The notes beneath the pieces are model-generated. The model worked only from the letters and a program-made list of their open reading frames with translations. It did not search any database and had not been told where the DNA came from. A program made the position numbers and the translations under genes. A stretch of 47,091 nucleotides of DNA, taken from assembly GCA_017416065.1 (NCBI GenBank), contig JAFQDM010000010.1, forward strand, positions 1-47,091, written 5' to 3'. Position 1 is the first letter of the stretch, and every line of letters starts with the position of its first letter. Source of the stretch: Ruminococcus sp. GTDB lineage: Bacteria; Bacillota; Clostridia; Oscillospirales; Acutalibacteraceae. Shown here one piece after another: positions 1 through 47,091 of the stretch.

Positions 1-1809
1 GTGCTCATAGGCGAGCCCGGTGTGGGCAAAACCGCCGTGGCAGAGGGTCTGGCGCTGAAAATAGCAGAGGGTCAGGTGCCCGAAACTCTCAGGGATAAGC
101 GAATAGTCAGCCTGAACCTGACGGGTATGATCGCGGGTACAAAGTACAGGGGAGAATTTGAGGAAAGAATAAAGGGCATTATTGATGAGCTCAGGGAGTC
201 ACAGGACGTTATCCTGTTCATAGACGAGCTCCATACCATTGTGGGCGCAGGCTCAGCAGAGGGCTCTGCAGATGCGGCAAATATTCTGAAGCCCTCCCTT
301 GCCAAGGGTGATTTCCGCATAATCGGTGCCACCACCCTGGAGGAATACAGAAAGTATATAGAGAAGGATGCGGCTCTTGAGAGGCGCTTCCAGCCTGTGC
401 AGGTTGACGAGCCTACCCGTGAGGAATCCGTGGAGATACTAAAGGGACTTCGTGACCGCTACGAGGCTCACCACAAGGTGACCATTACGGACGAGGCCAT
501 TGAGGCGGCGGTGGAGCTTTCTGTGCGCTATATTGCAGACAGGTATCTGCCCGATAAGGCGATCGACCTTATTGACGAGGCGGCCTCCAGAGTTCGGCTT
601 TCTTCCATTACAACTCCTCCTGACCTTAAAGAGCTGAAGGAGCAGATCGAGAATATGGAGCAGGAAAAGTCAGAGGCTGTAAACCAGCAGGACTTTGAGC
701 GTGCGGCAAGGATCCGCGACGAGCAGAAGAAGCTCACGGAAAAGCTGGAGCTTGAGCGCAAGCAGTGGGAGGAGGATTCAGCAAAATCCCACGCAAAGGT
801 TACCAAGGACGATATTTCCGCAACCGTTTCCGAATGGTCAAAGATCCCCGTCACGGAGCTTACCCGTGAGGAATCAGACCGACTCCTGAGTCTCGAGGAG
901 GAGCTTCATCGCAGAGTTGTGGGTCAGCACGAGGCAGTATCTGCCGTGGCAAAGGCAGTAAGGCGCAGTCGCTCAGGGCTCAAGGACCCTGCAAGGCCTG
1001 TAGGCTCCTTTATATTCTCAGGTCCCACAGGTGTGGGCAAAACAGAGCTGTGCAAGGCTTTGGCCTATGCAATGTTCGGCGATGAAAACGCAATGCTCAG
1101 ACTTGATATGAGCGAATATATGGAGAAGCATACGGTTGCAAAGCTCATAGGCTCACCTCCCGGATACGTGGGCTATGACGAGGGCGGACAGCTGACAGAG
1201 CGCGTGAGGCGCAAGCCCTATTCCGTTATACTCTTTGACGAGATAGAGAAGGCTCACCCTGACGTTTTCAATATTCTTCTGCAGATACTGGAGGACGGGA
1301 GACTTACGGATTCTCAGGGCAGAACCGTGAATTTCCGCAATACGGTCATCATTATGACCTCCAACGTAGGCGCAAGGCTTATAACGGATAAAAAGACAGC
1401 CCTGGGCTTTGCAGACGGCAATCCGCAGGAGGCTGAGAACATCAGATCAGCGGTGCTCTCTGAGCTTAAAGGTGTGTTCAGACCTGAGTTTCTGAACAGA
1501 GTAGACGAGATAATTGTGTTCTCAAAGCTGACAGCCGAGGAAACGCAGGAGATTGCAAGGCTTATGCTGTGCACTTTGGGAGAAAGGCTCAAGGCCCTGG
1601 GCACAGAGCTTGTGGTGACGGATGAGGCGGTGGCCGAAATCTCAAAATTAGGTTTTGACGATGCATACGGAGCCAGACCTTTGCGCCGCGCCATTACCAC
1701 TAAGATAGAAGACCCCCTCTCTGAAAAACTCATCAGCGGTGAGCTTTCGGGCAAGGGCAGGGTAGTGTGCGACTTTAAGGACGGAGAGTTCACCTTTAAA
1801 GCCGAATAG
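1..1809 (+). CDS. clpC: ATP-dependent Clp protease ATP-binding subunit ClpC, 5' truncated by the window
   Basis: This is the C-terminal 602 residues of a two-ring AAA+ unfoldase that feeds substrates to ClpP in the cytoplasm. The window opens inside the D1 Walker A loop (GEPGVGKT, residues 4-11), so the first GTG is an internal valine codon and the N-domain lies upstream. D1 Walker B (LFIDELH) follows near residue 73. A UVR-type coiled segment (about 221-250, [15 protein letters not shown]) separates D1 from D2; this middle domain marks ClpC rather than ClpB, ClpA or ClpE. D2 has Walker A GPTGVGKT (about 341-348), Walker B LFDEIE (about 412) and an LGF loop (about 467) matching the ClpP-docking tripeptide. 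The reading frame is intact to the TAG stop. An intrinsic terminator follows 17 bases later. Genes of the usual ctsR-mcsA-mcsB-clpC operon, if present, are outside the window. Confidence 0.95.
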
Positions 1810-1825
1810 AATTTTTGAAAAAAAT

Positions 1826-1862
1826 ATGCAGACGGTAACCTTTTTTGCCGTCTGCATTTTTC
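1826..1862 (+). terminator. Intrinsic terminator of clpC
   Basis: A perfect 10-bp stem, ATGCAGACGG (1826-1835) with CCGTCTGCAT (1848-1857), encloses a 12-base loop and is followed by a T-rich run. It lies just after the clpC stop codon. Confidence 0.9.
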
Positions 1863-1864
1863 TA

Positions 1865-1893
1865 TTGCAAAAAGTCAATTAGTATAGTACAAT
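1865..1893 (+). promoter_or_regulatory. Promoter of the lipoprotein gene
   Basis: TTGCAA (1865-1870) and TACAAT (1888-1893) are separated by 17 bases, close to the housekeeping sigma consensus. The site starts directly after the clpC terminator and 39 bases before the next start codon, so the small lipoprotein gene is probably transcribed on its own. Confidence 0.75.
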
Positions 1894-1931
1894 ATGAGGA
1901 GTATAATATTCGGATAACGGAGATGTTTTTT

Positions 1932-2582
1932 ATGAAGAAGATTCTGGCGATTGTTTTTGCTATGATTATGATTGCATCCTTTGCAGGCTGCAGCAACAGA
2001 GGAGCTATTGTTTATGATATCGGCAATGCAGATGCCGCAACGTATTTTAACCGCGAATATGACAATATGGTTGAAAAATACGGCAAGGCTGAGCTTGTAG
2101 GAGATAAGCTTGCAGGCGTTGCAGTTGTGAGATTCCTTGACTTTACGGGCAACGGCAACTACGAGCTGTACATTGCTTATGCTGACGGAACAAAGGACTA
2201 TGTAAACAGACACAAGGTTGTGGGCTTTGACCGTGGCAGTGCCACCATCCTTGACGAGGAGATAACCTCCAAGGAGAATGCAGAGGATACCACCCCCAGC
2301 ATCTGGCTCTATAAGGACGCAACAAGCAGAGGCTACATTGTATCAGGTGATGTGCTTACACAGAAGGCTGACTACAGAACCTTTGTCCGTACCCGCAACG
2401 AAGAGGCGGTTTATGCTTTTGTGCCTGAGTTTACCATTGACGCAGCAAGCGAAGACGAGGTTATCATTGACGGTACCTATGAAAAAATCAGGCTTTCAGG
2501 CTTGACCTCTGAGGACTTTGATTTTATCAACGAAACAAACATAAAGGTAGTTGACAGCATCAAGGGCTGGGCAAACAGATAA
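1932..2582 (+). CDS. Small secreted lipoprotein of unknown function
   Basis: A 216-residue protein starting MKKILAIVFAMIMIAS and carrying a lipobox (FAGC), so it should be lipid-anchored outside the membrane. The ATG at 1932 is preferred over the ATG at 1923 because GGAG (1919-1922) sits 9 bases upstream of it and because it gives a clean signal peptide. The mature part is acidic, with many aspartate and glutamate residues and no cysteines beyond the lipobox. A stretch reading FLDFTGNGNYELYIAY resembles the calcium-binding-like D-x-N/T-G-D/N-G-x-x-E loops seen in extracellular beta-propeller repeats, but there is one copy only. I do not recognise the family. It has its own promoter and is flanked by terminators, so it is probably monocistronic. 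Confidence 0.8.
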   Translation: MKKILAIVFAMIMIASFAGCSNRGAIVYDIGNADAATYFNREYDNMVEKYGKAELVGDKLAGVAVVRFLDFTGNGNYELYIAYADGTKDYVNRHKVVGFDRGSATILDEEITSKENAEDTTPSIWLYKDATSRGYIVSGDVLTQKADYRTFVRTRNEEAVYAFVPEFTIDAASEDEVIIDGTYEKIRLSGLTSEDFDFINETNIKVVDSIKGWANR

Positions 2583-2610
2583 CTCGCTGCTTAAACTCAA
2601 TATAATTTTA

Positions 2611-2650
2611 AATCCCGAAAACTTCAGTTGTGAGTTTTCGGGATTTTTGT
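2611..2650. terminator. Terminator between convergent transcripts
   Basis: AATCCCGAAAACT (2611-2623) pairs with AGTTTTCGGGATT (2633-2645) around a 9-base loop, followed on the plus strand by TTTG TTTG. It serves the lipoprotein gene. On the minus strand it lies just past hisK, but the T-run there is weaker (TTTAAAATT), so termination of the his operon by it is plausible rather than certain. Confidence 0.85.
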
Positions 2651-2675
2651 TTGTGTTGTTTATTCTGTTGTTTGA

Positions 2676-3479
2676 TTATATTTTTGTGTAGTCTGTTCCG
2701 TCCTTGGTAAGGTATGCAATCCTGGAAAACCCGCAGGCCTTTAAGAGCTGTATACATTCCTCAAAGCCGTGGTCAAGGTATCGTTTGTCGTGGCAATCGG
2801 AGTTGAGGATAACGTCTCCGCCCTTTTGGGAAATGTATTCAAGCCACTGCTTTGCAGGGTAGGGGCAGGTTCTGAGGCCTCGGGCCATAGCTCCTGTGTT
2901 CACCTCAAAAAGTGCCCTTGTGGGAATGAGCTTATCAATGGCATCCTTGGCGGCTTCAATATACATGGGGTGCTCAGGGGCAAAGATATTCACCTTTTCC
3001 GAGAACTTTTCTATCAGGTCAAAGTGGCCGATTATTTGTGCGCCTGTTTTATTTACAACATCTGACAATGTTCGAAAGTACTCGCAGGCAAAAGCGGTTG
3101 CATCGCCGCCAAAGTGCTCGTTGATTCCGTTTATGAGCGCCTCTGCCGTGTCGTCAACTGCAATGAGGATCTCGCCTGCTTTTACGCAGTGTACGGAGCC
3201 GATTATGTAGTCATAGCCCTGCTCGGGCTCGCTGTAATAATCCTGCTCAATGCCGCAGAGTATCTCGATCTTATCTTTGTATTTTTCCTTGAGCCTTGCA
3301 ATCTCTGCGCGGTATGCGCCTGTGTCAGGCTGCATACACCAGTCTTCTCCCTCAAGGGGACTGTGGCCTGAGAATCCTAAGGTCTGAAAGCCTTTTTCTA
3401 TTGCCGAAAGCACCATTTCCTCTGCTGTGTCCTTGCCGTCGCAGAAGGTGGTGTGGGTGTGGTAATTCCTGAGGATCAT
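2676..3479 (-). CDS. hisK: Histidinol-phosphatase, PHP family (HisK/HisJ)
   Basis: This 267-residue protein of the PHP metal-dependent phosphoesterase family hydrolyses L-histidinol phosphate to histidinol, the penultimate product of histidine synthesis. The N-terminal metal-binding motif HTH is at residues 7-9 (NYHTHTTFCDGK). Further metal ligands are seen in FSGHSPLEGEDW, IEQDYY, GSVH, IGHFDLI and LNSDCHDK. It is the last gene of the his operon, and its ATG overlaps the hisIE stop by 4 bases. The operon's hisB encodes only the dehydratase, so this gene supplies the phosphatase that is fused to HisB in enterobacteria. Length is as expected for the family. Confidence 0.93.
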   Translation of the reverse strand: MILRNYHTHTTFCDGKDTAEEMVLSAIEKGFQTLGFSGHSPLEGEDWCMQPDTGAYRAEIARLKEKYKDKIEILCGIEQDYYSEPEQGYDYIIGSVHCVKAGEILIAVDDTAEALINGINEHFGGDATAFACEYFRTLSDVVNKTGAQIIGHFDLIEKFSEKVNIFAPEHPMYIEAAKDAIDKLIPTRALFEVNTGAMARGLRTCPYPAKQWLEYISQKGGDVILNSDCHDKRYLDHGFEECIQLLKACGFSRIAYLTKDGTDYTKI

Positions 3480-4129
3480 ACCATTTTTTCCTGCTTTACC
3501 TTGTGGTCTATAACGTGTCTGGAGGCAAGCTCGTTTCTGATGTCGTCAACGGAAATACCCATCTCTACCATAAGCACCATTACGTGGTAGGCAAGGTCTG
3601 CGATCTCGTATACAGCTTCTGCGCGGTCATTCTTGCAAGCGCCGATGATAACCTCCGTGCATTCCTCACCAACCTTCTTGAGGATCTTATCCATACCCTT
3701 CTGGAAGAGGTAGGTAGTATATGAGCCCTCGGGAAGGTTTTCTTTTCTGCCTTTAAGCAGGGCGTAGAGGCTTTCCATAGAGAAGCCCTCAGGCTCCTGA
3801 CCCTCAAAAACAGCATTGGTAAAGCAGGAGTCTGTGCCTGTGTGGCAGGCAGGACCGTCCTTGCGAACTACAACGTTCAGAGCATCGTAGTCGCAATCTG
3901 CGGTGATGGACACAATGTGCTGGTAGTTGCCGCTGGTTTCTCCTTTGAGCCAAAGCTCCTGACGGGAACGGCTGAAGAAGCAGGTGAGCCCCTTCTCCAT
4001 AGAGATCTGCAGGCTTTCCTTGTTCATATATGCAAGGGTCAGCACCTTGCCTGTGTCTGCATCTGTTACAATTGCAGGGATAAGTCCCTTTTCGTCAAAT
4101 TTGAGTTTTTCTATATCGAACATAATCAT
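3476..4129 (-). CDS. hisIE: Bifunctional phosphoribosyl-AMP cyclohydrolase / phosphoribosyl-ATP pyrophosphatase
   Basis: A 217-residue fusion carrying steps 2 and 3 of histidine synthesis. The N-terminal part (about 1-110) is the zinc cyclohydrolase: FSRSRQELWLKGETSGN and the metal-binding CHTGTDSCF are visible. The C-terminal part (about 115-205) is an all-helical pyrophosphatase of the MazG-like fold, with the acidic GEECTEVIIGACK and EAVYEIADLAYH motifs. It overlaps hisF upstream and hisK downstream by 4 bases each (ATGA-type), which indicates translational coupling. Its place after hisF is the common his operon order. Confidence 0.95.
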   Translation of the reverse strand: MIMFDIEKLKFDEKGLIPAIVTDADTGKVLTLAYMNKESLQISMEKGLTCFFSRSRQELWLKGETSGNYQHIVSITADCDYDALNVVVRKDGPACHTGTDSCFTNAVFEGQEPEGFSMESLYALLKGRKENLPEGSYTTYLFQKGMDKILKKVGEECTEVIIGACKNDRAEAVYEIADLAYHVMVLMVEMGISVDDIRNELASRHVIDHKVKQEKMV

Positions 4130-4884
4130 AACCTCACATTAATGTTGTTTTCTCTGAGTGCTTTTTTCAGGGTGGGGATCTCTACCTCGCCGAAGTGGAA
4201 GATAGAAGCCGCAAGACCTGCATCAACCTTGGGCAGAGTGTGGAACAGCTCTACAAAATCATTGATACAGCCTGCGCCGCCGGAGGCGATAACGGGAACG
4301 TTTACTACATCGGAGACTGCTTTGAGCATCTCAAGATCAAAGCCGCCCTTGACGCCGTCTGTATCAATTGAGTTGAGCACTACCTCGCCTGCACCTCTTT
4401 CAACGCAGGATTTTATCCAGCTTATGGCTTCCATTCCCGTGTTTTCTCTGCCGCCCTTTGCAAATACGCGGAACACTCCGTCCACACGCTTTACATCAGC
4501 AGAGATAACAACGCATTGGTCGCCGTATTTCTGAGCTGCCTGAGTGATTAGCTCAGGGTTGCGGATGGCACCTGAGTTAACGCTTACCTTGTCTGCACCG
4601 CACTTGAGCACTCTGTCAAAGTCGTCAAGGGTGTTGATGCCGCCGCCTACGGTCAGGGGGATAAAGATGGTCTTTGCCACCTCACGGAGTATATCCGTAA
4701 ACAGAGCTCTGCCCTCTGCAGAAGCCGTTATATCGTAGAAGACCAGCTCGTCGGCTCCGTTCTCGCTGTAGTATTTTCCCAGTTCTACGGGTGAAGAAAC
4801 GTCTGAAAGTCCCTCAAAGTTTACACCCTTTACAACTCTGCCGTTTCTAACGTCCAGGCAGGGGATAATTCTTTTTGTAATCAT
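4126..4884 (-). CDS. hisF: Imidazole glycerol phosphate synthase cyclase subunit
   Basis: A 252-residue TIM-barrel protein. With HisH it makes imidazole glycerol phosphate and AICAR from PRFAR and the ammonia that HisH releases from glutamine. The opening ITKRIIPCLDVRNGRVVKGV holds the catalytic aspartate (CLD), and ISADVKR holds the second catalytic aspartate. The phosphate-binding loops TVGGGI and IASGGAG are present. It starts 4 bases inside the end of hisA and overlaps hisIE by 4 bases. The length is canonical. Confidence 0.96.
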   Translation of the reverse strand: MITKRIIPCLDVRNGRVVKGVNFEGLSDVSSPVELGKYYSENGADELVFYDITASAEGRALFTDILREVAKTIFIPLTVGGGINTLDDFDRVLKCGADKVSVNSGAIRNPELITQAAQKYGDQCVVISADVKRVDGVFRVFAKGGRENTGMEAISWIKSCVERGAGEVVLNSIDTDGVKGGFDLEMLKAVSDVVNVPVIASGGAGCINDFVELFHTLPKVDAGLAASIFHFGEVEIPTLKKALRENNINVRL

Positions 4885-5594
4885 CTTGATACCTCGATTG
4901 CTTCCTTAAGGTCAATGGCTCCTATGTAGTAGGCCTTGCCGATAATTGCACCGTACAGATTCATTGCGGTCAGAGCCTTTATGTCTTCAATGGTGGACAC
5001 ACCGCCTGAGGCTATAAGATCAATGCTGTATTTCTCGGAAAGCTCTTTGTAAAGCTCATTGTTGCTGCCTTGCATTGCTCCGTCGCGGGAGATGTCTGTG
5101 CAGATGACGGTCTTTACTCCCAAAGCTTCCATTTTTGAGAGGAAGGCGTCTGCGGTAAGCTCAGATTTCTCTGTCCAGCCTTTAATGGCAACGTAGCCGT
5201 CTTTAAGGTCAACGCCTACTGCTACCTTGTCGCCGAAGAGTGAGAGTGCCTCTTTCAGAAATTCCTCGTCCTTTACTGCGGCGGTGCCTAAGATTATGCG
5301 GTCAACACCGCTTTCTATGTATGCCTTTGCAGTTTCGATATTGCGGATTCCTCCGCCTACTTCTGTAAAGAGACCTGTGTTTTCCACTATCTTGCGGATG
5401 GTGTCAAGGTTGCCTGGCTTGCCGTCTTTGGCACCCTGAAGATCTACAAGATGCAGAAATTTTGCCCCTGAGGCCTCAAATTTCTTTGCAACCTCCAAAG
5501 GCTCGTTGCTGTACACGGTCATCTGTGCATAGTCGCCCTTGAAAAGGCGCACAGCCTTGCCTGCGTACAGATCTATTGCAGGAAAAATATTCAT
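4881..5594 (-). CDS. hisA: Phosphoribosylformimino-AICAR-phosphate isomerase
   Basis: A 237-residue TIM barrel that isomerises ProFAR to PRFAR by an Amadori rearrangement. The first catalytic aspartate is in NIFPAIDLYAGKAVRL and the second in ICTDISRDGAM. The phosphate-binding ASGGVS loop follows. The ATG at 5594 is chosen over one 33 bases upstream: GAGGG lies about 5 bases before it, the protein then begins directly with the first beta strand (MNIFPAID), and the longer form would run into hisH. That leaves a 23-base gap after hisH, one of the few real gaps in this operon. Confidence 0.94.
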   Translation of the reverse strand: MNIFPAIDLYAGKAVRLFKGDYAQMTVYSNEPLEVAKKFEASGAKFLHLVDLQGAKDGKPGNLDTIRKIVENTGLFTEVGGGIRNIETAKAYIESGVDRIILGTAAVKDEEFLKEALSLFGDKVAVGVDLKDGYVAIKGWTEKSELTADAFLSKMEALGVKTVICTDISRDGAMQGSNNELYKELSEKYSIDLIASGGVSTIEDIKALTAMNLYGAIIGKAYYIGAIDLKEAIEVSR

Positions 5595-5617
5595 AATACC
5601 CTCGCTTGTTTTTTTGA

Positions 5618-6235
5618 TTATTTGCAAAGCTTGCAGAAGGAGCGCAGGATCTTCATACCCACACTTCCGCTTTTTTCAGGATGGAACTGGCATCCGTATA
5701 CGTTGCCCTTGCACACGGCGGCGGTGAGCTCTTTGCCGTACTCTGTGGTGGCGGCAAGGGAGTCCTCGCAGTTTTCTGCGTAGTAGGAATGAACAAAGTA
5801 CACGCAGTCATCCTTGTTAAGCTCCTCAAACAGGGGACAGCTTTCGTCCTTGATGTGCAGAGCGTTCCAGCCTATGTGGGGGATCTTGAGCTCGCAGGGG
5901 ATGGAGCCCTGCATGGGCACGACCTGACCCTTGAGAAGTGAGAGCCCCTGGTGCTCTCCGTATTCAAAGCTTTTCTCAAAAAGAAGCTGCATACCAAGGC
6001 AGATACCCATCAGAGGCTTGCCGTTTTCTGCCTGCTCCTTTACAAATTCATCCAGTCCGTTTTCCCGAAGCTTTGCGATTGCATCTGCAAAAGCTCCCAC
6101 ACCTGGGAGGATGAGCCCGTCTGCTTTTGCAAGCTCCTCTTTGTTGCCTGATACAAAAACCTTTTCTCCTATTGCTTCAAAGGAAGAACGCAGAGAAAAA
6201 AGGTTTCCGACACCGTAGTCTATAATACCTATCAT
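5618..6235 (-). CDS. hisH: Imidazole glycerol phosphate synthase glutaminase subunit
   Basis: A 205-residue class I (triad) glutamine amidotransferase that delivers ammonia to HisF. The nucleophilic cysteine is in GICLGMQLLFE. The histidine-glutamate pair of the triad is in QFHPEKSG near the C-terminus. The N-terminal GIIDYGVGNLFSL matches the HisH signature. The start shares one base with the hisB stop. HisH and HisF form an obligate complex, and both are encoded here in the right order. Confidence 0.95.
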   Translation of the reverse strand: MIGIIDYGVGNLFSLRSSFEAIGEKVFVSGNKEELAKADGLILPGVGAFADAIAKLRENGLDEFVKEQAENGKPLMGICLGMQLLFEKSFEYGEHQGLSLLKGQVVPMQGSIPCELKIPHIGWNALHIKDESCPLFEELNKDDCVYFVHSYYAENCEDSLAATTEYGKELTAAVCKGNVYGCQFHPEKSGSVGMKILRSFCKLCK

Positions 6236-6822
6236 CAGAGTACTCCTTTTGTAGAGGGAACCTCATCGCCGAGTGCAGGGTCAAGGGCAACGGCCGATTT
6301 AAGGCTTCGTGCCAGGGATTTGAAAATGCCCTCTGCAATGTGGTGAGAGTTACTGCCTGCAAGCTTTCTTACGTGCAGGCTCATGGGGCAGTTTCTGACA
6401 AAAGCCTGGAGGAATTCCTCCACAAGCTCCGTGTCAAAGGTGCCTATCTTTTCTGTGGGGTAGGTCACGTCGTAGCACAGACAACTTCTGCCTGAAATAT
6501 CAATTGCTGTGAGTATGAGGGATTCGTCCATAGGCAGCATTGTGCTTGCATAGCGGTTGATGCCCTTCTTTGCACCCAAGGCATCGTAGAATGCATTTCC
6601 AAGGCAGATGCCGATATCCTCTGCGGAGTGGTGGTCGTCTACCTGTGTGTCGCCTGTGCAGGTAAGGTTAAGGTCAAATCTGCCGTGTGCGGCAAAAAGG
6701 GTGAGCATATGGTCAAGAAAACCCACACCTGTGCTTACCGTGCTTTTGCCCGTTCCGTCAAGGTCAAGGGTCAGGCTTATGCTTGTTTCTGCGGTCTTGC
6801 GTTCAATAACACTTGTTCTCAT
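6235..6822 (-). CDS. hisB: Imidazoleglycerol-phosphate dehydratase
   Basis: A 195-residue monofunctional dehydratase that converts imidazole glycerol phosphate to imidazole acetol phosphate. Both manganese-binding HHxxE motifs are present: DHHSAEDIG near residue 63 and SHHIAEGIF in the C-terminal half. The usual FLDHML strand lies between residues 35 and 40. There is no fused phosphatase domain, in line with the separate hisK. It overlaps hisC by 4 bases and hisH by one base. Confidence 0.96.
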
Positions 6823-7883
6823 TGCTTTTCTCCTTTGAGTATCTCCTCTGCAGCAAGGAGGAATTGTTCCATTTGTTCCTGTGTGCCGATGGTGATTCTG
6901 TTGAACTGACAGATTCGTTCCTTTGTAAAGTGCCGCACCAGGATCCCCCGTGCTTTGAGCTCCTTGTAGAGCTTTTCTCCGTCTATGTCGTTGCTTTTTG
7001 CAAAGAGGAAGTTTGCCTTTGAGGGAAGTACCTCAAAGCCTAAGCCCTTGAGCTTCTCTGCTGTGTACTCACGCACACGGATTATCTCTTTGCATTTCTC
7101 CATGTAGTAATCCTCTGCATCTGCCGTAGCCTCGCCAAGGGTAGTGGTTAGGCGGTTGATGTTGTAGGGATTTGTGGAGAATTTGAGCCTCATAAGGTCA
7201 TCAATAAGCCCCTTGGCGCCTATTGCGTAGCCAAGGCGGGCACCTGCCATAGAGCGTGACTTTGAGAAGGTACGCACCGTAAGCAGATTTTCATATTTAT
7301 TTATGAGCTTGCAGGCTGACGTGCCGCCAAAGTCCACGTATGCCTCGTCAATAACCACAACGGAATCCGGGTTTGTTCTGATTATCTCCTCGATCTCCTC
7401 AAGGGGTCTTGAGTTGCCCGTGGGAGCATTGGGGTTTGCTATAACTATGAGCTTGTTTTTGTTAAGGTAATCCTTGTAATCAATTGTGAAGTCCTCTCTC
7501 AGAGGTATCTCCTCGTACTCAACTGCGTGAAGCTCGGCGAACACTGTGTAGAATCCGTAGGTGATATCGGGGAACAAAGCTCCCTTCTGACCAAATGCCA
7601 TAAAGGCAAAGTTCAGGATATCGTCTGAGCCGTTGGAGAGGAAGATGTTTTCGCTCTCAACACCGTAGAGCGCTGCAAGCTTGCCCTTAAGGGTGGAGAG
7701 AGTGGGGTCTGAGTAAAGCCTCAGATTCTCAACGTCCTGTTTCCCCAGAGCTTCTACAACGGAAGGTGCAGGCGGGTAAGGGGATTCGTTGGTGTTGAGC
7801 TTTATGTATTGGGTGTCCTTGGGCTGTTCACCTGGGGTGTAGACCTCAAGGCTTTTGTATTGTTCTTTCAGGAATCTGCTCAT
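6819..7883 (-). CDS. hisC: Histidinol-phosphate aminotransferase
   Basis: A 354-residue PLP-dependent fold-type I aminotransferase that makes histidinol phosphate from imidazole acetol phosphate and glutamate. The PLP-binding lysine is in [22 protein letters not shown] and [10 protein letters not shown] give the cofactor-binding asparagine and aspartate, and FNRITIG gives the substrate-carboxylate arginine. The ATG at 7883 is preferred over an upstream in-frame start: GAGGA is about 5 bases ahead, homologues begin near MSRFLKEQY, and the longer form would overlap hisD by about 70 bases. It begins one base after the hisD stop. Confidence 0.94.
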
Positions 7884-7884
7884 A

Positions 7885-9159
7885 TTAGTCCTCGGTTCTG
7901 ATGGTAACGCTTCTTGCGTGGGCTGTGAGCCCCTCTTTTGTGGCAAAGAAGGCAACCTCGTGGCCTATCTTGTCAAGAGCATCCTTTGTGTAGTAGGTGT
8001 ACTGAATCTTCTTTACAAAATCATCCACGGACAGAGGGCTTGAGAATCTTGCCGTGCCTGAGGTGGGCAGGGTGTGGTTTGCACCTGCGTAGTAGTCACC
8101 CAGAGCCTCGGGGCAGTTTCTGCCAAGGAAAACAGAGCCTGCGTTCTCAATGGAATCAAGGTAGTCAAAGGGATTGTCTACCATGATCTCCAGATGCTCG
8201 GGAGCTATCTCGTTGGAAATGGCAATAACGTCGCGGATGTTGTCTGCAACTATGATCTTGCCGTTGTTGTCAATGGAAGCTCTGGCAATTTCTGCACGCA
8301 GAAGCAGGGGAATCTGACGCTCCAGCTCCTGGCTTACCTTCTGTGCAAGCTCTTCGCTGTCTGTTACCAGTACGGCACTTGCAAGCTTGTCGTGCTCTGC
8401 CTGAGAGAGCAGGTCAGCCGCAACGTGGGCAGGGTTGCTGCCTCCGTCTGCAATGATGAGTATCTCGCTGGGACCTGCGATCATATCTATGGAGACCATA
8501 CCGAATACCTGCTTCTTTGCTTCTGCAACAAAAGCATTTCCGGGGCCTACTATTTTGTCTACCTTGGGGATAGACTCTGTTCCGTAAGCCAAAGCGGCAA
8601 CTGCCTGTGCTCCGCCTACCTTGTAGATCCTGTCAACTCCTGCGATCTTTGCGGCAGCAAGGATAACGGGATTTACTTTGCCGTCCTTTGAGGGAGGAGT
8701 TACCATTACTATCTCTTTGCAGCCTGCAATTTTAGCGGGGATGCTGTCCATCAGCACGGTGGAGGGATATGCGGCGGTGCCGCCGGGAACGTAAAGACCT
8801 ACCTTCTCAATGGGGGTTATCTTCTGTCCTGTTACCACACCTGCTTTTTCGTTCATAATAAAGCTTGTGCGCACCTGCTTCTGGTGGAAGGCACGGATGT
8901 TTTCGGAGGCGTTGCGGAGTATCTGCAGGAATTCAGGTTCCACAGCCTCAAACGCCTCGTTGATCTCAGCTTCTGTTACCTCAAGGCTTTTAAGGTCTGC
9001 TCCGTCAAATTTTAAATTATATGCAAGCACGGCTTTGTCGCCGTTTTCTTTTACGTCTGCGATGATGCCTTCAACGATCGAAGAGACATCCACCGTGTTT
9101 TCCTGTCTTGCAAAGATCTCCTCCTTGGAGATCTCGCCGTATTTCATTATCTTTATCAT
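7885..9159 (-). CDS. hisD: Histidinol dehydrogenase
   Basis: A 424-residue zinc enzyme that oxidises histidinol to histidine in two NAD+-dependent steps, the end of the pathway. Diagnostic segments are VGLYVPGGTAAYPS, DMIAGPSEILIIAD, SQAEHDKLASAV (zinc ligands), IAPEHLEIM (catalytic Glu-His) and GANHTLPTSGTARF. The length is normal. The ATG overlaps the hisG stop by 4 bases, with GAGGT upstream, so the two genes are translationally coupled. Confidence 0.96.
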   Translation of the reverse strand: MIKIMKYGEISKEEIFARQENTVDVSSIVEGIIADVKENGDKAVLAYNLKFDGADLKSLEVTEAEINEAFEAVEPEFLQILRNASENIRAFHQKQVRTSFIMNEKAGVVTGQKITPIEKVGLYVPGGTAAYPSTVLMDSIPAKIAGCKEIVMVTPPSKDGKVNPVILAAAKIAGVDRIYKVGGAQAVAALAYGTESIPKVDKIVGPGNAFVAEAKKQVFGMVSIDMIAGPSEILIIADGGSNPAHVAADLLSQAEHDKLASAVLVTDSEELAQKVSQELERQIPLLLRAEIARASIDNNGKIIVADNIRDVIAISNEIAPEHLEIMVDNPFDYLDSIENAGSVFLGRNCPEALGDYYAGANHTLPTSGTARFSSPLSVDDFVKKIQYTYYTKDALDKIGHEVAFFATKEGLTAHARSVTIRTED

Positions 9160-9794
9160 TTGCGTGACCTCACTTCGTTCTCAAGTCCCTGACGGATATT
9201 GAGAATTTCTGCGTTTTTAAATTTATAACCTGATTTGTTTGCAATAAGACGGGCGCTGATGGGGACTATTGTGTCGTAGACCTCAAGGTCGTTTTCCCTG
9301 AGTGTGGTGCCTGTCTCAACAATATCAACAATAACGTCTGAAAGTCCCAGAATGGGAGCGATCTCTATGGAGCCGTTGAGCTTGATTATATCAATATCTC
9401 TGCCCTTTTCATTGTAGAAGGTTTCTGCAATGTTGGGGAATTTTGTGGCAACTCTCAGGGTTCTGCCCTTAGGGTCGCGGAAGTCCTTTTTAGCGGCAAC
9501 AGCCATACGGCATTTGCCCATTTCCATATCCAGCAGCTCGTAAACGTCGGGCTGGTACTCAAGGAGGATATCCTTGCCGGCAACGCCGATGTCTGCGGTG
9601 CCTCTTTCAACGTAGATCGCAACGTCTGAGGGTTTTACCCAGAAGTAGCGCACACCCTTTTGTGGGTTTTCAAAGATGAGCTTTCTGTTTGTTTCTTCAA
9701 TGGAGGGGCACTCAAATCCTGCACTCTTGAAGTAAGCATATACCTTTTCTCCGAGTCTGCCCTTGGGCAGAGCAACATTAACCATTTTCTTCAA
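9156..9794 (-). CDS. hisG: ATP phosphoribosyltransferase catalytic subunit, short form
   Basis: A 212-residue short-form HisG, the first and committed enzyme of the pathway, joining ATP and PRPP. It ends after the second catalytic lobe and lacks the roughly 80-residue histidine-binding domain of long HisG, so it needs HisZ, encoded just upstream. Signature segments are VNVALPKGRLG, DIGVAGKDIL and the PRPP loop IVETGTTLREN. Start choice: a TTG at 9794 has GGGAGG about 10 bases upstream. An ATG at 9785 would shorten the protein by three residues but has no good binding site at normal spacing. I favour the TTG. Confidence 0.92.
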   Translation of the reverse strand: MKKMVNVALPKGRLGEKVYAYFKSAGFECPSIEETNRKLIFENPQKGVRYFWVKPSDVAIYVERGTADIGVAGKDILLEYQPDVYELLDMEMGKCRMAVAAKKDFRDPKGRTLRVATKFPNIAETFYNEKGRDIDIIKLNGSIEIAPILGLSDVIVDIVETGTTLRENDLEVYDTIVPISARLIANKSGYKFKNAEILNIRQGLENEVRSRK

Positions 9795-10902
9795 GGGTCT
9801 CTATCCTCCCGTCTGTAAGTTTCAGAAGTCTGCGGTAGCGAAGCTGAGAGGGGATCTGTGTGCATACCCTCACGCTGTGTGCAGAGTTTGCCAGCCTGTC
9901 TACGGCACTTGTGATGGTTATGGGGTCTGCGTCCTTTGTATAGAGCAGAACCGTGTCCACGTCGTATTCGTTTGAGGAGTCTTCCATCTGCTCCAGCATA
10001 TCCAGATAAAGTGCAAAGCCGATGGCACCGCTTTGTCTTTTCATTTTTCTCAAAAGCTTGTCGTACTGTCCACCTGAGAGGATGCTTGTGGGAAGTCCCT
10101 CAAGGTAGCCCTTGAACACAACTCCCGAGTAGTACTTCATATCGTTGCCGACTGAGAAGTCTACAATGACGGAGTTTGCAAATCCGCTTCTTTCAATAAT
10201 ATCGCAAAGGGTACGGAATTGCTCAAAGGCTTCTTTTTCTTTTTGGCTTGAGAGCAGGGGAGAGATCTTTGAAAGCACCTGTGATGCGCTTCCGCAGCAG
10301 TCGATAAGTGCACAGAGCTTTTCTGTTTTATCCTCGGGGAGGTTCTCTGCCGTGCAGACAGCTCTCAGCTCGTGGGAGTTCTTCTGATGCAGGAAGGTAT
10401 GCGCCATACCCTTGCCTTCGTAGCTCAGTCCGCTGTCTTCAAGCATTGCGGCAACAAGTCCCATATGGGATATGTCCAGAACGTAATTTCGGCTTACAAG
10501 AGCAAGGCTCTTCACAGCAAGGAGCACAACCTCTGCGATTTCGTAGTCGTTCAGGTCACCTATGCACTCAAGTCCTGCCTGCATAATTTCCTTAAAGGAA
10601 TGTGTGCCCTTGGAAACTCGGTACACGTTTTCGTTGTAGTACACCTTCTGAAGCTTGCCGGGGCTGTCTGTGGTGTTTTTGATGATCGACAGGGTGACGT
10701 CGGGCTTGAGCGCCATAAGCCTGCCGTTTTTGTCTGTAAAGGTGATGACCTCGTCAGACACAAGGAAGTCCTTGTTCTTAACATAAAGGTCGTATTCTTC
10801 AAATCTGGACATTTTGAACTGAGAGTAGCCGTATTGACGGTAAAGCTCCCTGAGCTCAAATATCGCTTTTTCATCGCTTTTGATGATAGCTTCGTTTATC
10901 AT
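9778..10902 (-). CDS. hisZ: ATP phosphoribosyltransferase regulatory subunit (HisZ)
   Basis: A 374-residue protein related to the catalytic domain of histidyl-tRNA synthetase but lacking an anticodon-binding domain. It binds short HisG and confers histidine feedback inhibition. Class II synthetase-like segments are visible: ELYRQYGYSQFKMSRFEEYDL (motif 1 region), MALKPDVTLSI (motif 2 region) and the C-terminal GGQYDKL with GAIGFALYLD. The start is the ATG at 10902, which overlaps the yerC stop (ATGA) and follows GGAAGGA. A longer in-frame extension upstream only reads through yerC in another frame. Confidence 0.93.
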   Translation of the reverse strand: MINEAIIKSDEKAIFELRELYRQYGYSQFKMSRFEEYDLYVKNKDFLVSDEVITFTDKNGRLMALKPDVTLSIIKNTTDSPGKLQKVYYNENVYRVSKGTHSFKEIMQAGLECIGDLNDYEIAEVVLLAVKSLALVSRNYVLDISHMGLVAAMLEDSGLSYEGKGMAHTFLHQKNSHELRAVCTAENLPEDKTEKLCALIDCCGSASQVLSKISPLLSSQKEKEAFEQFRTLCDIIERSGFANSVIVDFSVGNDMKYYSGVVFKGYLEGLPTSILSGGQYDKLLRKMKRQSGAIGFALYLDMLEQMEDSSNEYDVDTVLLYTKDADPITITSAVDRLANSAHSVRVCTQIPSQLRYRRLLKLTDGRIETLEENG

Positions 10903-11198
10903 GAATTTTGTCCTTCCTTTTTGATCCTGTTGATGGCTGTAAGGTAGCCGCCTGTGCCGTAGTTCAGGCATTTGTTTACTCTGCAGATGGTGGCGGTGCT
11001 CACGCTTGTCTGCTTGTTTACCTCCTGGTAGTTCTGCCCTGAGTTCAGAAGCCTTGCAACGTGGAACCTCTGTGCCATTTCTCTGATTTCCTTTATGGTG
11101 CATACGTCCTCAAGGAATTGATAGAGCTCCTCTGTGTTTTCCATAGAGAGGATGGCCTCAAGGAGAGCGTCGGTCTCGGCATTTCGGAAATTGCTCAT
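10899..11198 (-). CDS. yerC: YerC/TrpR-family transcriptional regulator heading the his operon
   Basis: A 99-residue all-helical protein of the TrpR-like YerC/YecD family. The helix-turn-helix is in YQEVNKQTSVSTATICRVNK, preceded by IREMAQRFHVARLL. YerC-type proteins have been proposed as histidine-responsive repressors (HisR) in Firmicutes. Being first in a complete his operon, directly under its promoter, supports autoregulated control of histidine synthesis, though ligand and operator are inferred. The ATG at 11198 is chosen because AAGGA lies upstream and the alternative in-frame extension would begin upstream of the predicted transcription start. Confidence 0.85.
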   Translation of the reverse strand: MSNFRNAETDALLEAILSMENTEELYQFLEDVCTIKEIREMAQRFHVARLLNSGQNYQEVNKQTSVSTATICRVNKCLNYGTGGYLTAINRIKKEGQNS

Positions 11199-11268
11199 AA
11201 ACCTAATCCTTTCTGTTAGTTGGTGCAATATATAATTATAGATATATACTACAATAAATATGTTTGAC

Positions 11269-11297
11269 ATTTTACCACTATATCACGCTAAAGTCAA
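11269..11297 (-). promoter_or_regulatory. Promoter of the his operon
   Basis: On the minus strand TTGACT (complement of 11292-11297) and TAAAAT (complement of 11269-11274) are 17 bases apart. The start of transcription would be near 11262, giving a leader of about 64 bases. That is too short for a T-box riboswitch or a classical attenuator. A 10-bp palindrome, TATAATTATA, at 11231-11240 inside the leader is the only symmetric element near the promoter and is a weak candidate operator for YerC. Confidence 0.75.
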
Positions 11298-11347
11298 GGT
11301 GTTTCTGAAATATGTATTTTTTGCACTATATTTCGCACAAAGATGAA

Positions 11348-11424
11348 ATAAAAAACATCAATCTGACAACAGCGTGATGATTTTTGCGGTCACGCAAGGG
11401 GAGAAAATCCCTCAGATTGATGTT
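11348..11424 (-). terminator. Complex terminator of sfsA with a predicted three-way junction
   Basis: Outer arms AACATCAATCTGA (11354-11366) and TCAGATTGATGTT (11412-11424) form a perfect 13-bp stem. Read on the minus strand it ends in a T-run (GATGTTTTTTATTT), so it should terminate sfsA transcripts 20 bases after the stop. Inside are two further stems: GCGTGA (11372-11377) with TCACGC (11390-11395), and GGGGA with TCCCT around a GAAAA loop (11398-11412). This is more structured than an ordinary terminator. Confidence 0.75.
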
Positions 11425-11443
11425 ATGCTTTTGAAGTTTAAGC

Positions 11444-12139
11444 TTAAAGCTCTATGGGGATACGGGAGTCTGCTTTGATGGAATCGGGGGTGACTATGCA
11501 GTCAAGAGCAAGTATCTTTACACCTGATTTTTGGGCTTTTCTCAGGGCATCTCCAAAGGCTTTATGGGTAAGGTCGTTGGGGATAAGCTTGTGCACACCC
11601 TTCATCTGAATTACAAAGAGAATATATGCTTCAAAGCCCTGCGTTCTGCATTTGATAAGCTCCTCAACGTGCTTTACTCCGCGTTCTGTGGGAGCATCGG
11701 GAAACATGGCAATTCCTGAGTTTTCCTGGGTTACTCCCTTGACCTCCATAAAGACCTTTCTTCCTCTGTCCTCTATATAAAAATCAAAGCGGGAGCTTGC
11801 GTACTTTACCTCTCTTTTTATGATGGCATCAGGGGAGAAAAGGGGACTTTCTCCAAGCCATTCCCGGGCTACGTCGTTGGGAATCTGTGAATCCAGATTA
11901 ATGAGTAAAGATGGGAGATTTCCCCGTTCTTTTTCTGCCGTCACAAGGTCGTATTTTGTTTTTCTTGCAGGGTTTTCCGAGGTTTCCAGATACACGGTGC
12001 AGCCCTCTCTCAGAAGCTCCTTGCATCTGCCAGTATTCTTCACGTGTACGGTGTGCACCTCGCCGTTTATTTCCACGTTTGCAATAAAGCGGTTTGGCCT
12101 TTGGAGGAACACTCCCTTGACTATATTCTTGTACTTCAT
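11444..12139 (-). CDS. sfsA: SfsA family DNA/RNA-binding nuclease-like protein
   Basis: A 231-residue protein matching the SfsA (sugar fermentation stimulation) family. Typical segments are RPNRFIANVEINGEVHTVHVKNTGRCKELL at the N-terminus (an OB-like part), then FDFYIEDRGRKVFMEVKGVT and FPDAPTERGVKHVEEL, which form the PD-(D/E)XK-like core. The E-V-K and D-A-P-T-x-R motifs are intact. SfsA was first linked to maltose gene expression in E. coli, but its biochemical role here cannot be told from sequence. It is transcribed alone, divergently from the redox operon. Only a modest GTGG binding site precedes the ATG. Confidence 0.9.
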   Translation of the reverse strand: MKYKNIVKGVFLQRPNRFIANVEINGEVHTVHVKNTGRCKELLREGCTVYLETSENPARKTKYDLVTAEKERGNLPSLLINLDSQIPNDVAREWLGESPLFSPDAIIKREVKYASSRFDFYIEDRGRKVFMEVKGVTQENSGIAMFPDAPTERGVKHVEELIKCRTQGFEAYILFVIQMKGVHKLIPNDLTHKAFGDALRKAQKSGVKILALDCIVTPDSIKADSRIPIEL

Positions 12140-12247
12140 AATCCACGCTCTTTGTTTTAAATTTAAATGTTTTTATGCTATGCAATTATATCGTATTACA
12201 TAAAATAAATCAACGGTAACGGGATTAATTTGTATGAAACAAAGAAG

Positions 12248-12265
12248 TTGTTAAATTTTTGACAA
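12248..12265. promoter_or_regulatory. Candidate Rex (NADH/NAD+ redox) operator
   Basis: The 18-base site TTGTTAAATTTTTGACAA matches the clostridial Rex consensus TTGTTAA-N4-TTAACAA at all but one fixed position and is nearly palindromic. It lies between the divergent sfsA and dehydrogenase genes, upstream of the -35 at 12282 and overlapping a possible second promoter whose -10 is at 12273-12278. Rex sites commonly control fermentative dehydrogenase genes, which suits the operon that follows. No rex gene is in the window. Confidence 0.65.
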
Positions 12266-12281
12266 ATCACTTTATAATGTA

Positions 12282-12310
12282 TTGCACCGGGATAAAGTTT
12301 GTGATATAAT
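12282..12310 (+). promoter_or_regulatory. Promoter of the redox operon
   Basis: TTGCAC (12282-12287) and an extended -10, TGATATAAT with TATAAT at 12305-12310, are separated by 17 bases. Transcription would start near 12317, leaving a 114-base leader. A second -10 (TATAAT, 12273-12278) has only a poor -35 and would overlap the Rex-like site, so two promoters are possible. Confidence 0.7.
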
Positions 12311-12337
12311 TAACACACTGTAAAATGCGTAAATTCG

Positions 12338-12373
12338 GGCAAAAATATTTTTGCCGCTTTTTTTGCGGCTTTT
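12338..12373 (+). promoter_or_regulatory. Leader hairpins before the malate/lactate dehydrogenase gene
   Basis: Two overlapping structures share the bases GCC at 12353-12355. One is the perfect 18-base palindrome GGCAAAAATATTTTTGCC (12338-12355). The other is GCCGC (12353-12357) with GCGGC (12365-12369) around seven T, followed by TTTT, which resembles a short terminator. They cannot both form, so the leader could attenuate transcription. No known riboswitch motif was recognised. Confidence 0.4.
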
Positions 12374-12430
12374 GCAGAGATCTAACTAAGTATTTAATGA
12401 TTTATTTTACAAGCTTAAAGGAGAACCGTT

Positions 12431-13375
12431 ATGAACAAAATCACAGTTATCGGCTCAGGTAATGTAGGCGCTACAATTGCGTACACATTCACCGTCAACG
12501 GTCTTTGCTCAGAGATCGTCCTGATCGACATTAACAAAGAGAAGGCTGTGGGAGAAGCGCTTGACATTCGTCAGGGCACACCCTTCTGCCATTCCTGCTC
12601 GGTATATGCAGGTGATTTTCAGGATGCTGCAGGCTCAGATATTGTAATTCTGACCTCAGGTGTGGGCAGAGCTCCCGGTCAGAGCAGGCTTGACCTTGCG
12701 CAGACAAACATTGAGATCACAAAGAGCATCATTCCTCAGATCACACGCTATGCTCCTGATGCTATCTACGTTATCGTAAGCAATCCCGTTGACGTGCTGA
12801 CTTACGCATTCTGCAAGGTTTCCGGTCTTCCTCAGGAGAGAGTCATCGGCTCAGGTACCATTCTTGATACCTCCAGGCTCAGAGCAAGGCTTTCTGAGTA
12901 CTACTTCCTGAATCAGCGTAACGTGCACGCATACGTTCTGGGCGAGCACGGTAACTCAAGCTTTGTTCCCTGGTCACTTTGCAATATTTCAAACGTTCCC
13001 ATTGAGGAGTACCGCAGAAGCGTTCAGCGCACAGATGTTATCTACCCCGAGCTTAACTACGATGAGGTGGAGGAATACGTTAAGAAGTCAGGCGCAGAGG
13101 TTATCTCCCGCAAGGGCGCAACCTTCTATGCAGTTTCTGTATCTGTTGCACATCTTTGCAAATGTATTCTCTCAGGTGTTGACACAACCCTGACTGTTTC
13201 CACAATGCTCAACGGTGAGTACGGAATCAGCGATGTTTGCCTGAGCCTTCTCAACGTTGTAGGCAACAACGGAGCACACAGCAAGGTTCTGCTTCCTCTT
13301 ACGGATGAAGAGATAGTGAAGCTCCGTACAAGCGCAGACACGCTCAAGGAAGTTATCAAGAGCGTTAACATCTAA
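12431..13375 (+). CDS. Lactate/malate dehydrogenase family protein, predicted malate dehydrogenase
   Basis: A 314-residue NAD-dependent 2-hydroxyacid dehydrogenase. The Rossmann motif GSGNVGA lies at residues 8-14, and Asp33 (LIDINKE) fits NAD rather than NADP. Catalytic Arg86, Asp146, Arg149 and His173 (GEHGNSS) are present. Overall it resembles L-lactate dehydrogenase, but the substrate-specificity position (Gln102 in classical numbering) is Arg80 here, in SGVGRAPGQSR. An arginine there is the hallmark of malate dehydrogenase, and the Q102R exchange is known to convert a Bacillus lactate dehydrogenase to malate activity. Thr in KGATFY stays lactate-like. The next gene is fumarase, so I infer that oxaloacetate is reduced to malate. 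It is the first gene of the redox operon and has a strong AGGAGA site. Lactate dehydrogenase remains possible. Confidence 0.85.
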   Translation: MNKITVIGSGNVGATIAYTFTVNGLCSEIVLIDINKEKAVGEALDIRQGTPFCHSCSVYAGDFQDAAGSDIVILTSGVGRAPGQSRLDLAQTNIEITKSIIPQITRYAPDAIYVIVSNPVDVLTYAFCKVSGLPQERVIGSGTILDTSRLRARLSEYYFLNQRNVHAYVLGEHGNSSFVPWSLCNISNVPIEEYRRSVQRTDVIYPELNYDEVEEYVKKSGAEVISRKGATFYAVSVSVAHLCKCILSGVDTTLTVSTMLNGEYGISDVCLSLLNVVGNNGAHSKVLLPLTDEEIVKLRTSADTLKEVIKSVNI

Positions 13376-13428
13376 CGGCTTAGAAAAAATTACTTTTTAC
13401 GATAGATTGTTTTGAAAGGATGACAGAG

Positions 13429-14805
13429 ATGGAATATCGTATTGAACACGATTCAATGGGCGAGGTAAAGGTGCCTGCCGACAAGCTTTGGGGAGCACAG
13501 ACACAGCGCTCCAGCATGAATTTTGAGATCGGTGTGGGCATAGAGACAATGCCCCGTGAGATAATAAATGCCTTTGCAATTCTTAAGAAGGCGGCGGCTA
13601 TGACAAACGCTGAGCTTAAGCCTGAGAAGATGACCCAGGCTAAGCTTTCTGCCATAGCACAGGCTTGCGATGAGGTGCTTGAGGGTAAGCTTGAGGGCAA
13701 CTTCCCCTTGGTTGTGTGGCAGACAGGCTCAGGCACACAGTCAAATATGAATATGAACGAGGTGCTTGCAAACCGCGGCAACCAGATTGCAGGGGAGAAG
13801 CTTCTGCATCCCAATGACGATATCAATATGAGCCAGTCCTCCAACGATACGTTCCCTACGGCAATGCACATTGCGGCTGTGACTATGATAGAGGATAAGC
13901 TCATTCCTGCGGCAGAGGTTCTCATTGATACCTTCAAAAGACTTGAGCAGGAGAATGAGGGCATAGTTAAAAGCGGCAGAACCCACCTGCAGGACGCAAC
14001 TCCCATTACCTTCAGCCAGGAGATAAGCGGTTGGAGGTCAAGCCTTGAGCGTGACGTTGAGATGCTCCGCCTTGCAGTAAAGCCCCTGTGCGAGCTTGCT
14101 CTGGGCGGCACGGCAGTGGGCACCGGACTCAATACCCCCAAGGGCTTTGCAGAGCTTGTAGCACAGAATGTAAAGAAGCTCACAGGTAAGGATTTTGCGA
14201 CAGCAGGCAACAAGTTCCACGCACTTACCTCCAAGGATGAGCTTGTGTTTGCACACGGTGCCATCAAGGCACTTGCCTGCGATATGATGAAGATAGCAAA
14301 CGACGTGCGCTGGCTTGCAAGCGGTCCCAGAGACGGCCTGGGAGAGATATTCATTCCCGAGAACGAGCCCGGCTCCTCCATTATGCCCGGCAAGGTCAAC
14401 CCCACTCAGTGTGAGGCTGTGACCATGGTTGCAGTTCAGGTTATGGGTAACGACGTTGCAGTGGGTATGGCGGCTTCTCAGGGTAACTTTGAGCTTAACG
14501 TGTTTATGCCTGTATGCATTTACAACTTCCTGCAGTCCGGCAGACTCCTCTCTGAGGCAATTCTTTCCTTCAACAAAAACTGTGCTGTGGGCATTGTTGC
14601 AAACCGCGAGAAGATGCACCACAACCTCCACAATTCTCTGATGCTGGTAACTGCACTCAATCCCTACATAGGCTATGAGAATGCGGCTAAAACAGCCAAA
14701 AAGGCATACAAGGACAACATCTCTCTGAAAGAGGCCTGCGTAGAGCTTGGCTTCCTTACTGCAGAGAGATTTGACGAAGTGTTCCATCCCGAAGAGATGG
14801 TTTAA
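13429..14805 (+). CDS. fumC: Class II fumarate hydratase
   Basis: A 458-residue homotetrameric iron-free fumarase that interconverts malate and fumarate in the cytoplasm. Family marks are [46 protein letters not shown] (catalytic His) and the flexible signature loop [20 protein letters not shown] with the catalytic serine. The GSSxMPGKxNPxxxE signature is shared with aspartase, but TQCEA and GTAVGTG fit fumarase better. The ATG at 13429 is chosen because AAAGGA is 8 bases upstream; the ATG at 13420 has no spacing. It sits 53 bases after the dehydrogenase, in a malate-to-fumarate order. Confidence 0.93.
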
Positions 14806-14840
14806 AACCCTACACAAACTTATTTGAGGAGCGTAATCTT

Positions 14841-15632
14841 ATGAAAGTAAGTTATTTTCCCGGATGCACACTCAAGAACAAGGCAAAGATACTTGACGTT
14901 TATGCACGCAGGTGCGCAGAGGTTCTGGGTGTTACTCTGGAAGAAATAGATAATTGGCAGTGCTGCGGAGGTGTTTTTACCTCCAAGGACGAGCCGGGCT
15001 CAAAGCTTTCTTCCGTCCGTGCATTGAAGTTTGCATTTGAGAAGTCTCAGCCTTTGGTTTCCGTTTGCTCAGCATGCCACAACGTGCTCAAGCAGACAAA
15101 CCACCTGATGCAGAGTGATGAGGCATTCTGCACCAAGGTGAACCGCTATATGGCAGAGGATTCAGCCTACGACGGAAGCACTCAGGTTTATCATTACCTG
15201 GAGCTTTTGCGGGATGTGGTAGGCTTTGACAAGATAAGGGAAGCAGTAGTTAACCCCTTAAAGGGCAGAAAGATAGCCCCTTACTACGGATGCCTTCTGC
15301 TCAGACCTTCCTCAGTTATGCAGATGGACGACCCTGAGAATCCCACCATCTTTGAGGATTTGCTCAGAGCATTGGGTGCAGAGGTTGTTGTATCCTCTAT
15401 GCGCAACGAATGCTGCGGCGGATACGTTACCATGGAAAAGCCCGAATTTGCAAAGAAAAAGAGTCTTGACATCACAAGCAATATGCAGGCCATGGGTGCT
15501 GATATGATCGCTACTGCCTGCCCTCTTTGCAAGTATAATCTTGACAAGAATTCAGACGCAATTCCCACGGTTTATTTCACAGAGCTTCTGGCAGAGGCAC
15601 TGGGTGTTAAGGAGGAATGCGACAATGCATAA
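14841..15632 (+). CDS. hdrB: HdrB-like heterodisulfide reductase subunit B (CCG-domain protein)
   Basis: A 263-residue protein with two cysteine-rich CCG domains that in HdrB each bind a noncubane [4Fe-4S] cluster. The first domain has YFPGCTLKNKA, WQCCGG (about residue 41) and CSACHN (about 79). The second has YYGCLLLRPSS, NECCGGY (about 193) and CPLCKYN (about 231). In methanogens HdrB is the site where CoM-S-S-CoB is reduced. Here no coenzyme M or B genes are seen, so another acceptor must apply. The start has GAGGAG upstream. The end overlaps hdrC by 8 bases. Confidence 0.92.
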   Translation: MKVSYFPGCTLKNKAKILDVYARRCAEVLGVTLEEIDNWQCCGGVFTSKDEPGSKLSSVRALKFAFEKSQPLVSVCSACHNVLKQTNHLMQSDEAFCTKVNRYMAEDSAYDGSTQVYHYLELLRDVVGFDKIREAVVNPLKGRKIAPYYGCLLLRPSSVMQMDDPENPTIFEDLLRALGAEVVVSSMRNECCGGYVTMEKPEFAKKKSLDITSNMQAMGADMIATACPLCKYNLDKNSDAIPTVYFTELLAEALGVKEECDNA

Positions 15633-16017
15633 CGACAGCAGAAAGATTGCAGATGAGATCATCCTCAGAAGCGGAGTTAACCCCCGCAGATGTATGAAGT
15701 GCGGCAAGTGCTCCGGCACCTGCCCTGCTTATGAGGAGATGGAATATCATCCTCATGAGTTTGTATATATGGTAGAGTCGGGAGAGGTAGAGCCTCTGCT
15801 TAACTCAAAATCCCTTTATATGTGTCTTTCCTGCTTTGCTTGTGTGGACAGATGCCCCCGTGGGGTAGAGCCTGCAAAGCTTGTTGAGGCTGTGCGCAAT
15901 GCTTACCTCAGACAGCAGGACAATAAGCATATGAACGCAGACGATGTGCCTGCAAAGCTTGACGACGACCTGCCTCAGCAGGCAATAGTAAGCGCATTTA
16001 GAAAATACAGAAAGTAA
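15625..16017 (+). CDS. hdrC: HdrC-like heterodisulfide reductase subunit C
   Basis: A 130-residue iron-sulfur protein with two [4Fe-4S] motifs: CMKCGKCSGTCP at about residues 23-34 and CLSCFACVDRCP at about 70-81. This is the size and layout of HdrC, which carries electrons from HdrA to HdrB. The ATG at 15625 follows GGAGG by 9 bases and lies inside the 3' end of hdrB, so both subunits are probably made in equal amounts. It is soluble, with no membrane segment. Confidence 0.92.
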   Translation: MHNDSRKIADEIILRSGVNPRRCMKCGKCSGTCPAYEEMEYHPHEFVYMVESGEVEPLLNSKSLYMCLSCFACVDRCPRGVEPAKLVEAVRNAYLRQQDNKHMNADDVPAKLDDDLPQQAIVSAFRKYRK

Positions 16018-16032
16018 GGAGGAGAAAACAAT

Positions 16033-18027
16033 ATGCAGAGAATTGGCGTATTTGTATGCTGGTGCGGAAGCAACATTGCAGGCACGGTTGACGTGCAGGC
16101 AGTTTCAGAGGCTCTCAAAACCGAGCCCGGAGTTGTTTTTTTCACCAATTATCAATATATGTGCTCACAGGCAGGACAGGACATTATCATTGATGCCGTC
16201 AAGGAGCATAACCTGACAGGCATCGTTGTGTGCTCCTGCTCACCCCGTATGCACGAGGCAACCTTCCGCAAAACTGCGGCGGCTGCAGGACTTAACCCTT
16301 ATATGGTAGAGATAGCAAACATCCGCGAGCAGTGCTCCTGGGTACATAAGGATATGGCATCAGGCACAGAAAAAGCAATTATCCTGGGCAAGGCCGCAAT
16401 TGCAAAGGTAAACCTGAATGCTCCCCTCACTCCCGGTGAGTCCCCGGTTACAAAGAGAGCTCTTGTTATAGGCGGAGGTATTGCAGGAATCCAGACTGCA
16501 CTTGATATTGCAGATGCAGGCTTCCCCGTTGATATTGTGGAAACAAAGCCCACCATCGGCGGCAAGATGGCTCAGCTGGACAAAACCTTCCCGACCCTTG
16601 ACTGTGCGGCTTGTATCCTCACTCCCAAAATGGTTGACGTGGCTCAGAACGACAAGATCCGCATCTTCTCCTACAGCGAGGTGCAGGAGATCAAGGGCTT
16701 TGTGGGTAACTTTGACGTTACCATTAAGAAGAAAGCAAGATTTGTGAAAGAAGAGATCTGCACAGGCTGCGGCGCTTGCGTTGAAAAGTGCCCTATGAAG
16801 AAGATTCCCAACGAGTTCAACCTGGGTATGGACAACCGCCGTGCGATCTATATTCCCTTTGCTCAGGCAGTTCCCAAGGTTGCAACCATCGACCCCTCTG
16901 CCTGTAATATGCTGAAAAACGGTAAGTGCGGTGTGTGCTCTAAGGTTTGTACCGCAGGCGCCATTGACTATACTCAGAAAGACGAGTTTATTAACGAAAA
17001 GTACGGTGCGATCGTGGTTGCAACAGGCTTCAATCCCATCAGTATGGATAAGTTTGACGAGTATGCTTACAATCAGTCCAAGGACGTAATCACCTCTTTG
17101 GAATTTGAAAGACTCACAAATGCTGCAGGTCCCACTCAGGGCAAGCTTCTGAGACCCTCTGACCTGGAGCATCCCCACACCATTGTGTTTGTTCAGTGTG
17201 TGGGCTCACGTTGTGCCGCTTGTGCAGAGAAGGGCAAGGAGTACTGCTCCAAGATCTGCTGTATGTACACGGCAAAGCACGCAATGCTTGTAAGGGATAA
17301 ATACCCGGATACTGAGGTTTACGTGTTCTACATTGACGTGAGAACTCCCGGCAAGAACTTTGATGAATTCTACCGCAGAGCTGTGGAGGAATACGGAGTT
17401 AAGTACATCAAGGGTATGGTTGGTAAGGTCACTCCCGAGGGCAACAAGCTCAAGGTCAGAGCCTCTGACCTGATTGCAGGCAAGCAGCTGAATATTGATG
17501 CAGACCTGGTGGTCCTTGCGGTTGCTATTGAGCCCGATAAATCAGCCCGACCCCTTGCAACAATGCTCACAGCAAGTATGGACACAAACGATTTCTTCAC
17601 AGAGGCTCACCCAAAGCTCAGGCCTGTAGAGAGCCCCACGGCAGGTGTGTTCCTCTCAGGTGCATGCCAGGGACCCAAGGATATTCCCGAGACGGTATCC
17701 CAGGCATCAGCCGCCGCTTCTAAGGTTATCGGACTTCTGGTAAAGGATAAGCTCAAGGGTAATCCCTGCATTGCAAGTGCAAACGAGCTTATGTGCAACG
17801 GTTGCTCCACTTGTGCAAATGTCTGCCCTTACGGAGCGATCACCTATATTGATAAAGAATTCCCCATGTTTGACAGAACGATGCAGACCCGTCGAGTGGC
17901 TCAGGTCAACCCGGCAGTTTGCCAGGGCTGCGGTGCCTGCACGGTAGCCTGTATGTCAGGTGCTATGGATTTAAGAGGCTTTGCAAGCTCACAGATCATT
18001 GCGGAGGTGGATGCTATATGCAGGTAA
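16033..18027 (+). CDS. hdrA: HdrA-like FAD iron-sulfur subunit, predicted bifurcating flavoprotein
   Basis: A 664-residue HdrA, the subunit that holds the bifurcating FAD in MvhADG-HdrABC. The N-terminal domain has the unusual cluster motif region GVFVCWCGSNIAG. The thioredoxin-reductase-like FAD domain begins at GGGIAGIQTALD (about residue 152). Typical HdrA features follow: LDCAACILTPKMVDV, a ferredoxin motif CTGCGACVEKCP (about 241), a cysteine cluster CGVCSKVC, and QCVGSRCAACAEKGKEYCSKICC. Two C-terminal [4Fe-4S] motifs complete it: CNGCSTCANVCP (about 590) and CQGCGACTVACM (about 634). No domain is missing, and the length is typical. It has a strong AGGAGG site and overlaps flxD by 10 bases. 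Confidence 0.95.
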   Translation: MQRIGVFVCWCGSNIAGTVDVQAVSEALKTEPGVVFFTNYQYMCSQAGQDIIIDAVKEHNLTGIVVCSCSPRMHEATFRKTAAAAGLNPYMVEIANIREQCSWVHKDMASGTEKAIILGKAAIAKVNLNAPLTPGESPVTKRALVIGGGIAGIQTALDIADAGFPVDIVETKPTIGGKMAQLDKTFPTLDCAACILTPKMVDVAQNDKIRIFSYSEVQEIKGFVGNFDVTIKKKARFVKEEICTGCGACVEKCPMKKIPNEFNLGMDNRRAIYIPFAQAVPKVATIDPSACNMLKNGKCGVCSKVCTAGAIDYTQKDEFINEKYGAIVVATGFNPISMDKFDEYAYNQSKDVITSLEFERLTNAAGPTQGKLLRPSDLEHPHTIVFVQCVGSRCAACAEKGKEYCSKICCMYTAKHAMLVRDKYPDTEVYVFYIDVRTPGKNFDEFYRRAVEEYGVKYIKGMVGKVTPEGNKLKVRASDLIAGKQLNIDADLVVLAVAIEPDKSARPLATMLTASMDTNDFFTEAHPKLRPVESPTAGVFLSGACQGPKDIPETVSQASAAASKVIGLLVKDKLKGNPCIASANELMCNGCSTCANVCPYGAITYIDKEFPMFDRTMQTRRVAQVNPAVCQGCGACTVACMSGAMDLRGFASSQIIAEVDAICR

Positions 18028-18452
18028 ATGAATACAAACCCCTTATTGTGGCATTCTGCTGCAACTGGTGCTCCTATGCAGGTGCAGACCTGGCCGGCAA
18101 CAACCGTCTGAACTACCCTGCCGACGTAAAGATCATCCGTGTGCCCTGCTCCTGCAGAGTAAACCCCATGTTTATCCTGCGTGCTTTTCAGCGCGGTGCA
18201 GACGGTGTTATCATCTGCGGTTGCCATCCCGGCGACTGCCACTACACATCAGGCAACTACTACACAAGACGCCGTATGGCTCTGCTGTTCTCTATGCTTG
18301 ATTTCCTTGGAATCGAGCGCGAGAGAACCCGTCTTGAGTGGGTATCTGCCGCAGAGGGCGCAAAGTTTGCCGCTACAATGAACGATTTTGCAGAGACTGT
18401 AGCCGCCTTGGGCGAGAACAAGAGATTGGAGGATCTGAGATGCAAAAAGTAA
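18018..18452 (+). CDS. flxD: FlxD/MvhD-like iron-sulfur subunit
   Basis: A 144-residue protein of the MvhD family, which passes electrons from a hydrogenase (Mvh) or flavin oxidoreductase (Flx) to HdrA through a [2Fe-2S] cluster. Conserved cysteines are in FCCNWCSYAGAD, VPCSCRVNP and CGCHPGDCHY. The ATG at 18018, inside the end of hdrA, has GGAGG 10 bases upstream. No hydrogenase genes accompany it, and the next three genes are FlxC, FlxB and FlxA types, so the electron donor is probably NAD(P)H rather than hydrogen. Confidence 0.9.
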   Translation: MQVNEYKPLIVAFCCNWCSYAGADLAGNNRLNYPADVKIIRVPCSCRVNPMFILRAFQRGADGVIICGCHPGDCHYTSGNYYTRRRMALLFSMLDFLGIERERTRLEWVSAAEGAKFAATMNDFAETVAALGENKRLEDLRCKK

Positions 18453-19432
18453 ACCGTGACGTGCTTCTGGAGAAAGCCGCCGCTATGCTTGACGCAGGTG
18501 AGGTTCAGGCTGTGCTTGGCTGGGGTGCAGGCGAATTTGCATACGACGTGACTCCCCGTGTGTTTGAGACATCAGACGAACTGCGTGCAGACTTTGTATG
18601 GAACGATTTCTGCGGTGCAAACCTTTCCAAGTACCTTGTTTCCAAAACAAAGAAGCTTGAGGGCAAGCTCCTTGTATTCCTTAAGCCCTGCGATACCTAC
18701 AGCTTCAACCAGCTCCTGACAGAGCACAGATTTGAGAGAGAAAAGGTATACGCAGTTGCTGTTCCTTGTGAAGGAATGGCAGATGTTCAGAAACTGAAGG
18801 CTCTGGCAGGCGACGGAATCAGCAGTATTGAGAGCACAGACTCAGGCTTTTCCGTTACAACTATCTACGACGATGCACCTGTTGAGGTAAAGGGTGCAGA
18901 CGTACTTCTTGAGAAATGTGCAAACTGCAAGAGTCGCAAGCACGTGGCATACGACGAGCTCCTGGGCGATGAGGGAGAGGTGCTTGATTCCAACCGCTTT
19001 GATGAGGTTGAGAGGATCGAGGCCATGACTTCCGAGGAGCGATTTGCATTCTGGCAGGGTGAGCTTTCACGCTGTATCCGTTGCAACGCTTGCCGCGACG
19101 TTTGTCCTGCTTGCACCTGCGAGAAATGCGTGTTTGATAACCCGAACTCAGGGGCTGAGAACAAGGCTCCCACAACCTCTTTTGAGGAGCAGATGTTCCA
19201 CGTTATCCGCGCCTTTCACGTTGCAGGCAGATGCACAGACTGCGGAGAATGCTCCAGGGTCTGCCCTCAGAACATTCCCCTGCATCTGCTCAACAGAAAG
19301 TTCATCAAGGATATCAACACCTTCTACGGCGAGTATCAGGCAGGAGCCGAGGAAGGCTCCAGAGCACCTCTTGTGGATTACACACTTGAGGATCTGGAAG
19401 CAGAAGATGTATTTAAGAAGGAGGCAGAGTAA
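18440..19432 (+). CDS. flxC: FlxC-like 4Fe-4S dicluster electron-transfer subunit
   Basis: A 330-residue iron-sulfur protein. The N-terminal part resembles the beta subunits of formate dehydrogenase or F420 hydrogenase (LVFLKPCDTYSFNQLL, LLEKCANCKSRK). The C-terminal ferredoxin part holds CIRCNACRDVCPACTCEKC (about residue 212) and CTDCGECSRVCP (about 265). Its place between the MvhD-like gene and the AsrA/AsrB-like pair is what is known for the four-gene flx cluster in Desulfovibrio, where FlxB and FlxC relay electrons. The letter assignment (C versus B) rests on order. It starts 13 bases inside flxD with GGAGG upstream. Confidence 0.82.
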   Translation: MQKVNRDVLLEKAAAMLDAGEVQAVLGWGAGEFAYDVTPRVFETSDELRADFVWNDFCGANLSKYLVSKTKKLEGKLLVFLKPCDTYSFNQLLTEHRFEREKVYAVAVPCEGMADVQKLKALAGDGISSIESTDSGFSVTTIYDDAPVEVKGADVLLEKCANCKSRKHVAYDELLGDEGEVLDSNRFDEVERIEAMTSEERFAFWQGELSRCIRCNACRDVCPACTCEKCVFDNPNSGAENKAPTTSFEEQMFHVIRAFHVAGRCTDCGECSRVCPQNIPLHLLNRKFIKDINTFYGEYQAGAEEGSRAPLVDYTLEDLEAEDVFKKEAE

Positions 19433-19435
19433 GAT

Positions 19436-20461
19436 ATGCGCAAATGTTCACTGAGTAAGCTTACCGACCTCTTTCAGAAGATAAATGAAAGTGCAAGTTT
19501 GTATCTGCCTGCAACAGATAATGCAGGCGGAGCAGTGTATACCAAATGGGCAGACGGTGTGGAGTATCTTGACGTGCTCAACACAGTCAGAAGCCCCAAG
19601 GATTTCTTCTTCCCTCAGAGTGAGAACCTTATGGAGTTTAAACTCAAGGGCAAGAATATTGAGATCCTGGACATCAGAGAAGAATCAGAAGATTTTGTGA
19701 TCTTCGGCGTTCGAGCTTGTGATGTTAAGAGCTTTGAGGTGCTGGACAGAGTGTTCCTTTCAGAGCCTGTGGACAGCTATTATCAGAACCGCAGAGCACA
19801 CGCAGTTATCATCTCTATGGCTTGCATGCGCCCTGCAGATACTTGCTTCTGCACAGCCTTCGGCATTGATGCCGCAGAGCCTGCAGGCGATGTTTCTGCC
19901 TGGAAGACAGAGTGCGACCTCTACCTTAAAGCCAACACGGAAAAGGGTGCTCAGCTTCTTGCAAAGCTTTCAAACCTTACAGAGGAATGTGATGATTCAG
20001 AAGTATCCCCCTTGCAGGAGAAGATCCGCAATATTATGAAGAAGCTTCCTCTTGAGGGAATATCGTTAGAAAACTTCGGCAAGGGCAAGACAAAGGAGTA
20101 CTTTGATTCTCCCCTTTGGACAGAGCTTTCAGAGGCTTGCCTGGGATGCGGTACCTGCACCTTTGTGTGTCCCACCTGCCAGTGCTACGATATCAAAGAT
20201 TTTGACACAGGCTCAGGGGTCATCCGTTACCGTTGCTGGGATTCCTGTATGTACTCTGATTTTACAAAGATGGCACACGGAAACTCCAGAAACACTCAGG
20301 TTGAGAGATTCCGCCAGCGCTTTATGCACAAGCTTGTGTATTATCCCGAGAATAACGATGGGCTCTTCAGCTGTGTCGGCTGCGGCAGATGCCTTTCCAA
20401 GTGCCCCATCTCCATGAATATAGTAAAAGTTATGAAAGCTTTGGGAGGAGAGAAGAAATGA
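19436..20461 (+). CDS. flxB: FlxB-like subunit related to anaerobic sulfite reductase subunit A
   Basis: A 341-residue protein of the AsrA-like 4Fe-4S family. The N-terminal part includes FVIFGVRACDVKSFEVLDRVF, a typical segment of these proteins, followed by CMRPADTCFCTAFG with further cysteines. Two C-terminal ferredoxin motifs are CLGCGTCTFVCPTCQCYD (about residue 232) and CVGCGRCLSKCP (about 314). It pairs with the AsrB-like flavoprotein encoded next, and the ATGA overlap with that gene implies coupling. No siroheme subunit AsrC is present, which argues against a sulfite reductase. Confidence 0.85.
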   Translation: MRKCSLSKLTDLFQKINESASLYLPATDNAGGAVYTKWADGVEYLDVLNTVRSPKDFFFPQSENLMEFKLKGKNIEILDIREESEDFVIFGVRACDVKSFEVLDRVFLSEPVDSYYQNRRAHAVIISMACMRPADTCFCTAFGIDAAEPAGDVSAWKTECDLYLKANTEKGAQLLAKLSNLTEECDDSEVSPLQEKIRNIMKKLPLEGISLENFGKGKTKEYFDSPLWTELSEACLGCGTCTFVCPTCQCYDIKDFDTGSGVIRYRCWDSCMYSDFTKMAHGNSRNTQVERFRQRFMHKLVYYPENNDGLFSCVGCGRCLSKCPISMNIVKVMKALGGEKK

Positions 20462-21291
20462 ACACGGTAAACGATACTCTTATTCCCGTTTTAGGTGTTA
20501 TCACAGATGTAAGAATAGATACCCCGGACGTAAAGACCTTTAGGGTCGTAACTCCCGACGGCAAAAAAGCCTTTGACCACAAGCCGGGTCAGTGCGCAAT
20601 GCTCTCTATCCCCGGTGTGGGTGAGGCTATGTTCTCCATAACCTCATCTCCTACAAATACGGAGTTTATGGAGTTTTCCATTAAGAAGTGCGGATGCGTT
20701 ACCGATTGGCTCCACCAGGCAGAGGCAGGTCAGCAGATCACCATCCGCGGACCTTACGGCAGACCCTTCCCCGTGGATACGGAATTCAAGGGCAAGGACC
20801 TGCTCTTTATTGCAGGCGGTATCGGCCTTGCGCCCTTGCGCTCAGTCATCAACTATTGCCGCGACAACCGCGCCGACTACGGCACCATTGACATTGTGTA
20901 CGGCTCACGCAGTATGGATGACCTTGTTGACTACAAGGAGATAGTTGACGAGTGGACAAAGGACACGGACGTGCACGTTCACCTTACCATCGACAGAGAG
21001 CAGCAGGGCTGGGACGGACACGTAGGCTTTGTTCCTTCTTACGTTAAGGAGCTGGGCTTTGACACAAACAAAACGGCAATCATCTGCGGACCTCCCATTA
21101 TGATCAAGTTCACCCTTGACGCTATGATAGAGTTAGGCTTTGACAAAACTCAGGTCTACACCACCATGGAGCTTCGTATGAAGTGCGGTGTGGGTAAATG
21201 CGGCCGTTGCAACATTGGTGCAAAGTACGTGTGCAAAGACGGTCCCGTCTTCCGTTGCGACGAGCTGGATGAGCTTCCCGATGAGTACTGA
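20458..21291 (+). CDS. flxA: FlxA-like NAD(P)H:acceptor flavin oxidoreductase
   Basis: A 277-residue ferredoxin-reductase-fold protein that should oxidise NAD(P)H for the complex. The FAD domain includes EAMFSITSSPTN and TIRGPYGRPF. The nucleotide domain includes FIAGGIGLAPLRSVI and CGPPIMIKF. A C-terminal PyrK-type [2Fe-2S] loop, MKCGVGKCGRCNIGAKYVC, completes the AsrB/HydG-like layout. The ATG at 20458 overlaps the flxB stop, with GGGAGGAG upstream. Choice of NADH over NADPH cannot be settled from the motifs; NADH is assumed from characterised Flx-Hdr systems. Confidence 0.9.
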   Translation: MNTVNDTLIPVLGVITDVRIDTPDVKTFRVVTPDGKKAFDHKPGQCAMLSIPGVGEAMFSITSSPTNTEFMEFSIKKCGCVTDWLHQAEAGQQITIRGPYGRPFPVDTEFKGKDLLFIAGGIGLAPLRSVINYCRDNRADYGTIDIVYGSRSMDDLVDYKEIVDEWTKDTDVHVHLTIDREQQGWDGHVGFVPSYVKELGFDTNKTAIICGPPIMIKFTLDAMIELGFDKTQVYTTMELRMKCGVGKCGRCNIGAKYVCKDGPVFRCDELDELPDEY

Positions 21292-21308
21292 TAAAGGAGA
21301 GAAATGAT

Positions 21309-21983
21309 ATGGATAATATGGTTAACATTTTTCTGTTCGGAAAAAAATACGAAGTTCCCTCAAACCTTACTATAATGCGTGCCATGGAGTACGCAGGCTA
21401 TGAGCTTGTGCGCGGTTGCGGGTGCAGAAACGGCTTCTGCGGAGCTTGCGCCACGATCTACCGTATTGCAGGAGACAGAGAGCTCAGAGCCTGCCTTGCC
21501 TGCCAGACAAAGGTAGAGGATAATATGTACATTGCAACCCTGCCTTTCTTCCCGCTTGTAAAGCAGGTTTACGATATGGAGAAGATCTCTGCTTCAGAGC
21601 AGGTCATGATGCAGCTTTACCCTGAGATCTATGCCTGCATTGGCTGTAATGCCTGCACAAAGGCCTGCACACAGGGCTTGAACGTTATGCAGTACATAGC
21701 CTATGCTCAGCGCGGTGACTTTGCATCTTGTGCAGAGGAGTCCTTTGACTGCGTAATGTGCGGTGTGTGCTCCACACGTTGTCCTGCAGGAATCTCTCAT
21801 CCTCAGGTTGCAATGCTTGCCCGCAGAATCAACGGCAAGTACCTGGCTCCCAAGTGTGCACATCTTGAGGACAGAGTGCAGGAGATCAAGGACGGCACCT
21901 TTACAGAGCTTATCGAGGCTTTGATGCAGAAGCCCGTAGAGGAAATGAAAGAGCTCTACAATACACGAGAGATAGAAAAGTAA
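21309..21983 (+). CDS. Fumarate reductase iron-sulfur subunit (FrdB-like)
   Basis: A 224-residue iron-sulfur protein built like the SdhB/FrdB subunit. The N-terminal plant-type [2Fe-2S] domain has cysteines at about residues 39, 44, 47 and 62 (CRNGFCGACATIY...CLAC). The C-terminal part has CIGCNACTKACTQG and CVMCGVCSTRCPAG for further clusters. In CIGCNACTKAC the spacing is that of a [4Fe-4S] site. It lacks the HdrB-like CCG domain that is fused to TfrB in the methanogen thiol:fumarate reductase; here that function is a separate gene, hdrB. It has AAAGGAGAG before the ATG and precedes frdA by 13 bases. Confidence 0.87.
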   Translation: MDNMVNIFLFGKKYEVPSNLTIMRAMEYAGYELVRGCGCRNGFCGACATIYRIAGDRELRACLACQTKVEDNMYIATLPFFPLVKQVYDMEKISASEQVMMQLYPEIYACIGCNACTKACTQGLNVMQYIAYAQRGDFASCAEESFDCVMCGVCSTRCPAGISHPQVAMLARRINGKYLAPKCAHLEDRVQEIKDGTFTELIEALMQKPVEEMKELYNTREIEK

Positions 21984-21996
21984 GGAGGGGCAGAAA

Positions 21997-23595
21997 ATGT
22001 ATTCAGAACAGTTTATGACATCACTTAAGGCGGTAGAGGCCGCAAGAGAAGCAAACATTGCCCTTGAGCCTCAGCGTATGACTGCTCAGCAGAAGGAGGA
22101 GCTTCTGGCTGCCTACCATCCTGATTACAGAAAAGATCAGTTTACAGAACTTAAAATCGGTCCCAATAAGGGCGACAAGGTGCCCCACGAGCTTGCAGAA
22201 ACTCTGCAGGCACACGCAAGAATAAAGGCAGAGGACGTAGACCTGAGCGCTCCCGATTACGACGTTGACGTGCTGATTATCGGCGGCGGCGGTGCAGGTG
22301 CATCTGCGGCGGTTGAGGCACACGAGGCAGGAGCCAACGTTATGATAGTTACAAAGCTTCGCATTGGTGATGCCAACACTATGATGGCAGAGGGCGGAAT
22401 TCAGGCGGCTGACAAGAGCAACGACAGCCCTGCAATCCATTTTGTGGATGCATTCGGCGGCGGACACTTTGCAGCAAAGAGAGAGCTCCTCAGAAAGCTT
22501 GTGTGCGATGCTCCCGAGGCCATCCATTGGCTCTCAGAGCTGGGCGTTGAGTTTGACAAAGATGCAGATGGCAATATGATAACCACCCACGGCGGCGGTA
22601 CCTCCAGAAAGCGTATGCACGCCGCAAAGGACTACTCAGGGGCAGAGATCATGCGTACTCTGCGTGATGAAGTTTTAAACAGACAGATTCCTGTTGTGGA
22701 TTTCACCTCCGCAATAGAGCTTATACTTGACGACAAGGGCAGAGCTGCCGGCGCTGTGCTTATGAATATGGAAACAGGCGAGCTTCTTGTTGCAAGAGCC
22801 AAGACCGTTATCATCGCCACAGGCGGTGCAGGCAGAATGCATTACCAGGGATTCCCTACCTCTAACCACTACGGCGCTACAGCAGACGGCCTGGTGCTGG
22901 GCTACAGAGCAGGCGCCAAGCTCCTCTATGCAGAGACCCTGCAGTATCATCCCACAGGTGCCGCATTCCCGGAGCAGATCTTTGGTGCACTTGTAACCGA
23001 GAAGGTGCGTTCCCTGGGAGCAAAGCTTGTAAACGTTAAGGGAGAGGTGTTTATGCATCCTCTGGAGACCCGTGACGTTGCGGCGGCTTCTATCATCCGC
23101 GAATGCTCAGACAGAGAAAACGGTGTGAGCACAGGCGAGGGTGTGGGCGTATGGCTTGACACTCCCATGATCGAGAAGATCGGCGGAGAGGGCACCATTA
23201 TGAAGAGGATCCCCGCTATGTGGAGAATGTTTGACAAGTACGGCATCGACATCAGAAAAGAGCCCATCCTGGTTTATCCCACACTTCACTACCAGAACGG
23301 CGGACTTGACATTACAGAGGACGGAATGACCACAAACGTTGAGAATCTCTACGTTGCAGGTGAGGCTGTGGGAGGAATCCACGGCAGAAACCGTCTGATG
23401 GGCAACTCTTTGCTGGATATTATCGTGTTCGGCAGAAGTGCAGGCAAGAATGCCGCACAGCGTGCAAAGAGCGTAGAGCAGGGCACACTTACCCTTGAGC
23501 ATATAGAGAAGTTTGAGCAGGAGATTGCAAATGCCGGAATCGTGACGGATGCAGTCAGCCCCAAGCTTCTGCCCAAATATGCAAGGGAAGTTTGA
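21997..23595 (+). CDS. Soluble fumarate reductase flavoprotein (FrdA-like)
   Basis: A 532-residue flavoprotein predicted to reduce fumarate to succinate. The FAD-binding GGGGAGASAAVEAHEAG starts near residue 97, after an unusual 90-residue N-terminal extension. Catalytic and substrate residues of the family are present: QYHPTG (His318), TEKVR (Glu335, Arg338), TRD (Arg359), LHYQNGG (His431) and GRNRLMGNS (Arg466). The position of the covalent-FAD histidine is Asn127 (NTMMAEGG), so FAD should be bound noncovalently, as in aspartate oxidase. Aspartate oxidase is the main alternative, but no nadA or nadC is near, and the paired FrdB-like subunit and fumC favour fumarate reductase. No membrane-anchor subunit is encoded. 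Confidence 0.88.
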   Translation: MYSEQFMTSLKAVEAAREANIALEPQRMTAQQKEELLAAYHPDYRKDQFTELKIGPNKGDKVPHELAETLQAHARIKAEDVDLSAPDYDVDVLIIGGGGAGASAAVEAHEAGANVMIVTKLRIGDANTMMAEGGIQAADKSNDSPAIHFVDAFGGGHFAAKRELLRKLVCDAPEAIHWLSELGVEFDKDADGNMITTHGGGTSRKRMHAAKDYSGAEIMRTLRDEVLNRQIPVVDFTSAIELILDDKGRAAGAVLMNMETGELLVARAKTVIIATGGAGRMHYQGFPTSNHYGATADGLVLGYRAGAKLLYAETLQYHPTGAAFPEQIFGALVTEKVRSLGAKLVNVKGEVFMHPLETRDVAAASIIRECSDRENGVSTGEGVGVWLDTPMIEKIGGEGTIMKRIPAMWRMFDKYGIDIRKEPILVYPTLHYQNGGLDITEDGMTTNVENLYVAGEAVGGIHGRNRLMGNSLLDIIVFGRSAGKNAAQRAKSVEQGTLTLEHIEKFEQEIANAGIVTDAVSPKLLPKYAREV

Positions 23596-23641
23596 GCTGT
23601 AATCAAAAGTTGATTTATTTAAATATTAAGGAGATGGCGTA

Positions 23642-24901
23642 ATGTCTTTATTTGGAGGAGTGATCTCCATTTCCGGAGTTTCTTTCTTCTTGTTCTGTGT
23701 GTTTGCCGTGCTGCTTGCAGGCTACGCACTGGGTCGAATCACCATAAAGGGTGTTTCTTTGGGTGACGCAGGTGTGTTCATTGTGGCTTTGCTCTTTGGC
23801 GCATTTTTCTGCTCAGGACTTGCAACGGATACCTTTGGTATGAAGCCTCTTGAGTTCAGCGGAGAGTGGCTGGAGCTTCTTGAGAGTTTTGGACTTATCC
23901 TTTTTGTTACAAGCGTGGGCTTTATTGCAGGACCCAAGTTCTTTGCAAATATGAAGAAAAACTTCAAGTCCTACGTTCTTTTGGGACTTATCATCATCAT
24001 TGCAGGCGGACTTGCCGCTTTTGGATGTATAATGCTGGGCGAGCACGTGTTTGGCTACGGTGCAGAGTCCATCACAGATATTGACGGCTTTGTGGCAATG
24101 ATAGTGGGACTGCTCTCAGGCTCACTCACATCAACCCCTGCATTCTCCGCCGCAAAGGCAACTGTAGCACCTGAGTACCAGAGCCTTGTTTCCGTAGGTT
24201 ACGGCATAGCTTACATATTCGGCGTTGTGGGTGTTGTGCTCTTTGTTCAGCTTATTCCCAAGCTTACAAAGGCAGATATGGCAAAGGAACGTGCGGCAAT
24301 TGCAATTAAAGAAAGCGAAACGGCAAAGGCTAAAAAGGAGAGGACCTTCCACTTTGACCATATGGGTGTTTGCGTGTTCTCCCTTGCAGCTATTCTGGGC
24401 ACATTCGTAGGCAAGATCAAGATCCCCATGAGCGCTCAGGGACTTTCGGGAACTTGCTTCTCTTTGACCACCACAGGCGGTTGCCTGCTTGTGTCCCTTT
24501 TGCTGGGACACTTCGGAGGCTTTGGCAAAGTAAGCCTTATGCCCAAGGAATCCACCCTTAAGCTCTTCCGTGAGCTTGGACTTGTGCTTTTCCTTGTGGG
24601 AGCAGGTATCCCCGGCGGAATGGACTTTGTTGCAAACTTCAACGGAATGTACTTCGTATACGGAATCATTATGACGATTGTTCCCATGATACTGGGCTTC
24701 CTGTTTGCAAAGTATGTCTTAAAGCTTAAGCTTCTCAACAACTTAGGCTCCATCACAGGCGGTATGACATCTACCCCTGCACTGGGTACGCTCATAGGTG
24801 TTGCAGGCACAGAGGACGTGGCAGCAGCTTATGCGGCCACCTATCCCATTGCACTAATTGTGGTTGTGCTTGTGTCCCAGTTCCTTATACTTATGTTCTA
24901 A
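23642..24901 (+). CDS. AspT/YidE-type (AAE family) transporter, candidate succinate exporter
   Basis: A 419-residue integral membrane protein with about 10-12 hydrophobic segments and an internal duplication. The paired motifs GSLTSTPAFSAA (about residue 160) and GGMTSTPALGTL (about 376) mark the aspartate:alanine exchanger family. A short, charged cytoplasmic loop (about 210-240) replaces the TrkA-C domains found in many members. The family includes AspT, which swaps aspartate for alanine, and SucE, the succinate exporter of Corynebacterium. As last gene of an oxaloacetate-to-succinate operon, succinate export (or dicarboxylate exchange) is the likely role; the substrate is inferred from context. 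AAGGAG lies before the ATG, and a terminator follows. Confidence 0.85.
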   Translation: MSLFGGVISISGVSFFLFCVFAVLLAGYALGRITIKGVSLGDAGVFIVALLFGAFFCSGLATDTFGMKPLEFSGEWLELLESFGLILFVTSVGFIAGPKFFANMKKNFKSYVLLGLIIIIAGGLAAFGCIMLGEHVFGYGAESITDIDGFVAMIVGLLSGSLTSTPAFSAAKATVAPEYQSLVSVGYGIAYIFGVVGVVLFVQLIPKLTKADMAKERAAIAIKESETAKAKKERTFHFDHMGVCVFSLAAILGTFVGKIKIPMSAQGLSGTCFSLTTTGGCLLVSLLLGHFGGFGKVSLMPKESTLKLFRELGLVLFLVGAGIPGGMDFVANFNGMYFVYGIIMTIVPMILGFLFAKYVLKLKLLNNLGSITGGMTSTPALGTLIGVAGTEDVAAAYAATYPIALIVVVLVSQFLILMF

Positions 24902-24923
24902 TTTAATATTGATGTAAATAATC

Positions 24924-24968
24924 AGAGCAAGAACAGAAGGGTTTATCCTTTTGATCTTGCTCTTTTGT
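24924..24968 (+). terminator. Terminator of the redox operon
   Basis: AGAGCAAGA (24924-24932) pairs with TCTTGCTCT (24955-24963), with an inner CAGAAGG/CCTTTTG stem, and is followed by TTTGTTTTGG. It closes the 12-gene unit that starts at 12431. I saw no other strong terminator inside that unit. Confidence 0.85.
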
Positions 24969-25009
24969 TTTGGAATATATTTAAGTGAAATAATTATTAA
25001 AATATTGTA

Positions 25010-25060
25010 TTGACAAATTTTGGCGAGTATTGTATTATTGTGTTAATACAGTAATACAAT
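25010..25060 (+). promoter_or_regulatory. Promoter with overlapping multi-repeat operator
   Basis: TTGACA (25010-25015) and TATTAT (25033-25038) are 17 bases apart. Overlapping the -10 and start site is an inverted repeat with 12-base arms, ATTGTATTATTG (25029-25040) and CAGTAATACAAT (25049-25060), 11 of 12 positions paired. A nested pair TGTATTA (25031-25037) / TAATACA (25044-25050) and a second direct TAATACA (25052-25058) give three copies of one half-site. The GntR-family protein encoded downstream is the natural candidate to bind it. Confidence 0.7.
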
Positions 25061-25076
25061 CTGCGAGGTGACTGTT

Positions 25077-25556
25077 ATGAGGCTTAGATTCATATTTACG
25101 CTATTATCCCTTATCCTTGTCGGTATACCGAGTTTAAACGGATGCTTTGCTTTTCTTGAGGACGAGGTTGTTGTTTCTCTTGGTGAATATACTCATAAGG
25201 AGTTCTACACAAGCGGCGGATTTCAGGATTATACAGACTATGCAAAGTATCATTACGATGATGTGGATTTAAAGGATAACCCTTATCTTAAACAGGTGAA
25301 TGATGAAAATATTTCTGAGTTTATTGATTTCCTGGAGAACTTTGAAAGCTGGGTATATATTCATGCAGAGTCAGAGCCTGAGGGTGAACTTGCTGTGAGT
25401 TATGATTTCAACACAGATATTATCTCAGAGGATGATTACGTTTACATGGATAATCGCTACGATGGAGATGATGAACTATTTGAATTCTCTAATTATAATC
25501 TATACTTTTTTGACTCACAGAGCAAAATACTATATTTCTTTCATAATAATATTTAA
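25077..25556 (+). CDS. Small acidic putative lipoprotein, unknown function
   Basis: A 159-residue protein starting MRLRFIFTLLSLILVGIPS, with LNGC as a likely lipobox, so probably anchored outside the membrane. The mature part is very rich in Asp, Glu and Tyr (for example DYTDYAKYHYDD and SEDDYVYMDNRYDGDD). No family is recognised. The ATG at 25077 follows GAGGTG by 6 bases; an in-frame GTG at 25068 lacks a binding site. It is the first gene behind the operator-bearing promoter and 73 bases ahead of the GntR gene, so it may be part of that regulon. Base use is more AT-rich than in the preceding redox operon. Confidence 0.75.
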   Translation: MRLRFIFTLLSLILVGIPSLNGCFAFLEDEVVVSLGEYTHKEFYTSGGFQDYTDYAKYHYDDVDLKDNPYLKQVNDENISEFIDFLENFESWVYIHAESEPEGELAVSYDFNTDIISEDDYVYMDNRYDGDDELFEFSNYNLYFFDSQSKILYFFHNNI

Positions 25557-25629
25557 ACAGAATATTGTATATTCAGTTTAAGTGATAAGAATACATATTC
25601 ATCTGATAAAATAAAAAGGAGGCGTGTAT

Positions 25630-25989
25630 ATGGCGTGGAGCTTTGACAGACATACCCCCGTATATCTGCAGATTATGGCCCGAATCCGCAACGAGATAAT
25701 CAAGGGCACCTACAAGCCCCATTCTCAGATTCCCTCTGTGCGGCAATTGGCACTTGAAGCGGCGGTAAATCCCAACACCGTTCAGCGTGCTTTGGCGGAC
25801 TTGGAGGCGGAAGGGCTCATCTACTCTGAGAGCACGGCAGGCAGATTTGTAACGGGAGATACAGAGCTTATTGCGGCGGCAAAGCACAGAGCCGCAAAAG
25901 AGTTTGTGGACGGATTCCTGAGCAAGGCAAAGGAGCTGTCCATAAGCAAAGCAGAGCTTACAAAAATGATAGAGGAGGAGAAAGAATGA
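25630..25989 (+). CDS. GntR-family transcriptional regulator, YtrA type
   Basis: A 119-residue short GntR protein. The winged helix spans about residues 8-75 (PVYLQIMARIRNEIIKGTY, IPSVRQLALEAAVNPNTVQRAL, LEAEGLIYS). Only a 40-residue helical tail follows, which is the YtrA subfamily layout. Such regulators usually repress the ABC transporter genes next to them and often respond to cell-wall-active compounds; the inducer here is unknown. The ATG at 25630 has GGAGG 8 bases upstream and is preferred to the GTG at 25624. The stop overlaps the ABC ATPase start by 4 bases. Confidence 0.9.
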   Translation: MAWSFDRHTPVYLQIMARIRNEIIKGTYKPHSQIPSVRQLALEAAVNPNTVQRALADLEAEGLIYSESTAGRFVTGDTELIAAAKHRAAKEFVDGFLSKAKELSISKAELTKMIEEEKE

Positions 25990-26699
25990 GCATACTTGAA
26001 TGCAGAGAACTTACCAAGGCATACAGAAAAGGCTTCAACATTCTGAACAGTATGAACCTTTCTGTGCCAAAGGGTCGCATTGTAGGGCTTTTGGGTCCAA
26101 ACGGATGCGGTAAATCCACTTTGATCAAACTTGTGGCAGGGCTTTTACAGCCAAATGCAGGTGAAATACTCATAGACGGCAAAAGGGTAGGGGAAGAGAC
26201 AAAGGCTATGGTGTCTTACCTTCCCGAGCGCACCTACTTTAACGGCTGGATGCGTGTGGATGAGCTTGTAAACTACTTTGCAGAGTTTTACGCGGACTTT
26301 GACGAGGAGAAGGCGTACAGACTCCTTGCTGACCTGTCTATCGACCCCAAGGCTAAGCTTAAGGCTCTCTCCAAGGGTACTAAAGAAAAGGTTCAGCTGG
26401 TACTTGTGATGTCACGCAGAGCAAAGCTTTATCTGCTCGACGAGCCAATTGCAGGTGTTGATCCTGCCGCAAGAGAGTACATACTCAGCACTATAGTTGG
26501 CAACTACAACCCGGATTCAACCATAATCATCACCACCCATCTGATCTCTGATGTTGAGCAGGTGCTGGATGATTTCATGTTTGTTTCCTACGGCGGACAG
26601 ATACTCAAAAGCGGCAGTGCAGAAGCGGCACGTCAGGAAAACGGCTGCTCGCTTGATGAACTTTTCAGGGAGGTGTTCAGATGTTCTCAAAACTTCTAA
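25986..26699 (+). CDS. ABC transporter ATP-binding protein
   Basis: A 237-residue ATPase. Walker A is GPNGCGKST (about residues 37-45), the signature is LSKGTKEKVQ (a degenerate LSGGQ), and Walker B is LYLLDEPIAGVDP. The switch histidine follows in IITTHLISDVE. The LSKG form is common in YtrB/BcrA-like exporters. It is coupled to the GntR gene (4-base overlap) and to the permease (19-base overlap). With that permease it should form an exporter or a sensing transporter of the YtrB type. Confidence 0.93.
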   Translation: MSILECRELTKAYRKGFNILNSMNLSVPKGRIVGLLGPNGCGKSTLIKLVAGLLQPNAGEILIDGKRVGEETKAMVSYLPERTYFNGWMRVDELVNYFAEFYADFDEEKAYRLLADLSIDPKAKLKALSKGTKEKVQLVLVMSRRAKLYLLDEPIAGVDPAAREYILSTIVGNYNPDSTIIITTHLISDVEQVLDDFMFVSYGGQILKSGSAEAARQENGCSLDELFREVFRCSQNF

Positions 26700-27508
26700 A
26701 GCACGATACCCGCGCCATACTCAAGTACTGGTGGATAGGTGCGGTTGTGTCTCTGGGCATATCTGCCCTTGGCGGCATTTGTATGCAGATAAACAGCGTA
26801 GAATACACAAAATACAGTACAATAATCGCATTTGCAGGTGTGGGCACGTTTTTTTCAATAGTGGGAATTGTGCTCCTGCCTTTGTTTACAGAGGTGCTTT
26901 TGCTTGTGCGGTATTATAAGCATTTCTTTACTGATGAGGGCTACCTTACCTTCACACTTCCTGTCAAGAGAACACAGCTTCTTGATTCAAAAGTCTTCAC
27001 AGCTTTCATTTTTAATACTGCATCCATTCTGCTTGTTGCAATTGATGCTTTAATAATGTTCTCCATTGGGGCGCCTGATATTGTTTTTGACGCAGGAACC
27101 TGGCAGGATGTGTTTGAGAAGATAGGTGATCTGTTCAGCGCATTTGGAGGCTACAGCGTGCCGTATATTCTTTTGAGCATTCTGATAATTATCTCATTTC
27201 TTCTGCTGCAGTCATTGTTTGTGTTTGCCTGCATTACCTTGGCATCGTCTATAGTAAAGAAGCACAAGATACTTGCCGCCATAGGCATCTATTACGGAGC
27301 AAGCATTGCCTTCGCCGTTTTGCTGAATATCATGACCTTAGGCGGACTTCCTACGGTTTTAAATCACATTTCTCAGCTTGAGGGTGGCAGTTTTATAGCG
27401 GCTACGCTGTTTGTGCTTGTGGGTGTGCTGGGAATATTGATCCTTGCGTTGGGAGGACTGTATTTCTTTGTGCTCTATCTGCTGGATAGACGCCTGAATC
27501 TGGAGTAA
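26681..27508 (+). CDS. ABC transporter permease
   Basis: A 275-residue membrane protein with six clear hydrophobic segments: about 17-40, 48-75, 102-125, 160-190, 200-225 and 240-268. It matches the layout of ABC-2 type permeases that work with the ATPase encoded just upstream. The ATG lies inside the ATPase gene and follows GGGAGGTG. The transported compound cannot be inferred. Confidence 0.88.
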   Translation: MFSKLLKHDTRAILKYWWIGAVVSLGISALGGICMQINSVEYTKYSTIIAFAGVGTFFSIVGIVLLPLFTEVLLLVRYYKHFFTDEGYLTFTLPVKRTQLLDSKVFTAFIFNTASILLVAIDALIMFSIGAPDIVFDAGTWQDVFEKIGDLFSAFGGYSVPYILLSILIIISFLLLQSLFVFACITLASSIVKKHKILAAIGIYYGASIAFAVLLNIMTLGGLPTVLNHISQLEGGSFIAATLFVLVGVLGILILALGGLYFFVLYLLDRRLNLE

Positions 27509-27521
27509 GGTGGTGACTGAT

Positions 27522-28487
27522 ATGAAGAAAATATTTTCTATTCTTATGGCTTCGCTGATTCTTGCGTTGTCCCTTTGTGCTTTTGTCCCGAGTATCAGCG
27601 CCGCGCAGGAGGATTGGGTGCTGGGACCCTATGCAGAGTACATCACTCACTCAGGCAAGACCTATTATCATCTCAATACACCCTTTTCCTTGGATTATGA
27701 GTTTGATCACAGAGTGATAGACCTTGAGTTTTCTGACGAAAAAACAGAAGAGAAATTTGAAGGCTCGCACATAAGTGTTTTTGGCCGTGCAGTGGATATT
27801 TTGATAGAGGTAGAGCTGTATAGAATGGGCTACTACAGCGAAACACGTGTTTACATAGAAGAATCACATCTGCAGGAATACAAAGACATTACACGGGGTG
27901 TTGCAAACAAATACTCAATATGGAATTACTACGGCTATAATAAATTTGAGTTCACAGATGCAGATTATAAAGGATGGCTTCAGGGCGGCACCGTGACAAT
28001 GGATGCAAGCAAGGTGTATAATTACGATCTGTACAATGTTTGTGCTGTTGATGATACGTTGCTGTTTAACTCAGAGTGTGCACTGATCCTGCACGATTAT
28101 TATTCAGATGAGCTGTTCCTGCTGAGCTACGGCGATTACGACAGCAGGTATTTTTACGGCGACGGAAGCTTTAATGCAGAAGGTGGCAAGGAAGTGACTG
28201 TGTACACCCTTGAGGATGAAAAGCTCAGAAACGAGCTTACAACCTTTGTAAACACAGAGCCGGAGGATGAGCTTGGTTGGCTTGTGGTGGAGAAAGTAAA
28301 CGAGACTGCGGCACTTACCTTTTGCGGAGTGGTCTTTGGCGTTCTGCCTTTGGGCTTGCTGGTGTTCTCTGTAGTTATGCTGTTCTTCATTAAGGATAAA
28401 AAGTACATAAGACCCTATGTGGTTATGGCGGCAGGTTCACTGCTTGTGATCCTTGCATTTTTGGCATTGTTTGTGATTTTGATATAA
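27522..28487 (+). CDS. Membrane protein with large extracellular domain, unknown function
   Basis: A 321-residue protein with a signal peptide (MKKIFSILMASLILALSLCAF, cleavage near SISAAQ), a soluble region of about 230 residues rich in Tyr, Asp and Glu, and two C-terminal transmembrane helices (about 258-283 and 295-320). The ATG at 27522 follows AAGGTGGTGA. It ends the GntR-ABC operon 13 bases after the permease, so it may be an accessory or sensor subunit of that transporter. The Tyr/Asp-rich extracellular part resembles in composition the small lipoprotein that opens the operon. No known family was recognised. Confidence 0.78.
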   Translation: MKKIFSILMASLILALSLCAFVPSISAAQEDWVLGPYAEYITHSGKTYYHLNTPFSLDYEFDHRVIDLEFSDEKTEEKFEGSHISVFGRAVDILIEVELYRMGYYSETRVYIEESHLQEYKDITRGVANKYSIWNYYGYNKFEFTDADYKGWLQGGTVTMDASKVYNYDLYNVCAVDDTLLFNSECALILHDYYSDELFLLSYGDYDSRYFYGDGSFNAEGGKEVTVYTLEDEKLRNELTTFVNTEPEDELGWLVVEKVNETAALTFCGVVFGVLPLGLLVFSVVMLFFIKDKKYIRPYVVMAAGSLLVILAFLALFVILI

Positions 28488-28502
28488 GGATACATAAAAA
28501 TT

Positions 28503-28538
28503 ACGCCCCTACGGCTTCGAAAACCGTAGGGGCGTTTT
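28503..28538. terminator. Strong bidirectional terminator
   Basis: A perfect 12-bp stem, ACGCCCCTACGG (28503-28514) with CCGTAGGGGCGT (28524-28535), encloses CTTCGAAAA. It is followed by T on the plus strand and preceded by A-rich sequence (TAAAAATT), so it can end both the GntR operon and the converging ATPase gene. Confidence 0.92.
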
Positions 28539-28554
28539 GCATACCTTGAATGTT

Positions 28555-31170
28555 TTATTTGTGGGGCTTAATAAGGCCCAGAGCCTTGGAGAGCTCCATA
28601 AGAATGGTGGGGACGCATATAAGTCCAAAGGAAATAAGGTACAACTGCCAGGGAAGGATAACAAGGTTGAATGCAATTCTGACGGGAGTGAACAGTACAA
28701 GGAATACCAAAAGCACAGATGCAAGCACTGCAAGGTTCAGCTTTTTGTTGGTAAAGATTCCCGTCTTGAAGAGTGAGCGCTCACTGCGCATATTGAATGC
28801 CTGAAGCACCTGAGAGAGGGAGAGGATCATAAATGCCATGGTCTGACCGCCCTCAACGATTCCTGTCCATTTGGAGCCGATAAAGTATCCAAGCAGAGTC
28901 AGCAGACCGAACATAAGTCCCTGGAGCACAACTCTGATGCCCATACCGTTTGCAAAGATTCCCTCGTTCTTGGGCTTTGGCTTTCTGTCCATTACGTCTG
29001 ATTCCACAGGCTCCATACCAAGTGCGATGGCAGGCAGGGAGTCGGTTACAAGGTTTATCCACAGAAGCTGCATAGAGAGCAGGGGAGAAGTGTGCCACAA
29101 AAGCATTGCCGCAAATACAGCCACAACCTCGCCGATGTTTGTACCCAGCAGGAAGCCTACGACCTTCTTGATGTTTGCGTAGATTCCTCTGCCTTCTCTT
29201 ACCGCTTCAACTATCGTGGAGAAGTTGTCGTCCGTAAGGGTCATATCTGCGGCACCCTTTGCAACGTCTGTGCCCGTGATGCCCATTGCACAGCCGATGT
29301 CTGCGGCTTTCAGGGCAGGAGCATCGTTTACTCCGTCACCCGTCATAGATACAACCTGACCCTTTCTCTGCCAAGCTTTAACGATTCTGATCTTATTCTC
29401 GGGGGAAACTCGTGCGTAAACAGAGATCTTCTCAACGTTTGCGTCCAGCTCCTCTTCGCTCATAGCGTCAAGCTGTGTGCCTGTGATGGCCATATCGCCC
29501 TCCCGGAATATGCCCAGCTCCTTAGCGATGGCTTTTGCGGTGATAACGTGGTCACCTGTGATCATAACAGGTCTGATGCCTGCCTTGCGGCAGGTCTCAA
29601 CAGCAACCTTTGCCTCGGGTCTTGGAGGGTCTATCATACCCAGAAGTCCCATAAAGGTAAGGTCTTTTTCTATCTGTTCGGGGTCGAGTGTATCCGGAAT
29701 TTCGTCGATCTCTTTGTAAGCTACGGCAAGCACTCGCAGAGCATCCTCGCTGAGTGATTCCGTGATCTCTTTTGCTTTCTCAAGGTTGCCCTTTACACAG
29801 CGTCCTGCCATTATATCGAAGGCACCCTTGACTATGACCACGTTCTTGCCGTTTATGCAGTTGATGCTGGTCATAAGCTTTCTGTCAGAGTCGAAGGGGA
29901 TTCCCGCAACTCTGGGGAACTGCTTGTTTATCTCGTCTTTTAGGATGGAGCTTTTGTAAGCCGCAAGCACAATGGCAGTTTCCGTGGGGTCGCCTATGTG
30001 CTGTTCTTCTCCGTTTGTAAATACCACGGAGCCGTCGCAGCAAAGTGTGCCGAAGGTGAGCAGTCTTTTGATGCTGTCAGGTACGTTTTCGCTCATATCC
30101 GTTGCATCCGTGTCGCCGTCTGCAAAGGCCTTCATAACCGTCATTTTGTTCTGTGTGAGCGTTCCTGTTTTGTCTGAGCAGATCACGGAGGCACTTCCCA
30201 GAGTTTCCACGGCCGGGAGCCTGCGGATGAGTGCGTTGCGCTTGACCATTCGCTGAACGCCGATGGAGAGCACAATGGTAACTATTGCAGGCAGTCCCTC
30301 GGGAATAGCGGATACTGCCAGAGAAACTGAGGTCATAAACAGATGGATGGGGTCGAGCCTATTGAGAAGTCCAACAACGAAGATGACCGCACAGGCACCT
30401 AATGCCACAAAGCCCAAGTACTTGCCAAGCTGTGCAAGCTTTTGCTGCAGGGGAGTCTGGGTGGAGGCTTCTCCCTGGAGGAGGTTTGCGATCTTACCCA
30501 TTTCCGTGTTCATACCCGTGCCCGTTACAACGGCGGTTGCTGTTCCGTAGGTGATGCTGCAGCCTGAGAAAACCATATTCTTTCTGTCGCCCAAAGGAGC
30601 ATTTGCCTCTACCTGTGCATTTGCGTCCTTTTCTGAGGGAACGGATTCACCCGTCAGGGCAGATTCCTCGGACTTAAGGCTCGTACTCTCTATAAGCCTT
30701 GCATCTGCAGGCACAAAATCTCCTGCTTCAAGGTGAATGATGTCTCCGGGTACAAGCTGTGATGCGTCAATTATCTTTTCTTCTCCGTCACGGATGACTC
30801 TTGCGTGGGGAGCAGACATATTCTTCAGCGCATCTAAGGCCTTTTCTGCCTTGCTCTCCTGCACAACACCCATTATGGCATTGAGCACAACGATCAGCAG
30901 AATGAGTCCCGGCTCAAAGAGCTCGCCCCAGTTTATTTCAATGCAGACAATTGCAAAGGACACGATTGCCGCAATGATCAGAATGACGATCATTACGTCC
31001 TTGAACTGATCAAGAAATCTCTGAAAATTTGATTTTTTCTTTTTTTCCTGAAGTCTGTTGGGCCCGTATTCTGCCTGCAGTGCTTTTACCTGCTGAGTGG
31101 TCAGACCCTTTTCACGGTTCACAGAAAACTGTTTGATGACTTCTTCCTTTGAAATATCGTGTGAAGCCAA
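28555..31170 (-). CDS. P2-type calcium-transporting ATPase
   Basis: An 871-residue P-type ATPase that pumps cations, most likely Ca2+, out of the cell. Motifs in order: N-terminal cation ATPase domain, ALTGESVP (dephosphorylation loop), IPEGLPAI (TM4 cation site), CSDKTGTLTQNKM (phosphorylated Asp), TGDGVNDAPALKAADIG (hinge), and NLVTDSLPAIALGMEP (TM6 site). The PEGLP and NLVTD combination is that of SERCA/PMCA-like bacterial enzymes rather than of heavy-metal or potassium pumps. Translation starts at a TTG at 31170, with GGGAGG 8 bases upstream; no in-frame ATG is nearby. It is monocistronic. Confidence 0.94.
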   Translation of the reverse strand: MASHDISKEEVIKQFSVNREKGLTTQQVKALQAEYGPNRLQEKKKKSNFQRFLDQFKDVMIVILIIAAIVSFAIVCIEINWGELFEPGLILLIVVLNAIMGVVQESKAEKALDALKNMSAPHARVIRDGEEKIIDASQLVPGDIIHLEAGDFVPADARLIESTSLKSEESALTGESVPSEKDANAQVEANAPLGDRKNMVFSGCSITYGTATAVVTGTGMNTEMGKIANLLQGEASTQTPLQQKLAQLGKYLGFVALGACAVIFVVGLLNRLDPIHLFMTSVSLAVSAIPEGLPAIVTIVLSIGVQRMVKRNALIRRLPAVETLGSASVICSDKTGTLTQNKMTVMKAFADGDTDATDMSENVPDSIKRLLTFGTLCCDGSVVFTNGEEQHIGDPTETAIVLAAYKSSILKDEINKQFPRVAGIPFDSDRKLMTSINCINGKNVVIVKGAFDIMAGRCVKGNLEKAKEITESLSEDALRVLAVAYKEIDEIPDTLDPEQIEKDLTFMGLLGMIDPPRPEAKVAVETCRKAGIRPVMITGDHVITAKAIAKELGIFREGDMAITGTQLDAMSEEELDANVEKISVYARVSPENKIRIVKAWQRKGQVVSMTGDGVNDAPALKAADIGCAMGITGTDVAKGAADMTLTDDNFSTIVEAVREGRGIYANIKKVVGFLLGTNIGEVVAVFAAMLLWHTSPLLSMQLLWINLVTDSLPAIALGMEPVESDVMDRKPKPKNEGIFANGMGIRVVLQGLMFGLLTLLGYFIGSKWTGIVEGGQTMAFMILSLSQVLQAFNMRSERSLFKTGIFTNKKLNLAVLASVLLVFLVLFTPVRIAFNLVILPWQLYLISFGLICVPTILMELSKALGLIKPHK

Positions 31171-31242
31171 TTAGGATACCTCCCAAAAAATTATTGTTAT
31201 GTTTTGACAGGGCACATGGTGCCAAATTCAACCATTTTTAAT

Positions 31243-31270
31243 ATTATAGCAAATTTTTAAATAAATACAA
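31243..31270 (-). promoter_or_regulatory. Promoter of the calcium ATPase gene
   Basis: On the minus strand TTGTAT (complement of 31265-31270) and TATAAT (complement of 31243-31248) are 16 bases apart. The roughly 65-base leader holds a small hairpin, GGCAC-ATG-GTGCC, at 31211-31223, whose role is unknown. Confidence 0.7.
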
Positions 31271-31363
31271 CATCAGCACGCAAAGTAAATCTTAAAAGTG
31301 TGTTAAATTTGGGTTAATTATTATAAAATATTGAATTTATGTGGTGCATATTCATTTTTGATG

Positions 31364-31372
31364 TGATATAAT
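31364..31372 (+). promoter_or_regulatory. Extended -10 promoter of the HAD phosphatase gene
   Basis: TGATATAAT is an extended -10 (TATAAT at 31367-31372), identical to the one before the redox operon. No good -35 hexamer lies 16-18 bases upstream, as is usual for extended -10 promoters. The start codon is 38 bases downstream. Confidence 0.6.
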
Positions 31373-31409
31373 TGAAGGCAATTGATTTGTGTATATTAAG
31401 GAGAAAACC

Positions 31410-32114
31410 ATGGCACTCACTACAGTTTTATTTGACCTGGACGGAACCTTGCTTCCAATGGATCAGGAGGAATTTGTAAACGCTTATTTCAGCTTGCTTG
31501 CAAAAAGACTTGCACCTATGGGCTACGAGCCGAAGGAGCTTGTTGCTACCATCTGGGCAGGCACAAAGGCTATGCTTGCAAACAAGGGCTCAAGACCTAA
31601 CGACGAGCTGTTCTGGAGCAAATTTGTGGAGAATTACGGTGTGCAGTGCCTCAGAGATAAAGAGCAGATAGATGATTACTACAACAAGGAGTTTCTTTTG
31701 GTAAAGGATATCTGCGGCTTTAATCCCAAAGCGGCAGAGTGTGTGCACAGGATAAAAGAGGCAGGCTTCAGAGCAGCACTTGCAACCCAGCCTATCTTCC
31801 CTCGTACCGCAACTGAGCACCGCACCCGTTGGGCGGGGCTTCAGGTGTCTGACTTTGAGCTGGTCACCACCTATGAAAACATAAACTACTGCAAGCCCTC
31901 CAAAGAATACTATCTGGAGATATGCAGGCGCCTGGGAGTATCTGCAGAGGAATGCCTGATGGTGGGCAATGACGTAGATGACGATATGCCTGCAAGGGAC
32001 ACAGGAATGCAGGTGTTTCTGCTGACAGATTGCCTCATTAATCACAAGGGTGCAGATATTAACGAGTACCCTCACGGAGGCTTTGACGAGCTTCTTGCAT
32101 TTCTGAATATTTAA
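31410..32114 (+). CDS. HAD superfamily hydrolase
   Basis: A 234-residue haloacid-dehalogenase-type phosphatase. Motif I is FDLDGTLLPMD near residue 10, with the two catalytic aspartates. Motif III lysine is in YCKPSKEYY, and motif IV is GNDVDDDMPA. A helical cap domain lies between motifs I and II. The substrate is not evident; phosphoglycolate-like or nucleotide-type phosphatases are possible. The ATG at 31410 follows AAGGAG by 6 bases, and the protein then begins right at the first strand. It is monocistronic. Confidence 0.88.
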   Translation: MALTTVLFDLDGTLLPMDQEEFVNAYFSLLAKRLAPMGYEPKELVATIWAGTKAMLANKGSRPNDELFWSKFVENYGVQCLRDKEQIDDYYNKEFLLVKDICGFNPKAAECVHRIKEAGFRAALATQPIFPRTATEHRTRWAGLQVSDFELVTTYENINYCKPSKEYYLEICRRLGVSAEECLMVGNDVDDDMPARDTGMQVFLLTDCLINHKGADINEYPHGGFDELLAFLNI

Positions 32115-32124
32115 CATAAGCAAA

Positions 32125-32168
32125 AACACCGCTTGACTTTTGCTAAGTCAGGCGGTGTTGCTGATTTT
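32125..32168. terminator. Bidirectional terminator between HAD and CLC genes
   Basis: AACACCGCTTGACTT (32125-32139) pairs with AAGTCAGGCGGTGTT (32145-32159) over 15 positions, one of them a wobble, with a 5-base loop. A T-run follows on the plus strand (32164-32168), and TTTTTG follows on the minus strand, so it serves both converging genes. Confidence 0.9.
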
Positions 32169-32174
32169 TAAGCG

Positions 32175-33437
32175 TTATTCGGTTTGCTCAGGATTTTCTT
32201 CCTCGTCGTTGAGCTTGGAGAATAAAAACCTCTGCTTTGTGTAAAGGCTTGCTTTGCCGGAGAGCATAAAGCTGATGATGCCGCTGAGGGCAAAGAGTAT
32301 CATTCCCTCACTGCCGAAGAGCTCAACGCACAGCACCATTGTGCCTAAGGGGCAATTGGTAACTCCGCAGAAAAGTGCGGCAATTCCAAGGGCCGCACCC
32401 ATACCCGGATTCATTCCCAAAAGGATCGCAAGGCTGCCACCCATGGTGGCACCAATGAACATGGTGGGGATGATCTCTCCACCCTTAAACCCTGCGGCAA
32501 CGGTAATGGCTGTGAATACTATCTTCAGAGCAAAGGCTTCGTATCTCACGTCACCGTTTGTAAAGATTCGGTTGATAACCTCAATGCCTCCGCCGTTGTA
32601 ATCCTGAGTGCCCAGAATCAGGGTGAGCCCCACAATAAGCGCTCCTCCTGCGAAAATGCGCAGGAATTCATTTTTGAAGAGCTTTTTGAACAAATGCTCA
32701 GCTTCGTGCAGTACCTTGCAGAAAAGAATGCTCAGCAGCGCTCCTGCAATTCCTATCAAAGCTGTCTTCCAGAGAGTATCGGGCGAAAGCTCTGGCACTG
32801 CTGAAATGGTGAATCTTTCAGGATGTACCCCCAAAAGTGTAGATGTATAAAAAGCGCAGATGCTTGACACAAGACAGGGGAAGATTGCCGCAGAGCATAT
32901 CTGCCCAACGCTTATGACCTCTATGGCAAACACAGCCGCCCCCAAAGGTGTGCCGAAAAGTGCAGAAAACACAGCTGCCATACCGCACATTGTCAGAATA
33001 TGCCGGGATTTATCGCTGAGCTTCAGCAGCTTGCTGAGTAGAGAAGAGATGCTTCCGCCAAGCTGGAGTGCCGCACCCTCTCTGCCTGCAGAGGCGCCAA
33101 AGGTGTGGCTCAGCACCGTGCCTGCAAATACAGCAGGGGCAAGAGGTATCGGAACGGTTTTGTTTCCTCTTGAGCTTTCAAGCACCCTGTTTGTTCCGAT
33201 GTCAGAAACTCTGCACAGCTTGAAGATCCCCACAGACAGAAGTCCCGCTACGGGAAGCAGATATATAAGCCATCTGTTTTCTTCTCTCAGGGTAACGCCG
33301 TAGCTTATGCATTTGGAGAAGCCTGCCCCCACAAGTCCGCAAAGCACTCCTGTGAGTATACCCAGAATCAACCAGCCGGAGAATGCCATGGCGTAGCCTT
33401 TGCTTTTTATAAGAATTTCTTTTGCTTTTGTGTTCAT
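32175..33437 (-). CDS. CLC-family anion antiporter, possibly the fluoride (CLC-F) type
   Basis: A 420-residue CLC membrane protein with about 10-12 helices. The external gating glutamate is kept in GREGAALQLGGS, which points to a proton-coupled antiporter rather than a channel. The selectivity-filter segment that reads GSGIP in chloride CLCs is GTNRV here, so the central serine is threonine. GGEIIPTMFIGATMG replaces the chloride-type GxFxP segment. These substitutions recall the fluoride-exporting CLC-F branch. The ATG at 33437 is chosen because the predicted transcript begins near 33464, so a longer form from 33530 could not be translated. The binding site is weak. Confidence 0.82.
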   Translation of the reverse strand: MNTKAKEILIKSKGYAMAFSGWLILGILTGVLCGLVGAGFSKCISYGVTLREENRWLIYLLPVAGLLSVGIFKLCRVSDIGTNRVLESSRGNKTVPIPLAPAVFAGTVLSHTFGASAGREGAALQLGGSISSLLSKLLKLSDKSRHILTMCGMAAVFSALFGTPLGAAVFAIEVISVGQICSAAIFPCLVSSICAFYTSTLLGVHPERFTISAVPELSPDTLWKTALIGIAGALLSILFCKVLHEAEHLFKKLFKNEFLRIFAGGALIVGLTLILGTQDYNGGGIEVINRIFTNGDVRYEAFALKIVFTAITVAAGFKGGEIIPTMFIGATMGGSLAILLGMNPGMGAALGIAALFCGVTNCPLGTMVLCVELFGSEGMILFALSGIISFMLSGKASLYTKQRFLFSKLNDEEENPEQTE

Positions 33438-33470
33438 ATACGTCACGCTTCTTAATGTAGAATTCGACTG

Positions 33471-33499
33471 ATTATAACATATTTTTATCAGTTCTGCAA
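33471..33499 (-). promoter_or_regulatory. Promoter of the CLC gene
   Basis: On the minus strand TTGCAG (complement of 33494-33499) and an extended TGTTATAAT -10 (TATAAT complement of 33471-33476) are separated by 17 bases. The leader is only about 27 bases, too short for a fluoride riboswitch. Confidence 0.75.
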
Positions 33500-33522
33500 C
33501 ATAGCACCCGTCAAAAAACAGG

Positions 33523-33551
33523 TTGAACAAAACAGCGTTATGTGGTAAAAT
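33523..33551 (+). promoter_or_regulatory. Promoter of the thioesterase gene
   Basis: TTGAAC (33523-33528) and TAAAAT (33546-33551) are 17 bases apart. The site is divergent from the CLC promoter, and the start codon follows after 43 bases. Confidence 0.72.
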
Positions 33552-33594
33552 ACTAAATATAAGTCGAATTGCAGTTTAGTATGGAAGTGTAAAA

Positions 33595-34317
33595 ATGGAA
33601 AATAAATTTGTCAGCAAGCTCAACGTGCCTTCAAGCTTTTGTGACAATACGGGAAAGCTGGGTTTTGTGGGTGCTTTTAATCTTTTTATGGATCTGGCAA
33701 CAGAGCATGCAAAGCAAATAGGAGTCGGCGGTGACGTGCTCAGGGAAAAAGGTTGCTTTTGGGTGGTTTCCAAAACCAGGATCCGTTTTAAAAGACATCC
33801 CAAAATGACAGAGGAGGTCACAGCCTCCACCTGGCCCGAAAAGCCCAAAACCATCCGCTATAACAGATATTATACCATAGAGGACGAGAGCTCGGTTATT
33901 GCCGAGGGCAAGAACGAGTGGGCTATCCTTGATATGGAAAGCGGCAGACCCTGCAAGGCGGCAGATGTGTATCCTGTGGATATGGAGCATCTTGAGGATA
34001 AAGTATGCACAGAGCCGTTTCTGAGAATGAGCACGGATTTTGCAGACTGCCAGGAGCTTTGCAAGCACAGGGTTGCTTCCTCCGATATTGATATGAGCAA
34101 GCATATGAATAACGTGGCCTACGTCCGTGCGGTGCTCTCTGCCTTTACCTGCGATAAGCTCAGAGAGATGAACATAAGCGAGATAGAGATCCATTACCGC
34201 CACCAATGCTACGAGGGAGAGGTGCTCTCCATACGCTGCAGAGATGCCGAGGACTTTGTGGAGATAGGCGTAATCAAGCCTGACGGCAGCTGCGGTGCTG
34301 TGCTGAGCATTCGATGA
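33595..34317 (+). CDS. Acyl-ACP thioesterase
   Basis: A 240-residue double hot-dog enzyme of the FatA/FatB-like family that releases fatty acids from acyl carrier protein. The C-terminal hot dog holds the catalytic segment SDIDMSKHMNNVAYV, with the D-x-x-x-H-x-N-N pattern of plant and bacterial acyl-ACP thioesterases. The N-terminal hot dog shows RIRFKRHPKMTEEVTASTWP. In anaerobic Firmicutes such enzymes may adjust lipid composition or make fatty acids for other uses. It starts with ATG after a weak GGAAG site. The glycosyltransferase gene follows after 38 bases and may be cotranscribed. Confidence 0.9.
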   Translation: MENKFVSKLNVPSSFCDNTGKLGFVGAFNLFMDLATEHAKQIGVGGDVLREKGCFWVVSKTRIRFKRHPKMTEEVTASTWPEKPKTIRYNRYYTIEDESSVIAEGKNEWAILDMESGRPCKAADVYPVDMEHLEDKVCTEPFLRMSTDFADCQELCKHRVASSDIDMSKHMNNVAYVRAVLSAFTCDKLREMNISEIEIHYRHQCYEGEVLSIRCRDAEDFVEIGVIKPDGSCGAVLSIR

Positions 34318-34355
34318 GAGAATACTAAGGCAAATTTTTAAACGAGGTGTGAGTT

Positions 34356-35393
34356 ATGAGTTCAGCCCCTATGTTATCCGTGGTTTTTCCTGTTTATAAC
34401 AAGGAGAAATACCTGCACAAGTCCTTTGAGTGCCTTCTGAACCAGACCTTTACGGATTCAGAGATAATTGTTGTCAACGACGGCTCCACGGACAAAAGTG
34501 CAGAGATCATCAAGGAATATGAGCAAAAGTGCAACAGAATAAAAGTAATAACCCAGGAGAACGCAGGTGCAAGTGCGGCTCGTAACCGCGGCATAGAGGC
34601 GGCAACGGGCAAGTACATTGTTATGCTTGACGCAGACGACACCATAGAGCCCGAAATGCACGAAAAAATGGTGGCTTGTGGTGAGAAGCATCAGGCGGAT
34701 ATGGTGGTTTGCAATTACCACATTATAGGCACAGGGGCAGTGCAGGAATCTGTGTACGACTATCCCTACGACGAAAAGCTTGACAGAGAATACATAGAGA
34801 AGACAGTCATACCCAATTCCCTTTGTATGCCCGGCAAGGGTAAGTACATCAATGCTCATTGGGTAGTGCTTTTTAAGCGCAGCGTTATCTTTGACAATAA
34901 CGTAAGGTACAACGAGCTTCACAGAAAAGAAGAAGACAAGCCCTTCATTATGCTTTATCTGAAGTATGTGCAGAGCATTGCTTTTGTCAGGGACTGCCTT
35001 TATAATTACCACAAGCTGGGCAATACACTCATAAATCAGTATTCCCCAAGATTCAGTAATCTGATGCGAAACTTTGCTCTTTACGAGGAATTGTATTCAG
35101 ATATCTTTGATTTTTCGGGCAAGGTATGGACCGATTTCTTTGCAAAGGTTTATGAGGAATGTATAGAGTTTGTTCTGATCCACAGAAAGTCTGCAGGGAA
35201 TGTGAAGGAAGAGATAATGAAGATCATCACCGACGAAAGGTGCATAAACACCTTTGCCAAGGCTGATGATACTCACAAAGTGATAAAGTCCCTTTACGCT
35301 CAGAAAAATTACGGTGGAATCTATAAGCATTATATGAAGAAATTCAGGAGTCTGAGATTGAAGATATTCCTGAGAGATATGCTGAAAAAATAA
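34356..35393 (+). CDS. Glycosyltransferase family 2 protein
   Basis: A 345-residue GT-A fold glycosyltransferase. The nucleotide-sugar domain starts MLSVVFPVYNKEKYLHKSF, has VNDGSTDKSAEII and the metal-binding DADD (LDADDTIEPEM, about residue 92). The C-terminal third has no recognisable domain and lacks transmembrane helices. It probably adds a sugar to a cell-surface polysaccharide, teichoic acid or lipid; donor and acceptor are unknown. GAGGTG lies before the ATG. A radical SAM protein and a membrane acyltransferase are encoded downstream, hinting at a surface-modification cluster. Confidence 0.9.
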   Translation: MSSAPMLSVVFPVYNKEKYLHKSFECLLNQTFTDSEIIVVNDGSTDKSAEIIKEYEQKCNRIKVITQENAGASAARNRGIEAATGKYIVMLDADDTIEPEMHEKMVACGEKHQADMVVCNYHIIGTGAVQESVYDYPYDEKLDREYIEKTVIPNSLCMPGKGKYINAHWVVLFKRSVIFDNNVRYNELHRKEEDKPFIMLYLKYVQSIAFVRDCLYNYHKLGNTLINQYSPRFSNLMRNFALYEELYSDIFDFSGKVWTDFFAKVYEECIEFVLIHRKSAGNVKEEIMKIITDERCINTFAKADDTHKVIKSLYAQKNYGGIYKHYMKKFRSLRLKIFLRDMLKK

Positions 35394-35397
35394 ATTT

Positions 35398-35429
35398 TGC
35401 ACCTAAGCCTTGGCTTGGGTGCATTTGTT
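35398..35429 (+). terminator. Likely weak terminator after the glycosyltransferase gene
   Basis: TGCACCTAAGC (35398-35408) pairs with GCTTGGGTGCA (35413-35423), one position a wobble, around CTTG. Only TTTGTT follows, so read-through to the radical SAM gene is likely. Confidence 0.6.
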
Positions 35430-35464
35430 AAAAGTGCATTTTAAGTTTTAAAGGGGTGACTGCT

Positions 35465-36304
35465 GTGCCGAAGAACAAAGCGTATCTGGAGATAACAAAC
35501 GTGTGCAATCTGAGTTGCAGCTTTTGCCACGGAACAAAGCGCGAGCCTCGGTTTATTACAAAAGAAGAGTTCTCCTTGGCGGCACAGCGCCTGCGTCCCT
35601 TTGCAGACTATCTCTATTTTCATCTTTTGGGGGAGCCCTTGCTCCATCCTGAGCTGTCCTCATTTTTTGAGATTGCAGGGGCTCTGGGCTTTAAGGTGAA
35701 CATCACCACAAACGGCACCCTGCTCAAAGAAAGAGAACCTGAGCTCCTTGAGGCAGAAGCTTTGCACAAGGTAAGTATTTCCCTGCATTGCTACGAGGTG
35801 AATTCTATCGGAATGACCCTCGAGGAATACCTGGAGCTGTGCTTTGATTTTTGCAAAAAAGCGGCAGACAAAGGGAAGATTGCAGTTATGCGCCTTTGGA
35901 ACAAGGGCGGCTCTGACTCTATGAATAAAGAGATCCTTGAGAAAATGCACACAGCCTTCCCGAGGGAGTGGCAGGAGCTTTACTCAGGTTATAAATTGCA
36001 GGAGTATGTGTTCCTTGAGTGGGGTCAGCTTTTTGAGTGGCCTGACGAGGATGCTCCCGATTTCGGCTCTGACCATTCCTGCTACGGACTCAGGGACCAG
36101 GTAGGAGTGCTGTGTGATGGCACGGTGGTGCCCTGCTGCCTCGATGCAGAGGGGAGCATAAACCTGGGCAATATATTTGAAAGCAGTATTGAGGATATCC
36201 TCAGCACTCCACGGGCACAAGCGCTTAAAAGGTCCTTTCAGACCAGAAACGTCGCAGAGCCCCTTTGCCGCCGTTGCGGCTACGCGGCAAAACTCAGAAG
36301 ATAA
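35465..36304 (+). CDS. Radical SAM/SPASM domain protein
   Basis: A 279-residue radical S-adenosylmethionine enzyme. The [4Fe-4S]-AdoMet motif CNLSCSFC is near residue 14. LLGEPLLHPEL (the GGEP-like AdoMet motif) and NITTNGTLL follow. The C-terminal part has CYGLRDQVGVLCDGTVVPCCLD and CRRCGY, a SPASM-like auxiliary cluster region. Such proteins modify peptides or sugars; no precursor peptide gene was found beside it, so the substrate is unknown. A GTG at 35465 with AAAGGGG upstream is the likely start; another in-frame GTG at 35456 overlaps that binding site. Confidence 0.88.
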   Translation: MPKNKAYLEITNVCNLSCSFCHGTKREPRFITKEEFSLAAQRLRPFADYLYFHLLGEPLLHPELSSFFEIAGALGFKVNITTNGTLLKEREPELLEAEALHKVSISLHCYEVNSIGMTLEEYLELCFDFCKKAADKGKIAVMRLWNKGGSDSMNKEILEKMHTAFPREWQELYSGYKLQEYVFLEWGQLFEWPDEDAPDFGSDHSCYGLRDQVGVLCDGTVVPCCLDAEGSINLGNIFESSIEDILSTPRAQALKRSFQTRNVAEPLCRRCGYAAKLRR

Positions 36305-36343
36305 AGTTATACGTAATTTCAAAATACGAAAGGGGCGAGCTCA

Positions 36344-37393
36344 TTGACCAAGAAATACAACCTTTGTTACGATGTGCTGACAATAATCGCCTGCCTGATG
36401 GTGGTTTTCTTTCATTGCAACAGCATAATTAACACCTGCACAGACACCTTAAGCTGGAGGATAAGCGTTGTGGAGCGTTGCGTGGTATACAGCGCAATTC
36501 CCATATTCTTTATGCTCACAGGAGCAAAGCTTATGAATTACCGCAGTCGCTACTCCACAAGGGAATATGCCAAAAAACGCCTGCTGAGGGTTGGAATTCC
36601 CTTTTTGTTCTGGAATGCTTTCTACGTGGCATTTAAGCTCATAACCTCTCGTCAGATGCCGTTTAATTCTGTAGGGGAATTTATAACTCAGCTTCTCAAT
36701 TCGGATTTTCAGCCAAGATTCTGGTTTTTCATACCCTTGTTTATGGTGTATCTTGCAATTCCCGTGATCTCCTTGGTGCTCAAAGCGGAGAATCACAGAA
36801 AGTATCTTTGGTATGCAGTAGGGTTCACCTTTGTGCTCAGGTGGCTTTTGCCTCCGGTGCTGGGGCTTTTGGGAATAAGATATAATTCCCAGATACTTAT
36901 GCCTGTGTCTGCAGGATATATGATGTATGTACTTTTCGGCTACCTTGTCAGCACTGAAAGGTGGTGCAGGCTAAAGCGCATAGCCCTCTACATAGCGGCA
37001 CTTGGCGCAGGGGTGTTCACCGTTTGGTATACTGTGAATTCCTCACTTGCCGCAGGAGGTTTGCAGTCTTATCTGCTCTCTTATGATTATTTCCCCTCTG
37101 CACTCACAGGTGCAGCCATCTTTGTGTTCTTCAAGCACCTGTTCAGCAGCTCAAAACGGCTTGCGGAACCGCCCCAAAACAGCAAGGCAGTACGCATTGT
37201 CAGAAAAGTATCCGGTGCCTGCATGGGTGTTTGGCTCACACATTCACTGGGGATACTTTTAGTGCAGGCGCTGACAGGACTTGCCAAAAGCAGCTACCTT
37301 TACCGCTTTGCCTGCCCGCCCGTAGTATTCCTTGGCTGTGTGGCGGCGGTGCTCATCCTCAAGAAGATCCCCCTGCTCAAGCACATAGTATAA
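36344..37393 (+). CDS. Acyltransferase family 3 membrane protein
   Basis: A 349-residue integral membrane protein with about ten helices of the acyltransferase 3 (OatA/NodX-like) family, which O-acylates surface sugars. The N-terminal segment YDVLTIIACLMVVFFHCN holds the conserved histidine that ends helix 1. An arginine-containing segment SRYSTREYAKKRLLRVGIPFLFW follows, as usual. There is no fused extracellular SGNH domain. The start is a TTG at 36344, with AGGGGCGAG upstream. It lies 39 bases after the radical SAM gene, probably in one transcript. Confidence 0.87.
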   Translation: MTKKYNLCYDVLTIIACLMVVFFHCNSIINTCTDTLSWRISVVERCVVYSAIPIFFMLTGAKLMNYRSRYSTREYAKKRLLRVGIPFLFWNAFYVAFKLITSRQMPFNSVGEFITQLLNSDFQPRFWFFIPLFMVYLAIPVISLVLKAENHRKYLWYAVGFTFVLRWLLPPVLGLLGIRYNSQILMPVSAGYMMYVLFGYLVSTERWCRLKRIALYIAALGAGVFTVWYTVNSSLAAGGLQSYLLSYDYFPSALTGAAIFVFFKHLFSSSKRLAEPPQNSKAVRIVRKVSGACMGVWLTHSLGILLVQALTGLAKSSYLYRFACPPVVFLGCVAAVLILKKIPLLKHIV

Positions 37394-37421
37394 GTTATCA
37401 TTGCAAATATTTATCACAGAA

Positions 37422-37463
37422 AAAGGTCGGCTTTATGTACAAAGTAAAGCCGACCTTTAGTAT
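37422..37463 (+). terminator. Terminator after the acyltransferase gene
   Basis: AAAGGTCGGCTTTA (37422-37435) pairs perfectly with TAAAGCCGACCTTT (37445-37458) around a 9-base loop. The following T-run is poor (AGTATTTCC), but the stem is strong and well placed. Confidence 0.75.
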
Positions 37464-37557
37464 TTCCACTCATTTGTTATCCGCAGGTAAGACTTCGCCT
37501 AAAACCCCCGGTATATATGTGTGGGATCAAATAAATATAAGTTTTTGCAATAGCCTG

Positions 37558-37586
37558 TTGACACTTCCATTTGTTGGGATTATAAT
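37558..37586 (+). promoter_or_regulatory. Consensus promoter of the dockerin solute-binding protein gene
   Basis: TTGACA (37558-37563) and TATAAT (37581-37586) with a 17-base spacer match the housekeeping consensus exactly. High expression is expected. The leader is about 25 bases with AGGAGG before the ATG. Confidence 0.88.
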
Positions 37587-37617
37587 TATATTACTATATT
37601 AGACAGGAGGCCTTTGT

Positions 37618-39606
37618 ATGAAATTGTCCAAAAGAATGTTATCCCTGTTAATTTGTTTGCTGATGCTTGCCTCTGCGACCTTTGTTGCCTCGGCATCCTC
37701 TGCAGATCTATATCTTGGAGATGCAAACGAAGATGACAGCGTAAACGTAAAGGATGCAACGCTGATTCAGAAGTATGCGGCATCACTTTTACAGCTTAGC
37801 GATGAACAGTTTTCAGCGGCGGATGTTAACGATGACCGCAAGGTAAACGTTAAGGATGCCACGGCTATTCAGAAATATTCTGCAGGGATAGAGACAGGCT
37901 TTCCTATCGGATTGCCTCAGAATACAGAAAAAGATCCACCCGCAGACACATCCATAACCGTCTGCCTTGGTTCATATCCGGAGTCTATCGACCCTGCTCT
38001 GAACTCGGCAATTGACGGGAGCACTTATATCGTTCATGCCTTTTCCGGTCTTGTGGGCTATGAAAAATCAGAAAGCGGCGCCTTAAAGCTCATTCCCGAA
38101 TGTGCACAGGAGCTCCCCAAGGCTGTGGAGCTGGAGGATGGTAAGGTTGCGTATAAATTCAAGCTCAGAGACGGTCTTAAGTGGTCCGACGGCTCTCCTC
38201 TTACAGCTCATGACTTTGTTTATGCGTGGAACAGAGCAGTTTCACCGGAGCTTTGGGCGGATTATGGCTATATGTTTGATGTGATAGATGGCTATGAGGA
38301 TGCGGCATATGGCGAAGGTAAGCTTAATGTTGAAGCGTCAGATGACGGCAAGTACTTTACTGTGGTGCTGAAGAGCGATGTCCCTTATTTCCTTGAGCTT
38401 TGTGCATTCACAACATATATGCCGGTCAAGCAGGAGGTAGTTGAAGGTAACGAGGATTGGACCGCAAGTGCCAAGACCTACATCGGAAACGGCCCCTACA
38501 AGGTAACAAAGATTGCAGACGATCAGTTTGTTATGGAGAAGAATGAGTACTATCATAACTCAGCTGCAGTCAAGACAAACAAGATCATATGGCCTTTCAG
38601 CGAAAACGATGATTATAACTATGAAAAATTCTGCAACGGCGACTACCACTTTATTGATAGCATACCGTATAATCGGATGGATGAGGTCAACAAGCAGTAC
38701 TCCGACTTGTACAAGGTTATAGGTCAGCTTGGTACATACTATGTATCGTTTAATGTAAACGCAGAGGAACTCTCGATGTTTACTCAAAAGGAGCAGGAAT
38801 CTATCCGCAAGGCATTGAGCCTTTTAATAGACAGAAGCTATATTGCTTCTGAGATGGGATACGGGGCAAAGCCTGCCAATACATTTGTTCCTATGGGAGT
38901 TATAGATGCTGACGGAGTAACCGAGTTTATGAACAACGCAAACGGCGGAGAAGGCTACTTCAGCATATATGCTAATGATTACCAGGTAAATTGCCGGGAG
39001 GCGGTGACTCTTCTGAAGGAGGTTGCAAGGTCTTCGGGCGAGTTTACGGTTAATGCTGACGGCAGTGTTTCGGGCTTCCCAACTATCACTTACATCACAA
39101 ACGAGGGTGTAGGTCACGAGTATATTGCTGAATATATGCAGAGTGTCTATGCACAGTACGGCATAGATATGCGGATCAGAGTTATGGAGTGGAACACCTT
39201 CCTTGATACACGCTGGAGTGGCAACTATACCTTTGCACGTAACGGCTGGCTGGCAGACTACAACGATCCCATCTCCTTCCTGGATATGTGGATGACCTAC
39301 GCAGGTAACAATGATTGTCAGTTTGGCTGGGATTCACATGCTGACTATGCCGGCTATTCCTACAACGGTAAGGACGGTCTCACCTGGGGTGAATCTTATG
39401 ATATGCTTATCTCTGAAATAAAGTCTAGCAAGGACACAGAGAAAAGATACGAGCTTATGCACAAAGCAGAGGATATGCTTATGCAAACAGGAGCAATTTG
39501 CCCTCTTTACTACTACACAGATGACTTTCTGCACAGCAAAGATTTAGAAAACTTCTTTGCAAATCCTCTGGGCTTCAAGTACTTTATGTACGCCTATTGC
39601 TCTTGA
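37618..39606 (+). CDS. Dockerin-bearing peptide-type solute-binding protein (SBP family 5)
   Basis: A 662-residue secreted protein. A signal peptide (1-29, VASASSA) has no lipobox cysteine. A type I dockerin-like module follows (about 32-92) with two calcium-loop repeats: GDANEDDSVNVKDATLIQKY and ADVNDDRKVNVKDATAIQKY. Residues 112-655 are an oligopeptide-binding protein of the OppA/DppA family (KYKFKLRDGLKWSDGSPLTAHDFVYAWNRA; GNGPYKV; ARNGWLADYNDP). OppA-type proteins are normally lipoproteins, so here surface attachment may rely on a cohesin. No opp permease or ATPase genes are close by. The ATG has AGGAGG upstream and a perfect promoter; the gene stands alone. Confidence 0.9.
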   Translation: MKLSKRMLSLLICLLMLASATFVASASSADLYLGDANEDDSVNVKDATLIQKYAASLLQLSDEQFSAADVNDDRKVNVKDATAIQKYSAGIETGFPIGLPQNTEKDPPADTSITVCLGSYPESIDPALNSAIDGSTYIVHAFSGLVGYEKSESGALKLIPECAQELPKAVELEDGKVAYKFKLRDGLKWSDGSPLTAHDFVYAWNRAVSPELWADYGYMFDVIDGYEDAAYGEGKLNVEASDDGKYFTVVLKSDVPYFLELCAFTTYMPVKQEVVEGNEDWTASAKTYIGNGPYKVTKIADDQFVMEKNEYYHNSAAVKTNKIIWPFSENDDYNYEKFCNGDYHFIDSIPYNRMDEVNKQYSDLYKVIGQLGTYYVSFNVNAEELSMFTQKEQESIRKALSLLIDRSYIASEMGYGAKPANTFVPMGVIDADGVTEFMNNANGGEGYFSIYANDYQVNCREAVTLLKEVARSSGEFTVNADGSVSGFPTITYITNEGVGHEYIAEYMQSVYAQYGIDMRIRVMEWNTFLDTRWSGNYTFARNGWLADYNDPISFLDMWMTYAGNNDCQFGWDSHADYAGYSYNGKDGLTWGESYDMLISEIKSSKDTEKRYELMHKAEDMLMQTGAICPLYYYTDDFLHSKDLENFFANPLGFKYFMYAYCS

Positions 39607-39703
39607 GTTCAAAGGCATAACGCGGAATCAAACCAACGATTTCCACAGCCCGTAGTGGTCTTGATCGCTTACAAAATATCAAATCAATGAAATAATAAAA
39701 ATA

Positions 39704-39744
39704 GCCTGTACAGATGCATTTCAGCTCTGTACAGGCATGTTTTT
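39704..39744 (+). terminator. Terminator of the dockerin solute-binding protein gene
   Basis: GCCTGTACAGA (39704-39714) pairs perfectly with TCTGTACAGGC (39726-39736), followed by ATGTTTTTT. It is about 100 bases after the stop codon. Confidence 0.9.
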
Positions 39745-40096
39745 TATATCAGCAAGTAGCAATCGGTTGCAATAGAGTTTGAGGTTACAGATATTTAAAG
39801 TGGGACTGCTCACTTAATTATTGAGACAATTCCCTTTTAATAAAGGGGAGTAAGAGGTTATAGTAGATGAGTATAGGGAAGATAAACTTATTAAACGCAA
39901 ACTTCTTCTAAAGAATTATTCTGATATCGATAAATCATCTGAAATACATCGGATCATAGAAAAACTCAAATCTCGTCACGATAAGTATACATAGGGATAT
40001 ATGTCTATTACAAGACAGGAGTTCGGCACGCCCTTCCGCTACGCGTTCGCATATTGCCATTGTCTATAATTTGATTTGAAAAATTAACGATTTTGA
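39745..40096. other. Gene-poor gap with inverted repeats and a degenerate reading frame
   Basis: No intact gene is seen in this stretch. It holds two hairpin-forming repeats: TTAAAGTG...CACTTAA (39795-39817) and CCCTTT-TAAT-AAAGGG (39832-39847). From 39863 to 39994 a 43-codon open stretch on the plus strand is rich in Lys, Ile, Ser and Glu (for example KLIKRKLLLKNYSDIDKSS). It has an in-frame stop shortly upstream and no usable start or binding site. It looks like the end of a decayed gene, but I could not name the family. Confidence 0.45.
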
Positions 40097-40125
40097 TTGA
40101 CTGGATTGTGTAACAGTGATAAAAT
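40097..40125 (+). promoter_or_regulatory. Promoter of the leucine-rich-repeat protein gene
   Basis: TTGACT (40097-40102) and TAAAAT (40120-40125) are 17 bases apart, and TGA precedes the -10 (extended form). The start codon follows 59 bases downstream. Confidence 0.75.
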
Positions 40126-40184
40126 ATAATCAATATAGTTGTTATGTTTAGTAACTATTATTTGCGTAATATGGAGTGAGAATT

Positions 40185-43100
40185 ATGAAGAAAATGCATA
40201 AATCTAAAAGCGTTACCATTAGCATAGTTTCTTTTTTGTTGGTTATGGTTATAGGTTTTATCGCTAGTTCTAGTGTTGCGTCTGCTGCAACTCAAGATAA
40301 GGAATATGACTTGTATAAGGCAGATGTATATTCTGATGTGTATGCAGAACGTTTTGTTGTTGCAGATTCGTCTTCTTATGCAAGGAGTTTTTACAGCAAA
40401 GTGGAAAAAGATGTGTTATTTAATATTGAACTCGCTTTGTGGGCCGATTTAAAGGTTATTGCAGATTTTTCTCATATTCAAGAAACTATATCTCACAAGA
40501 CCTATTATGAAACGGTTTTATTTGACTTGCTTATAGGTAAGTATAGCGATGATTATTCGGATGATTTTGAAGGGATTATGGACAATGTAACCGATTCGTC
40601 AAATAGCTTTTTTATTTCAACTGCAAAATATGTGTTGGGTCCGGATAAGAAAGTGACTGCACAGAATCTAAAAGATGCCAAAATAACAGAAGAGAGTAAG
40701 AAACTTTTATTGGAAGGTACCGGGCTTGGAAATGCCGCAACTACTGCATCACACGTTATGGAATTGTTGAACTTATATAACAACTGGTATGATGCAATGA
40801 AAATGGTTGCGAGTTATAAGGAGCTTGATGATATAGTTAAAGGAACAGATGAGGTGTTGCGCCGCATTTCAGTCAATACAGATAATTGTTGGGAATTAAG
40901 AACGGCTGCAGAATCGATGAGAAAATATATTGCTGATGCGCAGGAATCTATTTTTGATGGTTGGAAAGAGGGTTTGTTTAGCTTTGCAGATGACGTATTA
41001 GCGGAAGTGCTCGATAAATTTGTTGATTGGACGTGGGATAAACTTGCTGAAGGTTGTCCTGTTTTAGGTGATGCAGTTTTAGCTGCGCAGCTAACAGCAA
41101 AGGGTGGATGCGTAGTTGTAAATTTATTAATGAATGAGGATGAAAAAACAAAGGCTTATTATCAGCTTCAAGCAAACGTAGGTTGTGAGATGGCACTTTT
41201 GGATGCAATTGCCAGACTTGAGGTAGTATATAAAAATAATCCAACGGAAAGTAATGCTACGAATTATCTTAGAGCTATTGATATGTATGAATCTGTTGTG
41301 TTGATGGGGTTTGATTACTCCGTGGATCTTATTGAGGCAATTAAGGATTCGTTTTGGTATAGTATATTTGGCGACAAAGGGGATGCAGAACTGGTTATAA
41401 AACAAGTAGAATCCGATAAAAAGGAAAAGGCTAATGATTTTGAGCTTTTCGCTGATAAAACTTATGATGCATACAAGTCAATATATCAGCCTGATTTTGA
41501 TGAGATATATGATAGCTTTGATGATTATGATTTCAGCAGTAGAATAGAAGTTACAAGCATAGCCTTTGATAAGAAAGAAATATCTTTGCCTATGAATATC
41601 GGTACTACTGTTTCTGCTAAAACTTATCCGTCAAACGCAAACTTTGGAACTACTGTTATTTATTTATCTTCTGATGAAAGTGTTGTTGAGGTTGGTGTTT
41701 TTGGTGAAGTGACCCCGGTTGGACCCGGCACAGCATATATTACTGCGTCAACAGCTACCACCGGAGATGTTAGAATGAAGGTCACTGTGTATCCATATGA
41801 GGTGAAGAGTGTAGCGAGTGGTTATTGCATCACGGATTATTGTGGTGATGGTGGAGATGTAACAATCCCATCAAGTATAGAGGGAATTCCTATAGTTGAA
41901 ATAGGAGATTGCGCATTTAGCAATGGATATAAAGGCAACAATATTACGTCTATTGTTATACCAAAGGGGGTTACAACCATTGGAAACAGGGCTTTTGAAT
42001 ATAGCTTGTCCTTAAATGATATCGTTATCCCTGAAGGAGTGACGAGTATCGGTAAACAAGCTTTTTATGGATGTAATTCGTTGAAGAATGTAATTATTCC
42101 AGAAGGGGTTAACATTATAAACAGTTTAACATTTTACAATTGTGATAGCCTTATAAGTATAGTGCTTCCTAAAAGTATAAATTATATAGGTGATAGTGCT
42201 TTTATGTGTTGCAGGTCTTTAAAGAATATAACAATTCCTGATGGGGTAACTTATATTGGAGATGGAGCTTTTACCGAATGTTCATGTCTTACAAGCGTTA
42301 ATATACCACAAGGAGTAACATTTATTGGAATTGGAACATTTATGAATTGTTATAGCCTTACAAGTATAAATATTCCATCAAGTGTTGAATATTTTTCATT
42401 AGAAGCTTTTGGGTATTGTGAGAGCCTTGAAACTGTAGAATTAACTTATGGAATAACCGATATAGGACTCAATACGTTTGTAGGATGTAGCAAACTTAAA
42501 AGTATAGACATTCCAGCGAGCGTTACTTCAATTGGAAATGATGTTTTCTTTTTGTGTTCTAGTCTTACTAATATAAATGTATCTGAGGAAAATTTATATT
42601 ATAGTAGTGTTGAGGGTGTATTATTTAATAAAGATAAATCAATGCTAGTTAAGTATCCTGAAGGAAAACCAGATACAATCTATTCTATACCTCTTGGAGT
42701 TGCAAGTTTTGGTTATCATGCTTTCGCTAATACTTTTAATCTTACACATGTTGAAATTCCATATGGTGTTATAGATATAGACATAGATTGTGATTTTCAA
42801 GATAGTAGTATCGTGAGTTTAAGTATACCTTCAAGTGTAAAAAACATTCGGAACCATCGACCTGACTTTTGCCTTGATTTCTTAGAGGTTTACTATGTAG
42901 GAACAAAAACTCAATGGAGGGAAGTTTATATTGATCCGAGTATCACTGGATTAGAAACTGATAACATCCATTTTATGATTCCAGATGAAGAAATTAAATT
43001 CTCTGGAGTTTCAGTGGCTCTTCAAGATAACCTCTGTATCAAATTCAAATGCGACAGAAATTTATTTACTGAAGTTGGGTATGAGAATCCTTATGTAGTC

Positions 43101-44249
43101 GTTGAAATGAATGGTGAAGAATATACTGTTAGCAAGTATCGTATTGTTGATGGTGAATATGTATTCGATTTTACAGACATTACATCTGCAAATGTTAACG
43201 ATGTAGTTAAGGCAACACTGTGTGCTATGTATGCCGATACGGTATATCAGAGTGAACCGCTTGAATATTCTTTAGCAACATATTGTAACGATGAAGGTCA
43301 TACTTGGAGAGATGGCACTTGCTTAGTGTGTGGTGAAGATTGTGAGCACTCTTATACAGACGATACATGTACAATCTGTGGCAAAGTTAAAAACTATGAT
43401 TCTGATTTTGCAGGCGCAAGTATCACTCTTGGCGGAAATATTGGTGTGAATTTCTATTATGATATCTCCGATGATATCCTTGCTGATAAGGATGCAGTTG
43501 TTAGATTTATAGTTCCTGATACCGGATCTACTTACACTGTTGATATTCCTGTTAGTGATGGTGAGTGGGATGGAGATTTAGGTCTTCATAAGTTTACTTG
43601 TGACGTAGCTGCAAAAGAAATGACTTCTGTAATTAAAGCACAGGTTATCACATCGTTAGCTGAAACAGAGGTTGTTGAATATTCTGTATATGATTATGCA
43701 CTGCATATGCTTGAACATTCGGAGAATTATGCTGCAGAGCAGGATCTTATAAAAGCACTTCTTAACTATGGTGCTGCTTCGCAGTTATACTTTAGCTACA
43801 ATACAGATAACCTTGCAAACGATATTCTTGATGAGGCTGATAAGGTAATTGGTACTTATAACTTTGAAGATTTTTCATCTGTGTTTATGGGCGAGGATGC
43901 AAATATAAGTTACTATGGCTCATCACTTTCTCTTAAGAGTGAAACTGCTATCAAGCATTACTTCATTGTTAAGGATGATAGCAGTATGCCTGAGTTTAAG
44001 GTGAATGGCGAAGTAGTAGAAGCAGTTAAGAATGGAAATTTCTATGAAGTTAAGATTACAGAGATATCTGCACATAATCTTGATGAAATTTTTACAGTTG
44101 AGGCAGGAGATTTTAAGATAGAGTACGGTGTGTTCAGTTATGCTTATCAAGCTATGAAGACAGATAAGGAAACTCTTAAGAATGCTGTAAATGCACTTTA
44201 TACATACAATATGGCAGCAGATGTTTATCTAAATGCTGAAAATAGATAA
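40185..44249 (+). CDS. Giant secreted BspA-like leucine-rich-repeat protein
   Basis: A 1354-residue exported protein. A signal peptide (about 1-35, SSVASAA) is followed by a helical region (about 40-430), a bacterial Ig-like BIG2 domain (about 455-537: YPSNANFGTTVIYLSSDESVVEV), and about a dozen LRR_5 repeats (about 545-905) with the pattern SLTSINIPSSVEYF / IPEGVTSIGKQAFYGC. Two related beta-rich C-terminal domains (about 938-1035 and 1075-1172; FSGVSVALQDNLCIKF and FAGASITLGGNIGVNF) flank a double CxxC segment (CLVC, CTIC). A helical tail ends the protein. There is no LPXTG or dockerin. GGAG is 8 bases before the ATG. Codons are far more AT-rich than in the metabolic operons, suggesting a different history. 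A role in adhesion or substrate binding is inferred. Confidence 0.88.
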   Translation: MKKMHKSKSVTISIVSFLLVMVIGFIASSSVASAATQDKEYDLYKADVYSDVYAERFVVADSSSYARSFYSKVEKDVLFNIELALWADLKVIADFSHIQETISHKTYYETVLFDLLIGKYSDDYSDDFEGIMDNVTDSSNSFFISTAKYVLGPDKKVTAQNLKDAKITEESKKLLLEGTGLGNAATTASHVMELLNLYNNWYDAMKMVASYKELDDIVKGTDEVLRRISVNTDNCWELRTAAESMRKYIADAQESIFDGWKEGLFSFADDVLAEVLDKFVDWTWDKLAEGCPVLGDAVLAAQLTAKGGCVVVNLLMNEDEKTKAYYQLQANVGCEMALLDAIARLEVVYKNNPTESNATNYLRAIDMYESVVLMGFDYSVDLIEAIKDSFWYSIFGDKGDAELVIKQVESDKKEKANDFELFADKTYDAYKSIYQPDFDEIYDSFDDYDFSSRIEVTSIAFDKKEISLPMNIGTTVSAKTYPSNANFGTTVIYLSSDESVVEVGVFGEVTPVGPGTAYITASTATTGDVRMKVTVYPYEVKSVASGYCITDYCGDGGDVTIPSSIEGIPIVEIGDCAFSNGYKGNNITSIVIPKGVTTIGNRAFEYSLSLNDIVIPEGVTSIGKQAFYGCNSLKNVIIPEGVNIINSLTFYNCDSLISIVLPKSINYIGDSAFMCCRSLKNITIPDGVTYIGDGAFTECSCLTSVNIPQGVTFIGIGTFMNCYSLTSINIPSSVEYFSLEAFGYCESLETVELTYGITDIGLNTFVGCSKLKSIDIPASVTSIGNDVFFLCSSLTNINVSEENLYYSSVEGVLFNKDKSMLVKYPEGKPDTIYSIPLGVASFGYHAFANTFNLTHVEIPYGVIDIDIDCDFQDSSIVSLSIPSSVKNIRNHRPDFCLDFLEVYYVGTKTQWREVYIDPSITGLETDNIHFMIPDEEIKFSGVSVALQDNLCIKFKCDRNLFTEVGYENPYVVVEMNGEEYTVSKYRIVDGEYVFDFTDITSANVNDVVKATLCAMYADTVYQSEPLEYSLATYCNDEGHTWRDGTCLVCGEDCEHSYTDDTCTICGKVKNYDSDFAGASITLGGNIGVNFYYDISDDILADKDAVVRFIVPDTGSTYTVDIPVSDGEWDGDLGLHKFTCDVAAKEMTSVIKAQVITSLAETEVVEYSVYDYALHMLEHSENYAAEQDLIKALLNYGAASQLYFSYNTDNLANDILDEADKVIGTYNFEDFSSVFMGEDANISYYGSSLSLKSETAIKHYFIVKDDSSMPEFKVNGEVVEAVKNGNFYEVKITEISAHNLDEIFTVEAGDFKIEYGVFSYAYQAMKTDKETLKNAVNALYTYNMAADVYLNAENR

Positions 44250-44283
44250 GTTACAACTTGATCTGTAAATCAACATTATACAT

Positions 44284-44321
44284 AAGAAACCGTCACAATA
44301 ATCCGTGGCGGTTTCTTGTGT
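44284..44321 (+). terminator. Terminator of the leucine-rich-repeat protein gene
   Basis: AAGAAACCGTCAC (44284-44296) pairs with GTGGCGGTTTCTT (44305-44317), with one wobble, followed by GTGTTTT. Confidence 0.87.
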
Positions 44322-44341
44322 TTTATAGATGCAAAGAAAAA

Positions 44342-44552
44342 CTCGCAACCGTGTATACGATTGCGAGAATAAAGTATAATCAACGGCAATGCCGTTGTAT
44401 ATTATCAATTTCAAAGAATTTGTATATTATCAAAACGAGGTTTTGTATATCATCATTGCGAAGAGAAATACAGCCTGCGGCTGATGAGATACACGCTTCG
44501 CATGATTATATACAGCCTAACGGCTGATGATATGCCATTGCTTTCGCAATGG
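44342..44552. repeat. Array of about nine short hairpins with a shared linker
   Basis: Successive stem-loops: CTCGCAA/TTGCGAG (44342-44367), AACGGC-AAT-GCCGTT (44382-44396), an imperfect AATTTC/GAATT stem (44407-44420), AAAAC-GAG-GTTTT (44432-44444), a weak ATT...AAT stem (44455-44468), CAGCC-TGC-GGCTG (44471-44483), CACGC-TTC-GCATG (44492-44504), CAGCC-TAAC-GGCTG (44513-44526) and CCATTGC-TTTC-GCAATGG (44535-44552). Most are separated by about ten bases resembling GTATATTATC (GATRATATAC on the other strand). The stems differ in sequence but keep their pairing, and the linker is kept. It runs into the 3' end of the recombinase gene. Function unknown. Confidence 0.8.
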
Positions 44553-46080
44553 ATAAAAAAATCCAAGTCATCAGACTTGGATTTTTTGGTGGAGCAACAG
44601 CGTCTAAAAGTGAACCCTCTACCGCTGCATTGCTTTCCTCAATATCGGACAAAAGCTCATCATCTATGGTAACGGGCTTGTCCCCGGAATTGAAGATAAT
44701 CGTTATTTTATCGTCATACAGATAGATTGCATTTACAAAGACATTGATCAGCGTCTTTCTGTAGGAAATGCTATCCGCTTTGTCCTTGCGTAGCTGTGAC
44801 AAGAAGAATTTAACCTCAGTAATGGTCAAGGACACAGCCCCGGCTTGCTCTATGGCGTATTCGTTCTTGAGTGTGTCAAGCTCTGTATTGAGCCGTGCAA
44901 TTTCCACATACAGGGACTTTCTCACGCTGTCTATTTCACACTCAGCAACGGCAGACATAAGATTGCGCTGCTTGCGCTCATTCTCCCGCATGAGCTTTTC
45001 AATGTGTCTGAGATTGGAATTGTCCTTTTCACGCTCACAGAGGGCTACAACCTCACGGGCTATCTTGTCAATGTTTGCCGGGGTAAGCTGCTTGCGGCAT
45101 TCCTCAATGACAAGGTTTTCAATATAATCCTTGCGGACAATCTTTTTCTTGCACCGCTTTTTGATCATATTGTTACAGGCGTAATAGTAATGAGGTTTAC
45201 CTGATTTTCCTGTACCGCCGTAGCCCCTCATCATTTCACGGCAATAGCCGCAAAATAGCTTAGTAGTCAGTAGATACTCTTGCCTTGCTTTAGAGCGGGC
45301 AGGAGCTTTTCTATTTTTGGTCATAATCTCTTGCACCTTGTAAAAGAGATCGTCCGAAATAATTCGGGGCATACCGCCGGGAATTTCCTTGTCCTTATAG
45401 GTGTAAATACCGATGTACCGCTTATTTTGAAGCATTTTCCGCAAACTGTTTTTATTGAACGCAACCCCACGGGATGTTTTATATCCCTGCGCGTTTAGTG
45501 TGTCACATATTTCCGTGACCGTCTGACCGCTTGCGTACATTTCAAAGACTTTTACCACAATAGGGGCGGTTTCCTCATCCACTATGAAATACTTATCCGG
45601 GGCTACCTTGAAGCCCAGGGCGATATTGCCGCCTGTGCAAAGGCACTTCTCAGCGTTTATATCCATACCCCGCCGGATTTTTTGGGCAAGCTCTGCGCTG
45701 TAGTATTCTGCCATAGATTCAAGCAGACCCTCTACAAGAATACCGCTTGCGTCATCTGTGATATTCTCACGGGCAGACAGTACCCGGACGCCGTTTTTCT
45801 TGAGCTTTGCCTTGTATGTTGCGCTGTCATAGCGGTTACGGGCGAAGCGGTCAAGCTGATAGACAAGCACATACTGGAAGCCCTTTTTTGCGCTGTCCTC
45901 AATCATTCGCAGAAAGTCCGGGCGTGCGTCTGTAGTGCCGGAGATCGCCCGGTCAATGTATTCGCCTACAATGGTATAGCCGTTTTTCTGTGCGAACTCA
46001 TAACAGGTTTTTAGCTGACCCTCAATAGATTGCTCTGTCTGATTGTGGGATGAAAAGCGGGCATATATTACAGTATTCAT
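44506..46080 (-). CDS. Large serine recombinase
   Basis: A 524-residue resolvase/invertase-type recombinase. The catalytic domain (about 1-150) has the nucleophile Ser10 in YARFSS, followed by QLDRFARNRYDSATYKAKL and MAEYYSAELAQKIRRGM. The recombinase domain (about 160-260) is followed by a zinc ribbon (LFCGYCREMMRGYGG ... YYYACNNMIKKRC, about 283-320) and a coiled coil (about 350-410). This is the TnpX-like architecture that moves integrative elements or cassettes through site-specific recombination. The last 20-30 codons overlap a terminator-like hairpin and the hairpin array, so the natural C-terminus may be an added tail. The ATG overlaps the upstream gene by 4 bases. Confidence 0.93.
   Translation of the reverse strand: MNTVIYARFSSHNQTEQSIEGQLKTCYEFAQKNGYTIVGEYIDRAISGTTDARPDFLRMIEDSAKKGFQYVLVYQLDRFARNRYDSATYKAKLKKNGVRVLSARENITDDASGILVEGLLESMAEYYSAELAQKIRRGMDINAEKCLCTGGNIALGFKVAPDKYFIVDEETAPIVVKVFEMYASGQTVTEICDTLNAQGYKTSRGVAFNKNSLRKMLQNKRYIGIYTYKDKEIPGGMPRIISDDLFYKVQEIMTKNRKAPARSKARQEYLLTTKLFCGYCREMMRGYGGTGKSGKPHYYYACNNMIKKRCKKKIVRKDYIENLVIEECRKQLTPANIDKIAREVVALCEREKDNSNLRHIEKLMRENERKQRNLMSAVAECEIDSVRKSLYVEIARLNTELDTLKNEYAIEQAGAVSLTITEVKFFLSQLRKDKADSISYRKTLINVFVNAIYLYDDKITIIFNSGDKPVTIDDELLSDIEESNAAVEGSLLDAVAPPKNPSLMTWIFLSIAKAMAYHQPLGCI
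44556..44587 (-). terminator. Terminator-like hairpin inside the recombinase 3' end
   Basis: ATCCAAGTC (44561-44569) pairs with GACTTGGAT (44574-44582) around ATCA, flanked by A and T runs that extend the stem and give a T-run on both strands. On the minus strand it lies 50 to 80 bases before the recombinase stop codon, an unusual place for a terminator. Confidence 0.65.
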
Positions 46081-46943
46081 GTTCCTAACAACCCCCTCAT
46101 ATATGCGTTAGACTTGCGTCTGTTTGGGCGTTCTTGCTTTGGCATACTGTCTGAATACAGATATTCCATGCAAGCGGTAATATTTTCGACTGTGGGATTC
46201 TCCTTGATCGCTGCCTTGTACTGATAAAATCTTTCGTTCAGCTCAAAGCATTCTTCCTCTAACCCCTCAGCGTACCACTTATCGTATATCTGCTTTTTTC
46301 TGTCTGCCAAACGCTGCTTGATAATACCTACAGCATCCTTGCAAGTGCGCTCAGAACCTAAGACCTTTTTACCCGCCACAATCAAACCATAACAGGGGCT
46401 TGTATTGTCACAGTATTCTTCCTTTAGCGTTTTTGTGGCGAACCATTTTCCGCAATGTTTACAGCGGGTCAATTTGTATTCGTTGTATGCATAATAGTAA
46501 AGAGCTGCAATCATAACTTGCGTGACTGTTTTCAGACCCTCAAAGCGCATACTGCCCGGTTCGTCAATGCTGATCGGAAGATAGCTTGTTGTCATTCTGT
46601 GAAGCATACGCAAATCTTCAATATCTTTTAAGGTGGGAGAAAGAACCTTTTGCCCGTCAATAAACATGAGTAAATTGTACAGGCTGACACCGTATTCTTC
46701 ACAATGAAACAGGTATGTACTTTTCTCCTGTTTTGCTTCTGGCTGATTGTTAAGGCGTTTAAACTCATTATTTATACGATTGATAATTATATTACCCATT
46801 TCGGAGCAATCAAAGTTAGGAAAATCTCTTTCCAAAGCGGCATAAACAACCCCAAAGAAACGGGATGTTTTAACCGTCCATTTTCCATAAGTTTTTGTGT
46901 TATGGACAACGGTATTTTCCTTGTCTATAGAAATATTAAGCAT
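46077..46943 (-). CDS. DUF6076-like zinc-ribbon protein paired with the recombinase
   Basis: A 288-residue protein of a family that I associate with DUF6076. A single zinc-ribbon-like segment, CKHCGKWFATKTLKEEYCDN (about residues 159-178), is followed by a basic helical part; the C-terminus is RRKSNAYMRGLLGT. No enzyme motif is seen. It is translated just before the serine recombinase, with a 4-base ATGA overlap, so both are made together. A role in DNA binding or recombination accessory function is plausible but unproven. The ATG at 46943 has AGAGG about 8 bases upstream; an in-frame GTG at 46952 overlaps that site. Confidence 0.72.
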   Translation of the reverse strand: MLNISIDKENTVVHNTKTYGKWTVKTSRFFGVVYAALERDFPNFDCSEMGNIIINRINNEFKRLNNQPEAKQEKSTYLFHCEEYGVSLYNLLMFIDGQKVLSPTLKDIEDLRMLHRMTTSYLPISIDEPGSMRFEGLKTVTQVMIAALYYYAYNEYKLTRCKHCGKWFATKTLKEEYCDNTSPCYGLIVAGKKVLGSERTCKDAVGIIKQRLADRKKQIYDKWYAEGLEEECFELNERFYQYKAAIKENPTVENITACMEYLYSDSMPKQERPNRRKSNAYMRGLLGT

Positions 46944-46966
46944 TCGCTGCACCTCTTAAAATCTGT

Positions 46967-47011
46967 ACTTTCAAGTAGATTATACCGCAATTTTTTAACT
47001 TTGTCAAGTAG
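46967..47011 (-). promoter_or_regulatory. Consensus promoter of the recombinase operon with flanking direct repeats
   Basis: On the minus strand TTGACA (complement of 47002-47007) and TATAAT (complement of 46979-46984) have a 17-base spacer, a perfect consensus. A direct repeat flanks it: ACTTTGTCAAGTAG (46998-47011, over the -35) and ACTTTCAAGTAG (46967-46978, at the transcription start). These could be operator half-sites or recombinase binding sites. Nothing further is recognised from 47012 to the window end. Confidence 0.75.
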
Positions 47012-47091
47012 GGCAATAGTTGCTAAACTAATAACAGAACAGAGATGCGCGCGCTCCATGTTCAGAAATAATCTGAAAAGGAGTTTCTCTA

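Follow-up and report, generated by a model that had tools for sequence, protein, structure and literature searches.

The operon of Ruminococcus sp. described here probably encodes, at a rough probability of 0.65, the reductive arm from oxaloacetate to succinate together with export of the product, with a soluble, NADH-dependent, bifurcating fumarate reductase (Hdr-Flx-Frd) and Rnf acting downstream. It lies in a stretch of 47,091 nucleotides, analysed as a whole and hereafter called the window. The wiring of Hdr-Flx to FrdAB, proposed in an earlier note on this DNA, is well supported at the sequence level, being backed by conserved gene order, by co-occurrence, by an HdrB subfamily of its own and by the anatomy of FrdB, while electron bifurcation to ferredoxin is predicted from HdrA and Flx homology only.

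Operon organization and upstream signals

Twelve genes, all on the + strand at 12431..24901 (Table 1), encode malate dehydrogenase, fumarase, HdrBCA, FlxDCBA, FrdBA and an AspT-like exporter, and all 12 open frames are free of internal stops. The families named earlier for these co-directional genes concur with our profile scans (Pfam-type and NCBIfam), in which several NCBIfam matches fell under their curated cut-offs. The genes start with ATG, and GGAG- or AAGG-like sequence precedes all 11 starts inspected. Neighbouring genes overlap at only 4 of the 11 junctions, with gaps of 3 to 46 bases at the other seven, so the description of the genes as mostly overlapping has to be dropped. Hydrophobic 19-mers are absent from all 11 enzyme subunits and number nine in the exporter, in agreement with the earlier description of a fumarate reductase devoid of a membrane anchor.

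Table 1. Features of the operon and its upstream region (window positions).
Feature	Position	Strand	Basis or remark
Rex-operator-like site	12248..12265	+	TTGTTAA-N4-TTAACAA, 1 mismatch; lead only
Promoter-like hexamers, weak	12299..12326	+	5' of operon; 9/12 consensus matches
mdh, malate dehydrogenase, LDH/MDH fold, Arg80 at specificity position	12431..13375	+	family scans, residue reading
fumC, class II fumarase	13420..14805	+	TIGR00979, 711 bits, over cut-off
hdrB, two CCG domains, 10 cluster cysteines, Thr-type (C9-T10, F46, Y195)	14841..15632	+	scans, alignments
hdrC, 4Fe-4S dicluster protein	15625..16017	+	family scans
hdrA, FAD and 4Fe-4S protein, proposed bifurcation site	16033..18027	+	family scans
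flxD, MvhD/FlpD family	18018..18452	+	PF02662, 186 bits
flxC, 4Fe-4S (Fer4 dicluster)	18440..19432	+	family scan; place in block
flxB, Fer4_22	19436..20461	+	family scan
flxA, NAD(P)H/FAD reductase	20458..21291	+	family scans
frdB, [2Fe-2S] domain and HdrC-like domain with two 4-Cys motifs	21309..21983	+	scans, alignments
frdA, fumarate reductase flavoprotein (FAD_binding_2), Asn127 at FAD-His position	21997..23595	+	scans, alignment
AspT/SucE-like transporter, probable succinate exporter	23642..24901	+	Asp-Al_Ex match; hydrophobic segments

Upstream of the operon, the Rex-like site is the window's sole match with at most two mismatches to the Rex operator consensus; 0.17 matches were expected, and at least one occurred in 15 of 100 shuffles. 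A domain search found a Rex N-terminal domain in the same genome. Such sites are patchy in relatives, with one mismatch in 2 of 34 upstream regions (L048, L049) and two mismatches in 2 of 34 (L031, L032), and Rex control of the operon may serve as a lead only. Promoter-like sites of the quality listed numbered 20 in the region against 12.5 expected in a consensus scan. Scans found no tRNA anywhere in the window and, within 12000-25100, no Rfam match.

In regard to the first gene, the highest NCBIfam score of its product was for L-lactate dehydrogenase (TIGR01771), over the cut-off. At the substrate-specificity position of this fold, where Gln denotes lactate and Arg malate or oxaloacetate, the window protein has Arg, as do 21 of 21 orthologues read, 18 of them by pattern and 3 by eye, and the earlier term "malate-type" is therefore correct despite that score. 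A search of the genome for class I fumarase (PF05683) found none, consistent with FumC in the operon. The transporter, which has a match in the stretch fetched for 18 of 37 relatives, probably exports succinate.

Conservation and co-occurrence

A search for conserved hdrBCA-flxDCBA-frdBA order had been suggested as a check on the proposed wiring. Of the testable relatives within the order, 34 of 35 carry the intact block, as do 57 of 57 testable named loci, and its recurrence in unchanged order across family codes indicates more than chance. Gene presence in relatives was scored by BLAST with cut-offs of 1e-8 and 1e-5 and refers to the fetched stretch only. Among 197 genomes, FrdB and HdrA were found together in 37, FrdB alone in 1 and HdrA alone in 2.

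Alternatively, frdBA could simply neighbour hdr-flx and be supplied by ferredoxin or some other soluble electron donor, as would suit the genomes carrying FrdBA without detected HdrA and HdrB, and those in which frdBA adjoins membrane cytochromes. Genomes of the former kind, however, amount to only 5 of the 75 relatives examined, and the fixed order and co-occurrence across family codes make this reading improbable. A failure of frdBA and hdr-flx to co-occur, which the earlier note had named as evidence against coupling, was not seen inside the order, although Frd without detected Hdr does exist.

Anatomy of FrdB and FrdA

FrdB (224 aa) gives 2Fe-2S and 4Fe-4S dicluster matches, and its second [4Fe-4S] motif replaces the quinone-side [3Fe-4S], with Cys151 standing for Val208 of E. 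coli in 76 of 76 sequences. In FrdA, the covalent-FAD histidine of quinol:fumarate reductase is absent, Asn127 taking its place in 75 of 75, and the E. coli positions R114 (Arg in 6 of 75) and F116 (0 of 75) are not retained either. The anchor, the [3Fe-4S] third cluster and the covalent FAD histidine, all traits of quinol:fumarate reductases, are accordingly missing from the FrdBA of the window.

Non-covalent FAD disfavours succinate oxidation, which argues against the complex running in reverse, oxidising succinate by confurcation. The fumarase, malate dehydrogenase and exporter of the operon also match the reductive direction. As for FrdAB being an aspartate oxidase-like enzyme, FrdA does reach 269 bits against L-aspartate oxidase, but this is under the cut-off of 453 and the genome has a separate nadA-nadB-nadC set, so that reverse running or such an enzyme is very improbable.

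HdrB and a possible diffusible carrier

The HdrB cysteines C9, C41, C42, C76, C79, C151, C191, C192, C227 and C230 are invariant in 47 aligned rows, the complement expected for two non-cubane clusters, and the HdrB fold is retained. Against the SdhE anchor model of 8-methylmenaquinol:fumarate reductase, HdrB scored 135 bits, under the curated cut-off of 500. When all 72 matches were assigned by residue, the Thr-type HdrB was present in 28 of 39 FrdB-positive and 0 of 359 FrdB-negative genomes of the phylum, an association with FrdB that is new here. Residue reading replaced a type border drawn at a score gap (190.8 to 179.7 bits); the match of genome G286 (174 bits) is of the Thr-type on residue reading, although it falls below that gap. 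The CCxxG loops, two residues shorter than in methanogen HdrB, were rejected as a specific mark; such loops are common in bacterial HdrB, and therefore only the Thr-type signature was retained.

The same ten cysteines and fold could also serve another route, in which Hdr-Flx uses NADH to reduce ferredoxin and a free disulfide or DsrC-like carrier, and FrdAB acts as a thiol:fumarate reductase fed through HdrB. TfrA and TfrB of methanogens, which form a soluble, anchor-free enzyme, are the top NCBIfam matches of FrdA (338.8 bits, cut-off 718) and FrdB (38.1 bits, cut-off 385, best match spanning residues 12-95 only), both under cut-off. In TfrB, however, it is the CCG domain that serves thiol oxidation, and a profile scan found no such domain (PF02754) in FrdB; the TfrB model spans a single chain with FrdB-, HdrC- and HdrB-like portions, while in the window HdrB is a subunit of its own, whose CCG domains are the only ones found in the genome. 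A DsrC-like protein is named as an alternative route in the accessible part of PMC11636981, but since Thr-type HdrB was never found without FrdB among the 398 genomes, a diffusible carrier is unlikely.

Proposed electron path

In the wired arrangement, the operon would carry oxaloacetate through malate and fumarate to succinate and out of the cell. Its Hdr, Flx and Frd subunits would form a complex in which FlxA accepts hydride from NADH and electrons run through FlxB/C/D to the FAD of HdrA. There each electron pair would be split, one electron going down to ferredoxin and the other through HdrC and the non-cubane clusters of HdrB to the HdrC-like domain of FrdB, then by its [2Fe-2S] cluster to the non-covalent FAD of FrdA, where fumarate would be reduced. 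The net reaction would be 2 NADH + fumarate + ferredoxin(ox) -> 2 NAD+ + succinate + ferredoxin(red), and the Rnf complex, whose genes are present in the genome, would use reduced ferredoxin to build up an ion gradient, replacing a quinone chain.

All seven FlxABCD-HdrABC genes are together in the window, and HdrA scores 779 bits against HdrA2 and 682 bits against 5odc_A, with the cluster motifs aligned to 5odc_A retained and one other cysteine lost, as read by eye. This retention speaks against a plain NADH:fumarate reductase, in which both electrons would pass via Hdr-Flx to FrdAB and ferredoxin would not be reduced. The large driving force would allow such an enzyme, and the available text of PMC8578096 reports a HdrA complex without demonstrated ferredoxin reduction. 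Still, seven Hdr/Flx subunits would be costly where a short flavoprotein could do, and wasteful alongside Rnf, making this quite unlikely.

Going beyond the bifurcating Hdr-Flx-Frd enzyme itself, we tentatively suggest that the Thr-type HdrB, with Thr after the first cluster cysteine and Phe/Tyr at 46, may have given up disulfide reduction and become a fixed wire from HdrC to the HdrC-like domain of FrdB. HdrB-FrdBA could then be an output module plugging into varied inputs (Flx, a double-HdrA type, unknown partners), and electron bifurcation to fumarate could be a modular and widespread way for anaerobes to conserve energy without quinones. A quickly built FrdA tree, with 23 of 73 inner branches open and a very long outgroup branch, takes 10 changes for 6 wiring labels, 5 being the least possible; it shows that wiring types cluster, without giving a firm order of events.

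Relation to known systems

The FlxABCD-HdrABC of Desulfovibrio is linked to a disulfide/DsrC acceptor. It is reportedly tied to ethanol metabolism (Ramos 2015). All seven of its subunits are like those of the window by name; the window differs in its distinct HdrB type and in FrdBA. For Pseudoclostridium thermosuccinogenes, a bifurcating fumarate reductase encoded by an operon of this composition has been proposed in PMC7282089 and, reportedly, in the preprint of 2019 by Koendjbiharie and van Kranenburg that it cites. In the accessible part of PMC7282089, this "succinate operon" runs, in tag order, from fumarase through Flx-Hdr genes (RS03360-30) and a pair of Frd genes to a presumed succinate transporter, and was about 4-fold up under CO2 limitation, although not significantly for every subunit. 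By that published description, the window operon matches it in gene content and order, and in both cases fumarate reduction is proposed to be coupled to that of ferredoxin; the window operon adds a malate dehydrogenase in front, which the description does not list, and, unlike it, comes from a probably gut lineage. P. thermosuccinogenes has been reported to be genetically accessible (PMC9044749).

Likewise, tubeworm symbionts and Thioflavicoccus are described as carrying tfrAB-flxABCD-hdrABC in rTCA clusters (PMC6315080, PMC11636981, as far as available), with Tfr genes interspersed with flx-hdr as in the window, and for the symbionts a similar link, direct transfer to fumarate reductase, was suggested (PMC6315080). 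Those clusters belong to carbon-fixing Gammaproteobacteria with korABCD, whereas that of the window would serve a fermentative reductive arm. Our literature searches found no purified or characterised enzyme of Hdr-Flx-Frd composition, in line with the earlier note, but both its make-up and the idea behind it have already been published, and the concept of a bifurcating fumarate reductase is, from the accessible parts of PMC7282089 and PMC6315080, not new.

Implications

The conserved block of nine genes, the signature of HdrB and the anatomy of FrdB offer handles for choosing residues and genomes, and the same features provide a metagenome marker that sets Hdr-Flx-Frd apart from other Hdr and from Frd linked to quinones. 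In gut and rumen, fumarate serves as a hydrogen sink, and fermenters without a quinone chain would otherwise lose the energy of its reduction. If the coupling is true, this energy would be kept as reduced ferredoxin and then, through Rnf, as an ion gradient.

Conservation of the block

In a search of 197 genomes of the window's order (E <= 0.001), some FrdB match was obtained in 169, but true FrdB (373 to 511 bits) in only 38; the remaining matches listed score no more than 38.2 bits and cover short stretches, mostly of ferredoxin type. The order hdrBCA-flxDCBA-frdBA (the full block), which the earlier note expected to be conserved in other genomes, indeed recurs with identical order and strand at 34 of 37 loci other than the window's own. 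Two exceptions (L046, L050) are cut by contig ends, and the third (L060, in genome G179 of the window's family) has frdBA alone. In the G179 genome, of 1.2 Mb and 99% complete, neither HdrA nor any CCG domain was found. HdrA (E <= 1e-60) is present in 39 of the 197 genomes, 37 of which also carry FrdB (Fisher 2e-36, kinship of genomes ignored). It occurs without FrdB in G142, whose contig stops just past flxD, after mdh-fumC-hdrBCA, and in G096 (HdrA at 49%); G179 is the sole case of FrdB without HdrA.

At least 572 stretches of a named collection, mostly from 'Clostridia' or Oscillospiraceae MAGs and, where the source is named, mainly from ruminants, also horse and chicken, encode an FrdB relative. 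Among the best 80, all have an flxA match within the stretch, and the full block is present in 57 of the 57 with enough flank. Three loci with the full block (L259, L264, L270; FrdB identity 79-81%) come from MAGs whose titles name Avitreponema, Treponema and Bacteroidaceae, and may reflect either horizontal transfer or mis-binned contigs.

Range of wirings in the phylum

FrdB (E <= 1e-20) was found in 39 of 398 phylum genomes, window included, and neighbourhoods were read for the other 38, with neighbours named from one scanned member per BLAST cluster. In five, hdr-flx is contiguous with frdBA. In eleven, hdrCBA is accompanied by flxD, a FlxC-like protein and a further HdrA-like protein, whose complete copies have 1053-1489 residues; this is a different input module for frdBA. 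Contig ends truncate two of these loci, L119 and L129. In the other nine (L116-L118, L121, L125, L126, L128, L131, L132) the FlxC-like 4Fe-4S protein is divergent, and genes for 2-oxoacid:ferredoxin oxidoreductase and succinyl-CoA ligase are often nearby. Five show hdrC-hdrB-frdB(-frdA) with neither hdrA nor flx adjoining (L111 on a 3.8 kb contig), their genomes holding 4 to 6 HdrA matches each elsewhere. In seven, hdrBCA-flx lies at a separate locus; in G380 flxA is beyond the contig end, and in G286 an FMN-binding/ferredoxin set also adjoins frdBA. In another five the genes next to frdBA are membrane-linked, encoding a b561-type cytochrome, a NapC-type cytochrome or an FMN-binding set. At L133, L135, L136, L134, L110 and L122, where frdBA relatives adjoin such cytochromes or FMN-binding/ferredoxin sets, the Frd module is apparently wired to the membrane.

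In the last five neighbourhoods no hdr, flx or membrane-linked partners were found. Both HdrB (E <= 1e-15) and HdrA (E <= 1e-60) are missing from four of these genomes, G263 and the congeneric G266, G490 and G571; in G325 HdrA is present and HdrB was not found at the same thresholds. Since there are FrdB genomes in which neither HdrB nor HdrA was detected, Frd, a portable module, is not tied to Hdr everywhere, and is nearly always tied to it in the window's order. The co-occurrence of frdBA and hdr-flx thus stands for that order, with 37 genomes sharing FrdB and HdrA, and not for the whole phylum.

A probably dedicated HdrB type

HdrB searches of the 398 genomes (E <= 1e-45) gave 72 matches in 66 genomes, all read at the cluster motifs. 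In 28 of them, from 28 genomes and 11 family codes, Thr follows the first cluster cysteine and position 46 is Phe/Tyr; Tyr195 is also present in 27. In the remaining 44 the residue after that cysteine is Ser or something else other than Thr, and position 46 is never Phe/Tyr, several sequences being gapped at this point of the alignment. Each of the 28 genomes with the Thr type is FrdB-positive, and the type is found in none of the 359 FrdB-negative ones (Fisher 2e-34, kinship of genomes ignored); at this threshold it was not detected in 11 of the 39 FrdB-positive genomes. It also occurs at all seven loci with hdr-flx in trans. This confinement to FrdB-positive genomes is the strongest sign that Thr-type HdrB serves FrdB rather than a general disulfide.

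The operon and its surroundings

The twelve genes run in one direction, as described earlier; they are not mostly overlapping, since overlap occurs at 4 junctions only and gaps of 3 to 46 bases separate the other 7. NCBIfam scores the first gene as L-lactate dehydrogenase. Despite this, the malate-type assignment is upheld: the specificity position is Arg, likewise in 21 of 21 orthologues read, which we take to mean oxaloacetate as substrate, so the product should be an oxaloacetate-reducing enzyme.

Features of the operon and its neighbourhood in the window
Feature	Position	Strand	Remark
Minus-strand cluster	9778-11270	-	Trp-repressor-family protein; histidyl-tRNA-synthetase-like (HisZ-type) gene
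Rex-like operator	12248-12265		upstream of operon
Terminator-like hairpin with T-run	12338-12355		between promoter-like site and mdh
mdh, fumC, hdrB, hdrC, hdrA, flxD, flxC, flxB, flxA, frdB, frdA, AspT-like transporter gene	12431-24901	+	operon
Family 5 extracellular solute-binding protein	37618-39606		odd pairing with dockerin domain
BspA-type leucine-rich repeat protein	40176-44249		1357 residues
Large serine recombinase	44506-46080		opposite strand to the preceding BspA-type gene

Conservation of the Rex-like operator is patchy among relatives; the window's genome encodes a Rex N-terminal domain. Leader attenuation by the hairpin is possible; terminator-like sites are no commoner in its region than in shuffles of it. 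The genome also holds rnfC and rnfD, two NuoF/HydB-like genes and nadABC. UbiA-family prenyltransferase, found in 14 of 14 control genomes, was not found in this genome, a soft absence at 84.8% completeness.

Earlier proposals and predicted electron flow

The operon belongs to a kind already proposed in print. In the available text of PMC7282089, an operon of the same composition is described in P. thermosuccinogenes, and that of PMC6315080 and PMC11636981 proposes for symbionts that Flx-Hdr passes electrons to a Tfr-like reductase, directly or by carriers; according to the latter, tfrAB expression did not track that of the other cluster genes. By its title in the references of PMC5861303, a 2014 study of Desulfovibrio alaskensis links fumarate reduction, Hdr-Flox and Rnf. 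The statement that no enzyme of this composition is characterised agrees with the literature searched, where no biochemical test was found. Neither the signature of HdrB nor the HdrC-like domain of FrdB nor the range of wirings was met in the available text of PMC7282089, PMC6315080 and PMC11636981.

By homology, Hdr-Flx-Frd would bifurcate electrons. NADH would reduce HdrA through FlxA-B-C-D; one branch from HdrA would lead to ferredoxin, and the other through HdrC, HdrB, FrdB and FrdA to fumarate. The scheme is energetically favourable, as the earlier note had argued, at the standard potentials of -320 and +33 mV in the available text of PMC5861303. A direct wire from HdrB to FrdB would explain why FrdB is without a CCG part and a quinone-type cluster, and why Thr-type HdrB accompanies it. 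The reduced ferredoxin would then pass its electrons to NAD+ via Rnf, with ion pumping.
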